Shown in pieces: positions 1 through 64,000 of a stretch of DNA of 64,000 bases. Position numbers and translations under genes: made by a program. A model generated the notes under the pieces. That model ran no database searches. It saw nothing but the letters and a program-made list of their open reading frames with translations, and was not told the DNA's origin. This DNA comes from Craspedostauros australis (lineage: Eukaryota; Bacillariophyta; Bacillariophyceae; Mastogloiales; Achnanthaceae): assembly GCA_026770025.1 (NCBI GenBank), contig JAMXDE010000019.1:372001-436000 (forward strand), given 5' to 3'. The stretch's first letter is position 1. Every line of letters begins with the position of its first letter.

Positions 1-1943
1 CACGGTGCAACAACATCGGTGCGGTCCACCAGCATGCTGCACTTTGCCACCCCCTACTATTTGCTCCATCGACATTGTCCGACTGCAACAACCCACCATG
101 CTCCACCAGAATGTAAAACATGTACTATTAGCATTGTACCATACCCACACAGGGCAACCTCTGGCATCAGTGCACTATTCTCAAACCAACCCCGCGCACC
201 CTTTGTGCTCCCGCCCGTGGACAATTGCAAGGACAGAAGCCCACATTCCGTCAACGACGAACCGTGCGATGCACTTCTCATCCATCCTTGGAGATGCAGT
301 GCTATCGCCGGCGTTGTTGGGGAAGAACATCAGATCATCAACAAACGCACACTTACGTACCCGGTCGTATCGGGAGGCCTCTCTCCCATCCAATCCACGT
401 TCAGTCCACAACAGGGTCGCTTTTTCATCTTGGTAGGCGTCAAGATGAGATCGAGAGGCCAAATTAAGGATAGACTGGGGTTGGATGGTATTATACTTAA
501 CAAATATATATTATACTTGGCATGATATGTACCAATACCAACATGCATGGCTGCTGGGACAGTCTGCATGCATTGGCTTCGACAAAAGCTGACCACACGC
601 ACCTGCGTTTACTCGATTCTACACATTTGCCTGGATTTGGTCCAACTACTAGTTCGAAAGTGCTCACGGACGTGTGTGGTCCGTGAACCAAACAAACTGT
701 GAAAATACCTTATCACTATATCAGTCTGTCTGTCAATCCGTGGCGGCCATCGTTCTCTGTTGCCCAAAGCGAAAAAGGCGTCAAGATCGGTTGACGCAGA
801 AACACGATTGCAAAGAACCATAACGCAGAGACTTTGGATTGTTTGTGAAGCATTATCGCGCGTGAACTCCAAACGTATCAGTGGCACACAGCGCGCAGAA
901 CAGCGCTCCCTGCTCTCACCCTCTCTACCATTACAACCCATCGTCGTCCCCTTACCATACACTGACAGGCAGAACGACGATGCGAACAATGACAAGCCAC
1001 AAGAGATGAATGAGGACCGAGAGGATGCCATCCACAAGGGAGGAAAGATCCTCCCGTGATGGTTGGGTCTGTTCGGATTACAACTTCCCCGTTTGGCCCT
1101 GCTTTTCACAAGATCGGACGTCAACATGATCGGCCACGTTCTGATTCTCCTCTTTGTATCGCGTCTCCGTTGAGCCGCTCGCACATCTTCCGTCATCTAA
1201 CTGCCGGTCCATTTTGTACAGCCTCCATCGCGACGGTCGGATTTGGAAACTGGGCGTCGTGCAAAGTGTTGACATAGAGTGGGTTCGACCGCGTTCAGGC
1301 CGCGTAACGTAACTACTCGCACACTACATACCTCGCACACATCATGCCCAGATCCGCACACGCGATGGATTGCTATCACAGTTTCCCCATCATGAAAGAG
1401 AGGGCCATCGTCACCAGAAAACTGCTTTCATCCGCGGCAGCGCAACGCAAGGCATCAAATCCGCGTGAAAGCGGATTCTTGATGCTCAAATGTTCATGGT
1501 TGATCCTTGGAGGCCTCCGAGACGAGGTTTCGTGTCTTTTGGTTCGCAATGCGCACATCACGCGTTGTCTCATCGGCGAAGTTGGCTTTTTTAGCCTGGA
1601 TACATGATCAAGAGAGGCGTGATGTGGTGTGGCAATCAATCGTCCGGCTAGCACAAGAGAATGACGAATCCTTCCCAAGGAGGATACTTTCCGTTGTGCC
1701 CGAATTTGCACGACCAGGTGTTGTTCAGCCCTTGGGCGGATGTGTGCTAGTGGCCCGATCTTCATCACGTCACCTCTCTCGCACATGTCACAACTCACAG
1801 CCACTTTGTTCAACAACCACGCACCTCGCGTCTCTCCTCCAACAACCGCATCAGTCAGAATCATAAAACCAAAAGCTGTCACAAAACACAAACAAGCACA
1901 AACAAGCACAACCAACGACGCCAATACCACCATCGCAAACAAA
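1..1943. other. Spacer with no supported gene
   Basis: Open frames occur on both strands (the longest is about 258 codons, antisense to the next gene's 5' region), but none has a recognisable motif, a good start context or protein-like composition. The last 200 bases are rich in A and C and probably include the promoter and 5' UTR of the gene at 1944. Confidence 0.5.
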
Positions 1944-2603
1944 ATGAAGTTCATCACATCCACAACCGCTCTCGTCTCTCTTCTCGCAGCATCCTCTGTG
2001 AGCGCATTGCCCACCGGGCCAGGAAGCTGCGATTCGCCAACCCCATTCACAGGCGGACCGCACACCAACGAAATTGGCACGTCGAGCTTTGCGGGCGTCG
2101 GACTCCAGGTGAAGATCGGTGACACCGTCCTTGATCCAAACACCCCCTTCAATGTCCCAATTGGAATGGATCACAAGATCGAGATTTCCAGCACGGGCAC
2201 CATGTTCAAGGGCTTCCTCCTCAAGCTTTTCAAGAACGGCACCGACACAACCGGCTTCTTCACCACCACCAATGCCCTCGCCCAAGTCTTGAACAACTGC
2301 GCAAACATGGATGCTGCCGGTCTCGGACACAACAGCAATGTCCCAAAGACCGCGGCCGACGGAACCCTCAACATCCCTTCCGCCATGAGCGACCTCAAAC
2401 TCGAGGTGGCGTCCGTCATTTCGGCTTCTTTTGCGGCCGGATCCGTGCATTACCTCAGTGACTACACCATCAATGCCATCGACGAAGGCGCCACCATGGC
2501 TCCAACGATGGCCCCCACCAGTGCTGCCGCGCCATCTCGATCAGCGCTGGCCGCCTCCGCTGTCGCCGGAATTGCCTGTGCCGTCGGTTCCATGTTCCTT
2601 TAA
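1944..2603 (+). CDS. Small secreted Reeler-domain-like protein, probably GPI-anchored
   Basis: 219 residues, single exon. The start is the ATG at 1944 in a good context (AAAATGA); an in-frame ATG at 1740 would add an unsignal-like leader. Residues 1-21 form a classical signal peptide ending SSVSA before LPTGPG. The mature part follows the Reeler-fold pattern: an early Cys, a GGPH segment, the hallmark FKGFLLKLFKNG at about residues 90-101, a later Cys, and a GLGHNS stretch before a beta-rich end. The tail is a Thr/Ala/Pro linker with repeated TMAPT, then a hydrophobic C-terminus (AASAVAGIACAVGSMFL) typical of a GPI signal. Reeler proteins elsewhere are extracellular adhesion or defence proteins. 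A cell-wall or surface role here is inference. The family call rests on motif recall and could be wrong; secretion is firmer. Confidence 0.7.
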   Translation: MKFITSTTALVSLLAASSVSALPTGPGSCDSPTPFTGGPHTNEIGTSSFAGVGLQVKIGDTVLDPNTPFNVPIGMDHKIEISSTGTMFKGFLLKLFKNGTDTTGFFTTTNALAQVLNNCANMDAAGLGHNSNVPKTAADGTLNIPSAMSDLKLEVASVISASFAAGSVHYLSDYTINAIDEGATMAPTMAPTSAAAPSRSALAASAVAGIACAVGSMFL

Positions 2604-3656
2604 AGTACTTGTATGGTACCACACATACGGAACCACACAACCACACACTACTTGTACCATGCCAGGACATAACCACGGAAAACTAGGAACTTCATATAAT
2701 ATATGTTAGGATAATGACGACAATGGCGTGCCGTTCTTCCTCTAATCGCATTGAACCTCGTGGAGTAGTTGCATAGCGCTCTCGCGAAATCGTCGAATAT
2801 CTTTGGTGTCTGAACTGTTGTTCAATTCCTTCATGTCGCTGTGCGCATCGGCGATGGCCGTCGCAACTGTTGTTGTTGGCAACATCCGTATCTTGACCGT
2901 GGAAGAACTGCAATTGTCTTCCACGCTGTTCGGCGTTTGTGCCTTCTCCACGACCGGCCGTGGAATCGTAATGACATGGGCGTCCCCAAAAGATGATGGC
3001 CTCATTCATTGTCGGAGCCGTCGATCCAAAAGTTCTCACCGGTCTTCGCGAGGGACACCTCATGGGTTCGCCATCTCAGCCTCTTTCCTCCAAACGCATG
3101 ATGGCGATGACGCAGCGGCAGGGATCTGACGTTTCCATTCCACACATGTGATCTGTGTTTGTATTCAGCACACATAATATTATAGAATAGAATATAATAG
3201 AATCATTCTTGGACAACATCGCGCACGGTGCATCAGTGCAAGATGATACTCAGTTCCACATCCATAATCGCAGAGCGTTTGGTAGAATATTTGTAAACAA
3301 CTAACTTTACGACCTGTCCAACAACGACGACGATCATCTTGACATCGATGACGGCAGCGACATTATTTGTCGTGATGGCGACGACACCGATCGATCCATT
3401 CCCTGGATGGAAATATTGGGACGTTGCCATTCGAACACATTCATCACATCCCCATCTTTCCCCACCCCCTCTCGTCCGTGCTGCTCACACATACAAACCG
3501 CACCTACATTTACGTATTGGTACACATGCCCAAGTCGACGACCTTGTGCAGTCGGACCCACGCCCAATGTGTGTGTAGTACCCATACGATACCATCTCAT
3601 ACTCATGCTACGGAGAGTATGTGCACATACTTTGTGCACATCCATACGCGCCCGGC
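2604..3656. other. Intergenic region between convergent genes
   Basis: This spacer lies between the 3' ends of the Reeler-like gene (+) and the HDAC fusion gene (-). It holds the A/T-rich tails of both, for example TATAATATATG near 2695 and an AATATTATAGAATAG-type stretch near 3176-3200. A minus-strand frame of 87 codons (2742-3005) has reasonable composition but no homology signal, so it is only a weak small-protein candidate. Confidence 0.45.
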
Positions 3657-6600
3657 TCAAAGGGAAGATGGGAACCGGCGTTCCACATCGTAGGGATCGA
3701 TCATGGCGTGGAGGTGACGCAATGCGCAATCGCCCAGGACGGCCTTGTCGAGCGCATTCTGACCATGAGCGGCCGACGATGATTGGGTCTGTGGCGTCCG
3801 TCCATATCCACCTTCCAGCACAGAGACGACGCGGCCTTGACAGCAAATGTCGGCGATCTCCAAGATCTTGCGCGTCGTCCAGGCATAGTCCTCTGGTTCC
3901 AGATCCATGCCGCGCCGTTCTCGGTTCACCTCGTGCTTCGCATTGCCGACGTCATCGCGGCTCGCATCGAAGCCCGCGCTGATAAGGATCAGGTCAGGGT
4001 TGAATGCTCTCAACGCCGGCAGCAGACGACTTTGGATTGCATTGCGGTAGGCCACTCTGCCGCTGTTCGGGCCGTTGCCTCCGTTGCCACTAACGCCTGG
4101 TGGCACAGGCGAGGTCGTCGCGGAACGTAGCGAAGTCGCTTCGTTCGGGATGCTCTCAACGTCGCTGGCTCTCGGTGTTCCTGCATCCGATGACACGTCG
4201 CCGTCGGTCTTATCATCGACGGTGCGCTTGCGAGTCTTCTGTCTCGTGTTGTGAGATGATCGTGTGGCCGGCGTCGTTGCCGTTGCTGGTTCCTTCCACA
4301 TCGGCATGATGGGGACATTGATGATGTTCATTGCCACGTCGTCCTCGTCTCCCGTGCCCGGATAGAACTTGTACTGAAATGACTTGGTTTCGCGCTTCCC
4401 CTTGCGATCGTTGTCGTACAGGTGGATGGAGAAGAAGAACAATTTGGATGGATCGTGACATTTGCGAACAATTTCCTCCGTACCGTTGCCGTGGTGGATG
4501 TCGATGTCCACGATGGCGCAGCGTTCGCAAAGCAGCCGTTCGTCGGAGATAGCGTGCATTGCGCCTGCTGCGACGTTGTTAAAGATGCAAAATCCACATG
4601 ATTCGCCGCCATCCAACAACCCGTTCACACCGGCATGGTGACCCGGAGGCCGGACGATGCAAAAGGCGTTTCGATTCCTGCCGACGAGGACCCGATCAAC
4701 GGCATGCTGGACTGCACCGGCTGCCCGACGAGCCGCGTTCAAAGATCCCGCACTGAAGGAAGTGTCGGAGTGTTGTCCCAGCTTGACTCGCGACTCGGAG
4801 ATTCTCGACATCGATTTCTGGACCATGGGAGTGAACGGGACGACTGGCGGGGTGATGGACCCGCTACCTCCGGCGCTGTCTTCGTCGCTGCCGTTCTCGC
4901 GTTGCTGCAAAAGCTGTTGCTGGGAGTGCAGCTGTTTCTTCGCTTGACTCTCGAGGTCAGCGCTCAGCCGATTCACGAACTTCAAGTACTCCGTGCTGTG
5001 CACGCGATTCAAAAGATCGACCTTTGCCTTTTCGAATTCCTGCGAGATGTTGAGTTCGTGTGGGAGGATTCCGATCGGAAGTCCGTCCCTGTCGGTGCCG
5101 CATTTCAAGATCCTGTCCAGGATCGTCGTGACTCGTGCTGGGCATTCCCAATCCGACAATGCTTTCGGGATGTGCTCCAGGCATTCCGGATGATGCAAAA
5201 CGAGCGTCCTGGAGTTCGTGGATGCGTTGAAGTGCGTTGCGCGTGCAAACCTCCTGTCCACGGATGCCTGCTTCAGCACTGCCCGTTGCTCCTTCGTCAA
5301 TCGTTTCCTCTTTTGGGCCAACAACTTCAATTCCATAACATTCATCGTGGGCCGTGAAGGGCCACCGGTCGATGAGGAGGAAGACGATGCTACAACGCCT
5401 TCGTCGTCAAAGCCATCAGCGGCGATGTCGATGGGCCGTCGGAAGCTTTTGTTAAGAACGGTTGGACGAGCGCCATTCTCCAACAGCACCTGCACCACCT
5501 TCGAACTCCGGCGACCAGCACGCATGGCCCAATGCAACGGCGTCTCACCATTGTTATTCTTGGCATCTGCACGATGGTACGAGTGGGCGGCATGGCGATT
5601 GGAAAGTGCCAAATGATCAATTCCATCACCAAAAGGAGACAGAACACGGATGGGAGTGAGTGAGAGATGAAGTGAGATGAGATGAAACGTGGGCGTGTGT
5701 CATGCACAACTTTATTCGTTTTGGTTTCGGTCTCGGTCTTGCAATCGTTCGAACAATGTGTTTGGCCTGCGTCCTTCCTCGTACATGAGTCATAGCATTT
5801 GTTTGATACATACATGCGCGTTCGATCAAGCTGGGAGTTCGAAGTGTGGCAGTAACACACCATGATAGCAACGCAGCCAACGCAACCTGACGTGACACAA
5901 CACGACGTACCTCTTGGTCCGCTTTGGAGCAGGAGCACCGCAGCATGTGGATCACCCGCACGGCAAGCCCAATGCAATGGAGTGTTGCCGTGCTTATCCC
6001 TCGTCGAGGAATCAGCGCCAGCTGAAAGCAGGATGCGACAAATATCCGAAGGCCCAGTGGATACCCGGTTACCGCCGGGTTGCTTCAAATTCAATGCCGC
6101 GGCCGAGTGCAATGGAACGTAACCAGCTTCGTCCTTGCGTTCCAGATGGTCGCTGTTCAGAGATAAGCCAATTTGGATGGCAGCGGAATCCATTTCGCAC
6201 ACGGCCTTGTGGATGCGAGAACGTCCCAAGGTCGTGGAAAGTCCGACGACTGGATGCAGAATAGGAGCCTCCGATTCTGCGGGTGGTGATGATTCTTCGA
6301 GGTCGAGTTGTCCCGCTCCTGTTGCACCACCCCCCACAGACGGCATCTTTGGCAATCCCACGGCCATGCCATTCTCTTCATCTGAATTCTTGTCTCCCTT
6401 GTGTTTCTTCTCCTCACTGCTAACACAAGACCAATCAAAAGCAAAGGAACAAAAGTGCAGGTAGAGTTCATAAACGTAAGTGAGGCGTATCCAACATTGA
6501 ATGAAATCAATTTGCAGCAATCCAAGCCAACAATGCAAGAAAGCATATGCGGTAAGTGGTGAGCCTTTCGCAAACATTGACACACAAAAGAAGCAATCCA

Positions 6601-8853
6601 CCCCAGCAGTAATGGCAGCAGCACATCTCCAAGATGCCCCACCATCACACGAATTTAACACAACACATGAAAAGCAGGCAAGCAAGCAAACAATACAACG
6701 TACTCGATAAGCGCTTGCAGCTGTCCTTCCCACGGCGTGACGGGAGAATCACCTCCGCTCTTCGATCTGCCGGTGTTGTACGTGACGCCCAAACTCTCTG
6801 GATTAACGATTTGCAACGAGAGTGCTGGGGCTGACTTCACGGGTGTTGCCGATACTGGTTGCGATGATGATGCAACTTGACGGCCCGAGGTATCATCGGG
6901 CTGCGTCACTGCGCGTGGTGGAGTGACGTTGGTGGACGCAGCCGAGGATGATCTCGGAGCGGCAACTTGATTTGCGCCAGCGGATGAGTCGGGTTTGATG
7001 ACTGCCGGTGCTGCAGACGAGGTGGATATTGGTGGTGGTGTCGCCGCGCCTGCATCGGCAGACTTCAGGATATTGGCAGCACGTTGCGATATGCTGGACG
7101 AGTGTGCCATCGCTGTCTTGTGCGCTCCGGCGCGCTCCTCCCTGGTTCTGGCCAACGAGAAGAACCCTCCGTTGCCGGATGACGTGGAAGATGCTACTCC
7201 GGCCAACAACTTCGCTGCAGCAATCTCCGCAATTTTTCGCTTGCCGCAAGCAGCAGGGGAAGGCTCCGGGAATGGATTGCGTCGCAAGGACGAGGTGGCA
7301 TCAGGTGCGACGATTGAGATGCCAAAGTTGGGTGTGCGGTGCTGGCCCGCTGTTGATGGCGGGTATGTCTTGCTGGCATCTGCAGCAGGCGCCGTCGAGA
7401 ATGCCGAAGCTTGCGTCGACAGTTGGAATGTCGTCCCTGCACCGACAGCTGGTGCAGCGGGCGCAGGGCCGGCGGACGATGGCTTGACCTTGCTACTTGT
7501 GGATCCGGCCAAATTCGAAATGAGCTGTGCCGCAGATGTGACGCTGGACTGTCGATGCGGACTCAAGTGGCTTCGAGAAGGCACGACGACAGGAATGCCA
7601 AGCGAATTGGCCGTGGTGAGGCCCGTCAGGACCTTCGGTGGGTTCTTCGCGATGCTAACTGGCGTATACTTCGAGATGGGAACAGCAGGTTCTGCGGATC
7701 CGGGCGATTTCTTTTGCGACGAACCGCCGCTTTTCTTCATGCGCTTGTTGGGTGACGCGATGGAGAGTCCGCCGTTGTCGTTGGGCTGTCCCAGCCCCGC
7801 TGGCACCGCCGTCCCCATCTGAACGGACGCAACCTCTTCGCCGGATTGCTTTGCCTTTTGCAGCTTTTGGAAGTACTTCTGCGCGTGAGTGCGCGTTTGG
7901 ACGACGGTGCGCGTTTTCACCTTCGCTGCGACCTTCTTCCATTCCTTCCCGTACATGTTGAGGGCCATGAGGAACTTATTGTGCTCCTCCTGCGTCCAGC
8001 GTCCAGTCTGCTCATGTCCAGTCTCCACCACCTTGCCGGGAGTGTTGGGATCGAACTTCGGATTGGATGCGTGGTACGGCCTGCCGCTGGAGTTGGTGCC
8101 TCCAGTGGTCGACGCCGAGATGGAGACAGTGAGACCGCCGCCGCCACCACCACCGCCGCCCTCCTCGTCGCCTCCCTGATGCTTCGATGCATGCGGTAGG
8201 CGCTTGCGGTTGTGTCTGCGTTTCTGTTTGCTGATTGCCGGTGCCATGCTGGTGGTGGTTGCTGGTTCGTTGCGGGTTGTGACATCTGTCATGCGAAGGT
8301 CCTGGTCTTGATCGTACACATGCTGCGCGATGTAGGAACGCACTGGGTCATTCTCTATGGAATGCCTTGCACCAGTCAACCTGGCGTCTGCCGCATTGCT
8401 GTCGTGGCTATTTGCGGGTGGCAACGCGCCTCCTTTGCCGTTGGTGAGGTCGAGGAATTGCGTGTGCTTTGGTCGCTGCGCGCCGGATGAAGGCGCTCTT
8501 GACACTGGTGCTCCGGCAGCTGATAACGCCGGTGACGTGATGGTGCCAATGGGTACCAACGTTACAATTGCCGTTGGTCCCGGAGCCGCCGATGTTGGTT
8601 CGGTGTCCATTGCTGGTGGAGTTGGTGCTGAATTTGTTCCCACGGTGTCCGTATCATCGGTGCTGTTGCCATCATCCTTCCCCGCCTCGGCTTTGCTGAC
8701 GGATCTATTGTTCACGTGGAAGTAGTCGGTCGATCCTGCGGGTGCGTTGGTGTTCTGCGCATCGGCCGTTGCACCCATCCTGGCGGCAGCCGCAGCTGCG
8801 TCAAGGCTTGTGAATGCAGTGATGCTTGCATGTTCTCCGTGTGATTCGCTCAT
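3657..8853 (-). CDS. SHAQKYF-class MYB / ankyrin / class II histone deacetylase fusion (three exons)
   Basis: Exons 8853-6704, 6419-5911 and 5566-3657 give 1522 residues, stop TGA. Both introns have GTACGT donors and AG acceptors. Exon phases (2, then 1) rejoin exactly: ATC GA|C AGT and AGA G|AT GCC. Order: low-complexity N-terminus with poly-Gly (about 233-240); a single MYB/SANT repeat (about 283-335) ending in THAQKYF, the plant/stramenopile SHAQKYF variant that binds DNA; Ser/Pro/Ala linker; ankyrin repeats (about 770-930), one split by intron 2, with GNTPLHWACRAG and GETPLHWAMRAG on either side; HDAC domain (about 1010-1500). HDAC motifs are RPPGHHAG (HH dyad), DIDIHHGNGTEE (zinc ligands), SAGFDAS (zinc Asp) and LEGGYG (catalytic Tyr), so it should be an active Zn-dependent class II enzyme. 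An acidic/Ser insert of about 80 residues precedes NPDLILISAGFD. Predicted role: sequence-targeted nuclear deacetylase repressor (inference). Two adjacent genes remain possible if intron 1 is not spliced, but no stop-start pair separates them in the spliced frame. Confidence 0.8.
6417..6421 (-). other. NAGNAG tandem splice acceptor of intron 1
   Basis: On the minus strand the intron ends TTAGCAG. Splicing after the first AG starts exon 2 at 6419; splicing after the second starts it at 6416. Both keep the frame and differ by one Ser (IDSEEKK versus IDEEKK), at the junction between the MYB half and the ankyrin half. Confidence 0.55.
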
Positions 8854-11800
8854 TGTTTCGGAAGTGTGCGAGTGCGAAGAGAGTCAATTGTTCTGGCTGG
8901 CTGCTCCTGGTGATGTCGATGATAGAGGCAATGACGACGATAACGACGGCGGTGCGGTTCCCCTTGAAGGTTGGATCTGGAGGCGTGAATGGAATGCGCG
9001 TGGACCAAAATAGTAGAGTGTAGTGTTAGTGCACCTGTGTTGCGGATGAATGGTTGTGAACGAGGGGGAGAATGGAATGGAATAGAATAGAGTGGAGTCA
9101 ATAGGAATACAAACAGGGTGTGCACGTGTGCGTGATGAGAAGAGAGTGTGAGCAGAACGGCGATTTGTAGATGTTGCACATGAGCACCATTCCTGAAACT
9201 TCGCATTGAATGAATCTTCGCAGGCACATAGTAGGCGTTGCACAAGGATGGAACATGGTGGTGCTGCGTGCAATCGAATGCCATGACGTTGGCAGAGTTC
9301 GAATCGAAGTGTGACTGAGGGCGACTTTGTCGGGGCAGGCATTGGTGGGTTGCTTGTCGTCATCCTCGACAAGCGTGGGTTGCTCGTGACGGTCATTGAA
9401 TTAATGGACGACACGACTTTGGAAGCCCTTTCGAAGGTCTTTGGAAGGAGCACATCTCCATTCCCTGATCGAGGTCATCATGATGGCAACGGCCGCATTA
9501 GTGCAGTGGTCTGCGCAATTATGCACCTGCTCTGTGGTGTGGTATGGTATCATCGCGTCCAGTTGGAAACGCGCCAATGGAACCGCTTGCATGTGCGCAA
9601 CTGCGCCATTTTGGCGCCATCTGCATCTCGGTGTTTGACCTTTGGATGGCAGAGCGTTGCTTTCTCTCTTCCACTGCTGCTAAAGGTTGCAACAGCAGGT
9701 AGATGATGAATCGATGATTGTCTTTGCGTTGGTGTTGCGGCTTCTGACACTGTTGCCAGTGCCAGTGCCGGTATCCATGCCATGATGCTTCCTTGCCTTT
9801 GGGTGTTCGCCCCTCCCGTTGCCATCTTCGCAGTCTTCTTCTCGCCATCCACGATCACAAAAACACCATCACCCGCGAACTCACAATCGATGCTGGTGCT
9901 CGAATCTTGACAATGTGCGTCCTTGCCAATGACGTGCAGACTGCTGTCGACCGATGCTGTTGACTGTCAAGCGATGATGGCAATGACACTCACGATGGCA
10001 GCGACGATGACAATGTCGGTAATCTTTCTGGTATGGCGCGTCGTGAAGCTGAGATGTTTCTGTTTGGTTGGTGTGATGTGAAGGTGGCGATGTCTTGTTG
10101 CGGTTGCAGTTGGTGTTGCAGTTCTTGCTGTTTGTTGATGGCGAAGGCATCGCCGCTGCAACAACCAGGTGCGCGGAAGAAGTTGGCTCTGCCGGCAAAA
10201 CAAGGGCTCTTTCGCGCCGTCTCCAGAGTATCTTTCGAAGAGACACGACAGAAGACACCGAGCCGGCGTGGCATGTGCTTCGCGACAGCCTTCTGCTTTT
10301 TGTCATTGATTCGCAATGTGTATGCTTCCATTGGTCCGTTGTGTGTCGCTGCGACAAATGGAGTGTTCAGAGGACTGTCGCATTGCCGTTCCATGCCGTG
10401 TTTGATGTTCGTCTGGATGAAGTTTCTGAGCCGTATTCGTCTGTCCGTGTATACGTTTTTCTCCGTGCATCTCGCCAAGATGCGAAAGATACAGAGCGAA
10501 AGATACCAAGATTCTTCCTCTGGTCGTGAGATGGAATGCACCACTCAACGCACACAAGTGGTTGTGGTGGCGAAAACGCAACCACACCACAAGGAGACAA
10601 AGGGAGAGGGAGAGACCTTTTTTCTGTTGCCGATGTTGTCTGTGACTTCATTCGTTGTTCTGTTCGTGGCGTGTTCATCATGTGGCTGCTCCTTTCTTTG
10701 TTCGGTTTCTGATTCCCCCTTGGTGCGCGTTCGTTTTCTGTTCTTTGCTCAACCGTCCTTGCTTGTTGTGTGTGGGCGGGGTGCGCCAAGTCACCGCACG
10801 GTTCTTCTTGTCTCATCTTGGTCCGTCTCCAACGGTACCTGGGTTGCGCACCATCGTCGCCACCAGCATCGATATCACCCATGCCTGCACCTCCCACCAC
10901 GCGCCGCTCAACTGTTGCCCGCTGCTGCGGTGCAAGAATGGCATGTTCACACCTCCTCGGATGGTGTCGAATCGATTGGAGTACCACCTCAAACACATTC
11001 TCCCTTACCTTTTCTTTCTGCCTCTCTTGGGTGATGGATATTTGATGCGGAAGGAAGATCCGGATCCAAGAGGCGTATCTTTCCTGGCGACCTTCGGCTT
11101 TTGTTGATGATGCCTTTGATTTTGACGTGTGTGCTTGTTCGGGATGTGATCTTGTTTGCCTTCGTGTGCTTGTGTGAATGGGCTTGGATTTGTTTTCGTC
11201 TTCACATGCGCACCGTTGCGTGCTGTGTCTGTCTGCGTGGGTACGATGTGATGTGTGTGCGAGGATGCGAACGCGCGCACGTGATCTCGCGTTGGTTCGG
11301 TGATGATCTCGTGTCAGCGGTCTTGGTTCGGGTTTCTGTGGGGAAGTTGTCCAATTGAAATTCTTCGAATTCTGCACGACCGCTTTCGTCGTGTCACATT
11401 CACATCACGGAAAAAGGTGTCAACTGTGAAGCAGTCATGGGAGTCGATCAATCAAACTCATGACTTGTGAGTCACGATACATACTTCAGCGATGCCAACA
11501 CCACGATTGATATTTGTTAAGCCCAAAGGTGCCGTCGCGTGTCCCATGTAACCTGTTGGGAATGATGGAGATCATGAATGCCAACAACGACGAGCACGGC
11601 CCCGCGCAACTCCGAAAACACAAATCGTCGGGCATCGCTGCTTGGTTGACTTGACATTTGTTTGGAAATGCGTTGCGCTTTTGCCGTTATCGCATTGGGA
11701 ACTGATTCAAACGTCACAATTGCCAATCTTGTTGCGACAAATCGACACAATAAATTCGTGCTGGGCGCAAGTTGAGGGAATGACCAACAATCAAGGCACA

Positions 11801-12402
11801 CAAAGTTGCGTCCGCACACCAAACAAAACAAACGCGGGAGAACGCTGACATCAATCACGAGAGGGACCGCAACAGTTAAGCGCTGACAGAATCTCTTCGT
11901 GTGAACACAAGACGCACACAACAACGCGGAAATGACAAACTCAACCAAGATCCGCTTCACAATTTCAGTAGCCGGAGTGCGCGATCGTCCATGTCACGTC
12001 ATTCATCGTGCTGCATCGCCTTCCTGCCGGCGGTTGTTGCTACACAGCGCCTTCCATCCTCGATCGCACACGGACATCTGAGTGCGAACAAACACTCTCA
12101 TCTCCGAACGAGATCAAGAATCCCTCCATAAATTCTGCTTTGCTGCGAAGTATTCAGATCACACACGCACAAGTCAACACCAAGCAAGAATCCGAGCCCC
12201 TCAACCTGTACCATTCCATAATTCTGACCAGCCTCCATCTCGACTATCGACGATCTGCGCAGTCCTTGAAACCCCAGACGCCACCATTCTCACAGAGTCC
12301 AATCGCCCAAGACACGATCATAGAGCAGCCGAGCCACACCACAGTCACCAACCTTTCTCCAAGAGCAACAACAGCAACCACAACAGCAATCGAACGTCCA
12401 TC
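8854..12402. other. Long spacer between divergent genes, no supported gene
   Basis: This 3.5-kb region separates the start of the HDAC fusion gene (-) from the start of the coiled-coil gene (+), so it should contain both promoters. Long frames exist (10033-11034 + and 10367-11377 -), but they overlap one another, are Cys/Ser or Arg/His/Thr biased, and show no domain. From about 10600 to 11340 the + strand is strongly T/G-rich. Bases 11900-12400 are A/C-rich and probably 5' UTR of the downstream gene. An unrecognised 5' exon of either gene cannot be excluded. Confidence 0.45.
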
Positions 12403-14443
12403 ATGGTGAAGAGCCCAACAAGCATCACCGCGAACATCTTCGAGGACCCTGAGGCCAGGAAGTCCTTGGACAACAGCTTCAGCTGGGCAGCCAACGATGC
12501 TCCCGTCGGATCCCCTGCATCGTCTCCCACCTCGTCTCCTGCGCAATCGTATCCACATTCCCCAGGTGCTAACGCAAGGAAGGTTTCCTCGCTTGTGCAG
12601 CGATGGAACACAGACAACAAGCCAGGCAACAATGGTGGAAAGAAGAATGGAGCTGCCGTCGATAGGTTCCGCAGATCCAAGGACGCGACACCGAAGAGCC
12701 CGGCGAAGAAATGGCAAAAGGTCGAAACGGGCAAACCAGTGGCCGCAAAGAAGACATCGCACGTGTATGGCGCCGCATCTCCCAAGCCATACGTTGGCGA
12801 CAGCGCAGCAGCACCCATCGTCTCGCCTTCGGCCAACAAGAGCTTCGCGAAGGCCCAATCCGCATTGGTGCCACCGCCCTTCACACCAACATCCAAGGCG
12901 AAGTCCAGCAGGCGATCATCCCTGTCATCCGCAACGACCGCCGGCTCCAAATCATCCAAAGCCAAATCCAAGTCGTCGCACGATAGCTCTGCTCTCAAAT
13001 CGCATCACAAGAACGCGCAGAGTCGCAAGAGCAAGCAGAACGATGACGTGCTGAAACAACCGCAGCACCGCCGCAAATCCCAGACAAAAGCCGTTGCCAC
13101 AACCATTATGGCGAGCCCCGCCAGAAGCCCCAAAGACAAGGCCCTCGCCCGCGCTCAGAGGAAGCGCGAGAAGGAGGAGTTGAAGGAGGAGCAGCTGCGA
13201 CAAGCCCGCATGCTCAAGATGCGACTGCGCATCAAGGAAATCAAGGACAGGATCAACACCCTCCAGGACGAGCGCTCGCAGCGTCCCAAGCAGGAGAAGA
13301 AGCGCATGAAACAGGAGAAGCTATTGGAGCGAAACCAGACGAAGGTGTGACGTCACGACGGGATGGCAACAGCATTAGAGTCAAACGAGTCAAACGAAAA
13401 GATAGGCTCAACAAGGAACCAAGCAACAAAACAACCGGTTGTGTGCTGACAGCAACAACAGCAGCAGCAACAGCAGCAACAACAGCAACAACAGAAACAG
13501 CAACAACAGAAGACATAAGTCGACTTCAAATAAGACCAACATCGTAGTTACAACAAACCAACATCATCTACTGTGGATTCTGAGTTAGTTCTAATAGAAG
13601 CAGCTGTATCGGCAGCACATCATCCGCACGTACTACCCGGAGCTCAACCCCTCTGCCAAGGCCACGAAGGACAGGGAGAAGCTCGTGCACGAATCGACGC
13701 AGCTCATCGCCTACCTGCGCAAGGACAACGAGACGCTGCGCACGCAGGTGCAGGTCCAGTACCGCAAGCAGATCCAGGAGATGACCGACTCCAACAGGGC
13801 CCTCGAGGCCACGCAGGCCAACATGAAGAAGTCCTACGAGCAGCTGCAGCAGCATGTCGCCGGCCTGGAGAAGCTGCAAGGCCGGTTGAAGAACAAGTGC
13901 GACATGCTCAGGGATCAGTTCCTCAAGCACAAGCGCGAGCTGCAGAATCGTGATCGATTCCTGCGTCTCGAGGAACGCTCCGCGCTGCGTTACCAGTCGG
14001 CCATCGTGAAGGTGAGCCGCCGCATCGAGCACCGAGCCCAGCAATCCATGCAGAAGAGGCTGTCCAATTCCAGGATCCAGGTCCCGCCGTCCCCCAACAC
14101 CCCGCCATCGCCGTTCACCGCCAAGAGCCGCAAGCACAGGGAACATTCGCGCCGCGCGCAGCAGCTCGTCAGCTGGCTGGCCAGCACCATCGCCGAAGGT
14201 GAGAACGAGGCAAACCAGATGACGGATCTGGCCATGAGGAGGAATGACATTCCCCAAAACAAGCGCCTGCGCTCCAAGACGCTGATCACCGATGCATTGC
14301 GGGATGGCAGCACCTTTCCATCACCAGCCACTTCCATGCAATCCAGGTACTACGTCGACCAATTCGCCGACAGCAGCCTGTCCAGCAACAGCGACAGTGA
14401 TTACGATAGTGACAGCGACAGCGATTCGGATGCCGACGATTGA
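12403..14443 (+). CDS. Basic, Ser-rich coiled-coil protein (two exons), function unknown
   Basis: Exons 12403-13344 and 13616-14443 give 589 residues. The intron (GTGTGA donor, GGCAG acceptor) is phase 0 and joins ERNQTK to HIIRTYYPEL in frame; without it the first exon stops one codon later and the second has no ATG. I chose the ATG at 12403 (CATCATGG). An in-frame ATG at 12082 would add about 107 residues that read like translated UTR. Residues 1-245 are disordered, rich in Ser, Lys and Pro, with SPxK-like phosphorylation sites. Residues about 246-460 are heptad-like and charged (Lys/Glu/Gln/Arg), a long coiled coil crossing the splice site. The tail is a run of Ser-Asp pairs ending DADD. 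A scaffold or nuclear/cytoskeletal role is plausible but not shown; I do not recognise the family. Confidence 0.7.
13449..13509 (+). repeat. CAG/CAA imperfect trinucleotide run in an intron
   Basis: About 60 bp of mixed CAG and CAA triplets inside the 271-bp intron of the coiled-coil gene. Its placement within the intron supports the splice model, since it would otherwise follow the first-exon stop. Confidence 0.7.
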
Positions 14444-17400
14444 TGACCTGGGTCGCACAGCAAGACGATTGACAGCGTTGTCATGAATCCAATCCAATAC
14501 TTCATATCATGCCAATTCAAGACATACCTCCACCTTACAGTTTAGAATACTTACACATAGCACACACGCACACACACACACGCTAAGTGCGTGTTAACAA
14601 TCAATCCTCCGTATTCATGGAATGCGACGCATGTCATGAGGTCCCAACAAGCAGCAGCCGGAAAGAGAGCCTCGCATAGTCGTGCTTGCAGCATTGTCCA
14701 ACAATCACCTCCTCGTCTTGCCTGCACAAGGTCCTCGGCATCTCATCGCATGAGAGATCACAAGCCATGACGCAAAGAGGGAAGGGAGCATTGCGGAGAC
14801 TCCAACATTCGTGTGCCCCTGCAATCACCGTTGATGACTTCCATCGACATCTTCCCACCTGTTGTACTCGTATGAGTGCAATACGAGCTATTATACTTGC
14901 TTGCGTGCGTCTTCTGAACAGTTCATGATCTGTCGCATGGGTGCCCATCGACACATGCGACGTTTCCTCTCAGAGACAACACACAAAGTGGAAGAATAGA
15001 TGCAAGAGGAGGAGCCGGATGGAGATTGTGGCGAAGCGAGAGGCGTGACTTGAGTCGTGGAAAATAACAAGGTGATTGACCAATAGGACCAAGTTTTATG
15101 CACGACTTGGATTCCCATCACCTCACAATTTGTCAAACAACAAAGAACAAACCAACACGCGCCATTCTGATGCGACACAAAGCACCTTGTCGCAAATGGA
15201 CGACGTGGCCACCACATCGTGGCCACCACACAGATGGTAAATGCTGAGATGATGCGATACGATGTGATGCCATGGGACACTTGAACGTTCCATGCGAGTA
15301 TGGATACAAAGTGAATGGATCCATGGAGTGGTATCTTTGTGTTGCACTTCATTGAGTTGCGTCGTATTGTTTGATCTACCGTACGTGGCCACGGATGACG
15401 TCTCCCCCATGCTCATGATACGGCTCGTACTCACGCGTCCATAGCACTCTATGTACTCGACACTGTTGCAACGTCAATGCAATTGTTTGCAATCTTGGAG
15501 GTGTCAGCAAAACGTGATCTGGATCCACGGAGGTGGCGTAACACGTCAGTGAACCACAATTTGCTGCCACAATGATCGCAGGTTGGTGGTGCTACCGACA
15601 ATGTCAACAACAGAAGGGATGATGGACAACAACGGAAAAGGTGACGGATCCACAGATGGTCAACCGTGGCGTGCTGTTCGACAAAGATGCTCTCTGTTCT
15701 TCGCCATTTCGGGTATGAATAGATTGCTTAAGCACGTGTACAGGATACGCAGAACATTCGTACAAGTGCATCCGTACCATGCCATGCAACTCCTTCCATG
15801 ATGTTCTCGTTCGCGTTCCTATCTTGACTGTCTGGTTGGTGCTGTTGATGCTGTTGATGATGACGGAAATTGTGGACCACGAGCACGAGCACGAGTACGA
15901 GTACGAGTGCGTTGCTCTCTTGCGTATGTGGAAGAACTTCAAGCCACGCTGCTTTGTCCATGCCTGATTGGCTCTCCACAGCCCTCTTCCTTGACACCAT
16001 CCGTTGACGTGGAGACATGGTAACACCTCAGCAACGAAGCACCTGCGACTTCTTGTGCAGAGGGAGATTAACATCTGCGGACCTTCCCGCCGAAGACCAG
16101 GCTTCAAGTTGTCGGTGAACAGGCAGTGAACATCCGGATCCATGATGTGGGGTCGTTGTTCATTGTCTGGTGACACTTATGCTTCCACCACCCCAGCTTC
16201 GCCAGGAAGGGAGAGGCAGCGGACACTGCGCGGAGGCGGTTCTATCCATCTTCAGACATGGCGATCCTTGTCGTGGACGCAAAGTTCGTGGAGGTTAGGT
16301 TTCTGGTTGTATTCCGCCCCACTTCGGTTGGCCTCGTTTGTTGTCAACCAAAAACAGTTTGTTGCTATGTTGCCTAAGCATAGTGCATCGCTCTTCGTTC
16401 GAATCTGGCGCATGGTGCACCATAGCAATAAGTGTGTGCAGACCTCACCGTGTTTGGTGCCGTGCCTTTCGTGCCGCTTCTATGACGTGCGCCCTTGGTT
16501 CTTTGTAGAAAATCGGGCTCTGATCGTACTATACCTACTCTGCGAGCTGTGCTTTCGACAAGAAGCTGGCCGAGTGCCCCATCTCGGCCACCTCTCCTTG
16601 TCACTCGGAACTATTTGGGTCGAATTTCTCGGGAGACCAGAGATGGGCAAGGTTGTACGGCATCGCACGAGAATGGCCGGGTGCAGACTCTCTGGAACCT
16701 GCTCTACTATACTCTGTTGTAGTGTGCAAACAGTTCCATTTCCTACTCTTCACGAACAGAGTGGAGGAGGAGGAGACTGCTCCAATTAGGACCCCATTCA
16801 GGGTACAATCGTACGATCCTGCCGATTTTTTATCGGACAACATTACTTTATTAGCACATGGTGTAGCTTGTTGTCGCATAGGCTTAGATATTTTTAGCTG
16901 GCTTCTACGACACAAATACCTGGCTGACTTGTCCTCATCGTGGACGAAAATGATGACGTCATTGACGGTCAATGTCAGACTGCGATGGTATCGAACGGTG
17001 TGGATGGCGATGTTGTGGCAGATTCGGCGCCGCGTTGATTCCTCGCGTCGTTTTGGGTTTGGCTTGGTGAGGGGTTGCCTCCTTTGTTCGTGTTGTGCCA
17101 TGGAGCACGGCGATGGTGGTGGCATCCCTACACGTCCACTTCCACGTCCACAACAATAGCAACACTTGCGAATACTACACAACATAATAACATATATTGT
17201 AATACAATATGGTGGAATGGAGCACAGTGACTTCTCCTTTGGTCTGCAAAATAGAATTTGATTTATCACTTGTTATAGCATTGTTTGTAAAAACAAAGTC
17301 CTGCGAAACCTGATTTGCTTCCCATGGACATGAGACAACATGGTCATCTACTGAGCTGTTGGCATGGTGCAGAAAGAGACTGGTGGCGGAAGTGTTGTTT

Positions 17401-18151
17401 TCCGTGTTGCTTCTTGTGTTGTGATTTGAGTGCGTGCAGGTTCATTGACACCGAAACAAAAAGCCAAGAGGAGAACAGATGAACAACAGACAGAAGCCAA
17501 TGCTGGCTGTTAGAAATGACTAGCAGAGAGGAGGTCCAAACACGTGGGCAGGGAATAGACCTGAAGTGAGGACAAGGCTGTACTATCCGTTCATGACCTA
17601 GACAATATAATACATCGTTTCTTGTTTTCAGTTTCAGTTCTTTTCATTTTTGACAACAACATCTGTGAACAATACCACTTTCTTTACATCTTTCGAAAGC
17701 TGTTGAGCACAGCTTTCCAATGAATATGTCTAAGTTTTATGTTTCTTACTGCCATCTTATTGCTAATCAAGCCTGAAGTACTTGTGACTTAGTTCTGCAC
17801 CATGGGACTGAAGTGAAACTGTTCGGCAAGGCTCAAACTGTGAGGCTGGCGACGTCAAATCCGTTTTTTCCACATCACACTGGCTGAAACTGCTGTTGTA
17901 CTTTGCTTTCAGCAATTCCTTGCTTTCCTCTTCCAAGGTTGTCATCTCCTCTTGTGTCCTTTACATCTTTATCACCTCCTTCCTTCAAGCATGCATGGGT
18001 GTGGCAACATCATCACTTGTGATGTTCATCTTCATTTTGTCTTGGCTTTGCAACATCGCACCTTCCGCAAACTCAAACAATCATGGAGCTCACAATTTCA
18101 TCGCACTCACAAAAATTATCATAGTTGCACGATCACTGCACCCATACTACC
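14444..18151. other. Spacer, no supported gene
   Basis: Contains a short CA microsatellite (14561-14582) and a GAGCAC/GAGTAC triplet-like run near 15880-15908. Frames of up to about 220 codons occur (16142-16789 +, 16601-17269 -), but they overlap on opposite strands and show no domain. The last 500 bases become A/T-rich and may belong to the decayed piggyBac element that follows. No terminal inverted repeat was found by eye. Confidence 0.4.
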
Positions 18152-20680
18152 ATGGTGCCATCTCCAAAACACACACCCAAGCCACCACTGCACCCTCAAT
18201 CTTCCAGCCCCCACAAGGAAGCAACAGCAACACCCGAATTGCATCCTGCTTCCAATCCTCCACAATTCCAAGCAGAGAGCATGCTTGCATATGACATCGG
18301 TCACCCATACGTTGTATTCGTCCACGAGTCTCTCATGTCTCCAATGAACAATGACAGCAAAGATCGAACAGCACATCTGCCACCAATGCCCACCTACTGT
18401 GATTTCTTGGAGAGTGGTCCACCCAACAGCCCACCAATCCATGAGGTAGTGTCAACAGGGATGTGTGGTCTTCCTACAACAGCTCATCAAATCTACCCCA
18501 GCAGACTTCTCCATCTGACCACACCAATTCCATGAGCCAACAATGCACAGCGCTTTCCTCCAGGTTGAGCAACAGCAGCATTGAACGCAACTGCTCAACA
18601 TGGGTCAAGCCAACTATTCGCCACATGGATCAATCAGCAATGGCAAGGCACTTTGCCTCAGCCAGGAGAGATCCTTCATTCAGTGTCAGTCCAGTTCTGT
18701 TTGGATCAAGCATCAGCAAGCAGCCCAACCAAGTTTGCCAGCCCATCTCTGTTGCAATCAACCATTGATAGAAGCGCAGATGACAATGCATCTGCTGCAT
18801 CTGCTCCCCAAGGGGCTGGATCTGCATCTCAACATCATCCAGGGAACCACATATAACATTAACATGAGACAAAGCCAGCACTTCAGTATGTGCCACTACC
18901 TGTGAGTGCACGCAACTGCGCGTCCAGCCCATCCGCAATGTGGAAATGAACATTGACACTATCCTGGAAATCTTCTTTCCAGTTTCACTACTGGAGAAGA
19001 TCCAATTCCACACCAACAGCCATCTTTGCAACATCAAATCGATGGCAACTGCCATCACTGCCCCTGAGCTGTACATCTTCTTTGCCATGTACTACTAAAT
19101 GGGATTCTTCTGAGTTCCAGCAAAAATTGACTACTGGAGAGCTGCCTGGATCTCTGTTCCAACTCATCTACTCATGACATACATGTCCAGAGCAAGATAT
19201 GAAATGGTATGGAAGCATATGCACTTCACTGCATTGCCAACCTTGGACAAAGTGTCTGAATTGTTGGTGGAGACTACAGCTGAACCACCAGAAGCTGAGG
19301 ATGACATGAGCCCCATGGACTTTGTTCCAGCTTGGGAATGGAATGCATCAGGAGTGTCAGAAGGATTGCCACCAGAAGCTGAGGAGCATGCTGCTGGTAG
19401 CCCACAGATCCCAAGCAGGGAGGCAAGAGCATCCACACTATCACAACGGAAACCATCCTCCAACTATCATCCAGCAATACAAATGGATCGTTCATGGTAT
19501 GCCAAGGTTCAGCCCCTTCTCATTCACACCAACAGTGTGTCGAAGCGGCTGTGTCTGAAACCTGGCTATGCTTGCGCCATAGATGAGATGATGGTTCAAT
19601 TCAAGGGAAGATCTGCACAGATGCATCGCATGCAGCAGAAGCCAATCAAGGAAGGCTACAAATTCTATTCCCTTTGTTGCTCAGCCTCGGGGTTCATGTT
19701 CCATGTGCTGCCATCGGGGCGCCTGGACAAAACCACCAGGATCAACAACACCGTCACAGAGCTGCTTGCCAAACTCAATCCTGCTGACAAGCATGTTGTC
19801 ACCATGGACAATCAATTCACTACAAAGACTGTCATTGAGAAGTTGAGGGAGATGGGAGTGGGCATTGTGGGAACTGCAAGGAATTGTTGTGGATTCCCTC
19901 CCAAGGAAATGAAGGACATCGAAGATGATTGCTTCAACTCTCTGTACATCTGGACAGAGAGTGACAAGTATGTCATTACTTGATGGGTGGACAACAATGT
20001 GGTGCTCATGGTGAGTACAGTCCATTATGCAAATGAGACAGTCGCAAAGAATTGACATTGACCACAACAGACCACAACGAACAAGAACCATCTGAAGATT
20101 GTCTGGGGTGATGACTGGAATGCTGCAAACAGGATCCCAAGAATGATCGATGACTACAATCATTGGATGGGAGGGGTGGATTGGTGTGATCAGCTTCTTG
20201 CATACTATCAACCAAATCTGCAGTGTTGAAGGGTATGGATGCCAATCATGTTTCACCTACTTGACATACTGAGAGTGAACTCATGGATCACGCACAGTCA
20301 CCTTGTGGAGGAGGAGGATTGAATGGATCACAAATCATATGGCTTGGCAATGGTGGAAGCACTGGTGTTGAAAGTGAGGACCTGCAAAGTCCGTGGCACA
20401 AGGAGGGCAAGGAGAATCCCAAAGGAGATAAGAACAAGGATAAGGATGAACAATAATCAACCAGTGTTGAGCAAGGATAGGTTCATGGGTGTGTATAAAG
20501 ACCACAGACAGATAATCAACAAAGATGGAAAGCAACAACTTTGCCAATATTGCTGCTACTTGAAGGCCACAAAAAAAATACTGGCCTAGAAGAAAACACT
20601 CCCAAGAGGGTCAAACGGATCTGCAGCTTGTGTAGAGTCCATGTCTGCAAAGACCATTGGGGTATATACCATGGAAGGTG
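18152..20680 (+). pseudogene. Decayed piggyBac-type transposase (DDE_Tnp_1_7)
   Basis: The best-preserved frame runs from about 18945 to 20589. It reads TAPELYIFFAMYY, then in-frame stops (TAA 19096, TGA 19111), then a 269-codon open stretch (19174-19983) and further stops (19981 and several to 20322). All three piggyBac acidic positions remain in one frame: AIDEMMVQFKGR, VVTMDNQFT, and GGVDWCDQ near 20176-20190. At the C-terminus a cysteine-rich zinc finger is visible (LCQYCC, then CSLCRVHVC..H after a frameshift in the A-run near 20570-20577). The start at 18152 (CCATGG) and the Pro/Ser-rich N-terminal stretch are tentative. At least one frameshift lies between 18535 and 18945. A dead copy of a cut-and-paste transposase. 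Terminal repeats and TTAA duplications were not identified. Confidence 0.8.
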
Positions 20681-23209
20681 ATGAAGTATGGTAAAAAAAA
20701 ACTTCAGTGATTCCCGACAATAGCACTAGTAAACGATGGTACCGATTTAGTTTTCACGTAGGCCGTGGTAGGACAAACGCGTTCAAAAATTAACACGGTG
20801 TCGAGATATACGATATAATAGTAGAATTATCTCTGGGCCATGAAGGGATAGAGTGTGCATATGGAGGGAAGGCAGTGTGTGCTGCTTGAGACATGGACGA
20901 AGCTCAACGTCCCAGGGCATCAACGGGAGCAGAACCGAGAACAAGGCAGTGTGAAAGTCAAGGCGGGGGTGAAGATCTGGACTACCCACCAACCCACAAC
21001 TCTGGATTTCGACCACTGATCCACAGCCCGGATGAAGCATCATCATCACCATGCCTACTGCTACCGCGCAGTCCTCAACATCTCTTCGCACCCAACCGCC
21101 TTGCCCACGCGAAATGTGAGTCTGTCAATCAAGGGCACGACTGGACAGCAAGCTGAAGCACGACTGGTGATTCCCAACACAATTTGCCCTTCTGCGTCCG
21201 CATGCCTTTCGTTTGTAGTCGTAGATTAATGCGAAAAATATAAACTTTTTAACTATAAGGTCCAGGCGTCTAATATTTCACACATGTACCCTCCACAACA
21301 TAATAGGATGAAATCTGTCCTCGAATTAAAAATCGGCAAGAATGTACTATCGTATCCTGAATGGGGTCTTAGAGTGGTGCGCATTGTTGGTGTCGCCGCT
21401 GGTGTGAAAAAAGATCCTCCGTTGCGCGCAGCCAACAAGGTCGATTCGCTTTGCGCTGCATCCAAGGTCGTGCAGTTGGTTGCGGTTCTTCACCACGGGA
21501 GAACTCCAGTGTGAATAAGGATAAGTGTGCATGCTTGTATCATGATACATCAACACGAAGGATGGCACAACACGAACCAACAATACGAACCCGAAGGATA
21601 ATAGTCGGCAAACCTCCAACGGATGATTTACGCTGAGTGTCACTACGCTCCAGCCGGCAACCAAAGAGATGTTGCAACATTTGTTCTGCGGTAGCATGGT
21701 CTGGAGGCTGTCGATACTCCACCAGTGCAGAAGGGCTCAACACAAGGATACAGAGGCTTCATCAGAGATCGACACATCGTCATCTCTCACTCTCGTCGGA
21801 ACGTACGAGTATGGTAGACCTCAAGATCTCTCGATCATGGTCAACCCAAGACAGCCTTGTCCGATACAATACTCATACTAGGCTCTGCCTGGTTATGTGT
21901 ATGACCTCCCACGTCGACCCGGAGAGGCACAAGTCGGATGCTGAACGTGGTCGGAATTTAAGCTTCCCCTCTCTATCTCCCGTTCCTGCTCGCCGACCTT
22001 GGATGTCCAGTCTCGGTCGCGCTTCCCCAACCAGACGCGGACGCAGATACACTTCACACCCACGACACACATGCATCCGAGCAGGGGAGCCAACGAGCAG
22101 CCCTGCAGCATTCGTCATCGCATGACAGGTCTCGAATGAGGAAAGAGAGAAAGATGACCAGGGATACGAAAGCGGAGACTGTCTGTAAGATAGACATGCA
22201 CACACACACAAACAGGAGAGAGAGATGATGATGATGACATGGGCGCGTGTGTTGAGTGGCTCATGGTCGTACTCTACTCACTTGCATAGTAGCTTGGTGA
22301 GGACGAGAAAAGGCCAATTTTCTGCGGACAGCCGCCAACGGAAGGAGACACACCCAACAGAGACGCACATTAACACTAGCGCATGCTCGAGGACATCACA
22401 AGCCGCGACCAGCGCTTATCACCCACTTCGCCGCAAGACGGATTAATCGAATGTTGTTGGCACTTCGACGCAGCTGCGCTGCCAATGAAATGTGCCCACT
22501 TTGCGTGCGAACCGCCTCTTCTGGTCCGATAATCGCACCCAAGGCCACCTCGAAGAACATCGCATTTATGGCGACACCTAGCAGATGGCGCACTTGCATT
22601 CAACATTATTGGCACCGAGACTTCATTTCCAGCATCGTGCGTCACTGAAATTGGTTGGGACCGATCTCCTCCACTGGCGGCGTTGTTGGCGTGGACGCGA
22701 CATTTTCGTGCAATAGTACTAGTTTCAGCAGAGAATCGAAACCGCTTCTTGTGTGGACTATTGACGACGTGGAGATACTAATCTTAGAAGGCACATGACA
22801 CTACGACACGTTGGGATTCGTAAAGAAGCCGTGCCGCGATCTTTAAGCCCCCAAAAGGTCGGCGTCGCACAGGTTCTGGAAGTTTCGGGACGCCAGGCGC
22901 GCTCGTGCGCCGAAATGGACACCGCGAGTGCGGGACGCGTTGTGGACAAACGTAACGTAAATGTGACAGTACGCTTGAGCTGACACCAGCCGTTTTGTGT
23001 GCGCAACACGAACTACGGAGCGGCGATGCTGACACCAAAAAGCACAAAAGAGACACCACGAAGCACACAACGGCAAACACGACCACACACAGCCACAGAT
23101 GCCACAAACACGCGAAACACACAAATCGCAACCAAGCATTGACCGAAACGAAACAACGACGCCAATACGACACCATACACAATAGAGTCCTCTTTCTGAA
23201 TAACACACC
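20681..23209. other. Spacer, no supported gene
   Basis: The first 150 bases (A-run, then A/T-rich) may be the 3' end of the piggyBac relic. There is a short CA run near 22196-22210 and a GATGATGATGA run near 22225. Open frames up to 167 codons show no domain. From about 22990 the + strand becomes A/C-rich, as in the 5' leaders of the other + strand genes here, and is probably the leader of the gene at 23210. Confidence 0.4.
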
Positions 23210-24286
23210 ATGGCACCGTTGGATGAATCGAAAGCACTGGACATGGCTGCCACCATGCCAACAACCACAGCAGAGGCAACCATGGCGACGACGTCCACGA
23301 CAGAGAGAGCGGCGCCGATTACGGCGTTGGACTCGTACTTCGCCAATTTGATGCTGTCGTGTAGAGACAGTACCAGATTCTACGACGAAGACTCCTCCAA
23401 TGCCACCGCGCCAACATCTGCTTCGGCCTGCGGACCTTCATCGCAGCATCAGCCGTTGTCATCATCCGCATCGCAGCAGACATCGCAGCAGACATCACAG
23501 CAGGCACCGCAGTCAGCCGCATCATCGTCCTCTTCCTCCTCAACATCATCCTCAGCATCATCCTCAGCAGCAGCAGGAGCAGCAATGGCAGTTCCTCCGG
23601 CACCAAGCACAACGGTTGCCACGACTTCAGTCACGACTTCAGTCACGGGACACCAGCAACAGAAGAACATGCTGGTCTTGGTGGTCGACAACGCCAAATC
23701 GCCACCCTCCACCTCTCTGCCGCGCAAGCGATCGCTCAAGCGTTCGAAGCGCTTCTCCTCCTCCACGCACCTCGATCGGTGGTCCACCTCGTGCTCCTGC
23801 ACCGGCTCCACCCGCAGCGACGCCTTGACCGGCAGCAGCGCCAGGCCATCCAGCCCCATGTCTCCACAGCAGCAGCAATCAACAAGCAGCAACAACAACG
23901 ACACCGACCATGGCAAGTACGGCTACCCCTCAAAGAGCAGCCCTGTCCAGCACAGTGGCCGATCACAGCAGCCGCACCGCCAGTCCTGGCCGATGATCCA
24001 GCCTCGACGCGTGCCGTCCTTCAACAGCGGCCTCCCCCACAAGCGCGCCTCCGACCAACGCTGGACCACGACGCAAGACGGCCCGCGGTCGGCAAGCACC
24101 GTCTCGCCACCAACCTCGCTGCAGACCCTGCCGTACGCCTGGTCGATGGGCAGCAAGACACGATCCCTGCCCCTCCTCACCATTCTCTCCAGCGCCGAGA
24201 ACTCGCCTGTCGAGAAACCGAAGTCGGACAACCGTCTGCGACAGCAGGAGCTCATCGATCAGGTCCTTTGCATCGCCCGAGCCTGA
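23210..24286 (+). CDS. Ser/Thr/Gln-rich protein of unknown function
   Basis: 358 residues, single exon, starting at an ATG in strong context (CACCATGG) after an A/C-rich leader. No recognised domain. Residues about 35-60 (ALDSYFANLMLSCRDSTRFY) may form a short helix. Long Ser, Gln and Ala runs follow (about 75-135). KNMLVLVVDNAK near residue 151 is the only strongly hydrophobic stretch. A basic cluster (PRKRSLKRSKR, about 172-182) could be a nuclear localisation signal. The C-terminus (LPLLTILSSAENSP and RQQELIDQVLCIARA) looks helical. Low complexity makes a chance frame possible, but length, start context and a clean stop favour a gene. It converges on the SET gene. Confidence 0.55.
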   Translation: MAPLDESKALDMAATMPTTTAEATMATTSTTERAAPITALDSYFANLMLSCRDSTRFYDEDSSNATAPTSASACGPSSQHQPLSSSASQQTSQQTSQQAPQSAASSSSSSSTSSSASSSAAAGAAMAVPPAPSTTVATTSVTTSVTGHQQQKNMLVLVVDNAKSPPSTSLPRKRSLKRSKRFSSSTHLDRWSTSCSCTGSTRSDALTGSSARPSSPMSPQQQQSTSSNNNDTDHGKYGYPSKSSPVQHSGRSQQPHRQSWPMIQPRRVPSFNSGLPHKRASDQRWTTTQDGPRSASTVSPPTSLQTLPYAWSMGSKTRSLPLLTILSSAENSPVEKPKSDNRLRQQELIDQVLCIARA

Positions 24287-24694
24287 ACGAGCTTCGCCGT
24301 GCAACTACACATGAGCATACACATGAGCATACACATCCATACTCAACTATTGCATTACATTACACTCTAAACATCAATAGCAACAATAGAAACAGTACAA
24401 GTTACCTACATCATCGTTACTCTTGCTGTCAAACGGTCTGCGTCGAAGCAAACTTGCGGATGAGGGAGGGAGTGTCCCGCGCACGTGCAGACGTGTCCAC
24501 CACACAGACAACGACACGATGTCAAGTCATGACACAATCCATCGTGTCAACCAGATGAACAAAGATGTTCATTTCGCGTCACCGACGCTTCACTATTCTC
24601 GTCTGCACAACATGATACGCATAATCTACGAATACGTATGGAACGGCTAGCGTTACTGTTCTTTCGTTGCGAGCAATCCAAATGCACACCATGA
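24287..24694. other. 3' spacer between convergent genes
   Basis: A 408-bp A/T-rich gap between the 3' ends of the Ser/Gln-rich gene and the SET gene. A short tandem duplication (ACATGAGCAT) lies near 24308-24332. Nothing else seen. Confidence 0.5.
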
Positions 24695-25768
24695 TCACAA
24701 ACCCAGCATCCCCCACGCCTCCAAGTACACGAAGGACCCGTAATCCAGCAGAAGCTGCTCGCCCGCCGCGATATCCCGCGACGCGAACGTCCCATTCAGA
24801 AGCACACCCGCATCGTAGCCTTCCCGCTCCACCATGTTGACGTCTTCGTCATCGTCGGCCGCATTCGTCAACGACGCCGCATCGAGATCGGAACAGACCA
24901 TGCCATCCCGGATGGGATACGACCACATCAGCAGATCGCACGCGACATCGCGCGGCACGCGGCGCAGGAAGGTGCGGAATTGATGTCCCTGCGTGAATTT
25001 GGCCGTGTATTCATCCGTCCAGATCAATGTGCCGTTGGCAATGTCGGTCCTCGCGAAGACGCCGCGGCCCATCTCGGCATGGTGCTTGGCTTCGATGGGG
25101 ACGTGGAAACCGCTGCCTTCGATGGGCATCGTGGCGTTGGGCATGATGCTGAGGTAGGTTCGGCGCAGCATGCGGAATGTGGCGTCTGAAGTGATGGGGC
25201 GCGGCGGTGCGTTGCGGCTCTTGCAGTTGTAGGCCTTCTTGAGCTGCGAATGCGTGCCTTCGTATTTGGCTTTGTCGTTGGTCGTGCCATCTTCATTGCT
25301 GCGATGTTGCCGTTGATCGATGTCTTTGGATGCCATTTGGTCGCCTCCTTGCTTGGCTTCATTGTCCACATCCGCATCGTTGGCGCCATCATCCACAAAA
25401 TCCTCATCATCATCGTCGTCGATCGCGCTATTGGATTGATGCGCGTCGGCGTTATCGCTCCTGCCTTGGCTGCCACCATTTGCAACGCCCAACCCGGCCG
25501 ATAGACGATCACCTTCGCGGATCTGCGCTTCAGTACCGCGCAGCATGCTGTTATGATGTATCCTCGCCAACATGTCGCGGCTTTCCTGCTCCTCGAAACG
25601 AGCCACAAAGTCTCTGTCGATCATGGACGCGGGATCCGAGTTGCCTCGCATGGACAGCAACAGGATCAAGGAGACGGCGCTCATGATGGTCGCGGTTTTG
25701 CAACGAAGACAGGAACGCGGACCGCTCAACGATGGCGCCATTGCGCCTCTGCGCAGTCGGATCCTCAT
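24695..25768 (-). CDS. Membrane-anchored SET-domain protein
   Basis: 357 residues from the ATG at 25768 (another in-frame ATG at 25741 would remove nine). Residues about 25-39 (TIMSAVSLILLLSM) after a basic N-terminus look like a signal anchor, placing the rest in the secretory lumen or outside (inference). A spacer rich in Asp and Gln follows. The C-terminal SET core (about 231-344) shows MGRGVFARTDIANGTLIW (cofactor-binding strand), a middle segment with SLTNAADDDEDVN, and FASRDIAAGEQLLLDYGSF, which matches the family's GEELTxDY end with its Tyr. The usual NHS of the SET pseudoknot is altered: the Asn is present but the His is Ala. SET proteins methylate lysines; whether this copy is active is uncertain. 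Confidence 0.75.
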   Translation of the reverse strand: MRIRLRRGAMAPSLSGPRSCLRCKTATIMSAVSLILLLSMRGNSDPASMIDRDFVARFEEQESRDMLARIHHNSMLRGTEAQIREGDRLSAGLGVANGGSQGRSDNADAHQSNSAIDDDDDEDFVDDGANDADVDNEAKQGGDQMASKDIDQRQHRSNEDGTTNDKAKYEGTHSQLKKAYNCKSRNAPPRPITSDATFRMLRRTYLSIMPNATMPIEGSGFHVPIEAKHHAEMGRGVFARTDIANGTLIWTDEYTAKFTQGHQFRTFLRRVPRDVACDLLMWSYPIRDGMVCSDLDAASLTNAADDDEDVNMVEREGYDAGVLLNGTFASRDIAAGEQLLLDYGSFVYLEAWGMLGL

Positions 25769-26871
25769 CTCGGCAATGGGGTGGACAAGAGTCTGGTTCG
25801 TGTGTCTCAATGGCAGCAGTGGCAATTGTCATTCCTTGTTGGGATGTTCCATTGTCCTCGTATAGTACGACTATGCCAGTGGAGTGCAGCTCTTCACTGT
25901 TGTGTCCAGCCGAAGGTTGACATGTCCAGTGCTGCGGCAATGGAGTGCGCATACCTCGCACAAGAGCGGAGCCGCTGCCCAAGAGAACCGTGTGGCCATC
26001 GAACGTGTATCTTCAGTCGCGACATGGTCCATGTCGTCACTGAAACTGTTCGATAAGCCTGTCATGCGAACAATTGAAATTGTTCGTCACACATCATCAG
26101 TAATCGACTGGGTCAACCAACGACACGACTGACGAGTACTCTGTGAATAGTACACTGGATCATTTCACAACGTCAACAACAAGTCGTGTTTCTTTCAAAA
26201 CGAAATGCCAAGTCGTGCATCTTCTGCCACAAATCCAATCAACTCACCTCGACCAAAGAGCGTCACCACAATACCATCCTGATAATAGTACAATGCCACG
26301 GTGCACATACCATACCATACCATACCATACCATACCATACCATACCATACCATACCATACCATACCATACCATACCATACCATACCATGTCCAACAAGCA
26401 TCATCATCATCAACAGTGGCATCACCTACGACGACAAGGTGCGTAAACGTGTTCTCTCTGTTGGTGGGGAGCTTAACCATGACGACACGGACATCATCCA
26501 TCATCCATCAACCAAGAGCTTCCCAACCAACCAAAGCTCGCTGTTCCAAGTTCAAGATTTCCGCATGCCTCCATGAAGCGACGGCAGAGGAGGGTTCCAA
26601 GCATCTTAAAGGTGCCTTCGGGAGAGTGAAAGGTTGTGCATCCGAATGAGAGAAGCATCACCTTCAGACCCACCAACGTCGACGATCCATGATCCTCCGT
26701 CCGACAACATCTGGGCCCACACAACGCAACGCCACCCGTCCGATGCGATGCGCTCCACCACACGACGACCAACTTGGAACCAAGCTTCCGTCTCATGACC
26801 AACCGCGGACATTGCACCCCCCTAGGGGCGCGCCATACGCAAAGTGCCGGAATTGCTCATCATCACATCGT
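25769..26871. other. Spacer upstream of the SET gene
   Basis: Contains the presumed promoter of the minus-strand SET gene and the CATAC microsatellite listed separately. Frames on both strands are short, or are produced by the repeat itself. Confidence 0.5.
26306..26385 (+). repeat. CATAC pentanucleotide microsatellite, 16 copies
   Basis: Sixteen uninterrupted copies of CATAC (80 bp). The array generates spurious frames on both strands (HTIPY on +, MVWYG on -), which should not be annotated. Confidence 0.97.
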
Positions 26872-26877
26872 CACGCT

Positions 26878-27659
26878 TGTTGGCAAGTCCCGATGTAGGT
26901 ACCCTTGCTGTTGCTTGCGATGAAGATGGTGATGGTGGTAATAGTCAATTCTCTTGCTATTTCATTACGTAGTAACCAATGCTCTTGGTGCTGACTCCAG
27001 TGCTCCTGGACGTCTTGTCTGTTGATCTGTGCCGTGTTGAATTGACTATGAGCAAGCTGCAGAGGTGCTCCCTCTCATGTTGCTCATCATCGTCTCTCTC
27101 TCTTTCTCTCACACGTAGTCCTCCTACGCTGTTCTACACATTCGATTCGTCGTTCATCATCTCATCCTCCACGAGCACGCTACTACGCCCACGTGTAGAT
27201 GATGTCATCTCATGCTGAACTCCTTGTTGACCTTTCACGAACTCGATGACGATCGGTCATCGAATCTTCCTTGTTCTCTGCCGGATGTTGAGACAGCTGC
27301 CGACATGGTGACATGATGACATCCTGTCAACGTCAGCTGCTCTGTTCCATGTATTCCCAGATTCCTCATTCCGTCATCTTACCATGGTCAGATGGTCATG
27401 TCGTCACCTTAGATAAGTCGCAACCTCCATTTACCCTTCCTCGATGCCATGTCGGTTGGCGGACATACGAAAGTTCTGATCCTCTCAGATTAGGTTGTCC
27501 CAAATCCCCCACTGGGATTCTTGCATAATTTAGTGTGTCCGAGTTTGTGTTGTTGCTCTCAAACACGAAACGTCCAGGACACGAATATTGCCGACGCTAC
27601 CTGGTCGAGTCTAGACTAACCGATTGGATGGGCGATGCACATACCGGTACATCCCGACA
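26878..27659 (-). mobile_element. Solo LTR of a Ty1/copia retrotransposon
   Basis: 782 bp, homologous in reverse complement to the 3' LTR of the copia element at 46675-47455. Shared blocks include the terminal CTTGCCAACA end, the snippets TCGAATGTGTAG and GATGACGATNGGTCATCGA, and the TGTCGNGATGTA start. It is flanked by a perfect 6-bp duplication, CACGCT, at 26872-26877 and 27660-27665. No internal coding region is present, so this is the product of LTR-LTR recombination. Confidence 0.88.
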
Positions 27660-27902
27660 CACGCTCGCTGTGCTTGTCCAAGGCAGATCGGATCGAATCA
27701 AATCAAACTCCAACTGCTGGGCTCGTCGTGATCCATGTGCTCGCAGCGATTCATCTCTTGTTATCCCGTGTTGTGGCAATGGGCATATCATACCTATAGT
27801 ACATCGTATAGGAACATACATATAATACATGTAAGAGTGGTCCTATTTGGAATTACCATCACATCTCCACCATTCTCCAGACTACAAGTACGCTTCTGTT
27901 TG

Positions 27903-30900
27903 TTATCGTGATCCATCAGTCAACACTGACATGCCGTCGTCGCCGCCGTGGCCACCACTTGGGATCTCATCCTCGTCAGATGTGCTCTTATAATTGCTCG
28001 GTTCGCCAGAGATGCGTGATCCATCATGCTCTCTCTCTGTCGAACTACGAGTCGGGTCCAAAGAGCCGTGCGTATGTGTCGCGTTGCAGTTCCCGATGCC
28101 AGCAACGATCTTGGATGTCTGCCTCCTGGCACGTGGCACAACAGAATTGGCTCTGAAGCCCCTATTGTGGGGCAAGCCCATGTCGACAATCCTTTCTTTG
28201 GCATCGCTAATGCTAGTATCGAGGTGATTCAAATACTTCGACCGTCGCTTTTGAATGTCCTTCACCTTGATGACGCAGTCCCATTCGTTGTAATACTGCA
28301 CGGCCCGTGTCATGTACTCACAAGCCGATTCATGTAGTGCCATTTTCAAAGCATGGGCGTCGGTGTTTGCATTTCCGGCATGCTGAGAAGTCACCTTCAT
28401 CGCGTGGATGTGATATTCAGCAGCTTGTTCGCATGCGATAGCGCAGATATGGGTCAACGAGACCTTCTCAGCCACTGCTATAGCCATGTCGTACACCTCT
28501 GCCGTATGGCGAATCACGTTGTGATTGGACCTGATGCTCTTCATCGAGAGACGCTCTGCCTTGAGCAGCTGAAGCAGAGCCATCGTATTCCTCCCCTTGT
28601 CAGCGACGAGTCTGCGGGCCAAGTTGACTTGTCGCTTCAATTCCTTCTTGTACTTCGCCTTGCCTGTGTCTTGATACAGCGCAGACGCTGAGATACCTTG
28701 CGCAAGTATGATGGTCGTATCGAAGTAGTAGCCTTTTGCGTTTGCGGATAAACCATTGTACAACGTGATCATTCGCTGGGTGAGCTCGTGTCGCCGAAGT
28801 AGAGTCGCCATCAACGGCAGACCAGAGTAAGTTGCCACGAGGCGATGCACTTCATCTGGGTTCCCGGAACTCTTCGAATGATCGTTCGCCAGATTGCGTT
28901 CAATGACCTCCCAATCGATGGGGATGGCGCCAACCAAGTATTTCGTCATCATCAGCAGCGCGGTTGTCACTTCATTACTGAAGGCCACGTTGTAGACTTT
29001 GTACTGTTGGAGAGCAGTCTCAAGAGCCCCAAGCAATGGCTGTAACTTGTACCCAACGAAGAACGCCAATGCGTTGCGCGATTGCAAGCCTTTCAGCCCA
29101 ACGTCGAAGAAACCAGCTTCCATGGCAGCAGAGTATCCTCTGTTCAACATGCTGATGCACTTGGGGAATGGTTCGCTGTATGGGTAGATCCAGGTCCCTA
29201 CGATGGTATGGACTTCAGAGATTTGCTGCGCTCCTGTGGCGCGCCCCAAGAGTTTGAGGGCAATTCCTGCACATCGCACCGTGGCTGCGCTACCTTCATT
29301 TGACACATCGAAAAATATGCTCAACACAGCAAATGCTGCGGCAGAGTGCTCGGTGATGCCGTATCGAAACGTCATGCGGACACACTTGAGCAAGTGCACA
29401 AGCCATGACAGCCAGTTTCCGGAGAAGAATGATCGGTAGCCGACTTCGTGCATGATTTTCATCGCCATCGTATCACGGCAGCTTGTCAGAATGGGTAGGT
29501 TCTCGATGTCTTCATCGGTGTGGTTCTTGAAGAATGCCTTGATCTGCATCAGATCATTCATCGCATGGAAGAGGTAGAATCGACGTGGAGATTCGCCCAG
29601 CTGCCTCGCGACGGACATGCTCATCGATAGAGACTCCGCTGTCTTGCTCTGCTGGCCCAACGCAAGCGCCATGACGAAGTACGTCGTGAGCTTCTCATCT
29701 AAGGTCCGTGCTCTCTTCAAGATCTCGTTACCAATGGAATAGCCGACCTCGAAGTTACCCAACGAAAGCTCTACCTCTGTCCGGCATTGGAACAGCGTGA
29801 GGCAGGTCTCGTAGTGCTCTGACCACGGATTGCGCACGCACTGCAGCGCATGGCTCGCCTTCTGGAGGTACGCGAATGCGGATGTCCGAGCAGCCATCTG
29901 AAGTGCCTTCTGTCCGACTTCAAGATTGAAAGACACAAGGAAGAAATGATCCTTGGTGGGGACGCTGTTGAGATGGTCGGCTGCGATGAAAAGCAGGCTA
30001 TCGACGTCTCTGATGAGGTGCTCTTGATGTTCGCTTCGTGCTGATGCTGCGTTGTGTTTTCGATACATGCCGAAAAGGCAGTGGCCGATCTGCGAGCGAA
30101 GCTTGGTGCCGACCTCACCGCCTGGAATCAATCCATGGGCTGCCTGTTGCACTCGATCATGTGCGAAATGGTACCGGGTCTCGCCAATTGAGTTGGTGAC
30201 GAGGCCTTCCAGAAGGGCTTGGTCCAATAGCGTGCATACGCGTTCGACTGTCCACGGCGCAGACTCTGCCGATTCTTGCTCTACCGTTGCCGACGTCTCG
30301 GTGAGTGTTCTCTGCTCACCGTGTACCTGTAGATGCACCATGTCCATTCCTCCATGGTCCTGGATGTACTGCAGCACCATCTGCAGGACATGCACATCGA
30401 ACGTCGACCGGATGTAAGCGGCGACAGAAAGAACGTGCTGAAGATGCTGCGGCAGGCTCCTGAGCTGCATCTCGATGATGGCCACGATGTTGTCGCCAAT
30501 GGGGAGCTCGCCGGTGTCGCCATTTGTGGATTGGGTGAGATCCCATTCCCATCGACCCAAAGTGTTGTTATGGACGATGATTCCGCTCCTCTTGAGCTCT
30601 TCCACGGCCTGGAGCGTGAAGTAGACGTTGCCTTGCGTCTTTTGGTGGATCTTGGAGGCGAGGACCATGAGATCGTTGTCATCGTGGGATCGGTGGAGGA
30701 GATGGGAGAGCCATTGAGTGCAGTCCGGCAATGGCAAAGGACCAAGGGTAACCTGCTCAAGGAGTCTATCGCTGCTCTCGCGGTTTCCATGTCGGTAATT
30801 GGTGTTGGCATTGACGTTGGTACCGATGCCGGTACCGGCACCGACACCCATGATGCTCTGGTTGACCAATCGGTCCAGGAAGGATCTCTGCAGGGGTGCC

Positions 30901-32129
30901 TCTGGCGACAATTCCACCGCTTGGTGGTTGTGGGGATCAGTCTCCTGTCGGATGGCCCCCAGCAACATGAAGTTGTGGAGATCGGTATCGGTCAGCAACG
31001 ATGCCAGAAGTTCCAGCCCGGCAGCTGATGACCATTGCAGATCGTCGAGGAAGAGGAAGACGGGCCGTTGCGGAGTGGAGATGGCCTTCATGAATTGGAT
31101 GAAGATGTAACATAGGCGATTCCACGTGCTCTGAGAGTCGCCGGTGGCTGCTGTCTTCTGCTGACTGCTGTCATCATGTTCGGCATCCACGATCGTACCT
31201 GCCATGTAACAGCCAGGGATGCTGCCTGTGGATACAGATGCAGCATCCGTTGCCGCATGTGCGGATTTTTGAGTGGAAGCGTGACTGACATCGCATGCCG
31301 AGTCGCTCGAAGATGCCCCAACGGAGTTCGAGAACAAGATGGACAGCGACGGAACCACTGTGATCAAAGCAGACATGGCTGAGTAGCTCTGTCGCACCAA
31401 ATTGCTCTGTAGTTGATTGATGGATTTATCGTGGTTGGCATCGTCCCGGTTGGATTCGGGGAAGTTCGTGTCCGCATCGGCATCCGCATCTACGGAAAAC
31501 GCATTTCCCATGGCTTCTTGGATCCGACGCAGCTCTTCCGGAGACCCTTGCTTGAGCTGCACAGCGAAGTCATCCAGTGCCTGGATGATGGCAGAGAACG
31601 GATCCTTGCTCCCGGTGAACTCATCGTACTTGCCTCGCAGCACGTAGCGGCAGCTACAGCCGCATTGTACGTTTGCTTGGTGAGGGTGGCGGTTGTCTTC
31701 GCACGAGCAGGTTGCGTTATTGAAGAATTGTTCGATCAGTTCTGACTTTCCAGTTCCGCTTGTTCCCCAAACCAGAGCGGCTGGGATGATGGGCTGACCA
31801 TCGTTGATGTGACGCCAGATGTCGCGGAGATGTTGCAACTCCTGCTCTCTCCCAAAGAAGGAGGCTTGCTTGCTGGATCCAGCCGATTCGTGGCTTGGGG
31901 CCACATGCTTCTTCGATGCTGGCGCCGATGCTGATGCCAGACGCCCACCTTCTGTTGAAAGGCTAGGTTCGAAAGCCGGCGACGTGGACAGAGTGGTTGT
32001 CGACATCGATGCTACTGCTGATCCGCATTCCGCTGCTTTCTCATCCATGAGAATGGATCCAGCACGTGTGGATGTAGCCGAATGGGCATTGTCATTGGTC
32101 TTCCCAATGAAGTTGCTGCTTGATGGCAT
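27903..32129 (-). CDS. STAND-type P-loop NTPase with helical/TPR-like C-terminus (COG3899-like), paralogue 1
   Basis: 1408 residues in one exon, ATG at 32129, stop TAA. N-terminal 90 residues are low complexity. SFFGREQELQHLRDIW (about 90-105) is the typical entry of predicted AAA/STAND ATPases, followed by Walker A GTSGTGKS (122-129), the family's VVPSLSILFS segment (about 258-267), Walker B VFLFLDDLQW (357-366) and a sensor strand LLGAIRQET. The winged-helix part includes HFAHDRVQQAAH near residue 655, a hallmark of this family in multidomain signalling kinases. The remaining 700 residues are alpha-helical repeats. In many relatives this core precedes or follows kinase, GAF or cyclase domains; here none is visible. 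A Cys-rich insert (CSCEDN...CGCSC, 141-160) lies just after Walker A. Likely a nucleotide-switch signalling scaffold (family knowledge plus inference). Tandem with a paralogue upstream. Confidence 0.85.
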   Translation of the reverse strand: MPSSSNFIGKTNDNAHSATSTRAGSILMDEKAAECGSAVASMSTTTLSTSPAFEPSLSTEGGRLASASAPASKKHVAPSHESAGSSKQASFFGREQELQHLRDIWRHINDGQPIIPAALVWGTSGTGKSELIEQFFNNATCSCEDNRHPHQANVQCGCSCRYVLRGKYDEFTGSKDPFSAIIQALDDFAVQLKQGSPEELRRIQEAMGNAFSVDADADADTNFPESNRDDANHDKSINQLQSNLVRQSYSAMSALITVVPSLSILFSNSVGASSSDSACDVSHASTQKSAHAATDAASVSTGSIPGCYMAGTIVDAEHDDSSQQKTAATGDSQSTWNRLCYIFIQFMKAISTPQRPVFLFLDDLQWSSAAGLELLASLLTDTDLHNFMLLGAIRQETDPHNHQAVELSPEAPLQRSFLDRLVNQSIMGVGAGTGIGTNVNANTNYRHGNRESSDRLLEQVTLGPLPLPDCTQWLSHLLHRSHDDNDLMVLASKIHQKTQGNVYFTLQAVEELKRSGIIVHNNTLGRWEWDLTQSTNGDTGELPIGDNIVAIIEMQLRSLPQHLQHVLSVAAYIRSTFDVHVLQMVLQYIQDHGGMDMVHLQVHGEQRTLTETSATVEQESAESAPWTVERVCTLLDQALLEGLVTNSIGETRYHFAHDRVQQAAHGLIPGGEVGTKLRSQIGHCLFGMYRKHNAASARSEHQEHLIRDVDSLLFIAADHLNSVPTKDHFFLVSFNLEVGQKALQMAARTSAFAYLQKASHALQCVRNPWSEHYETCLTLFQCRTEVELSLGNFEVGYSIGNEILKRARTLDEKLTTYFVMALALGQQSKTAESLSMSMSVARQLGESPRRFYLFHAMNDLMQIKAFFKNHTDEDIENLPILTSCRDTMAMKIMHEVGYRSFFSGNWLSWLVHLLKCVRMTFRYGITEHSAAAFAVLSIFFDVSNEGSAATVRCAGIALKLLGRATGAQQISEVHTIVGTWIYPYSEPFPKCISMLNRGYSAAMEAGFFDVGLKGLQSRNALAFFVGYKLQPLLGALETALQQYKVYNVAFSNEVTTALLMMTKYLVGAIPIDWEVIERNLANDHSKSSGNPDEVHRLVATYSGLPLMATLLRRHELTQRMITLYNGLSANAKGYYFDTTIILAQGISASALYQDTGKAKYKKELKRQVNLARRLVADKGRNTMALLQLLKAERLSMKSIRSNHNVIRHTAEVYDMAIAVAEKVSLTHICAIACEQAAEYHIHAMKVTSQHAGNANTDAHALKMALHESACEYMTRAVQYYNEWDCVIKVKDIQKRRSKYLNHLDTSISDAKERIVDMGLPHNRGFRANSVVPRARRQTSKIVAGIGNCNATHTHGSLDPTRSSTEREHDGSRISGEPSNYKSTSDEDEIPSGGHGGDDGMSVLTDGSR

Positions 32130-33215
32130 GTTGAATGAAGGCGTTTGAATACGATCTGCGTATGGTAGCTCGTACTATACGATGTGATGATGCCAATGTC
32201 TTGAGCGGTGATTTATGAGACCTTCGAGTCTGATGGTCGAGGAGGTAGCAAGTATGATGGCCATGCTTCTTTCGTACGAGCCGCGAATAGCGTGCGCATC
32301 ATCTGCTGTTGCGGTGGCTTGAGAGAAGCCATTCGATGCAAGGAGGTAGTCGGCGGTTCCTGGTGTCGGTCATAATAGTAGCATCGGCGCCTTGGTACGA
32401 ACTGTGAGTGCGCGTACGACTCTGCCTGGGGGATTTCTTCTTCGGGTTCTTCTCCTGGCGGCAGCACCCTGGTCGGGAAAAGTCACGGAGTCTCAGCGCT
32501 TCAGGGCACCTTCGTGTATCTGCGAAGACACATGCAGCGTTGGCCTTGCCCATGGATCACTCCCTTGTGATTGTTGCTTCGGACGATCGACGACTCGCTT
32601 GCTTCTCAGCCGATGCCATCATTGTGCTACCGTCATCTGGGCACTCCTGTGGCCAGTGCCAATACGACGACGCTGCTGTGGCCTTTACACTTTTCTGCCT
32701 TCACATTTTTTTGATCTGTGGACGAAAGTGTGGGCCTTGACTTCTTCCCATGACAATGTCTCTCCCATCCGGTCATCGATGGGGACCAGAAGGAGGGGAA
32801 CGCCTTTGCAACCTCTCCACAGCGCCAAAACAAAAAATGTCAAATGAGATCACGCCTCCAACAAAATAAGCCGACGAAGAACGCCAAACTGCCTTCACTT
32901 TTTTCTGTTGTTCCGAACAATACGACCTTGGATGTCACAGCCACAAGAAGACGTTCGCTGAAGACCCAGGATGACAACCAGATTCTGTCATAGTTTATGT
33001 GTGCATACATCGGACTCACTACGACAACTTTCTGTCTGGACGCCTGCTCGCATGTCGCAGAGGTGTCAACCCACCCCACCGTCTAGCTTCCACACCAACC
33101 ACGAATGTACTATGTTATTCCTCGGAACTTCCCTTACGCACAACGCATCAATTTTGTAAATTCAGTGTTTTCATATCGATTGATGCAGATCTACTCCATC
33201 GCTTCCCATTTCTGT
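32130..33215. other. Spacer between the two tandem NTPase genes
   Basis: 1.1 kb containing the promoter of the downstream paralogue and the 3' end of the upstream one. Frames of up to 151 codons on both strands show no domain. Confidence 0.5.
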
Positions 33216-36200
33216 TTACTGGAACAGCTTCTGCGTCTTGGCCTCCAGCACTTCCACTTTCTTCAGCGCTCCCCACTCCCTGTACAACCTCGAAGATTCT
33301 TCGTACCGAGACTTCGCATCATCGCGACGACCGTAGTCCATCAAACAATCAGCAAGCCGCTCATTCGCCGTTGCCTCGTCATGGATGTACCCGCGCTGCG
33401 ATGTGCTTTTGATACTCTGTGCGTACAGCGCGATCGCGGAGCTATGTTTGCCACGCAGGAAGTGCTCTTCGGCTTTCAGAATCGTGAGGTAGTGGGGACA
33501 GTTGGGATGGCCCTGCTTGTTCCACACCTTCAGCTGCTTCGCGCACTGTCGAGCTGTCTTGAGGTATTTTCGGCTCTTCGATGTGGTGACGTGTGAGGCA
33601 GCAAAGCAGGTCAACGCTGCACGGAATAAACTGGGTGGCACGGTGGACGCACCCGGTGTCGCCTCGGCCAATGCGAGGGCAGATACGACGGATAGTTTGG
33701 CACCCATCTCGTATTCACCAAAGAAGCAGCAAAGTCCCGCTTTGGTCAGGTCGAGTGCGTGCTTCTGAGTGTTGGCCATCAAGTCAACTGTATCGTAAGT
33801 GCCCTTGCGTTCGTCGAAGGCGTCCCCGATGAGGAGGACGGTATGTTTGGATGTGCCGCGGAGATTCATGATCTTCTGCCATCCTAGACACATGAGGTAA
33901 TGCTGCTGGGTCTGATTGAAATCCAGCAACACCTTGGTGTATGCTGCGCAATCGGCGTCGATGTGGGATAGCCGAGTTCCGTCAAAAAACGAAAAATTGA
34001 TGTAGTTGGAGATGCTCCAGGCTGCTGATTCCAAATCGCCACATGCCGTGGCCGTGCGATACGCCTCCATGAACGGCTCTTTGATCTCTTCCAATGGTTG
34101 ATTCCAGTGCTGTATCAACGAGTAAAAAGTGAAGATAATTGCAGGTTCGGTGGCGGGGTGATCTAGCCTGGCTAGCATTTCGAGGGAGGCGCGTCCCAGA
34201 TTCTCACGTGCCTTGACATCGCCCATGGCAGAACCCGTGATGATACCCAGAAAGATGAAGGCAATCGGAGAATGCTCGGATATGCCGTACTTGAACGTTC
34301 GTTGAAAAGTCTTGAGGGCGATGATGGGTATGAGCTCTGGGTCGGCGAGGTAGCAAAGTGTGACAAGCTTACCCAACGTCCTCATCACTGCTTCCTCCTC
34401 ATTTTCATTCAGCGGGAGCTTTGCAATGGATTCCGATGTCAACGAACGAGCGGCGCGCTTCACCTTGAGGAGTCCGGAGATGATCGCGAACTTTCGTTTC
34501 ATCCCGGGCTTTGGAATGTTGCACCCCAGCTGTGACAGGACGCTCAAGCAAAGCTGCACTGCGACAGATTTCTCACCATCCTTCTTGTGCTCGGCTGCCG
34601 CTATGTCTGCCCATGTGTGGTAGGCATCGATCTTCTCCAAGATGTCGCATTTGGATTCGACGATGATGTTGCAGTACCTGCGGGACCTATCGAGGTCGCC
34701 CGTAACGAATGCGCACTCTGCTGCGGAAGAATAGACTTGTAATGTCTCCTCCTGAAGGTCGTCCCAGTGATTGGGTGGGAGAAGGTCGATGGCACAACGG
34801 AAGTATCTGAGGGCCAACCGAAATGCGGAACAACCGACGGCCTTGGTGCCGGCGTCGAAGTTGACCATCATCACTCGCTTGCGGCGATCGCTCTTGTTAG
34901 CATCCGGGATCAGGTCCGGCCTTGTGTTGACAAGGTTCGTGACCATGAAGATACGTTCATCAAGCTCATCTTGGGAAAGACCAAAAAGGAGGATCTCTCC
35001 CACGCGATACTTGAGCTCAGAGAGCTGCTCCTGTTCCACCATGTCCAGCGCCGCCTCCTGCACCTTGTCGTGGCTGAAGTTGTAGATGGTGGACTGTCTC
35101 GTCTTTGCCTTCTGCTTTGGGTGGGTGCTGGATTGCGTCTTATTCGATGTGTTGGTTGCATCGATGTCCATCATGTAGTCGTCGGCGACCTTGACATTGG
35201 CAGATCGTTCCAGCAAGCCTTCGCGTTCGCAGGTGCGGAGCATCTTGCGGATCCCGCTGTTGGAGACGAAGCGACTGATACCGAACAGCTCTCGGACGAA
35301 AGCCGAATGAGCTGAGTGGATGGAGAGGCCGCGCATCACCACACACATGGTTGAGTAGGACAAGGATGCACCCAGACATGCCGCGATGGGCAAGATCTGT
35401 CTGGCATCCTGCACCTGATGCAGTTTGTTCTTCATGAGCTCGATGACGTTGCTGGTGAGCGGTGACTTGGCCTGCATCTTATCATCATTCCAGACCCATG
35501 CCCATGTGGGTGTTGATACTGTTGATGCTGTCGATGTTGTTGGTGGTGCGATTGGTGCTGGCGCTGGTGATGGTAGCGGCGTCGACCCTGTCGTTGTGGC
35601 CGACTCGGGCAGAAGCATCGATGGATTGTACTGGAGCAGCCGGTCGTCGACCAACGAATGGAGGAACCGTTGCACGAAGAAGGGATTCCCGCCCGTCTTG
35701 TTGTACACGATGTCTGCAAAGTGTGTCACGGCCTCATAGCGTTCATCGTTCGTTCCATCATCTCGGTTGCTGTGGTCAGCAGTGTTGCTGTATGGGATGC
35801 CATCCTGGGGTTTGAGAAGACAGCACAGCAGCTCCTTGACGTGATCCAGCTCCAGATCTTGGATGGGAAGCTTGATGATGCGGAGCGATCGCTCGCGTTT
35901 GGATTCATCTAGCGCCAGCAACGTGGTCTTGAGGATGCGATTCTCTTCCAACAGATTGGATCGGTAACATCCGATGACCATCAGTGACGAGTTGTTGGTG
36001 TCGAGCATCCACGCTTGTAGGATGTCCAGCGATGTCTTGTCGGCCCATTGGATGTCATCGATGACGAAGATGAGGGGGCAGAAGTTGCAGATGATCTGGA
36101 TCAACCTCCGCAGAGCAAACTTGAGCCGATCACCGTGGGCACGGTATCCGATTTGATCATTCCACGGTCTCGCCAGACTGTGTCTGCCAGATGTGCATGT

Positions 36201-37298
36201 CGACAGGCTGGCAACAGAAACATCGCCCCTTGAGGCTGTGCCGAGAACGAGTGCATGCTGAATGCCGTAGACGACCTGAGGGAGAGCTGGGATGACAGCG
36301 GACAGCACCCTGATCTCCCCCTTGGTGAGGCCCTTGGTCAAGAGCTTCCGAAGGGCGGAAAGCCGTCGAGGATCATCGAGAGCGGATGGTGTCTGTTGGT
36401 CAGCTGCTGAGGAGTGCGTTGAAGAAGTGCCATGGTGGCTGGGCGAAGGAAGGTTGCTGCGTGCCTGCTCGCTCTCCGATGTCATGGCGAAGGTCTTGTC
36501 ACCCATGTTGAGAGACGACATGATGACTTTGGCGTGGATGTCTTCTTCGTCGCGAGGCAAGCAAATGATCTGGTTGCATAGATCCATCAATGCAGATTTG
36601 ATCCCAGCGTACGGTTGCTCCGCATTCATCTTGGAGATCTCGCACTTGCCAGAAACGAAGAAGCCGTGGAAGGGGCGGTACACGCTGCTGCTGTTAGTGG
36701 CAGTGTTGGGAGTGGTGGCATTGGGAATGTTGGCATTGTGTGTTGCAGCGAACTTTTTGACTTGCATGGCAAGCGCTGTCTTTCCACTTCCCGAATGTCC
36801 CGAGATGAGGACGAGTGTTCTCTTTGATGATCGCATCGTTTGCAATATCATCTCATCGTTGGCATCTGATGATGACTCTGTTGACGAGTCTCTTGTTGCT
36901 GATGTTGCCTCGCTCACAGGTTCATGGGAGCCACTGTGATGTGGAGCCTTGTTACTCGACTCGCTATTGCTGTCAGAGGATCGCCTTTCACGTCGCAGGC
37001 AAGTCATGCTGAACGCGTGTCGCAGTGCGTGGATCTCCTTGCTTCTACCGATCAGGCCAACTTCCTCGAAGGGAAGTTGTTGATCATCCCGCTGAAGCGG
37101 ATTCTGTGAGTCAAATGGAGTGATGGCAGACGAAGCATCGTCGATCACGCTGATATCTTCCTGCGTCGACTGCTGCTTCAGCTGTGGCTTTGATGGGATA
37201 GCATCGGCACCGTTGGCTGTGCCATTGGCCACATCATGTTGGATGGAGATACCGGCGTTGTTGGCGTCGGTGCGGCGTGAGATGGCTCCGGGCATCAT
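33216..37298 (-). CDS. STAND-type P-loop NTPase with helical/TPR-like C-terminus (COG3899-like), paralogue 2
   Basis: 1360 residues in one exon, ATG at 37298 (second Met adjacent), stop TAA. EVGLIGRSKEIHALRHAF (about 79-96) leads to Walker A GHSGSGKT (167-174), separated by a Ser-rich insert. VIPALPQVVYGIQHA (about 335-349) is the family segment before Walker B LIFVIDDIQWAD (409-420). NFSHDKVQEAALDMV sits near residue 741. The C-terminal half is helical repeats and ends SSRLYREWGALKKVEVLEAKT, the typical end of the family's TPR-like region; the protein then stops, so a downstream kinase or cyclase module is absent. Same order as the neighbour but clearly diverged, so an old tandem duplication. 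A signalling NTPase role is inferred from family membership. Confidence 0.85.
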   Translation of the reverse strand: MMPGAISRRTDANNAGISIQHDVANGTANGADAIPSKPQLKQQSTQEDISVIDDASSAITPFDSQNPLQRDDQQLPFEEVGLIGRSKEIHALRHAFSMTCLRRERRSSDSNSESSNKAPHHSGSHEPVSEATSATRDSSTESSSDANDEMILQTMRSSKRTLVLISGHSGSGKTALAMQVKKFAATHNANIPNATTPNTATNSSSVYRPFHGFFVSGKCEISKMNAEQPYAGIKSALMDLCNQIICLPRDEEDIHAKVIMSSLNMGDKTFAMTSESEQARSNLPSPSHHGTSSTHSSAADQQTPSALDDPRRLSALRKLLTKGLTKGEIRVLSAVIPALPQVVYGIQHALVLGTASRGDVSVASLSTCTSGRHSLARPWNDQIGYRAHGDRLKFALRRLIQIICNFCPLIFVIDDIQWADKTSLDILQAWMLDTNNSSLMVIGCYRSNLLEENRILKTTLLALDESKRERSLRIIKLPIQDLELDHVKELLCCLLKPQDGIPYSNTADHSNRDDGTNDERYEAVTHFADIVYNKTGGNPFFVQRFLHSLVDDRLLQYNPSMLLPESATTTGSTPLPSPAPAPIAPPTTSTASTVSTPTWAWVWNDDKMQAKSPLTSNVIELMKNKLHQVQDARQILPIAACLGASLSYSTMCVVMRGLSIHSAHSAFVRELFGISRFVSNSGIRKMLRTCEREGLLERSANVKVADDYMMDIDATNTSNKTQSSTHPKQKAKTRQSTIYNFSHDKVQEAALDMVEQEQLSELKYRVGEILLFGLSQDELDERIFMVTNLVNTRPDLIPDANKSDRRKRVMMVNFDAGTKAVGCSAFRLALRYFRCAIDLLPPNHWDDLQEETLQVYSSAAECAFVTGDLDRSRRYCNIIVESKCDILEKIDAYHTWADIAAAEHKKDGEKSVAVQLCLSVLSQLGCNIPKPGMKRKFAIISGLLKVKRAARSLTSESIAKLPLNENEEEAVMRTLGKLVTLCYLADPELIPIIALKTFQRTFKYGISEHSPIAFIFLGIITGSAMGDVKARENLGRASLEMLARLDHPATEPAIIFTFYSLIQHWNQPLEEIKEPFMEAYRTATACGDLESAAWSISNYINFSFFDGTRLSHIDADCAAYTKVLLDFNQTQQHYLMCLGWQKIMNLRGTSKHTVLLIGDAFDERKGTYDTVDLMANTQKHALDLTKAGLCCFFGEYEMGAKLSVVSALALAEATPGASTVPPSLFRAALTCFAASHVTTSKSRKYLKTARQCAKQLKVWNKQGHPNCPHYLTILKAEEHFLRGKHSSAIALYAQSIKSTSQRGYIHDEATANERLADCLMDYGRRDDAKSRYEESSRLYREWGALKKVEVLEAKTQKLFQ

Positions 37299-37680
37299 TG
37301 TCGATCTGTTCGATATCGTGATGTGTGATGCGAACGTGAAATGCGATTGATGGGATAAAGCGTGATACGGACTGTTGGTGCAGCAGAGTATGAGTAATGA
37401 GAGAGGTTGAGACCGTGTGCATGTTTATGCTCACACCCTGAATGTTTCGCCACACCTCTCCTCAGCGACTCACGCGTTGTAGCAATCCAGATACAAACTG
37501 CTGCAAGGCACGGGAAATTCGTCGAAACACGACTACGAACGTCATCGACTACTACGACCATTTGCTGTGGACAGCCGAAGCCAAGGCATCCTTTGACTCA
37601 ATCGATCAACACATTGGTTTGTACATAACGTCTATAACGTTAACATTTCAAAAAGAGAACTCCAATCACATGTAATTGAT

Positions 37681-37840
37681 TCGATGAAACTAACAACGTT
37701 TCGACGAAACTAACAACGACTCGACGAAACTAACAACGACTCGACGAAACTAATGATGATTCGATGGAACTAATATCGTTTCGACGAAACTAACAACGTT
37801 TCGATGAAACTAATGACGTCTCAATGAAACTAATGCTGGA
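37681..37840 (+). repeat. Tandem array, 8 x 20 bp (TCGAYGAAACTAA core), array 1
   Basis: Eight units with an exact 20-bp period, each beginning TCGAYGAAACTAA with minor changes (TCGATGGAAC, TCAATGAAAC), followed by a variable 7-bp end such as CAACGAC or TGATGAT. It is preceded at about 37625-37640 by the doubled motif ATAACGTCTATAACGT. Confidence 0.93.
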
Positions 37841-38220
37841 CCAAGACTGAATGAGGAAACCAAGACTCAGAAAATCTTGTCAAGACTCAACGTCAGCCAC
37901 TGCAACGGAACGCAATGAATCACTGTTCCAAAACAATGACAACATGATGAACATCAACACGCAGCCAAGCACTCGCCATCCCCGTCACATCACTCCGCTT
38001 CGCAGTCGACTAGCAACAGTCGTCCTGTGGACGATGTATCTCGAATCCTGCTTCTACTGATTGTGGCATGTTTATTGATTGTGTCACATTGCACGGGCAA
38101 GCATTTGTTGTTGTGAGCACGTTTGGCTCATTTTGCGCCTGATTTCGTCGTTGCAAGAATGGAGGTTCAAACGTGGCAGAATCGGCTCATGCGTCCAGAC
38201 ACGAATCATGGGACCCCAGC

Positions 38221-38380
38221 GAACATTCAATGAAACTATTCAAGGTTCGATGAAACTAATCAAGGTTCGACGAAACTAATCAAGGTTCGATGAAACTAAT
38301 CAAGTTTCGACGAAACTAATCAAGGTTCGACGAAACTAATCAAGGTTCGACGAAACTAATCAAGGTTCGACGAAAGTAGC
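38221..38380 (+). repeat. Tandem array, 8 x 20 bp (TCGAYGAAACTAA core), array 2
   Basis: Eight units with an exact 20-bp period (CAAGGTTCGAYGAAACTAAT). The first and last are degenerate. It shares the core with array 1 in the same orientation but has a different, more uniform 7-bp spacer. It is followed at about 38391-38408 by ATAACGTATATAACGTCT, echoing the motif before array 1. Confidence 0.93.
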
Positions 38381-38835
38381 GATTCTTGTTATAACGTATA
38401 TAACGTCTACTTATTGCTCCACCGTGGAAGATTGTGGTGTTGGTATTGACTTGTCCGCATCGGAGACAGTGTCGAACACGGCATGGGTGGGGTGGAGGAC
38501 AGACGTCCATTCCCACACACACTTTTGGCGATTTTCCCGTGCCTTGCTGGGAACTTGTTTGTTTCGTGAGGGCTTTTTCAGCTTGTGGTCGTGATCGCAT
38601 TTTCGCCGTTGTTGTGATTGTGGGACCATCCCGAATTAAGTAACAGGGACCTATTGTTTACAACGACAGTAAATGACGCTTTGTGTTGGTCGGGTGACAT
38701 AATCACATCGACTGACTCATCGCCCCGCGGACCATTGTGAATCACTTGTGACATCCGACGACGCCGGACATAGTCGAATTCAGTCGTTGCCCTTCGCTAT
38801 GACTCCTCGCAATTGGTTCAAACGACATTGGAGGG

Positions 38836-39623
38836 GTTCGAGTGGCCCCAGAACTTGGGTACTGAGACACACCAGGATGACTCAATGCCAGGGGGAGCCC
38901 CGCAATAGAGACTGGTCTGGTCACAATGGAGACAGTCACTTTCGTGAGGATTAGGGTCTTTCCAATGCCCACGTGACGTCACGATTCGCTTTCTTCCTTT
39001 CCTGTCGCCCACACTGTTTCGTCAAACTGTTTGTTTCCTCGTGGTACCAACATTGGTTTTCGCGTTTTTGCCCAATCTGAGCAACAATTATTGATTGACT
39101 GTCCGGATCTCTCTCTTTTTGTAACTTGTGTGTGCCAATCAATGCATGATTCTTGTCTCTTCATGTTGCTTTCTGTCCAAACAGCAGCCACGGCTCAAAA
39201 ATACGGACGATAATGCCAATAATTGAGCACTTTGATACGTGGCGTACTCGCGCTGTTGGCAACGAGGAAAAGCGTTGGTTTCTTGTGTGTGGCAATCCAT
39301 GCTCTACTCTGAACACAACCATTCAGAAACTCGTTGACAAGACCACCAATCAACACTGCCTCCTCCCTCCTGCCCTTCCAACTCAACTTCATCCGTGGAG
39401 CAATTGTGTAGCTCATGCAGCAGTGGGATCAAGAGTGAAAGAAGAAGCATGCCATGCCAAGAACCCAAGCCATGCCAACAAACAATCCCCAACAATAAAT
39501 ATACTTCAACACAACAGTCCCCCACCCTCTCATACTCAGATGTGCAATACTTGACATTCAACAAACACCCATCCATCCATCCCTGTCACACCAATGTGCC
39601 TGTAGAGATATCGTTGACACCTG
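38836..39623 (+). repeat. Outer segment of left inverted-repeat arm, flanking copia 1
   Basis: 788 bp, nearly identical in reverse complement to 60607-61398. It lies outside the 5' LTR of copia 1, so the duplication includes flanking DNA. A 133-codon frame (39153-39554) is preserved in both copies (the right copy has TGG for the TGA stop) but has no recognisable domain. The outer limit is the GGAGGGGTTCGAGTGG sequence near 38830. Confidence 0.85.
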
Positions 39624-40408
39624 TGTGGAGATGTACATTCGTGTATGTGCATCGCTCACCCGTTGTTCTCTTATAATCGTCTACGGATGGTACAACTACA
39701 TTCGTGTCATGAGTGAACTGTGATTTGCCAAAATCACATCACGAAATGGAACACACAAAACGAACAGAATTTCTGGAGGAAATCTGTAAACAACAATTTC
39801 TGAGAGTATCAGGAACATCATTCATCCATCCATCAACAAAACATGTGATATCAAGTCTGGATCAATATACTTCCCAACTAAACCTCAAATGACAATACCC
39901 TCGCTGACCCATCACATCATCGATGGAATGTGGAATGACAAGGACCTTGGAATCTGACAGCTGATGTTGACAAGATGCCATTGTGTCACCACGTCAACAT
40001 CTGTCTCCACATCAGATCAAGGATGCAAAGGTTTGATGGCCAAGGGACATCAAGATTGTAAGTGTGCAAGGAGGAATACAGTGTGGATGCATTGGCAATT
40101 CCTCATGGAGTAGTGAGCCTGTAGATAGCGAAATGCGGAGTACGCATTGAATATGGAATATTGCATGGTGTGAACATGCAATACAAAGAGAGAGAGAGAG
40201 AGAGAACATGAGCAAGAGCGAGAGAGTAGCTCGCATACCAACTCCTAGTCGGACCATCAAACAGATGCGCCAAGAGCATTGGTCAAAGAAACAGAGTACA
40301 CCAAGAGAATTGGAGTAGCAACGTAATGAAATAAAAGAAAGAAAATGCGCCAAACAACAACACCATCTTCCACGATTGCAAGGTATCCGTTTGCAAAACT
40401 TGCCAACA
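39624..40408 (+). repeat. 5' LTR of copia copy 1
   Basis: 785 bp, starting TGTGGAGATGTACATTCG and ending ACTTGCCAACA. Nearly identical to the 5' LTR of copy 2 (59821-60606) but strongly diverged from the 3' LTR of its own element. A GA dinucleotide run lies at about 40186-40205. Confidence 0.85.
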
Positions 40409-40489
40409 CGATTATAAACGTTAGATCAGGGCAAGCCCACGGATTGGATTGTGCAAGGAAGACAACATCATTCAAGAGCAGCAGGCTGA

Positions 40490-42796
40490 ATGAGCAAGGA
40501 AGAGGAATTGAAAGACATCCCTCTGTCCAATCCAACTATCAAGCAAGAAGAAGGTGCAAGTGAGACTCCACCTCAACCACAGAAGGAAGAGGGCGCGTCC
40601 ACTGTCCTCTCTAGCACAGAAGGAAGCGCGATCAACGAGATTGAAGAGGAACAGTTCATGCAACAACATTGCATGCAGAAGAGCATTTTCACAGGCATCA
40701 AGGAAGACGAGACAGGTGTGACGAAGAGCATTCGCACGGCCAAGCAGAGCGGAACAAATAAGACGACACGGAGAGGAGAATCTGTGACGAAAAACATCTC
40801 CGCGCTAACACGAGCAAAAATCGAAAAAGTGACCACACAGAAACAAATGAAAATCATGAGCGTGCGGGCAACATCAATGAAACAACGAAGCAACATGGCA
40901 ACATCAGCCAACATGAACAAGCAACGCATCAAGGCGCCAATATTCAGCGGTGACCAAGAAGACTATAACGCATGGGAGTCCCAGGCAAAGGTGTACGTAC
41001 GTACACAGAAGACAAGAGATGTGATGTTGGGCAAGACGAAGATCCCAACAATGAGTGAGATCGGAGCCACCACAGGAGAAGACAAGGAAGAAATGGAGGA
41101 GACCCACAAGCTGGCAGCTCACTGCTTCAGCGATCTGATCCTCATGATGGATGCAGAGAAGGGAAAAGGCAAGCAGGCCATCCAATACATCAATCAGTGC
41201 ATCTCCGACAATTACCCTGAGGGGAATCCACACGCAGCATGGAACGTTCTTGCGGAAAAGTTCCGGCCATCTGACGCAGCCACGAAGATCAAACTCAAGC
41301 GTCAATTCAACAACAAAAAGATGAAGAGAGACACGGACCCCGACGTCTACATCATGCAACTCAAGCTCTTACGCTCACGTCTCCACGATGTTGGATACAC
41401 GATCACCAATGAGGAAATGATCATGCAGATCCTCAGCATGATGAGCAGCGAATACAAAACTCACGTCATGAACTTTCATCACCAACTCACGTTCAACCCA
41501 GATGTAGTCACCATCAACGCGATCAGAGGAGTACTCCGCACAGCACACACCACTCATCAAGGAGGAAAGGCGTACGTTGACAACTTCCAAGACAGCAACA
41601 TGAAGAGCAACGACACCAGCTTCACGAGCACCGGTAACTTCAAGGGGACCTGCCACAACTGTGGTGTGTATGGTCATAGATCTGCGGATTGCCCCAAACG
41701 TAAGAAATCGAACAACAAGAAAAACAATAACAACAAAATGAACGGAAAGCGTATCAACAAGAACAATGGAAGCGGCTTCAACAGGAAGCGCAACTACTGC
41801 GGCATCTTTGGACATCGCGAGGCAGAGTGTCGAAAGAAGAAGTTCAACAAGAAGAAGAAGGCCAACGAGCAGGCCAACACAGCAAACGAAGGACACGACA
41901 AGAGCGGGCACAAGATGGTACTCTCAGCAAAGGACATGCTGCTCTGCATGTTGGTGTCTGATGACTACATCGAAGATTCCTTCTTTGATAACTTCGAGCG
42001 CGTTGGGAGTGACGACAAAGTGCAGGACGATGAGATCGTCCCGGAGTGGCTCCGCAAGGAGCCCATCATCCACAAGGTGGATCCAAGACGTGAAGTGAGC
42101 TACGAATGCTGCTTTAACGCGAACGACCTGATTGGTCCATACGGTGATGGAGCTGAGATGGACAACGAGGCCATCGATAGTGACATCGAAGAGGCCATGA
42201 GTGAAGAAGATGCCAACACCAACGAGAACGGCGCAGATCAAGACAACCACAGCGTCTCCGGAGACGAGATGAATGGCGGCAAGGCGCCGCCTCCTCCAGC
42301 AGCGGGGAACAACAGAACGGGTATCTTCAACGAAGATCGCAGCAACGGATCGGTAGAAGAAGATCGATTCAATCCAAATGAAGAGGTCGTCTATCCATAC
42401 GACATCGTATTCGCGCCGATCGTGGAATTCACCAGACAGGGCATCAACTTCAGAAACGATGCGATTCCACGACTAACGGCAACTGCAGAGATCATGCAAC
42501 AACAGCTCATCCGCAACGCTGTAATGACGGCAGGCATGCGCTTGTACTCAGACGATGACGATGCAGGAGAGCGACACCTGTGGGTGTGCATGACAGCAAC
42601 CACGCTGTGCAACAACTTCTGGTCCATCAAAGAGATTCTCGCCAATGGATCAGTCATCAACCGATTGTTGGGGGAATACAACAACGATCCAATTCCCAAC
42701 ATGGCGTTGCACTACATCCTGGGAGGATGCATGCATGCGCTCCTGCACGAGCGACCTCGCGTCACGCCATACAATCCGGTGACTGGACTTCATTGA
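40490..42796 (+). CDS. Copia gag-like polyprotein, copy 1
   Basis: 768 residues from the ATG at 40490. Charged N-terminus; a gag capsid-like core with RIKAPIFSGDQEDYNAW (a UBN2/retrotran-gag entry motif) near residue 143; zinc knuckle CHNCGVYGHRSADC (388-401, CX2CX4HX4C); and a second degenerate knuckle YCGIFGHREAEC near 437, set in Lys/Asn-rich sequence. A long acidic C-terminal extension (about 500-650) is unusual for a short gag. It ends TGLH then TGA, with pol continuing in the same frame. Confidence 0.85.
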   Translation: MSKEEELKDIPLSNPTIKQEEGASETPPQPQKEEGASTVLSSTEGSAINEIEEEQFMQQHCMQKSIFTGIKEDETGVTKSIRTAKQSGTNKTTRRGESVTKNISALTRAKIEKVTTQKQMKIMSVRATSMKQRSNMATSANMNKQRIKAPIFSGDQEDYNAWESQAKVYVRTQKTRDVMLGKTKIPTMSEIGATTGEDKEEMEETHKLAAHCFSDLILMMDAEKGKGKQAIQYINQCISDNYPEGNPHAAWNVLAEKFRPSDAATKIKLKRQFNNKKMKRDTDPDVYIMQLKLLRSRLHDVGYTITNEEMIMQILSMMSSEYKTHVMNFHHQLTFNPDVVTINAIRGVLRTAHTTHQGGKAYVDNFQDSNMKSNDTSFTSTGNFKGTCHNCGVYGHRSADCPKRKKSNNKKNNNNKMNGKRINKNNGSGFNRKRNYCGIFGHREAECRKKKFNKKKKANEQANTANEGHDKSGHKMVLSAKDMLLCMLVSDDYIEDSFFDNFERVGSDDKVQDDEIVPEWLRKEPIIHKVDPRREVSYECCFNANDLIGPYGDGAEMDNEAIDSDIEEAMSEEDANTNENGADQDNHSVSGDEMNGGKAPPPPAAGNNRTGIFNEDRSNGSVEEDRFNPNEEVVYPYDIVFAPIVEFTRQGINFRNDAIPRLTATAEIMQQQLIRNAVMTAGMRLYSDDDDAGERHLWVCMTATTLCNNFWSIKEILANGSVINRLLGEYNNDPIPNMALHYILGGCMHALLHERPRVTPYNPVTGLH

Positions 42797-45700
42797 GACA
42801 GCTCGACCCCAGCTGTGCCCGCAGAACTGTACTACGACGGCGTGACCTACCATGGAATGGATGATGGGAACGACGATCCCAACAACAATGACTACAAAGA
42901 CGACATGGCAGCGGCTGCCATGGAACAGCTCCACAAACTGAGCACCAAATACAAGGACAAGGTCAACAAGGACATCTGGCTTGCTGACAGCAGAGCTTCT
43001 TATCACATCGTGACTTCAGATGCCGCCCTCTTCTTCGTGCGGCACATCAAGTCATTCGTCCAAGTGGGAGACAGCACAAAACTGGACTCTCCCAAGATTG
43101 GCTCCATCAAACTGCAGATCAAGCAACAAGACAACACTGGCCACACCATCTGGCTCGATGATGTGAAGTACACACCCAAGATGACGGTGAACCTTTTCTC
43201 TATGAACAAGGCTCTGTACAACGGTTACCAGATTGGTAACGACGGCATTCTGATGGACATCATCAACAAAGCAGGGAAGAAGATCATCTTCGATTGGATC
43301 TTTCCCACCTCCAACAGATTCATCACAGGAGTGCAGATGCATCCCATCATGCCAACTGAGGACGATAAGGCTTGCACAACCATCGTCAAGAGCCCATCCA
43401 AAGAGGTGAGCGCGGTGGAATTGCATCGAATGCTTGGCCACGCGCCACTCGAGACCATAAAGCAGACGGCCGCTCAGTACGGATGGAAGATCATTGGCGA
43501 GATGCCGGTATGTCGCGACTGCGCGGTCATGAACGCTAGAATGAAGAACATCTCGAAGGCGACGATTCCAAGAGCAACTCGCCGTGGCGAACGCCTCTTC
43601 ATTGACATTAGTTACACTAAACACATAAGCTTTGGAGATAAACGCTACTGGACCCTGATCGTGGACGACTGCACAGATCACTGCTGGAGTTTCTTTCTGA
43701 AGAACAAAAGTGACCAACCAGGATACATCAAACAATTTGTGCAAACGATCAAATCACTGACAGGTGATCAACAAATCATCTTCCGAGGAGACAACAGCGG
43801 AGAGAACAAATCCACGCAGGATACTCTCATCGATGCAGGACTCAACGTGAAATTCGAGTTCATGGCATCGAACACGCCGCAACAGAACGGCAGAGTGGAA
43901 TGCAAGTTCGCGTACCTCTACACCAAGATCCGCTCCATGCTCAACGGAGCACAACTCGACAAAGAGTATAGGCACGGCCTGTGGGCAGCAGCTGCAAGCA
44001 CTGCCACCGCCATCGCCAACATCACCGTAGCGAAGAATCAAAAGGAGTCACCACATTGACAATTCTTCGGCAGCGATCCACCATACGCGGATGCACTCCG
44101 CACATTTGGAGAGGTGGGTATCGTGAAGACTACCTACAGCGGGATCACCGCCAAACTCAAGAACAGAGGAGAAGAGATGGTGTTCATTGGATATGCACAC
44201 CAACATGCATCAGGGGTCTACAACATGTACAGACCATCGACCAAATCACTGGTCTGCTCTTGAGACATCAAATGGCTCAACCAATCATACGGACAGTTCC
44301 GTGGCTGGGCACCAGCACCGAACATATCCAGCGAAGTAGGAACGACAGACGCAGACGGCTTCACAACCATTGGACGGAAGGGAGCAATGCCAAAGACGGC
44401 AACGCGTCAAGCATCAGAAGCGAAGAGAGTATCTTTTGCTGACAACAACAGATATCACATCCTATCAGATAGCAACGATGAGGATGACGAAGACGATGGA
44501 GCAGTAACCCAACTAGTCCACAATGACGAGGAAGATCGGAGCGAATCCAATCAGGAGGATGACGAGATCATACCATCCGGCGACGAAGCCGACGATGACA
44601 CAGGCGTTACTCCTCCGAACACACCAGCGAGGTCTAAACATGACACACCATCCAGACCTCCACCAAGCAAACCAAGCAAGCGTGACGTAGCTAGAAAGGA
44701 GAGAATCCGACGTCATGAAGCACGAGGCAGGAAGGGAGAAACTAATCCCAAACCGACTGCAGGGAAGAGTATTCCCAGAGCTCTACGTGAGCTCGCAGAC
44801 TTCAATGAACGAGGTCAAAAGGAAGAAGGCTATGAGAGCGATCCATCATCCGATGAGGCGAGTGACGAACTCAGCGATGAGATAACTGACGAATCCAACA
44901 ATGAGACTACAGATGACAAAGAGATTGAAGACGAAGGAGAAGAGATCGAGATCACTCATCATAGCACAACTGGACTATACGGGATGAATGCAATCATCAC
45001 CGAGTCACCGGCGATCGACATCGGACTGTCGATGCAGGACGAGAACAAGGAACCAGAGAAGCACATCGAGCCAACGACATGTGATGGAGCCTTCAACCAC
45101 CCAGATCCCATCCATCGAAAGGGATATCGAGCAGCCATCAAAAAGGAGTTCGACTCCATGGATACACGCAAGGTGTACAGCAAGATCAAACCAGACGCCA
45201 TCCCACACGGCCGCAGATGCTGCAAGCGCAAATGGGTCTTCAAGTTGAAGCGTGACAGCACATATCGAGCGCGGCTCGTTGCATGTGGCTATTCACAAGT
45301 CGCAGGAGTGGACTTCCAAGAGCACTACTCACCCGTCATCCATGACGTGACCTATCGGGTCATGATGGTGATCATGCTGATCAAGAAGATGGACTGCGCA
45401 CTCGTCGATGTCGTAACGGCATTCCTACATGGAGACCTCGACGAGGAGATCTACATGAACTGTCCCAACGGGATGGATCATCAACCAGACGAAGCCCTGA
45501 CCCTACACAAGCCAATCTACGGACTTGTGCAGAGCGCCAGGCAATGGTTCAAGATGTTGGTGTCGACCCTCAAGAATATCAACTTCGAACAGAGCGCAGC
45601 AGACCCATGCCTGTTCTACAGGAAGACGAACAAAGGAAGTATGATTGTGGCCATCTACGTGGACGATTGCTTCTGCTGCAGAGACTCCAAGGCATTGGAG

Positions 45701-46654
45701 AGATTCCTGAAGGATATCCAAGGCAGCAAGTTCAAGGTGACAATTGAGCGCGGCCTTGGAGACTACCTCAGCTGCAACATCGAACTGAACCATGACAAGA
45801 CTAGAGCGACATTGCGTCAACCACATCTCATCCGACATCTCATCGAAGAGTTCGGAACCAAGGTTGAGAAGATGCAACGCTACGCAACACCAGGAACCCC
45901 GGGTCAAATCATCGTACGACCATCTGAAGATAACGGACTGCAGAAGGTCGGACCAGAAGAACATGTCGAATACCGCCGAGGCGTCGGTATGCTACTCTTC
46001 CTCATCAAGCACTCGCGACCAGATATCGCGAACCCTGTGAGGGAACTCTCCAAGGTATTGATTGGGCCCACCAAGGCCGCAATGAAGGAGATGTATCGGA
46101 TCATCAAGTATGTGATCGATACAAAGGACTATGGATTGAAGATCCATCCAGCACGTCCAGACAACGACGGCTGGGACATGGAGCTCTTCTGCGATAGCGA
46201 ATATGCAGGAGACAAGAATACGAGAATCAGAATAGGAGGGTTCATCCTATACCTGTGCAAAGTACCAACCCTTTGGCGATCCAAAGCACAGAAGGCCGTC
46301 ACACTCAGCTCATCCGAAGCAGAATACGTTGCTCTTTCCAAAGCAGCAAAAGAGATCTTCTTTGTCATGCAGCTACTCGAAAGTGTGGGCGTCCCAGTGA
46401 AGACACCGATCAAGGTCCGCATGGACAACATTGGAGCAATCTTCATCGCCAAGAACCCATCAACATCCCAACGATCGCGGCACATCGACGTGCGCCATCA
46501 CTACGTGCGGAACATGGTAACCAACAAGACCATCGAAATCATCTTCGTCAAGTCAGAGCAGAACACAAGCGACGGCTTCACCAAGAACATCAAGGCCAAC
46601 TTGCAACAAGAGCATGAGAAGTCATACCTTGACACGTCGAGAACATTCGAGTGA
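42797..46654 (+). pseudogene. Copia pol, copy 1, interrupted by two in-frame TGA codons
   Basis: Same frame as gag. Protease near 42976 (WLADSRAS, where DSGA is usual). Integrase zinc module ELHRMLGHAP...CRDC near 43420-43530. Integrase core with FIDISYTKH, FRGDNSGEN and TPQQNGRVE. TGA codons at 44057 and 44261 fall where copy 2 encodes Cys. An acidic, Ser-rich linker leads to reverse transcriptase with KWVFKLKRD, VDVVTAFLHGDLDEEIYM and YVDD at 45656-45667. RNase H follows with LFCDSEYAGD, TLSSSEAEYVALS and HIDVRHHYVRN. It ends SRTFE, just before the polypurine tract. Otherwise intact, with no frameshifts. Confidence 0.88.
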
Positions 46655-46674
46655 CCGAATGCACACAGGAAGGG

Positions 46675-47455
46675 TGTCGAGATGTATATGTATGTGCATT
46701 GCCCGTCCAATTGGTTCGCCTCGACTCGACCAACTAGCGTCGACAATATTCGTGTTTCGAACGTTTCTTGTTTGAGAACAACAAAACAAACTCGGACACA
46801 CCAAATCACCCAAGAATCACATGGGGACGTTGGGACAATCTAACCTGAGAGGATCAGGACTTTTGTACGTCCACCAGCCGACATGGCATCGAGCAAGGAT
46901 CGATGGAGGTTGCAACTAAACCCGAAATGACGACCTGACCATCTGACCACCATATGATGATGGAATAAGGAATCAGAGAACGCATGGAAGAGAGCAGCTG
47001 ATGTTGACAGGATGTTATTGTGTCACCACATCACCAGCTGTCTCAACATCCGGCAGAGAACAAGGAAGATTCGATGACGATTGGTCATCGAGATCTTGAA
47101 AGGTCAAGAAGGAGTTCGGAATTAGACAAAAGCGCCTACACGTGCGCATGGTAGTATGCTCATGGAAGATAAGGTGATGAACAATGAATCGAATGTGTAG
47201 GATCTCATAGGAGTGCTACACAAACAAGTGTAAGAGAGAAGTACAGGGACAATGATGAGCATCATGAGAGGGAGCACCTCTGCATCTGACTCATGGTTGG
47301 TTTGGATCAACAGACAGGACATCCAGGAGCACTGGAGTCAACACCAAGAGTATTGGTTTCTATGTAATGAAATAGCAAACAAAATCAAGATCAACCACCA
47401 CCACCATCTTCATTGCAAGCAACAGCAAGTGTACCAATATTGGGACTTGCCAACA
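46675..47455 (+). repeat. 3' LTR of copia copy 1
   Basis: 781 bp, TGTCGAGATGTA...CTTGCCAACA. Closer to the solo LTR at 26878-27659 than to its own 5' LTR. Begins immediately after the polypurine tract. Confidence 0.82.
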
Positions 47456-48850
47456 AGCACATGCCGAACACAACAATGCTTATGTTTGGAATAAACGCCA
47501 TGATCATTGCAAGTTGGCAGTTGTTGGCTGGCTGTGATACACATGGGCGATGCATAGAATTGGCTATCTTGATGCTGCCATCACCTCCAACGAAGCGGAT
47601 GGAGTCTGCGTTGTTGGATGTGCGTCTTTGGATGTGTATCGTCGGAAGCGTGGCTGAATGTGTTCAGCAGGTAGTTGTTCCAAGCACTATACAGAGCATG
47701 GGTTGGACCTTTTGTTAATGCAAGCCTCTGCATAGTTGGACTCAATGACAGCATCGATACCATCTTCTGTGTCGATGCCAATCCTGGTGTTGGTGTTGGC
47801 ATGGTTGATGGCGATGGCGCTGTGTCACCGTTCACATCAGAGGGACACTTCTGTCCTTGTTTTGTTGGGATTTTGTGGAAACAATTTTGTCAATTTTCTG
47901 TAATATTTGGTATTATGGCGTTAGTACTTGCGATCAACGACAACAATACGGAGTATGCGATAGTCCCATCGCCATGATATCATGAAGGTATCGGTCGGAA
48001 TCGTCGTTCAGTTACGACAATGGAGTTTGCCACGTCGAGATACTCACACGGAGATACTGCAAGTAAAAATTGCATTTTATTTGCTCAATACGTGATTTCT
48101 GAGAAAGTGTAAAAGTTGTTCAAATCCTCGTGCGAAACCAACCACGCAATCCCAACGTCTCTGTCAGCGTTCACAACGAGAATCGATCCGAGACGAAACA
48201 GATCATCTGCGTCACACGGTTCCAAATGAGAACTCCAAGCACAACAAAGCTCGGGAGAAATGACCCAAACTCCCCTCAATTCACCCTTCAATGGGATGGC
48301 TTGCTCGTGCCAGTGATAAAGTCTAAGCCATTTGATTGGCTGGAGTCGCCGGCCACGCCAAAAAATAGCCACTCGAACCCCTCCATTGTATGACATGTCC
48401 AACAAAATGACCGGTTGTCAAGCTGTGACAGTCATTGGTCATTCACGAAAACAGTCCCTGCCATTCTTGAATTCTCTTTCTATTTTACCACAGCTTACAC
48501 ATGGACTGAACGGGGTTGAAAACGAACTGCTAGCGGGCAAGGTGCCGAAATCCCTTCCGGACGGAGTAGTACATGGTTGAATTATAGCCTCCATAGGAGC
48601 CCATTTTTCAAAATCCTGCCGTGGTCGTACGGTCATTGACTGACGTGGGTAATAACTTTATAAACAAGGCCTCCCTGGAGCTTCAATCTCGGATTATGAA
48701 TCTAAGTATGTTAAAGTGTATATGAGCCAAGTTTCATCTGAATTGAAGGTCCAAAATCAAAGAATCCTGGAGGAACCGCACCGCTATTGACTCACACGAG
48801 TATATATACTTGTGCTCATATGGACTATCCTTGGCCTTGGTGGGATGGCA
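47456..48850. other. Spacer inside the inverted repeat, no supported gene
   Basis: Short frames only. It includes the repeat copy at 48369-48464 and, from about 48590 to 48790, A/T-rich sequence that resembles decayed transposon DNA but was not assigned. Confidence 0.4.
48369..48464 (+). repeat. Paralogous empty site of the TA-flanked TIR element
   Basis: 20 bp (48369-48388) plus TA (48389-48390) plus 74 bp (48391-48464) match, base for base, the left flank (61385-61404), TA, and right flank (63927-64000) of the TIR element at 61407-63924, without the insert. Confidence 0.92.
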
Positions 48851-50372
48851 TCAACGAATAATGCACCCAGGCGGAGTTGGACAAATGGATGCTTCGCCTG
48901 CCGCCAACTTGAACACGTTGGCCTTGGCAAAGTCCACTGCTCCCTTTGCATTGACAGTATCTCCGTCCATGACAGCCATATTGAAACCAGCAATGTGAGC
49001 GCAGAGTTCTGCCACTGTGGACGTTGGAGGCACATTTTGGAAGTGTTCACAGGCACTGTCGAAGAACAGGTTCCCCTTCTTGTGACCGGCGTAGTATCCT
49101 TCCAGAATTGCACGGCACATCCCGAGTTCAAGGTCTCTCAATTCATTTTCCAATGGCGACGCAATGTCCAGTTCACAACGTGTCATTGGCGGAATTGGGT
49201 CCACCACAGAGACCACATATTCTCCGAACAGGGCGACGATGATCTTCTGCATGCTGAATCTCTCCAGAGTGCCAAGATAAAGGGAATGGTCAACAAATCC
49301 ATCCCCGATCATCATGCTCGCGGCAGGCAGTCGGATGAACTCTTGGGTCTGGTCCAAATTAACCAAAATCTCGCCGATGTTTCCCTCAGTGCTGAATCGT
49401 CCAAATGATTGCCCGACAGATGTGAGGATAGGATTGGAGAAATTACCAGGGAAGAAGTTGGCGATCGCCCCTTGCACGTTTGCGATGGCTTGGTCATCGA
49501 CGAGCGGCGAATTGCTGAAAAATGCTCTGATCACATCTGTGTTCTGAAAGACCTGTCCCTTCGCGGCTCTGAGTTCAACCAGCTGCAGCTGGGCCTCGGT
49601 GATGGCTGGATCTTGCACCCAGAAAGCTCGGAGCTCATCGACAACGGCACATGCTGTTTCGGTGAACTCTCCGTTGGGCCCAATACCCGGGTTGCCTTCC
49701 ACACAGGCATCTGATCCAGCAACAGACGTGATGACGTAAGCCGGAGTGTCGTCACGGCCACCAACTGGAACAACCCAAAATGTAGCGAGTTGTTGGGCGA
49801 CCGGGATTGGGATTTGAGCAAGCTGGTCGTAGTACCACGTGTCGCTGGTGCGCCTCCAGGACTCGGTGTCGACTTGTGCATCATCTGATGTGGATTTTGC
49901 TTGCTCGGAACTCTTGGATTGCTTGGTCTTGAGCGTGCGAGTTGAGCCCTTGATGTTGTCATTCCTCTGAGCGACCGTCTTGGTTTCTGATGTGCAATTC
50001 ATAATGAAAAGGAAGGAGCAAGCGTAGGCATATCGGCAGAAGACAGGCGTGGGTGAGGTAAGCGAGATGAACCAAGCGGGTACATGCGTTTTGCGAGCGA
50101 ATCATTCTGGATGGAGAGGTTGCAACTGGCGTCCTTGCATGGTGAAGATCTATCGCGGCGACTATTACTATTACTATTACTGTTGCTATTGCGCTTGTTC
50201 GACCCCTGGAACGTCATCACACGCAATCGGTAGATCACAGACGAATCAGCTGCCGATGGAGAAACTGATTGATTGGTTGTTCCTTGTTGTTGAACGTACC
50301 TTCGCCCGAAGTGCAGCCCATGAGCGCGCTCATGCACGAAAGTGCAAGTGCGGCTTTTCCAAACGAAACCAT
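48851..50372 (-). CDS. Secreted protein of unknown family (two exons)
   Basis: Exons 50372-50300 and 49986-48851, 402 residues. The first exon supplies a signal peptide (basic start, ALALSCMSALMG core). The intron (313 bp, GTACGT donor, CATCAG acceptor) is phase 1 and rejoins as GAA G|AA ACC, so GE joins ETKTVAQRND. Without it the large exon starts at an internal ATG and has no export signal. After a Lys/Ser/Thr-rich linker (about 25-65) comes a compact domain with TWYYDQLAQIPIPVAQQLATFW, scattered Cys residues (SDACVEG, ETACAVV, TRCELD, GMCRAI, DSACEHF, ELCAHI, SICPTPPGC) that could form disulfides, and an acidic, hydrophobic-rich fold. I do not recognise the domain. It sits between the two copia copies and looks intact. 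Confidence 0.72.
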
Positions 50373-51979
50373 GGTGAGATGATGATGGTGGTGGTGGTGG
50401 TGGTGAAGGGATGTGTGATATCGTGTGGGTATGCTGCGTTGTGGGAGAGTGTGGTCGTCAAAACTTGTGTGTGCCTCTTGTGTTTTTTGTGAGCTGCTGA
50501 CCGATCTATTCGCATGAACAACTCTGCCTACAATGTTGCTGCTTTGCTGTTGAGGTGCAGGTGGCAACGAGAAGTGCAAGTGGCAACGGGAGATCTTGAA
50601 GATGGCCGCACACTCAGGGTGACATTCACCTCGACAATAATGTCGGTTTGTGCTGGATAAAATGCGACGGCGAATCCGCCGTCGATGCGGAAAGACCGGA
50701 GCGATCACACTCGCGCGACACTTGGAGTACTATATAAGAAGTACGTGTACGAGTCACTCGCTCGCACGCGCGCATCAGGTGTCATGGTGGGTGGTACTGG
50801 TGGCGAAGTAATAGATTGGTGTTGTCTCTGTGGCCGTTTGCTTCGATGTTGTGTGCCAGGGTTTCCTATCTTCATGCACGACCCGGTGGAAGAGTTATCC
50901 CAGCAGTTCATGTGGAAGAGTCAATCAACGCCAATTTTGTGGAAGAACAACTTTGTCGTTTTGATGTCGCTCAAGACGATCCAGGTATGGACCAACCTCT
51001 TGCGACATGTTGTGAACGAAACTCCAATTTTCTGCTGGAACACACAACATTTTGTCGATTTCCACTTTTTTACTCGTGACTTACTATACCAGGACTTAAA
51101 CACAGTGTTGAGACAGAAAAGTGAATCGGCCGAAATCCTGAAAAGCGTATCTAGTGGCTATTGGCTAATTTCCGCTTTTTTGGCACTTTTTGGTAATTAT
51201 TGGTAACCATTGGCCTATCGCCGACGGCACAAGCAACCATTTGATGAGTTGATGGCCGTTGACCGACATCTTTACATTATTAGAAAGAGGAGAGTGAGAG
51301 CTCTCTGTTGATGTGTTCATTGTTGGCAAACGGTCTCCGCTTGCTGTTCATCTTGATGCCTGTTTTAACCCTTTATCGGCCTTTTTTGTACGGACGACGG
51401 ACGGACGTGATTTCGGAATTTTTTCGTTGGTAACCATTGGTAACCGCGTAGAGTCTACGACGTTCTGGTACAGAAATTTGGTGCTTCTTGGTCCAATCTC
51501 GGCCGACGGCCTTCCAAAGACCCGCATCCAATTCTGTTTCGTCTATTACTCAAGTGAATGACATGGCTGTATTCGTCACTTCATTCTGCTTCGGGTGGTG
51601 TGCTGGTCAGCGGTCCAGGATGCCTTTGTGTGTTGCTTTGGGTGTTTAAAGTTAGTCACTAATGCTCGTGACAGCCATGATCATCAATCCGTGAACATAA
51701 AAAAGTTCGCACCAAGAATTATCGCGTGTTTTTACGTGTTGTTGATTCGGACTGAGTTGCTCACATGAGTCTATCTACTTTATGCAAGGTTGTTGCACCG
51801 CCCTGACGTCGGATCATCGTGCGGTTGCCTTCAATCGACGCAGTATCCTCTCTTGCACCCGCCCATGTAGTGTTAGTCTTCGTCCTTCACTTGCTCCAAA
51901 CATATACCAACTTTCCTCCATATCAGTGCTCCTCCAAGTATCACAATCAACTCGTCCACCACCAACACTCCTCTTCACC
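50373..51979. other. Spacer, no supported gene
   Basis: Upstream region of the secreted-protein gene. The poly-His coding look near 50375-50410 is a GGT/GAT run in the 5' leader. An ATT-repeat (CTATTA) lies near 50163-50185 inside the intron. From about 51150 to 51440 the sequence GGTAACCATTGG recurs, suggesting decayed repeat DNA. ACTATATAAG near 50730 is a TATA-like string of unknown relevance. Confidence 0.4.
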
Positions 51980-52747
51980 ATGCCTCTCAAAGTTGGTTCC
52001 CACGTCCTCTCCAAGTTCAACCATCCCTCCCACGGATCTCATGGTGAGAAGGTCCCACTCCGCGGCATCGTCCTGAAGTCCCTCACTGATTGTGTCTGGC
52101 CGATCCACTGGACCTCGCTTGAGGTTGTGTGTGACCACCAAGCTGCGACGTTGAAGCTCAACAACAAACCCATCCACCATGCCCCTCCTGACAAGATTAC
52201 CGACCTCATCCGCACCCGCTACATTGGGAAGGGTGTGTTGGCACTGCGACGCTTCCAGAAGAAGCGTGCATTCGTTGCTGCGCCCCATGCAGAGCTCCAG
52301 ATTGGCTCAGCAGTCAGGAACCTGAAGGCCGGCGTCTCCATCGCCCACGCATCGACCGCAAACCACCCCAATCGCTCCCATCATGGCCACCCTGAATCGA
52401 TGTCAAGAGTTCCTCCAGCTGGATCAGACTCCGCCTCTCGCTCTTTTTGCGTCGAAGGAGCAATCTCCGATGGCGACGAGCTTCGTGCCGATCTTCGCAG
52501 CAGCAGCCGTGATGCCTCTGATGGAGCCAATGATGCTGATGGTGGCGGCGACTTGCCAATGGGCGACGACGCCAGCGCCTTGTCAGTCCATGATGGACCA
52601 CACCTCGACTACTCCTTTCGAGGCAACCGACTGGCTGACGCAGTGCCACACAGGGCAGCCAAGCTTGCCCTTATGGGGGCGAATGTGGTTGTGGGCAAGG
52701 GCCCTGATACTCAGACCTGGACTGTGGTTCCTGACGACCACATCCAG
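51980..52747 (+). pseudogene. ORF truncated by a copia LTR, possibly a transposase N-terminal region
   Basis: About 256 codons from the ATG at 51980 (CACCATGCC) to the LTR junction at 52748. The frame runs only six more codons into the LTR. It starts MPLKVGSHVLSKFNHPSHG, contains IRTRYIGKGVLALRRFQKKRAF, a disordered acidic middle, and NVVVGKGPDTQTWTVVPDDH at the break. The WTVV segment recalls N-terminal regions of some piggyBac-like proteins, but this is a weak impression. The remainder of the gene is not found beyond the other end of the element. Confidence 0.5.
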
Positions 52748-53552
52748 TGTTGGCAAGTTCCATGATTGGAAGCCTACGATCGTGGAAGACGGTGTTGTTG
52801 ATAGTCGGTCTGTTTGCTATTTCATTACATTGAGACTCCGATCCTCTCGGTGTCCGTTCTCTTGCCCGATGCTCTCGGCGCTTCAATCTGTTTCGTAGAT
52901 TCGGTCTCCTCTACCTCCGACTATGAGTCGGTACGCGAGATCCTCTCTCGCTCCTCTCTGTATTCTCTCTCTCTCTTTCTCTGTCTTAGCATCATGTGTT
53001 TTGTGCTACACGATACTACATGTTTGATGCATACTCCGCATTCGACGCTCCGTTCATTCAGTACTGGCTTCTACTCCATGAGTACTTACCATTTGAAGTT
53101 CACCTTCAGTATCCATGATCTTCATGGGTCATCGGATCTTCACCTCCTGCTCTGACTTGGAGACAGATGTCGATGTGGTGACATGTTGACATCCTGTCGA
53201 CGTCAGTAGGCGTCCTTCTGCTCTCCAGATGTCACGTTCCATTGGTGATGTAGCAGCCTGTCAGATGATATTGTCATCTGAGGTTTAGTTGGGAAGTACC
53301 TCGAGATTCTCTTGGTACCATTGATGGATGGACGGACGATCTTCTAATTCTCTCAGAAATCATCGATTGCAAATTTCCTCCAGAAATTCTGCTCATTTTC
53401 GTGTGTTCCATTTCCGCTGTAATTCTGACGAATCACAGTATACTATCGACACGAATGTAGTTATACCGTCCAAGTGCGTATGAGAGAATAACGGGTGAAC
53501 GATGCACATATACACGTACATCTCGACATATACTCACATGTACATCTCGACA
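52748..53552 (-). repeat. 3' LTR of copia copy 2
   Basis: 805 bp. Related to but clearly different from both the 5' LTR of the same element and the 3' LTR of copy 1. It contains a duplicated TCGAGATGTAC at its start and a CT-rich run near 52955-52982. Confidence 0.82.
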
Positions 53553-53572
53553 CCCTTCCTGTGTGCATTTGG

Positions 53573-56500
53573 TCATTCGAATGTTCTTGATGTGTCAAGG
53601 TATGACTTCTCATGTTCACGTTGTAAGTCGGCCTTGATGTTCTTGGTGAATCCGTCGCTTGTGTTCTGCTCGGATTGACGAAGATGATTTCGATGGTTTT
53701 GTTGATTACCATATTTCTCACGTAGTGATGGCGCACGTCGATGTGCCGCGATTGTTGGGATGTTGATGGGTTCTTGGCGATGAAGATCGCTCCGATGTTG
53801 TCCACACGGACCTTGATCGGTGTCTTCACTGGGACGCCCACACTTTCGAGTAGCTGCACGACGAAGAAGATCTCCTTTGCCGCTTTGGAAAGGGCAATGT
53901 ATTCTGCTTCGGATGAGCTGAGTGTGACGGCCTTCTGTGCCTTGGATCGCCAAAGGATTGGTACCTTGCACAGGTATAGAATGAATCCTCCTACGCTGAT
54001 TCTCGTGTTCTTATCTCCTGCATATTCGCTATCGCAGAAGAGCTCCATATCCCAACCGTCGTCGTCTGGATGCGCTGGATGGATCTTCAATCCATAGTCC
54101 TTTGTATCGATCACATACTTGATGATCCGATACATCTCCTTCATTGCGGCCTTGGTGGGCCCAATCAATACCTTGGAGAGTTCCCTCACAGGGTTCGCGA
54201 TATCTGGTCGCGAGTGCTTGATGAGGAAGAGTAGCATGCCGACGCCTCGGCGATATTCGGCATGTTCTTCCGGTCCGACCTTCTGCAGTCCGTTATCTTC
54301 GGATGGTCGTACAATGATTTGGCCCGGGGTTCCCGGTGTCCCATAGCGTTGCATCTTCTCAACCTTGGTTCCGAATTCTTCGATGAGGTGTCGGATGAGA
54401 TGTGGTTGACGCAATGTCGCTCTAGTCTTGTCATGGTTCAGTTCGATGTTGCAGCTGAGGTAGTCTCCGAGTCCGCGCTCGATTGTCACCTTGAACTTGC
54501 TGCCTTGGATATCCTTCAGGAATCTCTCCAATGCCTTGGAGTCTCCGCAACAAAAGCAATCGTCTACGTAGATGGCTACGATCATGCTTCCTTCGTTTGT
54601 CTTCCTGTAGAACAGGCACGGGTCTGCTGCGCTCTGTTCGAAGCTGATATTCTTGAGGGTCGATACCAACATCTTGAACCATTGCCTGGCGCTCTGTACA
54701 AGTCCGTAGATTGGCTTGTGTAGGGTCAGGGCTTCGTCTGGTTGATGATCCATCCCATTGGGACAGTTCATGTAGATCTCCTCGTCGAGGTCTCCATGTA
54801 GGAATGCCGTTACGACATCGACGAGTGCGCAGTCCATCTTCTTGATTAGCATGATCACCATCATGACCCAATAGGTCACGTCATGGATGACGGGTGAGTA
54901 GTGCTCTTGGAAGTCCACTCCTGCGACTTGTGAATAGCCACATGCAACGAGCCGCGCTCGATATGTGCTGTCACGCTTCAACTTGAAGACCCATTTGCGC
55001 TTGCAGCATCTGCGGCCGTGTGGGATGGCGTCTGGTTTGATCTTGCTATACACCTTGCGTGTATCCATGGAGTCGAACTCTTTCTTGATGGCTGCTCGAT
55101 ATCCCTTCCGATGGATAGGATCTGGGTGATTGAAGGCTCCGTCGAACGTTGTAGGTTCGATGTGCTTCTCTGGTTCCTTATTCTCGTCCTGCATCGACAG
55201 TCCGATGTCGATTGCTGGTGACTCGGTAATGATCGCGTTCATCCCGTATAGTCCTGTTGTACTATGATGAGTGATTTCGATCTCTTCTTCTTCGTCTTCG
55301 ATCTCTTCGTCATCTGTAGTTTCGTTGTTGGATTCGTCGGTTATCTCATCGCTGAGTTTGTCACTATCTTCATTGGATGATGACTTGCTCTCATAGCCTT
55401 CCTCCTTTCGACCTCGTTCATTGAAGTCTGCGAGCTCACGTAGAGCTCTGGGAATACTCTTCCCTGTAGTTGATTTAGGATTAGCTTCTCCCTTCCTGCC
55501 TCGTGCTTCGTGACGTCGGATCCTCTCCTTTCTAGCTACGTCACGCTTGCTTGGTTTGGTTGGTGGAGGTCTCGATTGTGTATCATGCGTAGATCTTGCT
55601 GGTGTGTTCGGAGGAGTGACACCTGTGTCATCGTCGGCTTCGTCGCCGGATGGTGGGATATCGTCATCCTCATGGTTGGACTCGCTCCGATCTTCATCGT
55701 CGTTATGAATTAGTTGAGTTACTGCTCCATCATCTTCATCATCCTCATCATCGCTGTCTGATAGGATGTGATATTTGTTCGTGTCAGCGAAAGATACTCT
55801 CTTTGCTTCTGATGCTTGACGCGTTGCCGTCTTTGGCATTGCTCCCTTCCGTCCAATAGTTGTGAAGCCGTCTGCGTCCGTTGTTCCTGTTTCGATGGAT
55901 ATGTTCGGCGCTGGAGCCCAGCCGCAAAACTGTCCGTATGATTGGTTGAGCCACTTGATGTCGCAAGAACAGACCAGTGATTTGGTTGATGGTCTGTACA
56001 TGTTGTAGACCCCTGATGCGTGTTGGTGTGCATATCCAATGAACACCCTCTCTTCTCCTCTGTTCTTGAGTTTGGCAGTGATCCCGCCATAGGTAGTCTT
56101 CACAACACCCACCTCTCCAAATGTGCGAAGTGCATCCGCATATGGTGGATCGTTGCCAAAGAATTGGCAATGTGGTGACTCCTTCTGGTTCTTCGCTACG
56201 GTGATGTTGGCGATGGCGGTGGCAGTGCTTGCAGCTGCTGCCCACAGGCCATGCCTATACTCTTTGTTGAGCTGTGCTCCGTTGAGCATGGAGCGGATCT
56301 TGGTGTAGAGGTACGCGAACTTGCGTTCCACTCTACTGTCCTGTTGCGGCGTGTTCGATGCCATGAACTCGAATTTCACGTTGAGTCCTGCATCGATGAG
56401 AATATCCTCCGTGGATTTGTTCTCTCCGCTGTTGTCACCTCAGAAGATGATCTGTTGGTCACCTGTCAGTGATTTGATCGTTTGCACAAATTGTTTGATG

Positions 56501-57429
56501 TATCCTGGTTGGTCACTCTTGTTCTTGAGAAAGAAACTCCAGCAGTGATCCGTGCAGTCGTCCACGATCAGGGTCCAGTAGCGTTTTTCTCCAAAGCCTA
56601 TGTGTTTAGTGTAACTAATGTCAATGAAGAGGCGTTCGCCACGGCGAGTTGCTCTTGGAATTGTCGCCTTCGAGATGTTCTTCACTCTAGCGTTCGCAAC
56701 CACACAGTCGCGACATACCGGCATCTCGCCAATGATCTTCCATCCGTACTGAGCGGCCGTCCGCTTTATGGTCTCGAGTGGCGCGTGGCCAAGCATTCGA
56801 TGCAATTCCACCGCGCTCACCTCTTTGGATGGGCTCTTGACGATGGCTGTGCAAGCCTTATCGTCCTCAGTTGGCATGATGGGATGCATCTGCACTCCTG
56901 TGATGAATCTGTTGGAGGTGGGAAAGATCCAATCGAAGATGATCTTCTTCCCTGCTTTGTTGATGATGTCCATCAGAATGCCGTCGTTACCAATCTGGTA
57001 ACCGTTGTACAGAGCCTTGTTCATAGAGAAAAGGTTCACCGTCATCTTGGGTGTGTACTTCACATCATCGAGCCAGATGGTGTGGCCAGTGTTGTCTTGT
57101 TGCTTGATCTGCAGTTTGATGGAGCCAATCTTGGGAGAGTCCAGTTTTGTGCTGTCTCCCACTTGGACGAATGACTTGATGTGCCGCACGAAGAAGAGGG
57201 CGGCATCTGAATTCACGATGTGATAAGAAGCTCTGCTGTCAGCAAGCCAGATGTCCTTGTTGACCCTGTCCTTGTATTTGGTGCTCAGTTCGTGGAGCTG
57301 CTCCATGGCAGCTGCAGCCATGTCATCTTTGTAGTCATCGTCGTTGGGATCGTCGTCCCCGTAGCCCATTCCGTGGTAGGTCACGCCATCGTAGTACGGT
57401 TCTGCGGGCACAGCTGGGGTCGTGCTGTC
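53573..57429 (-). pseudogene. Copia pol, copy 2, with one in-frame TGA and one frameshift
   Basis: Same domain order as copy 1. A TGA at 56440-56442 replaces the Arg of FRGDNSGEN in the integrase core. A one-base deletion near 53670-53678 shifts the last 40 residues (QNTSDGFTKN is found in another frame); the open frame then runs into the LTR to 53461. Protease again reads DSRAS. The Cys codons corresponding to the two TGAs of copy 1 are intact (SPHCQFFG and LVCSCDIKW). YVDD and RNase H motifs are intact. Confidence 0.86.
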
Positions 57430-59739
57430 TCAATGAAGTCCAGTCACTGGATCGTATGGCGTGACGCATGGTCGCTCGTGCAGGAGCACGTGCATGCATC
57501 CTCCCAGGATGTAGTGCAATGCCATGTTGGGAATTGGATTGTTGTTGTATTCCCCCAACAATCGGTTGATGACTGATCCATTGGCGAGAATCTCTTTGAT
57601 GGACCAGAAGTTGTTGCACAGCGTGGTTGCTGTCGTGCACACCCACAGGTGTCGCTCTCCTGCATCGTCATCGTCTGAGTACAAGCGCATGCCTGCCGTC
57701 ATTACAGCGTTGCGGATGAGCTGTTGTTGCATGATCTCTGCAGTTGCCGTTAGTCGTGGAATCGCATCGTTTCTGAAGTTGATGCCCTGTCTGGTGAATT
57801 CCACGATCGGCGCGAATACGATGTCGTATGGATAGACAACCTCTTCATTCGGATTGAATCGATCTTCTTCTACCGATCCGTTGCTGCGATCTTCGTTGAA
57901 GATACCCGTTCTGTTGTTCCCCGCTGCTGGAGGAGGCGGCGCCTTGCCGCCATTCATCTCGTCTCCGGAGACGCTGTGGTTGTCTTGATCTGCGCCGTTC
58001 TCGTTGGTGTTGGCATCTTCTTCACTCATGGCCTCTTCGATGTCGCTATCGATGGCCTCGTTGTCCATCTCAGCTCCATCACCGTATGGACCAATCAGGT
58101 CGTTCGCGTTAAAGCAGCATTTGTAGCTCACTTCACGTCTTGGATCCACCTTGTGGATGATGGGCTCCTCGCGGAGCCACTCCGGGACGATCTCATCGTC
58201 CTGCACTTTGTCGTCACTCCCAACGCGCTCGAAGTTATCAAAGAAGGAATCTTCGATGTAGTCATCAGACACCAACATGCAGAGCAGCATGTCCTTTGCT
58301 GAGAGTACCATCTTGTGCCCGCTCTTGTTGTGTCCTTCGTTTGCTGTGTTGGCCTGCTCGTCGGCCTTCTTCTTCTTCTTGTTGAACTTCTTCTTTCGAC
58401 ACTCTGCCTCGCGATGTCCGAAGATGCCGCAGTAGTTGCGCTTCCTGTTGAAGCCGCTTCCATTGTTCTTGTTGTTACGCTTTCCGTTCATTTTGTTGTT
58501 ATTGTTTTTCTTGTTGTTCGATTTCTTACGTTTGGGGCAATCCGCAGATCTATGACCATACACACCACAGTTGTGGCAAGTCCCCTTGAAGTTACCGGTG
58601 CTCGTGAAGCTGGTATCGTTGCTCTTCATGTTGCTGTCTTGGAAGTTGTCAACGTACGCCTTTCCTCCTTGATGAGTGGTGTGTGCTGTGCGGAGTACTC
58701 CTCTGATCGCGTTGATGGTGACTACATCTGGGTTGAACGTGAGTTGGTGATGAAAGTTCATGACGTGAGTTTTGTATTCGCTGCTCATCGTGCTGAGGAT
58801 CTGCATGATCATTTCCTCATTGGTGATCGTGTATCCAACATCGTGGAGACGTGAGCGTAAGAGCTCGAGTTGCATGATGTAGACGTCGGGGTCTGTGTCT
58901 CTCTTCATCCTTTTGTTGTTGAATTGACGCTTGAGTTTGATCTTCGTGGCTGCGTCAGATGGCCGGAACTTTTCCGCAAGAACGTTCCATGCTGCGTGTG
59001 GATTCCCCTCAGGGTAATTGTCGGAGATGCACTGGTTGATGTATTGGATGGCCTGCTTGCCTTTTCCCTTCTCTGCATCCATCATGAGGATCAGATCGCT
59101 GAAGCAGTGAGCTGCCAGCTTGTGGGTCTCCTCCATTTCTTCCTTGTCTTCTCCTGTGGTGGCTCCGATCTCACTCATTGTTGGGATCTTCGTCTTGCCC
59201 AACATCACATCTCTTGTCTTCTGTGTACGTACGTACACCTTTGCCTGGGACTCCCATGCGTTATAGTCTTCTTGGTCACCGCTGAATATTGGCGCCTTGA
59301 TGCGTTGCTTGTTCATGTTGGCTGATGTTGCCATGTTGCTTCGTTGTTTCATTGATGTTGCCTGCACGCTCATGATTTTCATTTGTTTCTGTGTGGTCAC
59401 TTTTTCGATTTTTGCTCGTGTTAGCACGGAGATGTTTTTCGTCACAGATTCTCCTCTCCGTGTCGTCTTATTTGTTCTGCTCTGCTTGGCCGTGCGAATA
59501 CTCTTCGTCACACCTGTCTCGTCTTCCTTGATGCCTGTGAAAATGCTCTTCTGCATGCAATGTTGTTGCATGAACTGTTCCTCTTCAATCTCGTTGATCG
59601 CGCTTCCTTCTGTGCTAGAGAGGACAGTGGACGCGCCCTCTTCCTTCTGTGGTTGAGGTGGAGTCTCACTTGCACCTTCTTCTTGCTTGATAGTTGGATT
59701 GGACAGAGGGATGTCTTTCAATTCCTCTTCCTTGCTCAT
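57430..59739 (-). CDS. Copia gag-like polyprotein, copy 2
   Basis: 769 residues, start ATG at 59739. About 98% identical to the copy 1 gag, with one extra Lys in the poly-Lys stretch after the second knuckle. Zinc knuckle CHNCGVYGHRSADC conserved. It ends TGLH then TGA; pol continues in the same frame, exactly as in copy 1. Confidence 0.86.
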   Translation of the reverse strand: MSKEEELKDIPLSNPTIKQEEGASETPPQPQKEEGASTVLSSTEGSAINEIEEEQFMQQHCMQKSIFTGIKEDETGVTKSIRTAKQSRTNKTTRRGESVTKNISVLTRAKIEKVTTQKQMKIMSVQATSMKQRSNMATSANMNKQRIKAPIFSGDQEDYNAWESQAKVYVRTQKTRDVMLGKTKIPTMSEIGATTGEDKEEMEETHKLAAHCFSDLILMMDAEKGKGKQAIQYINQCISDNYPEGNPHAAWNVLAEKFRPSDAATKIKLKRQFNNKRMKRDTDPDVYIMQLELLRSRLHDVGYTITNEEMIMQILSTMSSEYKTHVMNFHHQLTFNPDVVTINAIRGVLRTAHTTHQGGKAYVDNFQDSNMKSNDTSFTSTGNFKGTCHNCGVYGHRSADCPKRKKSNNKKNNNNKMNGKRNNKNNGSGFNRKRNYCGIFGHREAECRKKKFNKKKKKADEQANTANEGHNKSGHKMVLSAKDMLLCMLVSDDYIEDSFFDNFERVGSDDKVQDDEIVPEWLREEPIIHKVDPRREVSYKCCFNANDLIGPYGDGAEMDNEAIDSDIEEAMSEEDANTNENGADQDNHSVSGDEMNGGKAPPPPAAGNNRTGIFNEDRSNGSVEEDRFNPNEEVVYPYDIVFAPIVEFTRQGINFRNDAIPRLTATAEIMQQQLIRNAVMTAGMRLYSDDDDAGERHLWVCTTATTLCNNFWSIKEILANGSVINRLLGEYNNNPIPNMALHYILGGCMHVLLHERPCVTPYDPVTGLH

Positions 59740-59820
59740 TCAGCCTGCTGCTCTTGAATGATGTTGTCTTCCTTGCACAATCCAATCCGTGGGCTTGCCC
59801 TGATCTAACGTTTATAATCG

Positions 59821-60606
59821 TGTTGGCAAGTTTTGCAAACGGATACCTTGCAATCGTGGAAGATGGTGTTGTTGCTTGGTGCTGATTCTCTCTACTATTT
59901 CATTACGTTGCTACTCCAATTCTCTTGGTGTACTCTGTTTCTTTGACCAATGCTCTTGGCGCATCTGTTTGATGGTCCGACTAGGAGTTGGTATGCGAGC
60001 TACTCTCTCGCTCTTGCTCATGTTCTCTCTCTCTCTCTCTCTTTGTATTGCATGTTCACACCATGCAATATTCCATATTCAATGCGTACTCCGCATTTCG
60101 CTATCTACAGGCTCACTACTCCATGAGGAATTGCCAATGCATCCACACTGTATTCCTCCTTGCACACTTACAATCTTGATGTCCCTTGGCCATCAAACCT
60201 TTGCATCCTTGATCTGATGTGGAGACAGATGTTGACGTGGTGACACAATGGCATCTTGTCAACATCAGCTGTCAGATTCCAAGGTCCTTGTCATTCCACA
60301 TTCCATCGATGATGTGATGGGTCAGCGAGGGTATTGTCATTTGAGGTTTAGTTGGGAAGTATATTGATCCAGACTTGATATCACATGTTTTGTTGATGGA
60401 TGGACGAATGATGTTCCTGATACTCTCAGAAATTGTTGTTTACAGATTTCCTCCAGAAATTCTGTTCGTTTTTGTGTGTTCCATTTCGTGATGTGATTTT
60501 GGCAAATCACAGTTCACTCATGACACGAATGTAGTTGTACCATCCGTAGACGAGTATAAGAGAACAACGGGTGAGCGATGCACATACACGAATGTACATC
60601 TCCACA
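59821..60606 (-). repeat. 5' LTR of copia copy 2
   Basis: 786 bp, nearly identical to the 5' LTR of copy 1, with occasional single-base differences (for example, a T/G change in the AGTATAAGAG region). Confidence 0.85.
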
Positions 60607-61398
60607 CAGGTGTCAACGATATCTCTACAGGCACATTGGTGTGACAGGGATGGATGGATGGGTGTTTGTTGAATGCCAAGTATTGCACATCTGAGTATGA
60701 GAGGGTGGGGGACTGTTGTGTTGAAGTATATTTATTGTTGGGGATTGTTTGTTGGCATGGCTTGGGTTCTTGGCATGGCATGCTTCTTCTTTCACTCTTG
60801 ATCCCACTGCTGCATGAGCTACACAATTGCTCCACGGATGAAGTTGAGTTGGAAGGGCAGGAGGGAGGAGGCAGTGTTGATTGGTGGTCTTGTCAACGAG
60901 TTTCTGAATGGTTGTGTTCAGAGTAGAGCATGGATTGCCACACACAAGAAACCAACGCTTTTCCTCGTTGCCAACAGCGCGAGTACGCCACGTATCAAAG
61001 TGCTCAATTATTGGCATTATCGTCCGTATTTTTGAGCCGTGGCTGCTGTTTGGACAGAAAGCAACATGAAGAGACAAGAATCATGCATTGATTGGCACAC
61101 ACAAGTTACAAAAAGAGAGAGATCCGGACAGTCAATCAATAATTGTTGCTCAGATTGGGCAAAAACGCGAAAACCAATGTTGGTACCACGAGGAAACAAA
61201 CAGTTTGACGAAACAGTGTGGGCGACAGGAAAGGAAGAAAGCGAATCGTGACGTCACGTGGGCATTGGAAAGACCCTAATCCTCACGAAAGTGACTGTCT
61301 CCATTGTGACCAGACCAGTCTCTATTGCGGGGCTCCCCCTGGCATTGAGTCATCCTGGTGTGTCTCAGTACCCAAGTTCTGGGGCCACTCGAACCCCT
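60607..61398 (-). repeat. Outer segment of right inverted-repeat arm
   Basis: 792 bp, matching 38836-39623 in reverse complement. It ends at the CCACTCGAACCCCTCC sequence next to the TIR element. Confidence 0.85.
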
Positions 61399-61406
61399 CC
61401 ATTGTA

Positions 61407-63924
61407 CGAGCTGCAAATCGCAGTTGATGCACCAACGATAACACTAGTTGTGGAGTTTTGGCCCCTTGTTGCCACTGGTTTGCTTGCTTTTGGGAGAAAC
61501 GGCGATTGGATATTTAGAGCTATTGTGTGTTTGCTCTCGCTGATCCGTCTTCTACGTCACAGGGAACGTATTCCACGTCATGAAAAACGAGTCACAACAG
61601 AGGAGACATCGTGTGACTCTTCCTCTGCAAGACAAGATGATGACTGCGCGCGGCAACAACAGAATGTGCCAGGCCAGGACAGCCAACAACACTCCACGTT
61701 GACCAGTCTCACAATGGAAACCAGCAACATCCAATCGTCTTGGAATACGACGAAGCGCATTGACGAGCTGTCCGGCGCAGATGACAGTGCTTCGCCAATC
61801 ACCACGACATCGTCTTCACCTTGGCTGCCAATCCTGTGAATGATGCATGCACAGCTCACCCAATCCACATTCTTGCCACTGTTACGGTTTCCATTTTTCT
61901 TCTCCTGTCTTGTGGTGCGCACATGATCAACGTGGTACGGTATGCATCTTGCGCAACCGTGCAGCACGATCCTCCTGCGAGAACGCTGAAGCGAGAAGGA
62001 CGAAATCAACACATCCAAAAGTACCGATATGGATCATCTTCCTAATTTTGTCTTGGGTCTGAAACCTGCATCACATTTCCGAATTCTTTCGAGTAGTTTT
62101 CTTGGATCTTTCAAATCGAAGTGTGATTGACACAAAGGACTCAAAACTCGAACAACGATTGGATTGATTCAGCACACATGGTCTAACAACAAGGGAACTC
62201 ATGGTGAATACTAGCTGTGTGTCAATAGAGGTTGCAAGCTGATTGTACGAGATTGGCTGGTCATGACGCACATCAGGCACACAAGGAGAACAGCACAGCA
62301 CAGCACAGTGCATCACCAGTCATTGACGCGCAGCACGGCGCAGCGCACCACAGAACGGCATGGACAACACAGGAGGATGGTCACAAGGTGCCTTGTACCA
62401 TCCACTCTTTCCTTTGTGGGAAGGTCACAGTCATTCTACATTCTGTGTAAGCTATGACTACAAGCAGCAGAGAAACAGGAGGAACTCGTTTGAGATGTGC
62501 TGTGTTTCCTCTGTCGACTTTGTGAGGAGGATTTTATGCCTCCGCTGTGTCGTTGTGGAATGGATTCGCAATTCGGGACTCGCAAAGTGTTCTCATTGGT
62601 TGGCGCATTTGATAGATTTGTGGTTAATTTCCATGGCCCCCAACAGCAAAAACTGTTTGAGAACACCAAACACAACACAACAACACGACAATGGAGAAAC
62701 ACAACAAAACTCCTCAAGCGCTGTCGAACGGCATCGACAGCACTGCCACAACCAGCGGTCCAGAGCAAGATCTGAGGGCATAGGCGGAACCGCCATGGAA
62801 AGTTTGGTGGATGAGCAAGAGCGGGATGTCATCTTGGCTTATTTGGGGCCGTGGCAGGCCCACGCGCACACGGCACGATTCGGAGGAAAATCTGCTCATT
62901 GGATATGGTCTCTGCCTGGAATGCACAGGCCATTCCAACGACCATGGATGGGCAAGACGTATCCAAGAGGATACGGTGAAGATGCACACGAAGTTTGAGG
63001 GTCGGGGGTGGCCTGGAAGGTGCCCTCCGCAAGAAACAAGTGGAGGGCAAGAGTTTTTTGGCGGGTGGCGGCGGACACATCACGTGACTTCGCTGGTGAT
63101 GGGTGCCATTGAAAAGTCACCCATATCGCCAAGCCACCCATTCAAGATGTGTTAGAAATCAACTCAAGATGGCCATGGCGAAGTATCCTGCGCAGATACG
63201 GTCTGGAAGAGGCTGCAGCCTGGGATGCACACGAAAGGGATTTTTTTGGGTGTCGGAAAAACATCATGATGGCATCATCACATGGAGGTGCACCTTTGGA
63301 GGTATGAGCGCCCCACCCATTCTGAACACATCAGTGTGTCGCCAGAGAATGTGGGAACGCATGAGGGGCATGTGAAGGAGCTGCAAGGATCGTATTGACG
63401 AGATACGGATCCAAATCCGAACGGCATCCGTGTCGGAATCGGGTGTTCGAAAATTCTGCGTTTCAGTGCAGGGACAGTTTGGAGTATGAGATGCGGCTAT
63501 CTGCGCAGGATCTTCATGGAGTGGATAGATGGGGGGTATCCGGAGCCAATGTGGTGCGCAGATTGTGAAAATGCCAGGGATGATAATGATGATCATGGGT
63601 GCTGAAGGTAGGGCAGCATGGTGCCATTGAGAATTTTTTGCACCCACCACCTGACAGACAGCAAGCCAAAACGACATTAAAAATAAAGTTCATACAAATT
63701 TAACTGAGATATTCAGAATAAACGATAGCCAAGCGTCCGAATGAACTGCCTAGTTTTAATTTTAAATGGTGCATTGTTGAGATATAACATCATAAGCAGT
63801 TGTTTGGATGGTTTTGGGTGTGCTCTAATTTAGTCTACTTTATCACGACTCATCACGAGTAAAACTCAAAAAACACTCCACAACTAGTGTTATCGTGAGT
63901 GCATCAACTGCGATTTGCAGCTCG
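61407..63924. mobile_element. 2.5-kb DNA element with 50-bp terminal inverted repeats and TA duplication
   Basis: Left end CGAGCTGCAAATCGCAG..., right end its reverse complement. The TIRs match over 50 bp with two mismatches (left 61407-61456, right 63875-63924). TA flanks both sides (61405-61406, 63925-63926), and the uninterrupted site is seen at 48389-48390. A TA duplication fits Tc1/mariner-type insertion. Internal frames (up to 212 codons, 62360-62998 +) have no transposase motif, so it is probably non-autonomous. Inside is a short AGCAC-type repeat (CACAGCACAGCACAG near 62292). Confidence 0.88.
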
Positions 63925-64000
63925 TATGACATGTCCAACAAAATGACCGGTTGTCAAGCTGTGACAGTCATTGGTCATTCACGAAAACAGTCCCTGCCAT

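Follow-up and report, generated by a model that had tools for sequence, protein, structure and literature searches.

Deacetylases usually reach their genes through separate proteins that bind DNA. A locus in the stretch of diatom DNA analyzed here (64,000 nucleotides, referred to as the window; the host has the look of a photosynthetic diatom) raises the question of whether a single gene can encode a DNA-binding domain, ankyrin repeats and a histone deacetylase, or whether two neighboring genes have been read as one.

Gene model and domains of the predicted protein

The three-exon model is on the minus strand. Its exons measure 2150, 509 and 1910 nt, and translation of the window sequence gave a product of 1522 residues with a sole, terminal stop and none internal. 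The total is divisible by three, as the original prediction had stated. Exon 1 (6704..8853, minus strand) contains 716 codons and 2 nt, and is supported by its frame, composition and a coding score of 0.111 bits/codon. It encodes a low-complexity N-terminus, the MYB domain and a long low-complexity C-terminal tail. The self-trained gene model starts this exon at 8806 and adds an exon further upstream, while two plain models start it at 8853, so the N-terminus is not certain. Exon 2 (5911..6419, minus strand) encodes a charged linker and the first ankyrin repeats, and its mean coding score is weak (0.041 bits/codon). Exon 3 (3657..5566, minus strand), supported by its frame and Pfam matches, encodes the last part of the ankyrin repeats, a linker, the deacetylase domain and the stop.

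Both introns begin with GTACGT. Intron 2 (5567..5910, minus strand; 344 nt, GTACGT...GTGCAG) is based on frame, Pfam and the gene model. Support for it is good, since the ankyrin/HDAC reading that it interrupts is otherwise continuous. It lies in phase within the ankyrin repeat region, and the Ank_2 match spans exons 2 and 3, consistent with the earlier claim of a second GTACGT intron inside the repeats. The only doubtful part of the gene model is the join between exons 1 and 2.

The MYB domain (7870..8004, minus strand; residues 284-328) is of the SHAQKYF class, as originally proposed, and carries the motif THAQKYF. It is identified by Pfam (Myb_DNA-binding, E 6.5e-12, the single Myb stretch in the protein), by NCBIfam (myb_SHAQKYF, TIGR01557, E 4.8e-10, 39.6 bits against a cut-off of 29.3), by PDB matches and by paralog alignment. 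Its best solved relative is an Entamoeba SHAQKYF Myb (6nvz). The second PDB match is 2cu7 (KIAA1915), which we take to be MYSM1. The helix-3 region has a net charge of +8. This basic helix is compatible with sequence-specific DNA binding. The MYB domain of a paralog on contig C10 is 68% identical over the aligned domain.

The ankyrin repeats (Ank_2, residues 839-923, E 2.3e-16, Pfam) are encoded partly in exon 2 (5911..6055, minus strand, from residue 839) and partly in exon 3 (5457..5566, minus strand, to residue 923). The histone deacetylase domain (3777..5147, minus strand; residues 1027-1483) is supported by Pfam, motifs, PDB relatives, paralog alignment and a structure model. The Hist_deacetyl match (E 7e-61, 206.6 bits, cut-off 27.9) covers profile positions 3-291 of 298 and the catalytic motifs are present, which bears out the claim of a full domain. 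These motifs are PPGHHA (H1196, H1197), DIDIHHG (D1242, H1244), AGFDA (D1420) and LEGGY (Y1474). Following the HDAC literature, we take H1196 and H1197 to be the catalytic histidine pair, D1242, H1244 and D1420 the zinc ligands and Y1474 the catalytic tyrosine. The zinc-ligand and tyrosine columns are invariant in all nine rows of the alignment (the target and eight paralogs); the histidine pair is absent from two fragmentary rows, L005 and L004. Among the best 60 of 383 solved relatives, the leading ones are HDAC6, HDAC4, HDAC7, HDAC10, HDA15, Clr3 and bacterial HDAC-like enzymes, and none is a class I enzyme. By sequence, the domain appears nearer to class II than to class I.

An AlphaFold2 model of residues 1004-1522, built from the 9-row alignment, has a mean pLDDT of 56 and a pTM of 0.61. 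The core strands reach a pLDDT of about 70-90, and an insert before the AGFDA strand is of low confidence (<50). The model matches HDAC-like enzymes in fold (E 5e-15) with a poor rmsd of 6.7-13.6, and is useful for fold only. With a basic SHAQKYF-class MYB domain at one end and conserved deacetylase residues at the other, both ends of the protein look functional.

The join between exon 1 and exon 2

Intron 1 (6420..6703, minus strand; 284 nt, from GTACGT to TTAG/CAG) is predicted from frame, coding scores, gene models and composition. The MYB frame had been described as ending at a GTACGT donor. The donor is present, but the frame itself continues past it to a stop at 6655-6657, so an end at the donor is inferred, not forced. 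The AG acceptor proposed for exon 2 is in phase at 6419. It is part of a TAG/CAG tandem, and a start at 6416 is equally in phase and one residue apart. CAG ends 7 of 10 other introns with at least 3 nats of support; the seeds of the model were themselves biased toward CAG and TAG. We rejected GTACGT as proof of a donor, since its 23 copies in the window, compared to 12.2 expected (23 was reached in 1 of 100 shuffles), leave many chance ones. GTACGT opens 3 of 10 other introns with at least 3 nats and is among the six seed donors. One of these three ends the MYB exon of the C10 paralog (3.7 nats).

The main competing explanation is a pair of tandem genes, which we consider rather unlikely. A MYB-SHAQKYF factor would terminate at 6655, and the start of an ankyrin-HDAC would lie 287 nt away at 6367 or, less likely, 77 nt away at 6577. 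The ATG at 6365..6367 (minus strand) is the first in-frame one of exon 2 and the simplest start for a separate gene or a short isoform. Separate genes of both kinds exist in the genome: contig C28 (L029) carries an ankyrin-HDAC paralog with no MYB detected, and there are stand-alone MYB paralogs, so both halves can live apart. No enzyme domain was found in the tested ORFs of two of the six MYB paralogs (C10 and C43:462435). Gene finders also readily fuse neighbors, and predicted same-strand genes 332, 365 and 506 nt apart occur. Against tandem genes, the points where coding stops and resumes coincide with a GTACGT donor and an acceptor in phase. The coding signal stays in the exon 1 frame until about 6704; every frame is negative between 6703 and 6420, and the signal resumes at 6418 in the exon 2 frame. 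A point against the join is that coding scores are weak, with an average of about zero over the final 99 codons of exon 1 and only 0.041 bits/codon in exon 2. In its favor, the 15 codons of the MYB frame past the donor score -8.1, lower than the last 15 codons of all 35 training ORFs (minimum -7.7), although these ORFs include some from retrotransposons of the window. This tail looks non-coding. The 17 codons preceding the ATG at 6367 are coding-like (score +6.0), and only 3 of 54 upstream regions were open with a score as high.

Composition was compared with stretches of equal length and distance in the flanks of 54 predicted genes, one of which is the target itself. The T-A skew of the 287 nt between the MYB stop and the ATG at 6367 is 0.129, a value that none of the 54 upstream stretches and one of the 54 downstream stretches attained. 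The part of the intron 52-193 nt before this ATG has a skew of 0.246, reached by 1 of 54; for each of two inner pieces of the gap the count is 1 of 54. The 142 nt immediately before the ATG are ordinary for an upstream region (0.049, a skew that 8 of 54 equal or exceed), which is in favor of a separate start. In intron 1 the skew is 0.268; seven of eight other fairly supported introns are positive (0.02-0.18) and one is at -0.265. In an initial comparison with 142-nt segments, the skew of intron 1 exceeded that of all 54 upstream and all 54 downstream segments; this comparison was not matched for distance, and the matched form is milder. The stretch 6420-6703 is intron-like in character.

Gene models based on coding potential were trained on stretches of the same genome with the target left out. 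The join was favored in 27 of 27 model and prior settings, by 5.8-12.7 nats, and the self-trained model recovered the fusion, with exon 2 from 6416. Calibration on 150 artificial tandem gene pairs indicated how far these margins can be trusted. The fully trained model joined 79 of the 150 false pairs, 11 of them at 10 nats or more. Because it over-fuses to this extent, its 10.8 nats for the target count for little. Weight was therefore placed on two simpler models and on the tests of codons and composition. With the 'generic' model, 2 of 150 artificial pairs had at least 8 nats for joining, compared with 8.4 for the target; with the 'GT/AG only' model 3 of 150 did, the maximum being 9.7 and the target value 9.65. 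In both plain models parts of the exon 2/3 structure are wrongly placed, and a 16 kb run of the fully trained model placed the donor at 6691 instead of 6703. Intron 1 is statistically supported as a predicted intron. A fused gene, with a predicted transcript, is the better-supported reading compared to two separate genes.

The locus may also yield both kinds of product, the full fusion together with either a short ankyrin-HDAC initiated at 6367 or a short MYB protein that ends at 6655 with intron 1 retained, through an alternative start or intron retention. DNA targeting by the MYB domain would then be optional. The exon 2 frame stays open across intron 1, and the MYB-frame stop begins 46 nt into it. 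Each short form is in frame and keeps its domains whole. This openness argues neither for nor against the join. The composition of intron 1, unlike most sampled upstream regions, speaks against this explanation, which we regard as improbable. The chance is slim that the gene is fused and its enzyme works chiefly on small molecules or non-histone substrates, with the MYB domain and ankyrin repeats serving other contacts. HDAC6 and HDAC10, which act on tubulin and polyamine, respectively, are among the solved relatives, but the basic DNA-binding-type MYB domain and the lysine/arginine-rich stretches point to chromatin.

Relation to known proteins

The class II enzymes HDAC6, HDAC4 and Arabidopsis HDA15 share the deacetylase domain and catalytic residues with the target. 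They reach DNA via partner proteins, and to our knowledge have no DNA-binding domain of their own. The stand-alone MYB-SHAQKYF factors described for stramenopiles in excerpts of PMC4827209 have the same class of DNA-binding domain as the target. The closest precedents are in oomycetes. Excerpts of PMC5112689 describe class II HDACs that contain 3-4 ankyrin repeats. Like the target, they combine these repeats with a Hist_deacetyl domain of class II in one protein. A MYB domain is not mentioned for them, and the term Myb is absent from the main text. The same source describes a PHD-AP2-AP2-HDAC-Med27 protein. Like the target, it is a predicted protein joining a DNA-binding-type domain (AP2) to a class II deacetylase, with AP2 and PHD in place of MYB and Med27 in place of the ankyrin repeats.

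In MYSM1, according to excerpts of PMC7216186, a Myb/SANT domain that binds DNA in vitro is fused to a histone-modifying enzyme, which resembles the arrangement in the target. The enzymatic part of MYSM1 (MPN) deubiquitinates H2A, SWIRM takes the place of the ankyrin repeats, and orthologues are said to occur only in vertebrates. Neither SWIRM nor MPN was matched in the target protein at E 0.001 (Pfam). The likeness is a functional analogy only.

The original prediction knew of no description of the three-part architecture. The MYB-ankyrin-HDAC order was indeed not found in the literature searched, which was covered in listings and excerpts, and a MYB-HDAC protein is not mentioned in those of PMC8854648, PMC3145265, PMC4827209, PMC4222949 or PMC7339932; both domain names co-occur in PMC2993927 and PMC12718196. 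However, ankyrin-HDACs, the AP2-HDAC protein and MYSM1 are precedents for its parts. As the first two are already described in oomycetes, the new element is the MYB domain on an ankyrin-HDAC. Neither the MYB nor the HDAC query matched viral contigs. In the collection of genome contigs, the MYB query had one weak match (L041), where no HDAC was seen by eye in ORFs of at least 180 residues at positions 4000-14000.

A predicted self-recruiting repressor

We consider it probable that one diatom gene encodes a MYB-ankyrin-deacetylase protein acting as a self-recruiting repressor. The gene, from 8853 to 3657 on the minus strand, would be spliced at two introns and produce a single nuclear protein, about 1,520 residues long. 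Its MYB domain would bind specific DNA sequences directly, the ankyrin repeats may be a docking surface for a partner protein or histone tail, and the zinc deacetylase of class II type, tethered by a linker that is long and flexible, would deacetylate nearby histones. The whole protein would thereby repress transcription by recruiting itself. The original label, a self-targeting deacetylase repressor, seems a fair prediction. The protein presumably arose when an oomycete-type ankyrin-HDAC was joined by a MYB factor, in this lineage or an ancestor. We lean slightly toward the fullest form of this proposal, in which a MYB gene joined to a stramenopile ankyrin-HDAC gave a natural one-protein repressor in diatoms. 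In this form, the SHAQKYF MYB domain would come with a built-in ankyrin module for docking and with a class II deacetylase that is active, making the recruitment of a corepressor unnecessary.

The importance of such a protein is moderated by the oomycete and MYSM1 precedents. If the proposal is true, genes could be switched off with no separate recruiting partner, and mapping one binding site would reveal the target genes. The protein would be nature's equivalent of engineered repressors that pair a DNA binder with an HDAC, and would offer a handle on gene silencing in diatoms.

Domains of the predicted protein

Translation of the three exons of the minus-strand gene (8853-6704, 6419-5911 and 5566-3657) yields 1522 residues with no internal stop. 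Myb_DNA-binding, Ank and Hist_deacetyl follow one another in this order, each over its Pfam cut-off, which confirms in the sequence the three-part reading of the original prediction. The exon 2 acceptor, TAGCAG, allows a start at 6419 or 6416, either in phase. Because CAG ends seven of the ten other introns with at least 3 nats of support, a start at 6416, giving 1521 residues, is no less likely than one at 6419.

The MYB domain belongs to the SHAQKYF class (NCBIfam). Among solved structures, it is closest to 6nvz, a SHAQKYF Myb from Entamoeba, and to KIAA1915 (2cu7). Its helix-3 region is basic, with a charge of +8, and it keeps the 21 residues that are invariant across five aligned MYB sequences of this genome. 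These features make contact with DNA likely. A 32-residue MYB-like stretch, 50% identical, is also found at L041:8001-8096, on a contig catalogued as part of a Verrucomicrobiaceae MAG. This contig is perhaps a eukaryotic contaminant.

The solved structures nearest the enzyme part (best 60 of 383) are HDAC6, followed by bacterial HDAC-like enzymes, HDAC4, HDA15, Clr3 and HDAC10. Its predicted structure, of low confidence (mean pLDDT 56), matches HDAC-like enzymes (E 5e-15). The catalytic motifs are all present. When the enzyme is aligned with eight paralogs from the same genome, its zinc-ligand and Tyr columns show no variation. Class IIa HDACs are not known to carry this Tyr. Since it is kept here, the deacetylase should be active, judging from sequence.

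Fusion or adjacency of the MYB and ankyrin-HDAC parts

Best-candidate lists for the whole genome hold 13 Hist_deacetyl matches at 11 places and seven MYB matches. Among these, HDAC and MYB are side by side only at this gene; the next-closest pair is 307 kb apart. The closest HDAC relative is an ankyrin-HDAC gene on another contig, C28 (L029:3039-6526, minus strand), 41% identical in the deacetylase part, and none of the MYB matches listed for the genome is on C28. In the closest MYB relative, on contig C10, the modelled MYB exon stops at a GTACGTAC donor (3.7 nats), and a Pfam scan found no domain in the exon after it. Given these two paralogs, our gene appears to bring together a MYB gene and an ankyrin-HDAC, as a true fusion or as mere neighbours.

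Four approaches were applied to this choice: codon score, gene ends, composition and an HMM. The exon 1 frame scores as coding to about 6704, all frames are negative over 6703-6420, and the score is positive again from 6418. Coding levels are low: exon 1 is near zero over its final 99 codons, and exon 2 averages 0.041 bits per codon. Against the join, predicted same-strand gene gaps of 332-506 nt occur. A separate MYB protein would finish YVVLFACLPAFHVLC, and this read-through end scores -8.1, below all 35 training gene ends. The 17 codons preceding the first ATG of exon 2 (6367), untranslated if the genes are separate, score +6.0, equalled by three of 54 upstream regions. T minus A is 0.268 over 6420-6703; in eight other supported introns it is 0.02 to 0.18 in seven and -0.265 in one. 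Matched comparisons used the flanks of 54 predicted genes. The 287 nt from the MYB stop to ATG 6367 have a T minus A of 0.129, reached in none of the upstream and one of the downstream stretches. The value is 0.218 for the first 142 nt past the MYB stop (reached in 0/54 downstream segments) and 0.246 for the piece 52-193 nt upstream of the ATG (1/54). The 142 nt adjoining the ATG (0.049) are ordinary for a gene flank, since eight of 54 reach this value.

The HMM, trained without this gene, preferred the join in all 27 settings by 5.8-12.7 nats, with the donor at 6691 in nine self-trained settings and at 6703 in eighteen plain ones. For calibration, 150 artificial neighbours separated by 284 nt were used. 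The self-trained HMM over-fuses, joining 79 of the 150; two plain versions joined 16 and 47. The pool of 29 ORFs may contain incomplete genes, which would raise these rates; it also includes retrotransposon ORFs. Against mere adjacency, the plain versions reached at least 8 nats in just two and three artificial neighbours, compared to 8.4 and 9.65 here. We consider the splice from exon 1 to exon 2 quite likely, and the fusion probable.

Genomic setting

The gene lies within C17:372001-436000, and the eukaryotic genome around it comprises 90 contigs totalling 74.8 Mb. A small plus-strand ORF with a weak Reeler-domain match (1740-2603; E 3.8e-5, over cut-off) adjoins its HDAC end. About 16 kb away, a minus-strand SET-domain ORF (24695-25768; E 5.6e-6) encodes a possible histone methyltransferase. 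Two very long single ORFs (1408 and 1360 aa), both encoding an AAA_16 ATPase domain, are located at 27903-32129 and 33216-37298 on the minus strand. Copia-type retrotransposon regions are found at 42857-46654 (plus; RVT_2, Pol_BBD and a sub-threshold integrase match) and 53461-59739 (minus; RVT_2, gag and zinc knuckle).

Genome-wide family searches gave 61 chlorophyll a/b-binding matches and, for silicon transporters (PF03842), 88 matches at loci including C2:977655-1028778, C61:24421-130392 and others on C11, C9, C24 and C37. For PF03842, 27 matches exceed 800 bits, 25 of them without an internal stop, and others are partial or stop-containing. This copy number is a strikingly large expansion, perhaps a recent one. 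Together, the two families point to a photosynthetic diatom as the probable host.

Known architectures and a proposed role

According to PMC5112689, some class II HDACs of oomycetes carry 3-4 ankyrin repeats, and one type combines PHD, two AP2 and Med27 domains. The ankyrin-HDAC portion thus follows an architecture already known from stramenopiles, and a class II HDAC beside a DNA-binding-type domain has precedent too. The novelty suggested in the original prediction would therefore be limited to the full combination. A literature search did not find MYB-ankyrin-HDAC, a weak negative as most subscription papers and all eukaryote sequence databases were outside its scope; MYB may be the new element on the known ankyrin-HDAC type. 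MYSM1 (PMC7216186) joins a Myb/SANT domain that binds DNA in vitro to a histone-modifying enzyme in one protein.

In the proposed mechanism, the MYB domain would touch DNA, the ankyrin repeats would form a binding surface for a partner, and the protein would act as a repressor bringing its own deacetylase. The presence of all three parts together suggests such a repressor, whose activity, targets and location we infer, and a self-targeting deacetylase repressor, as originally predicted, would be a reasonable interpretation.
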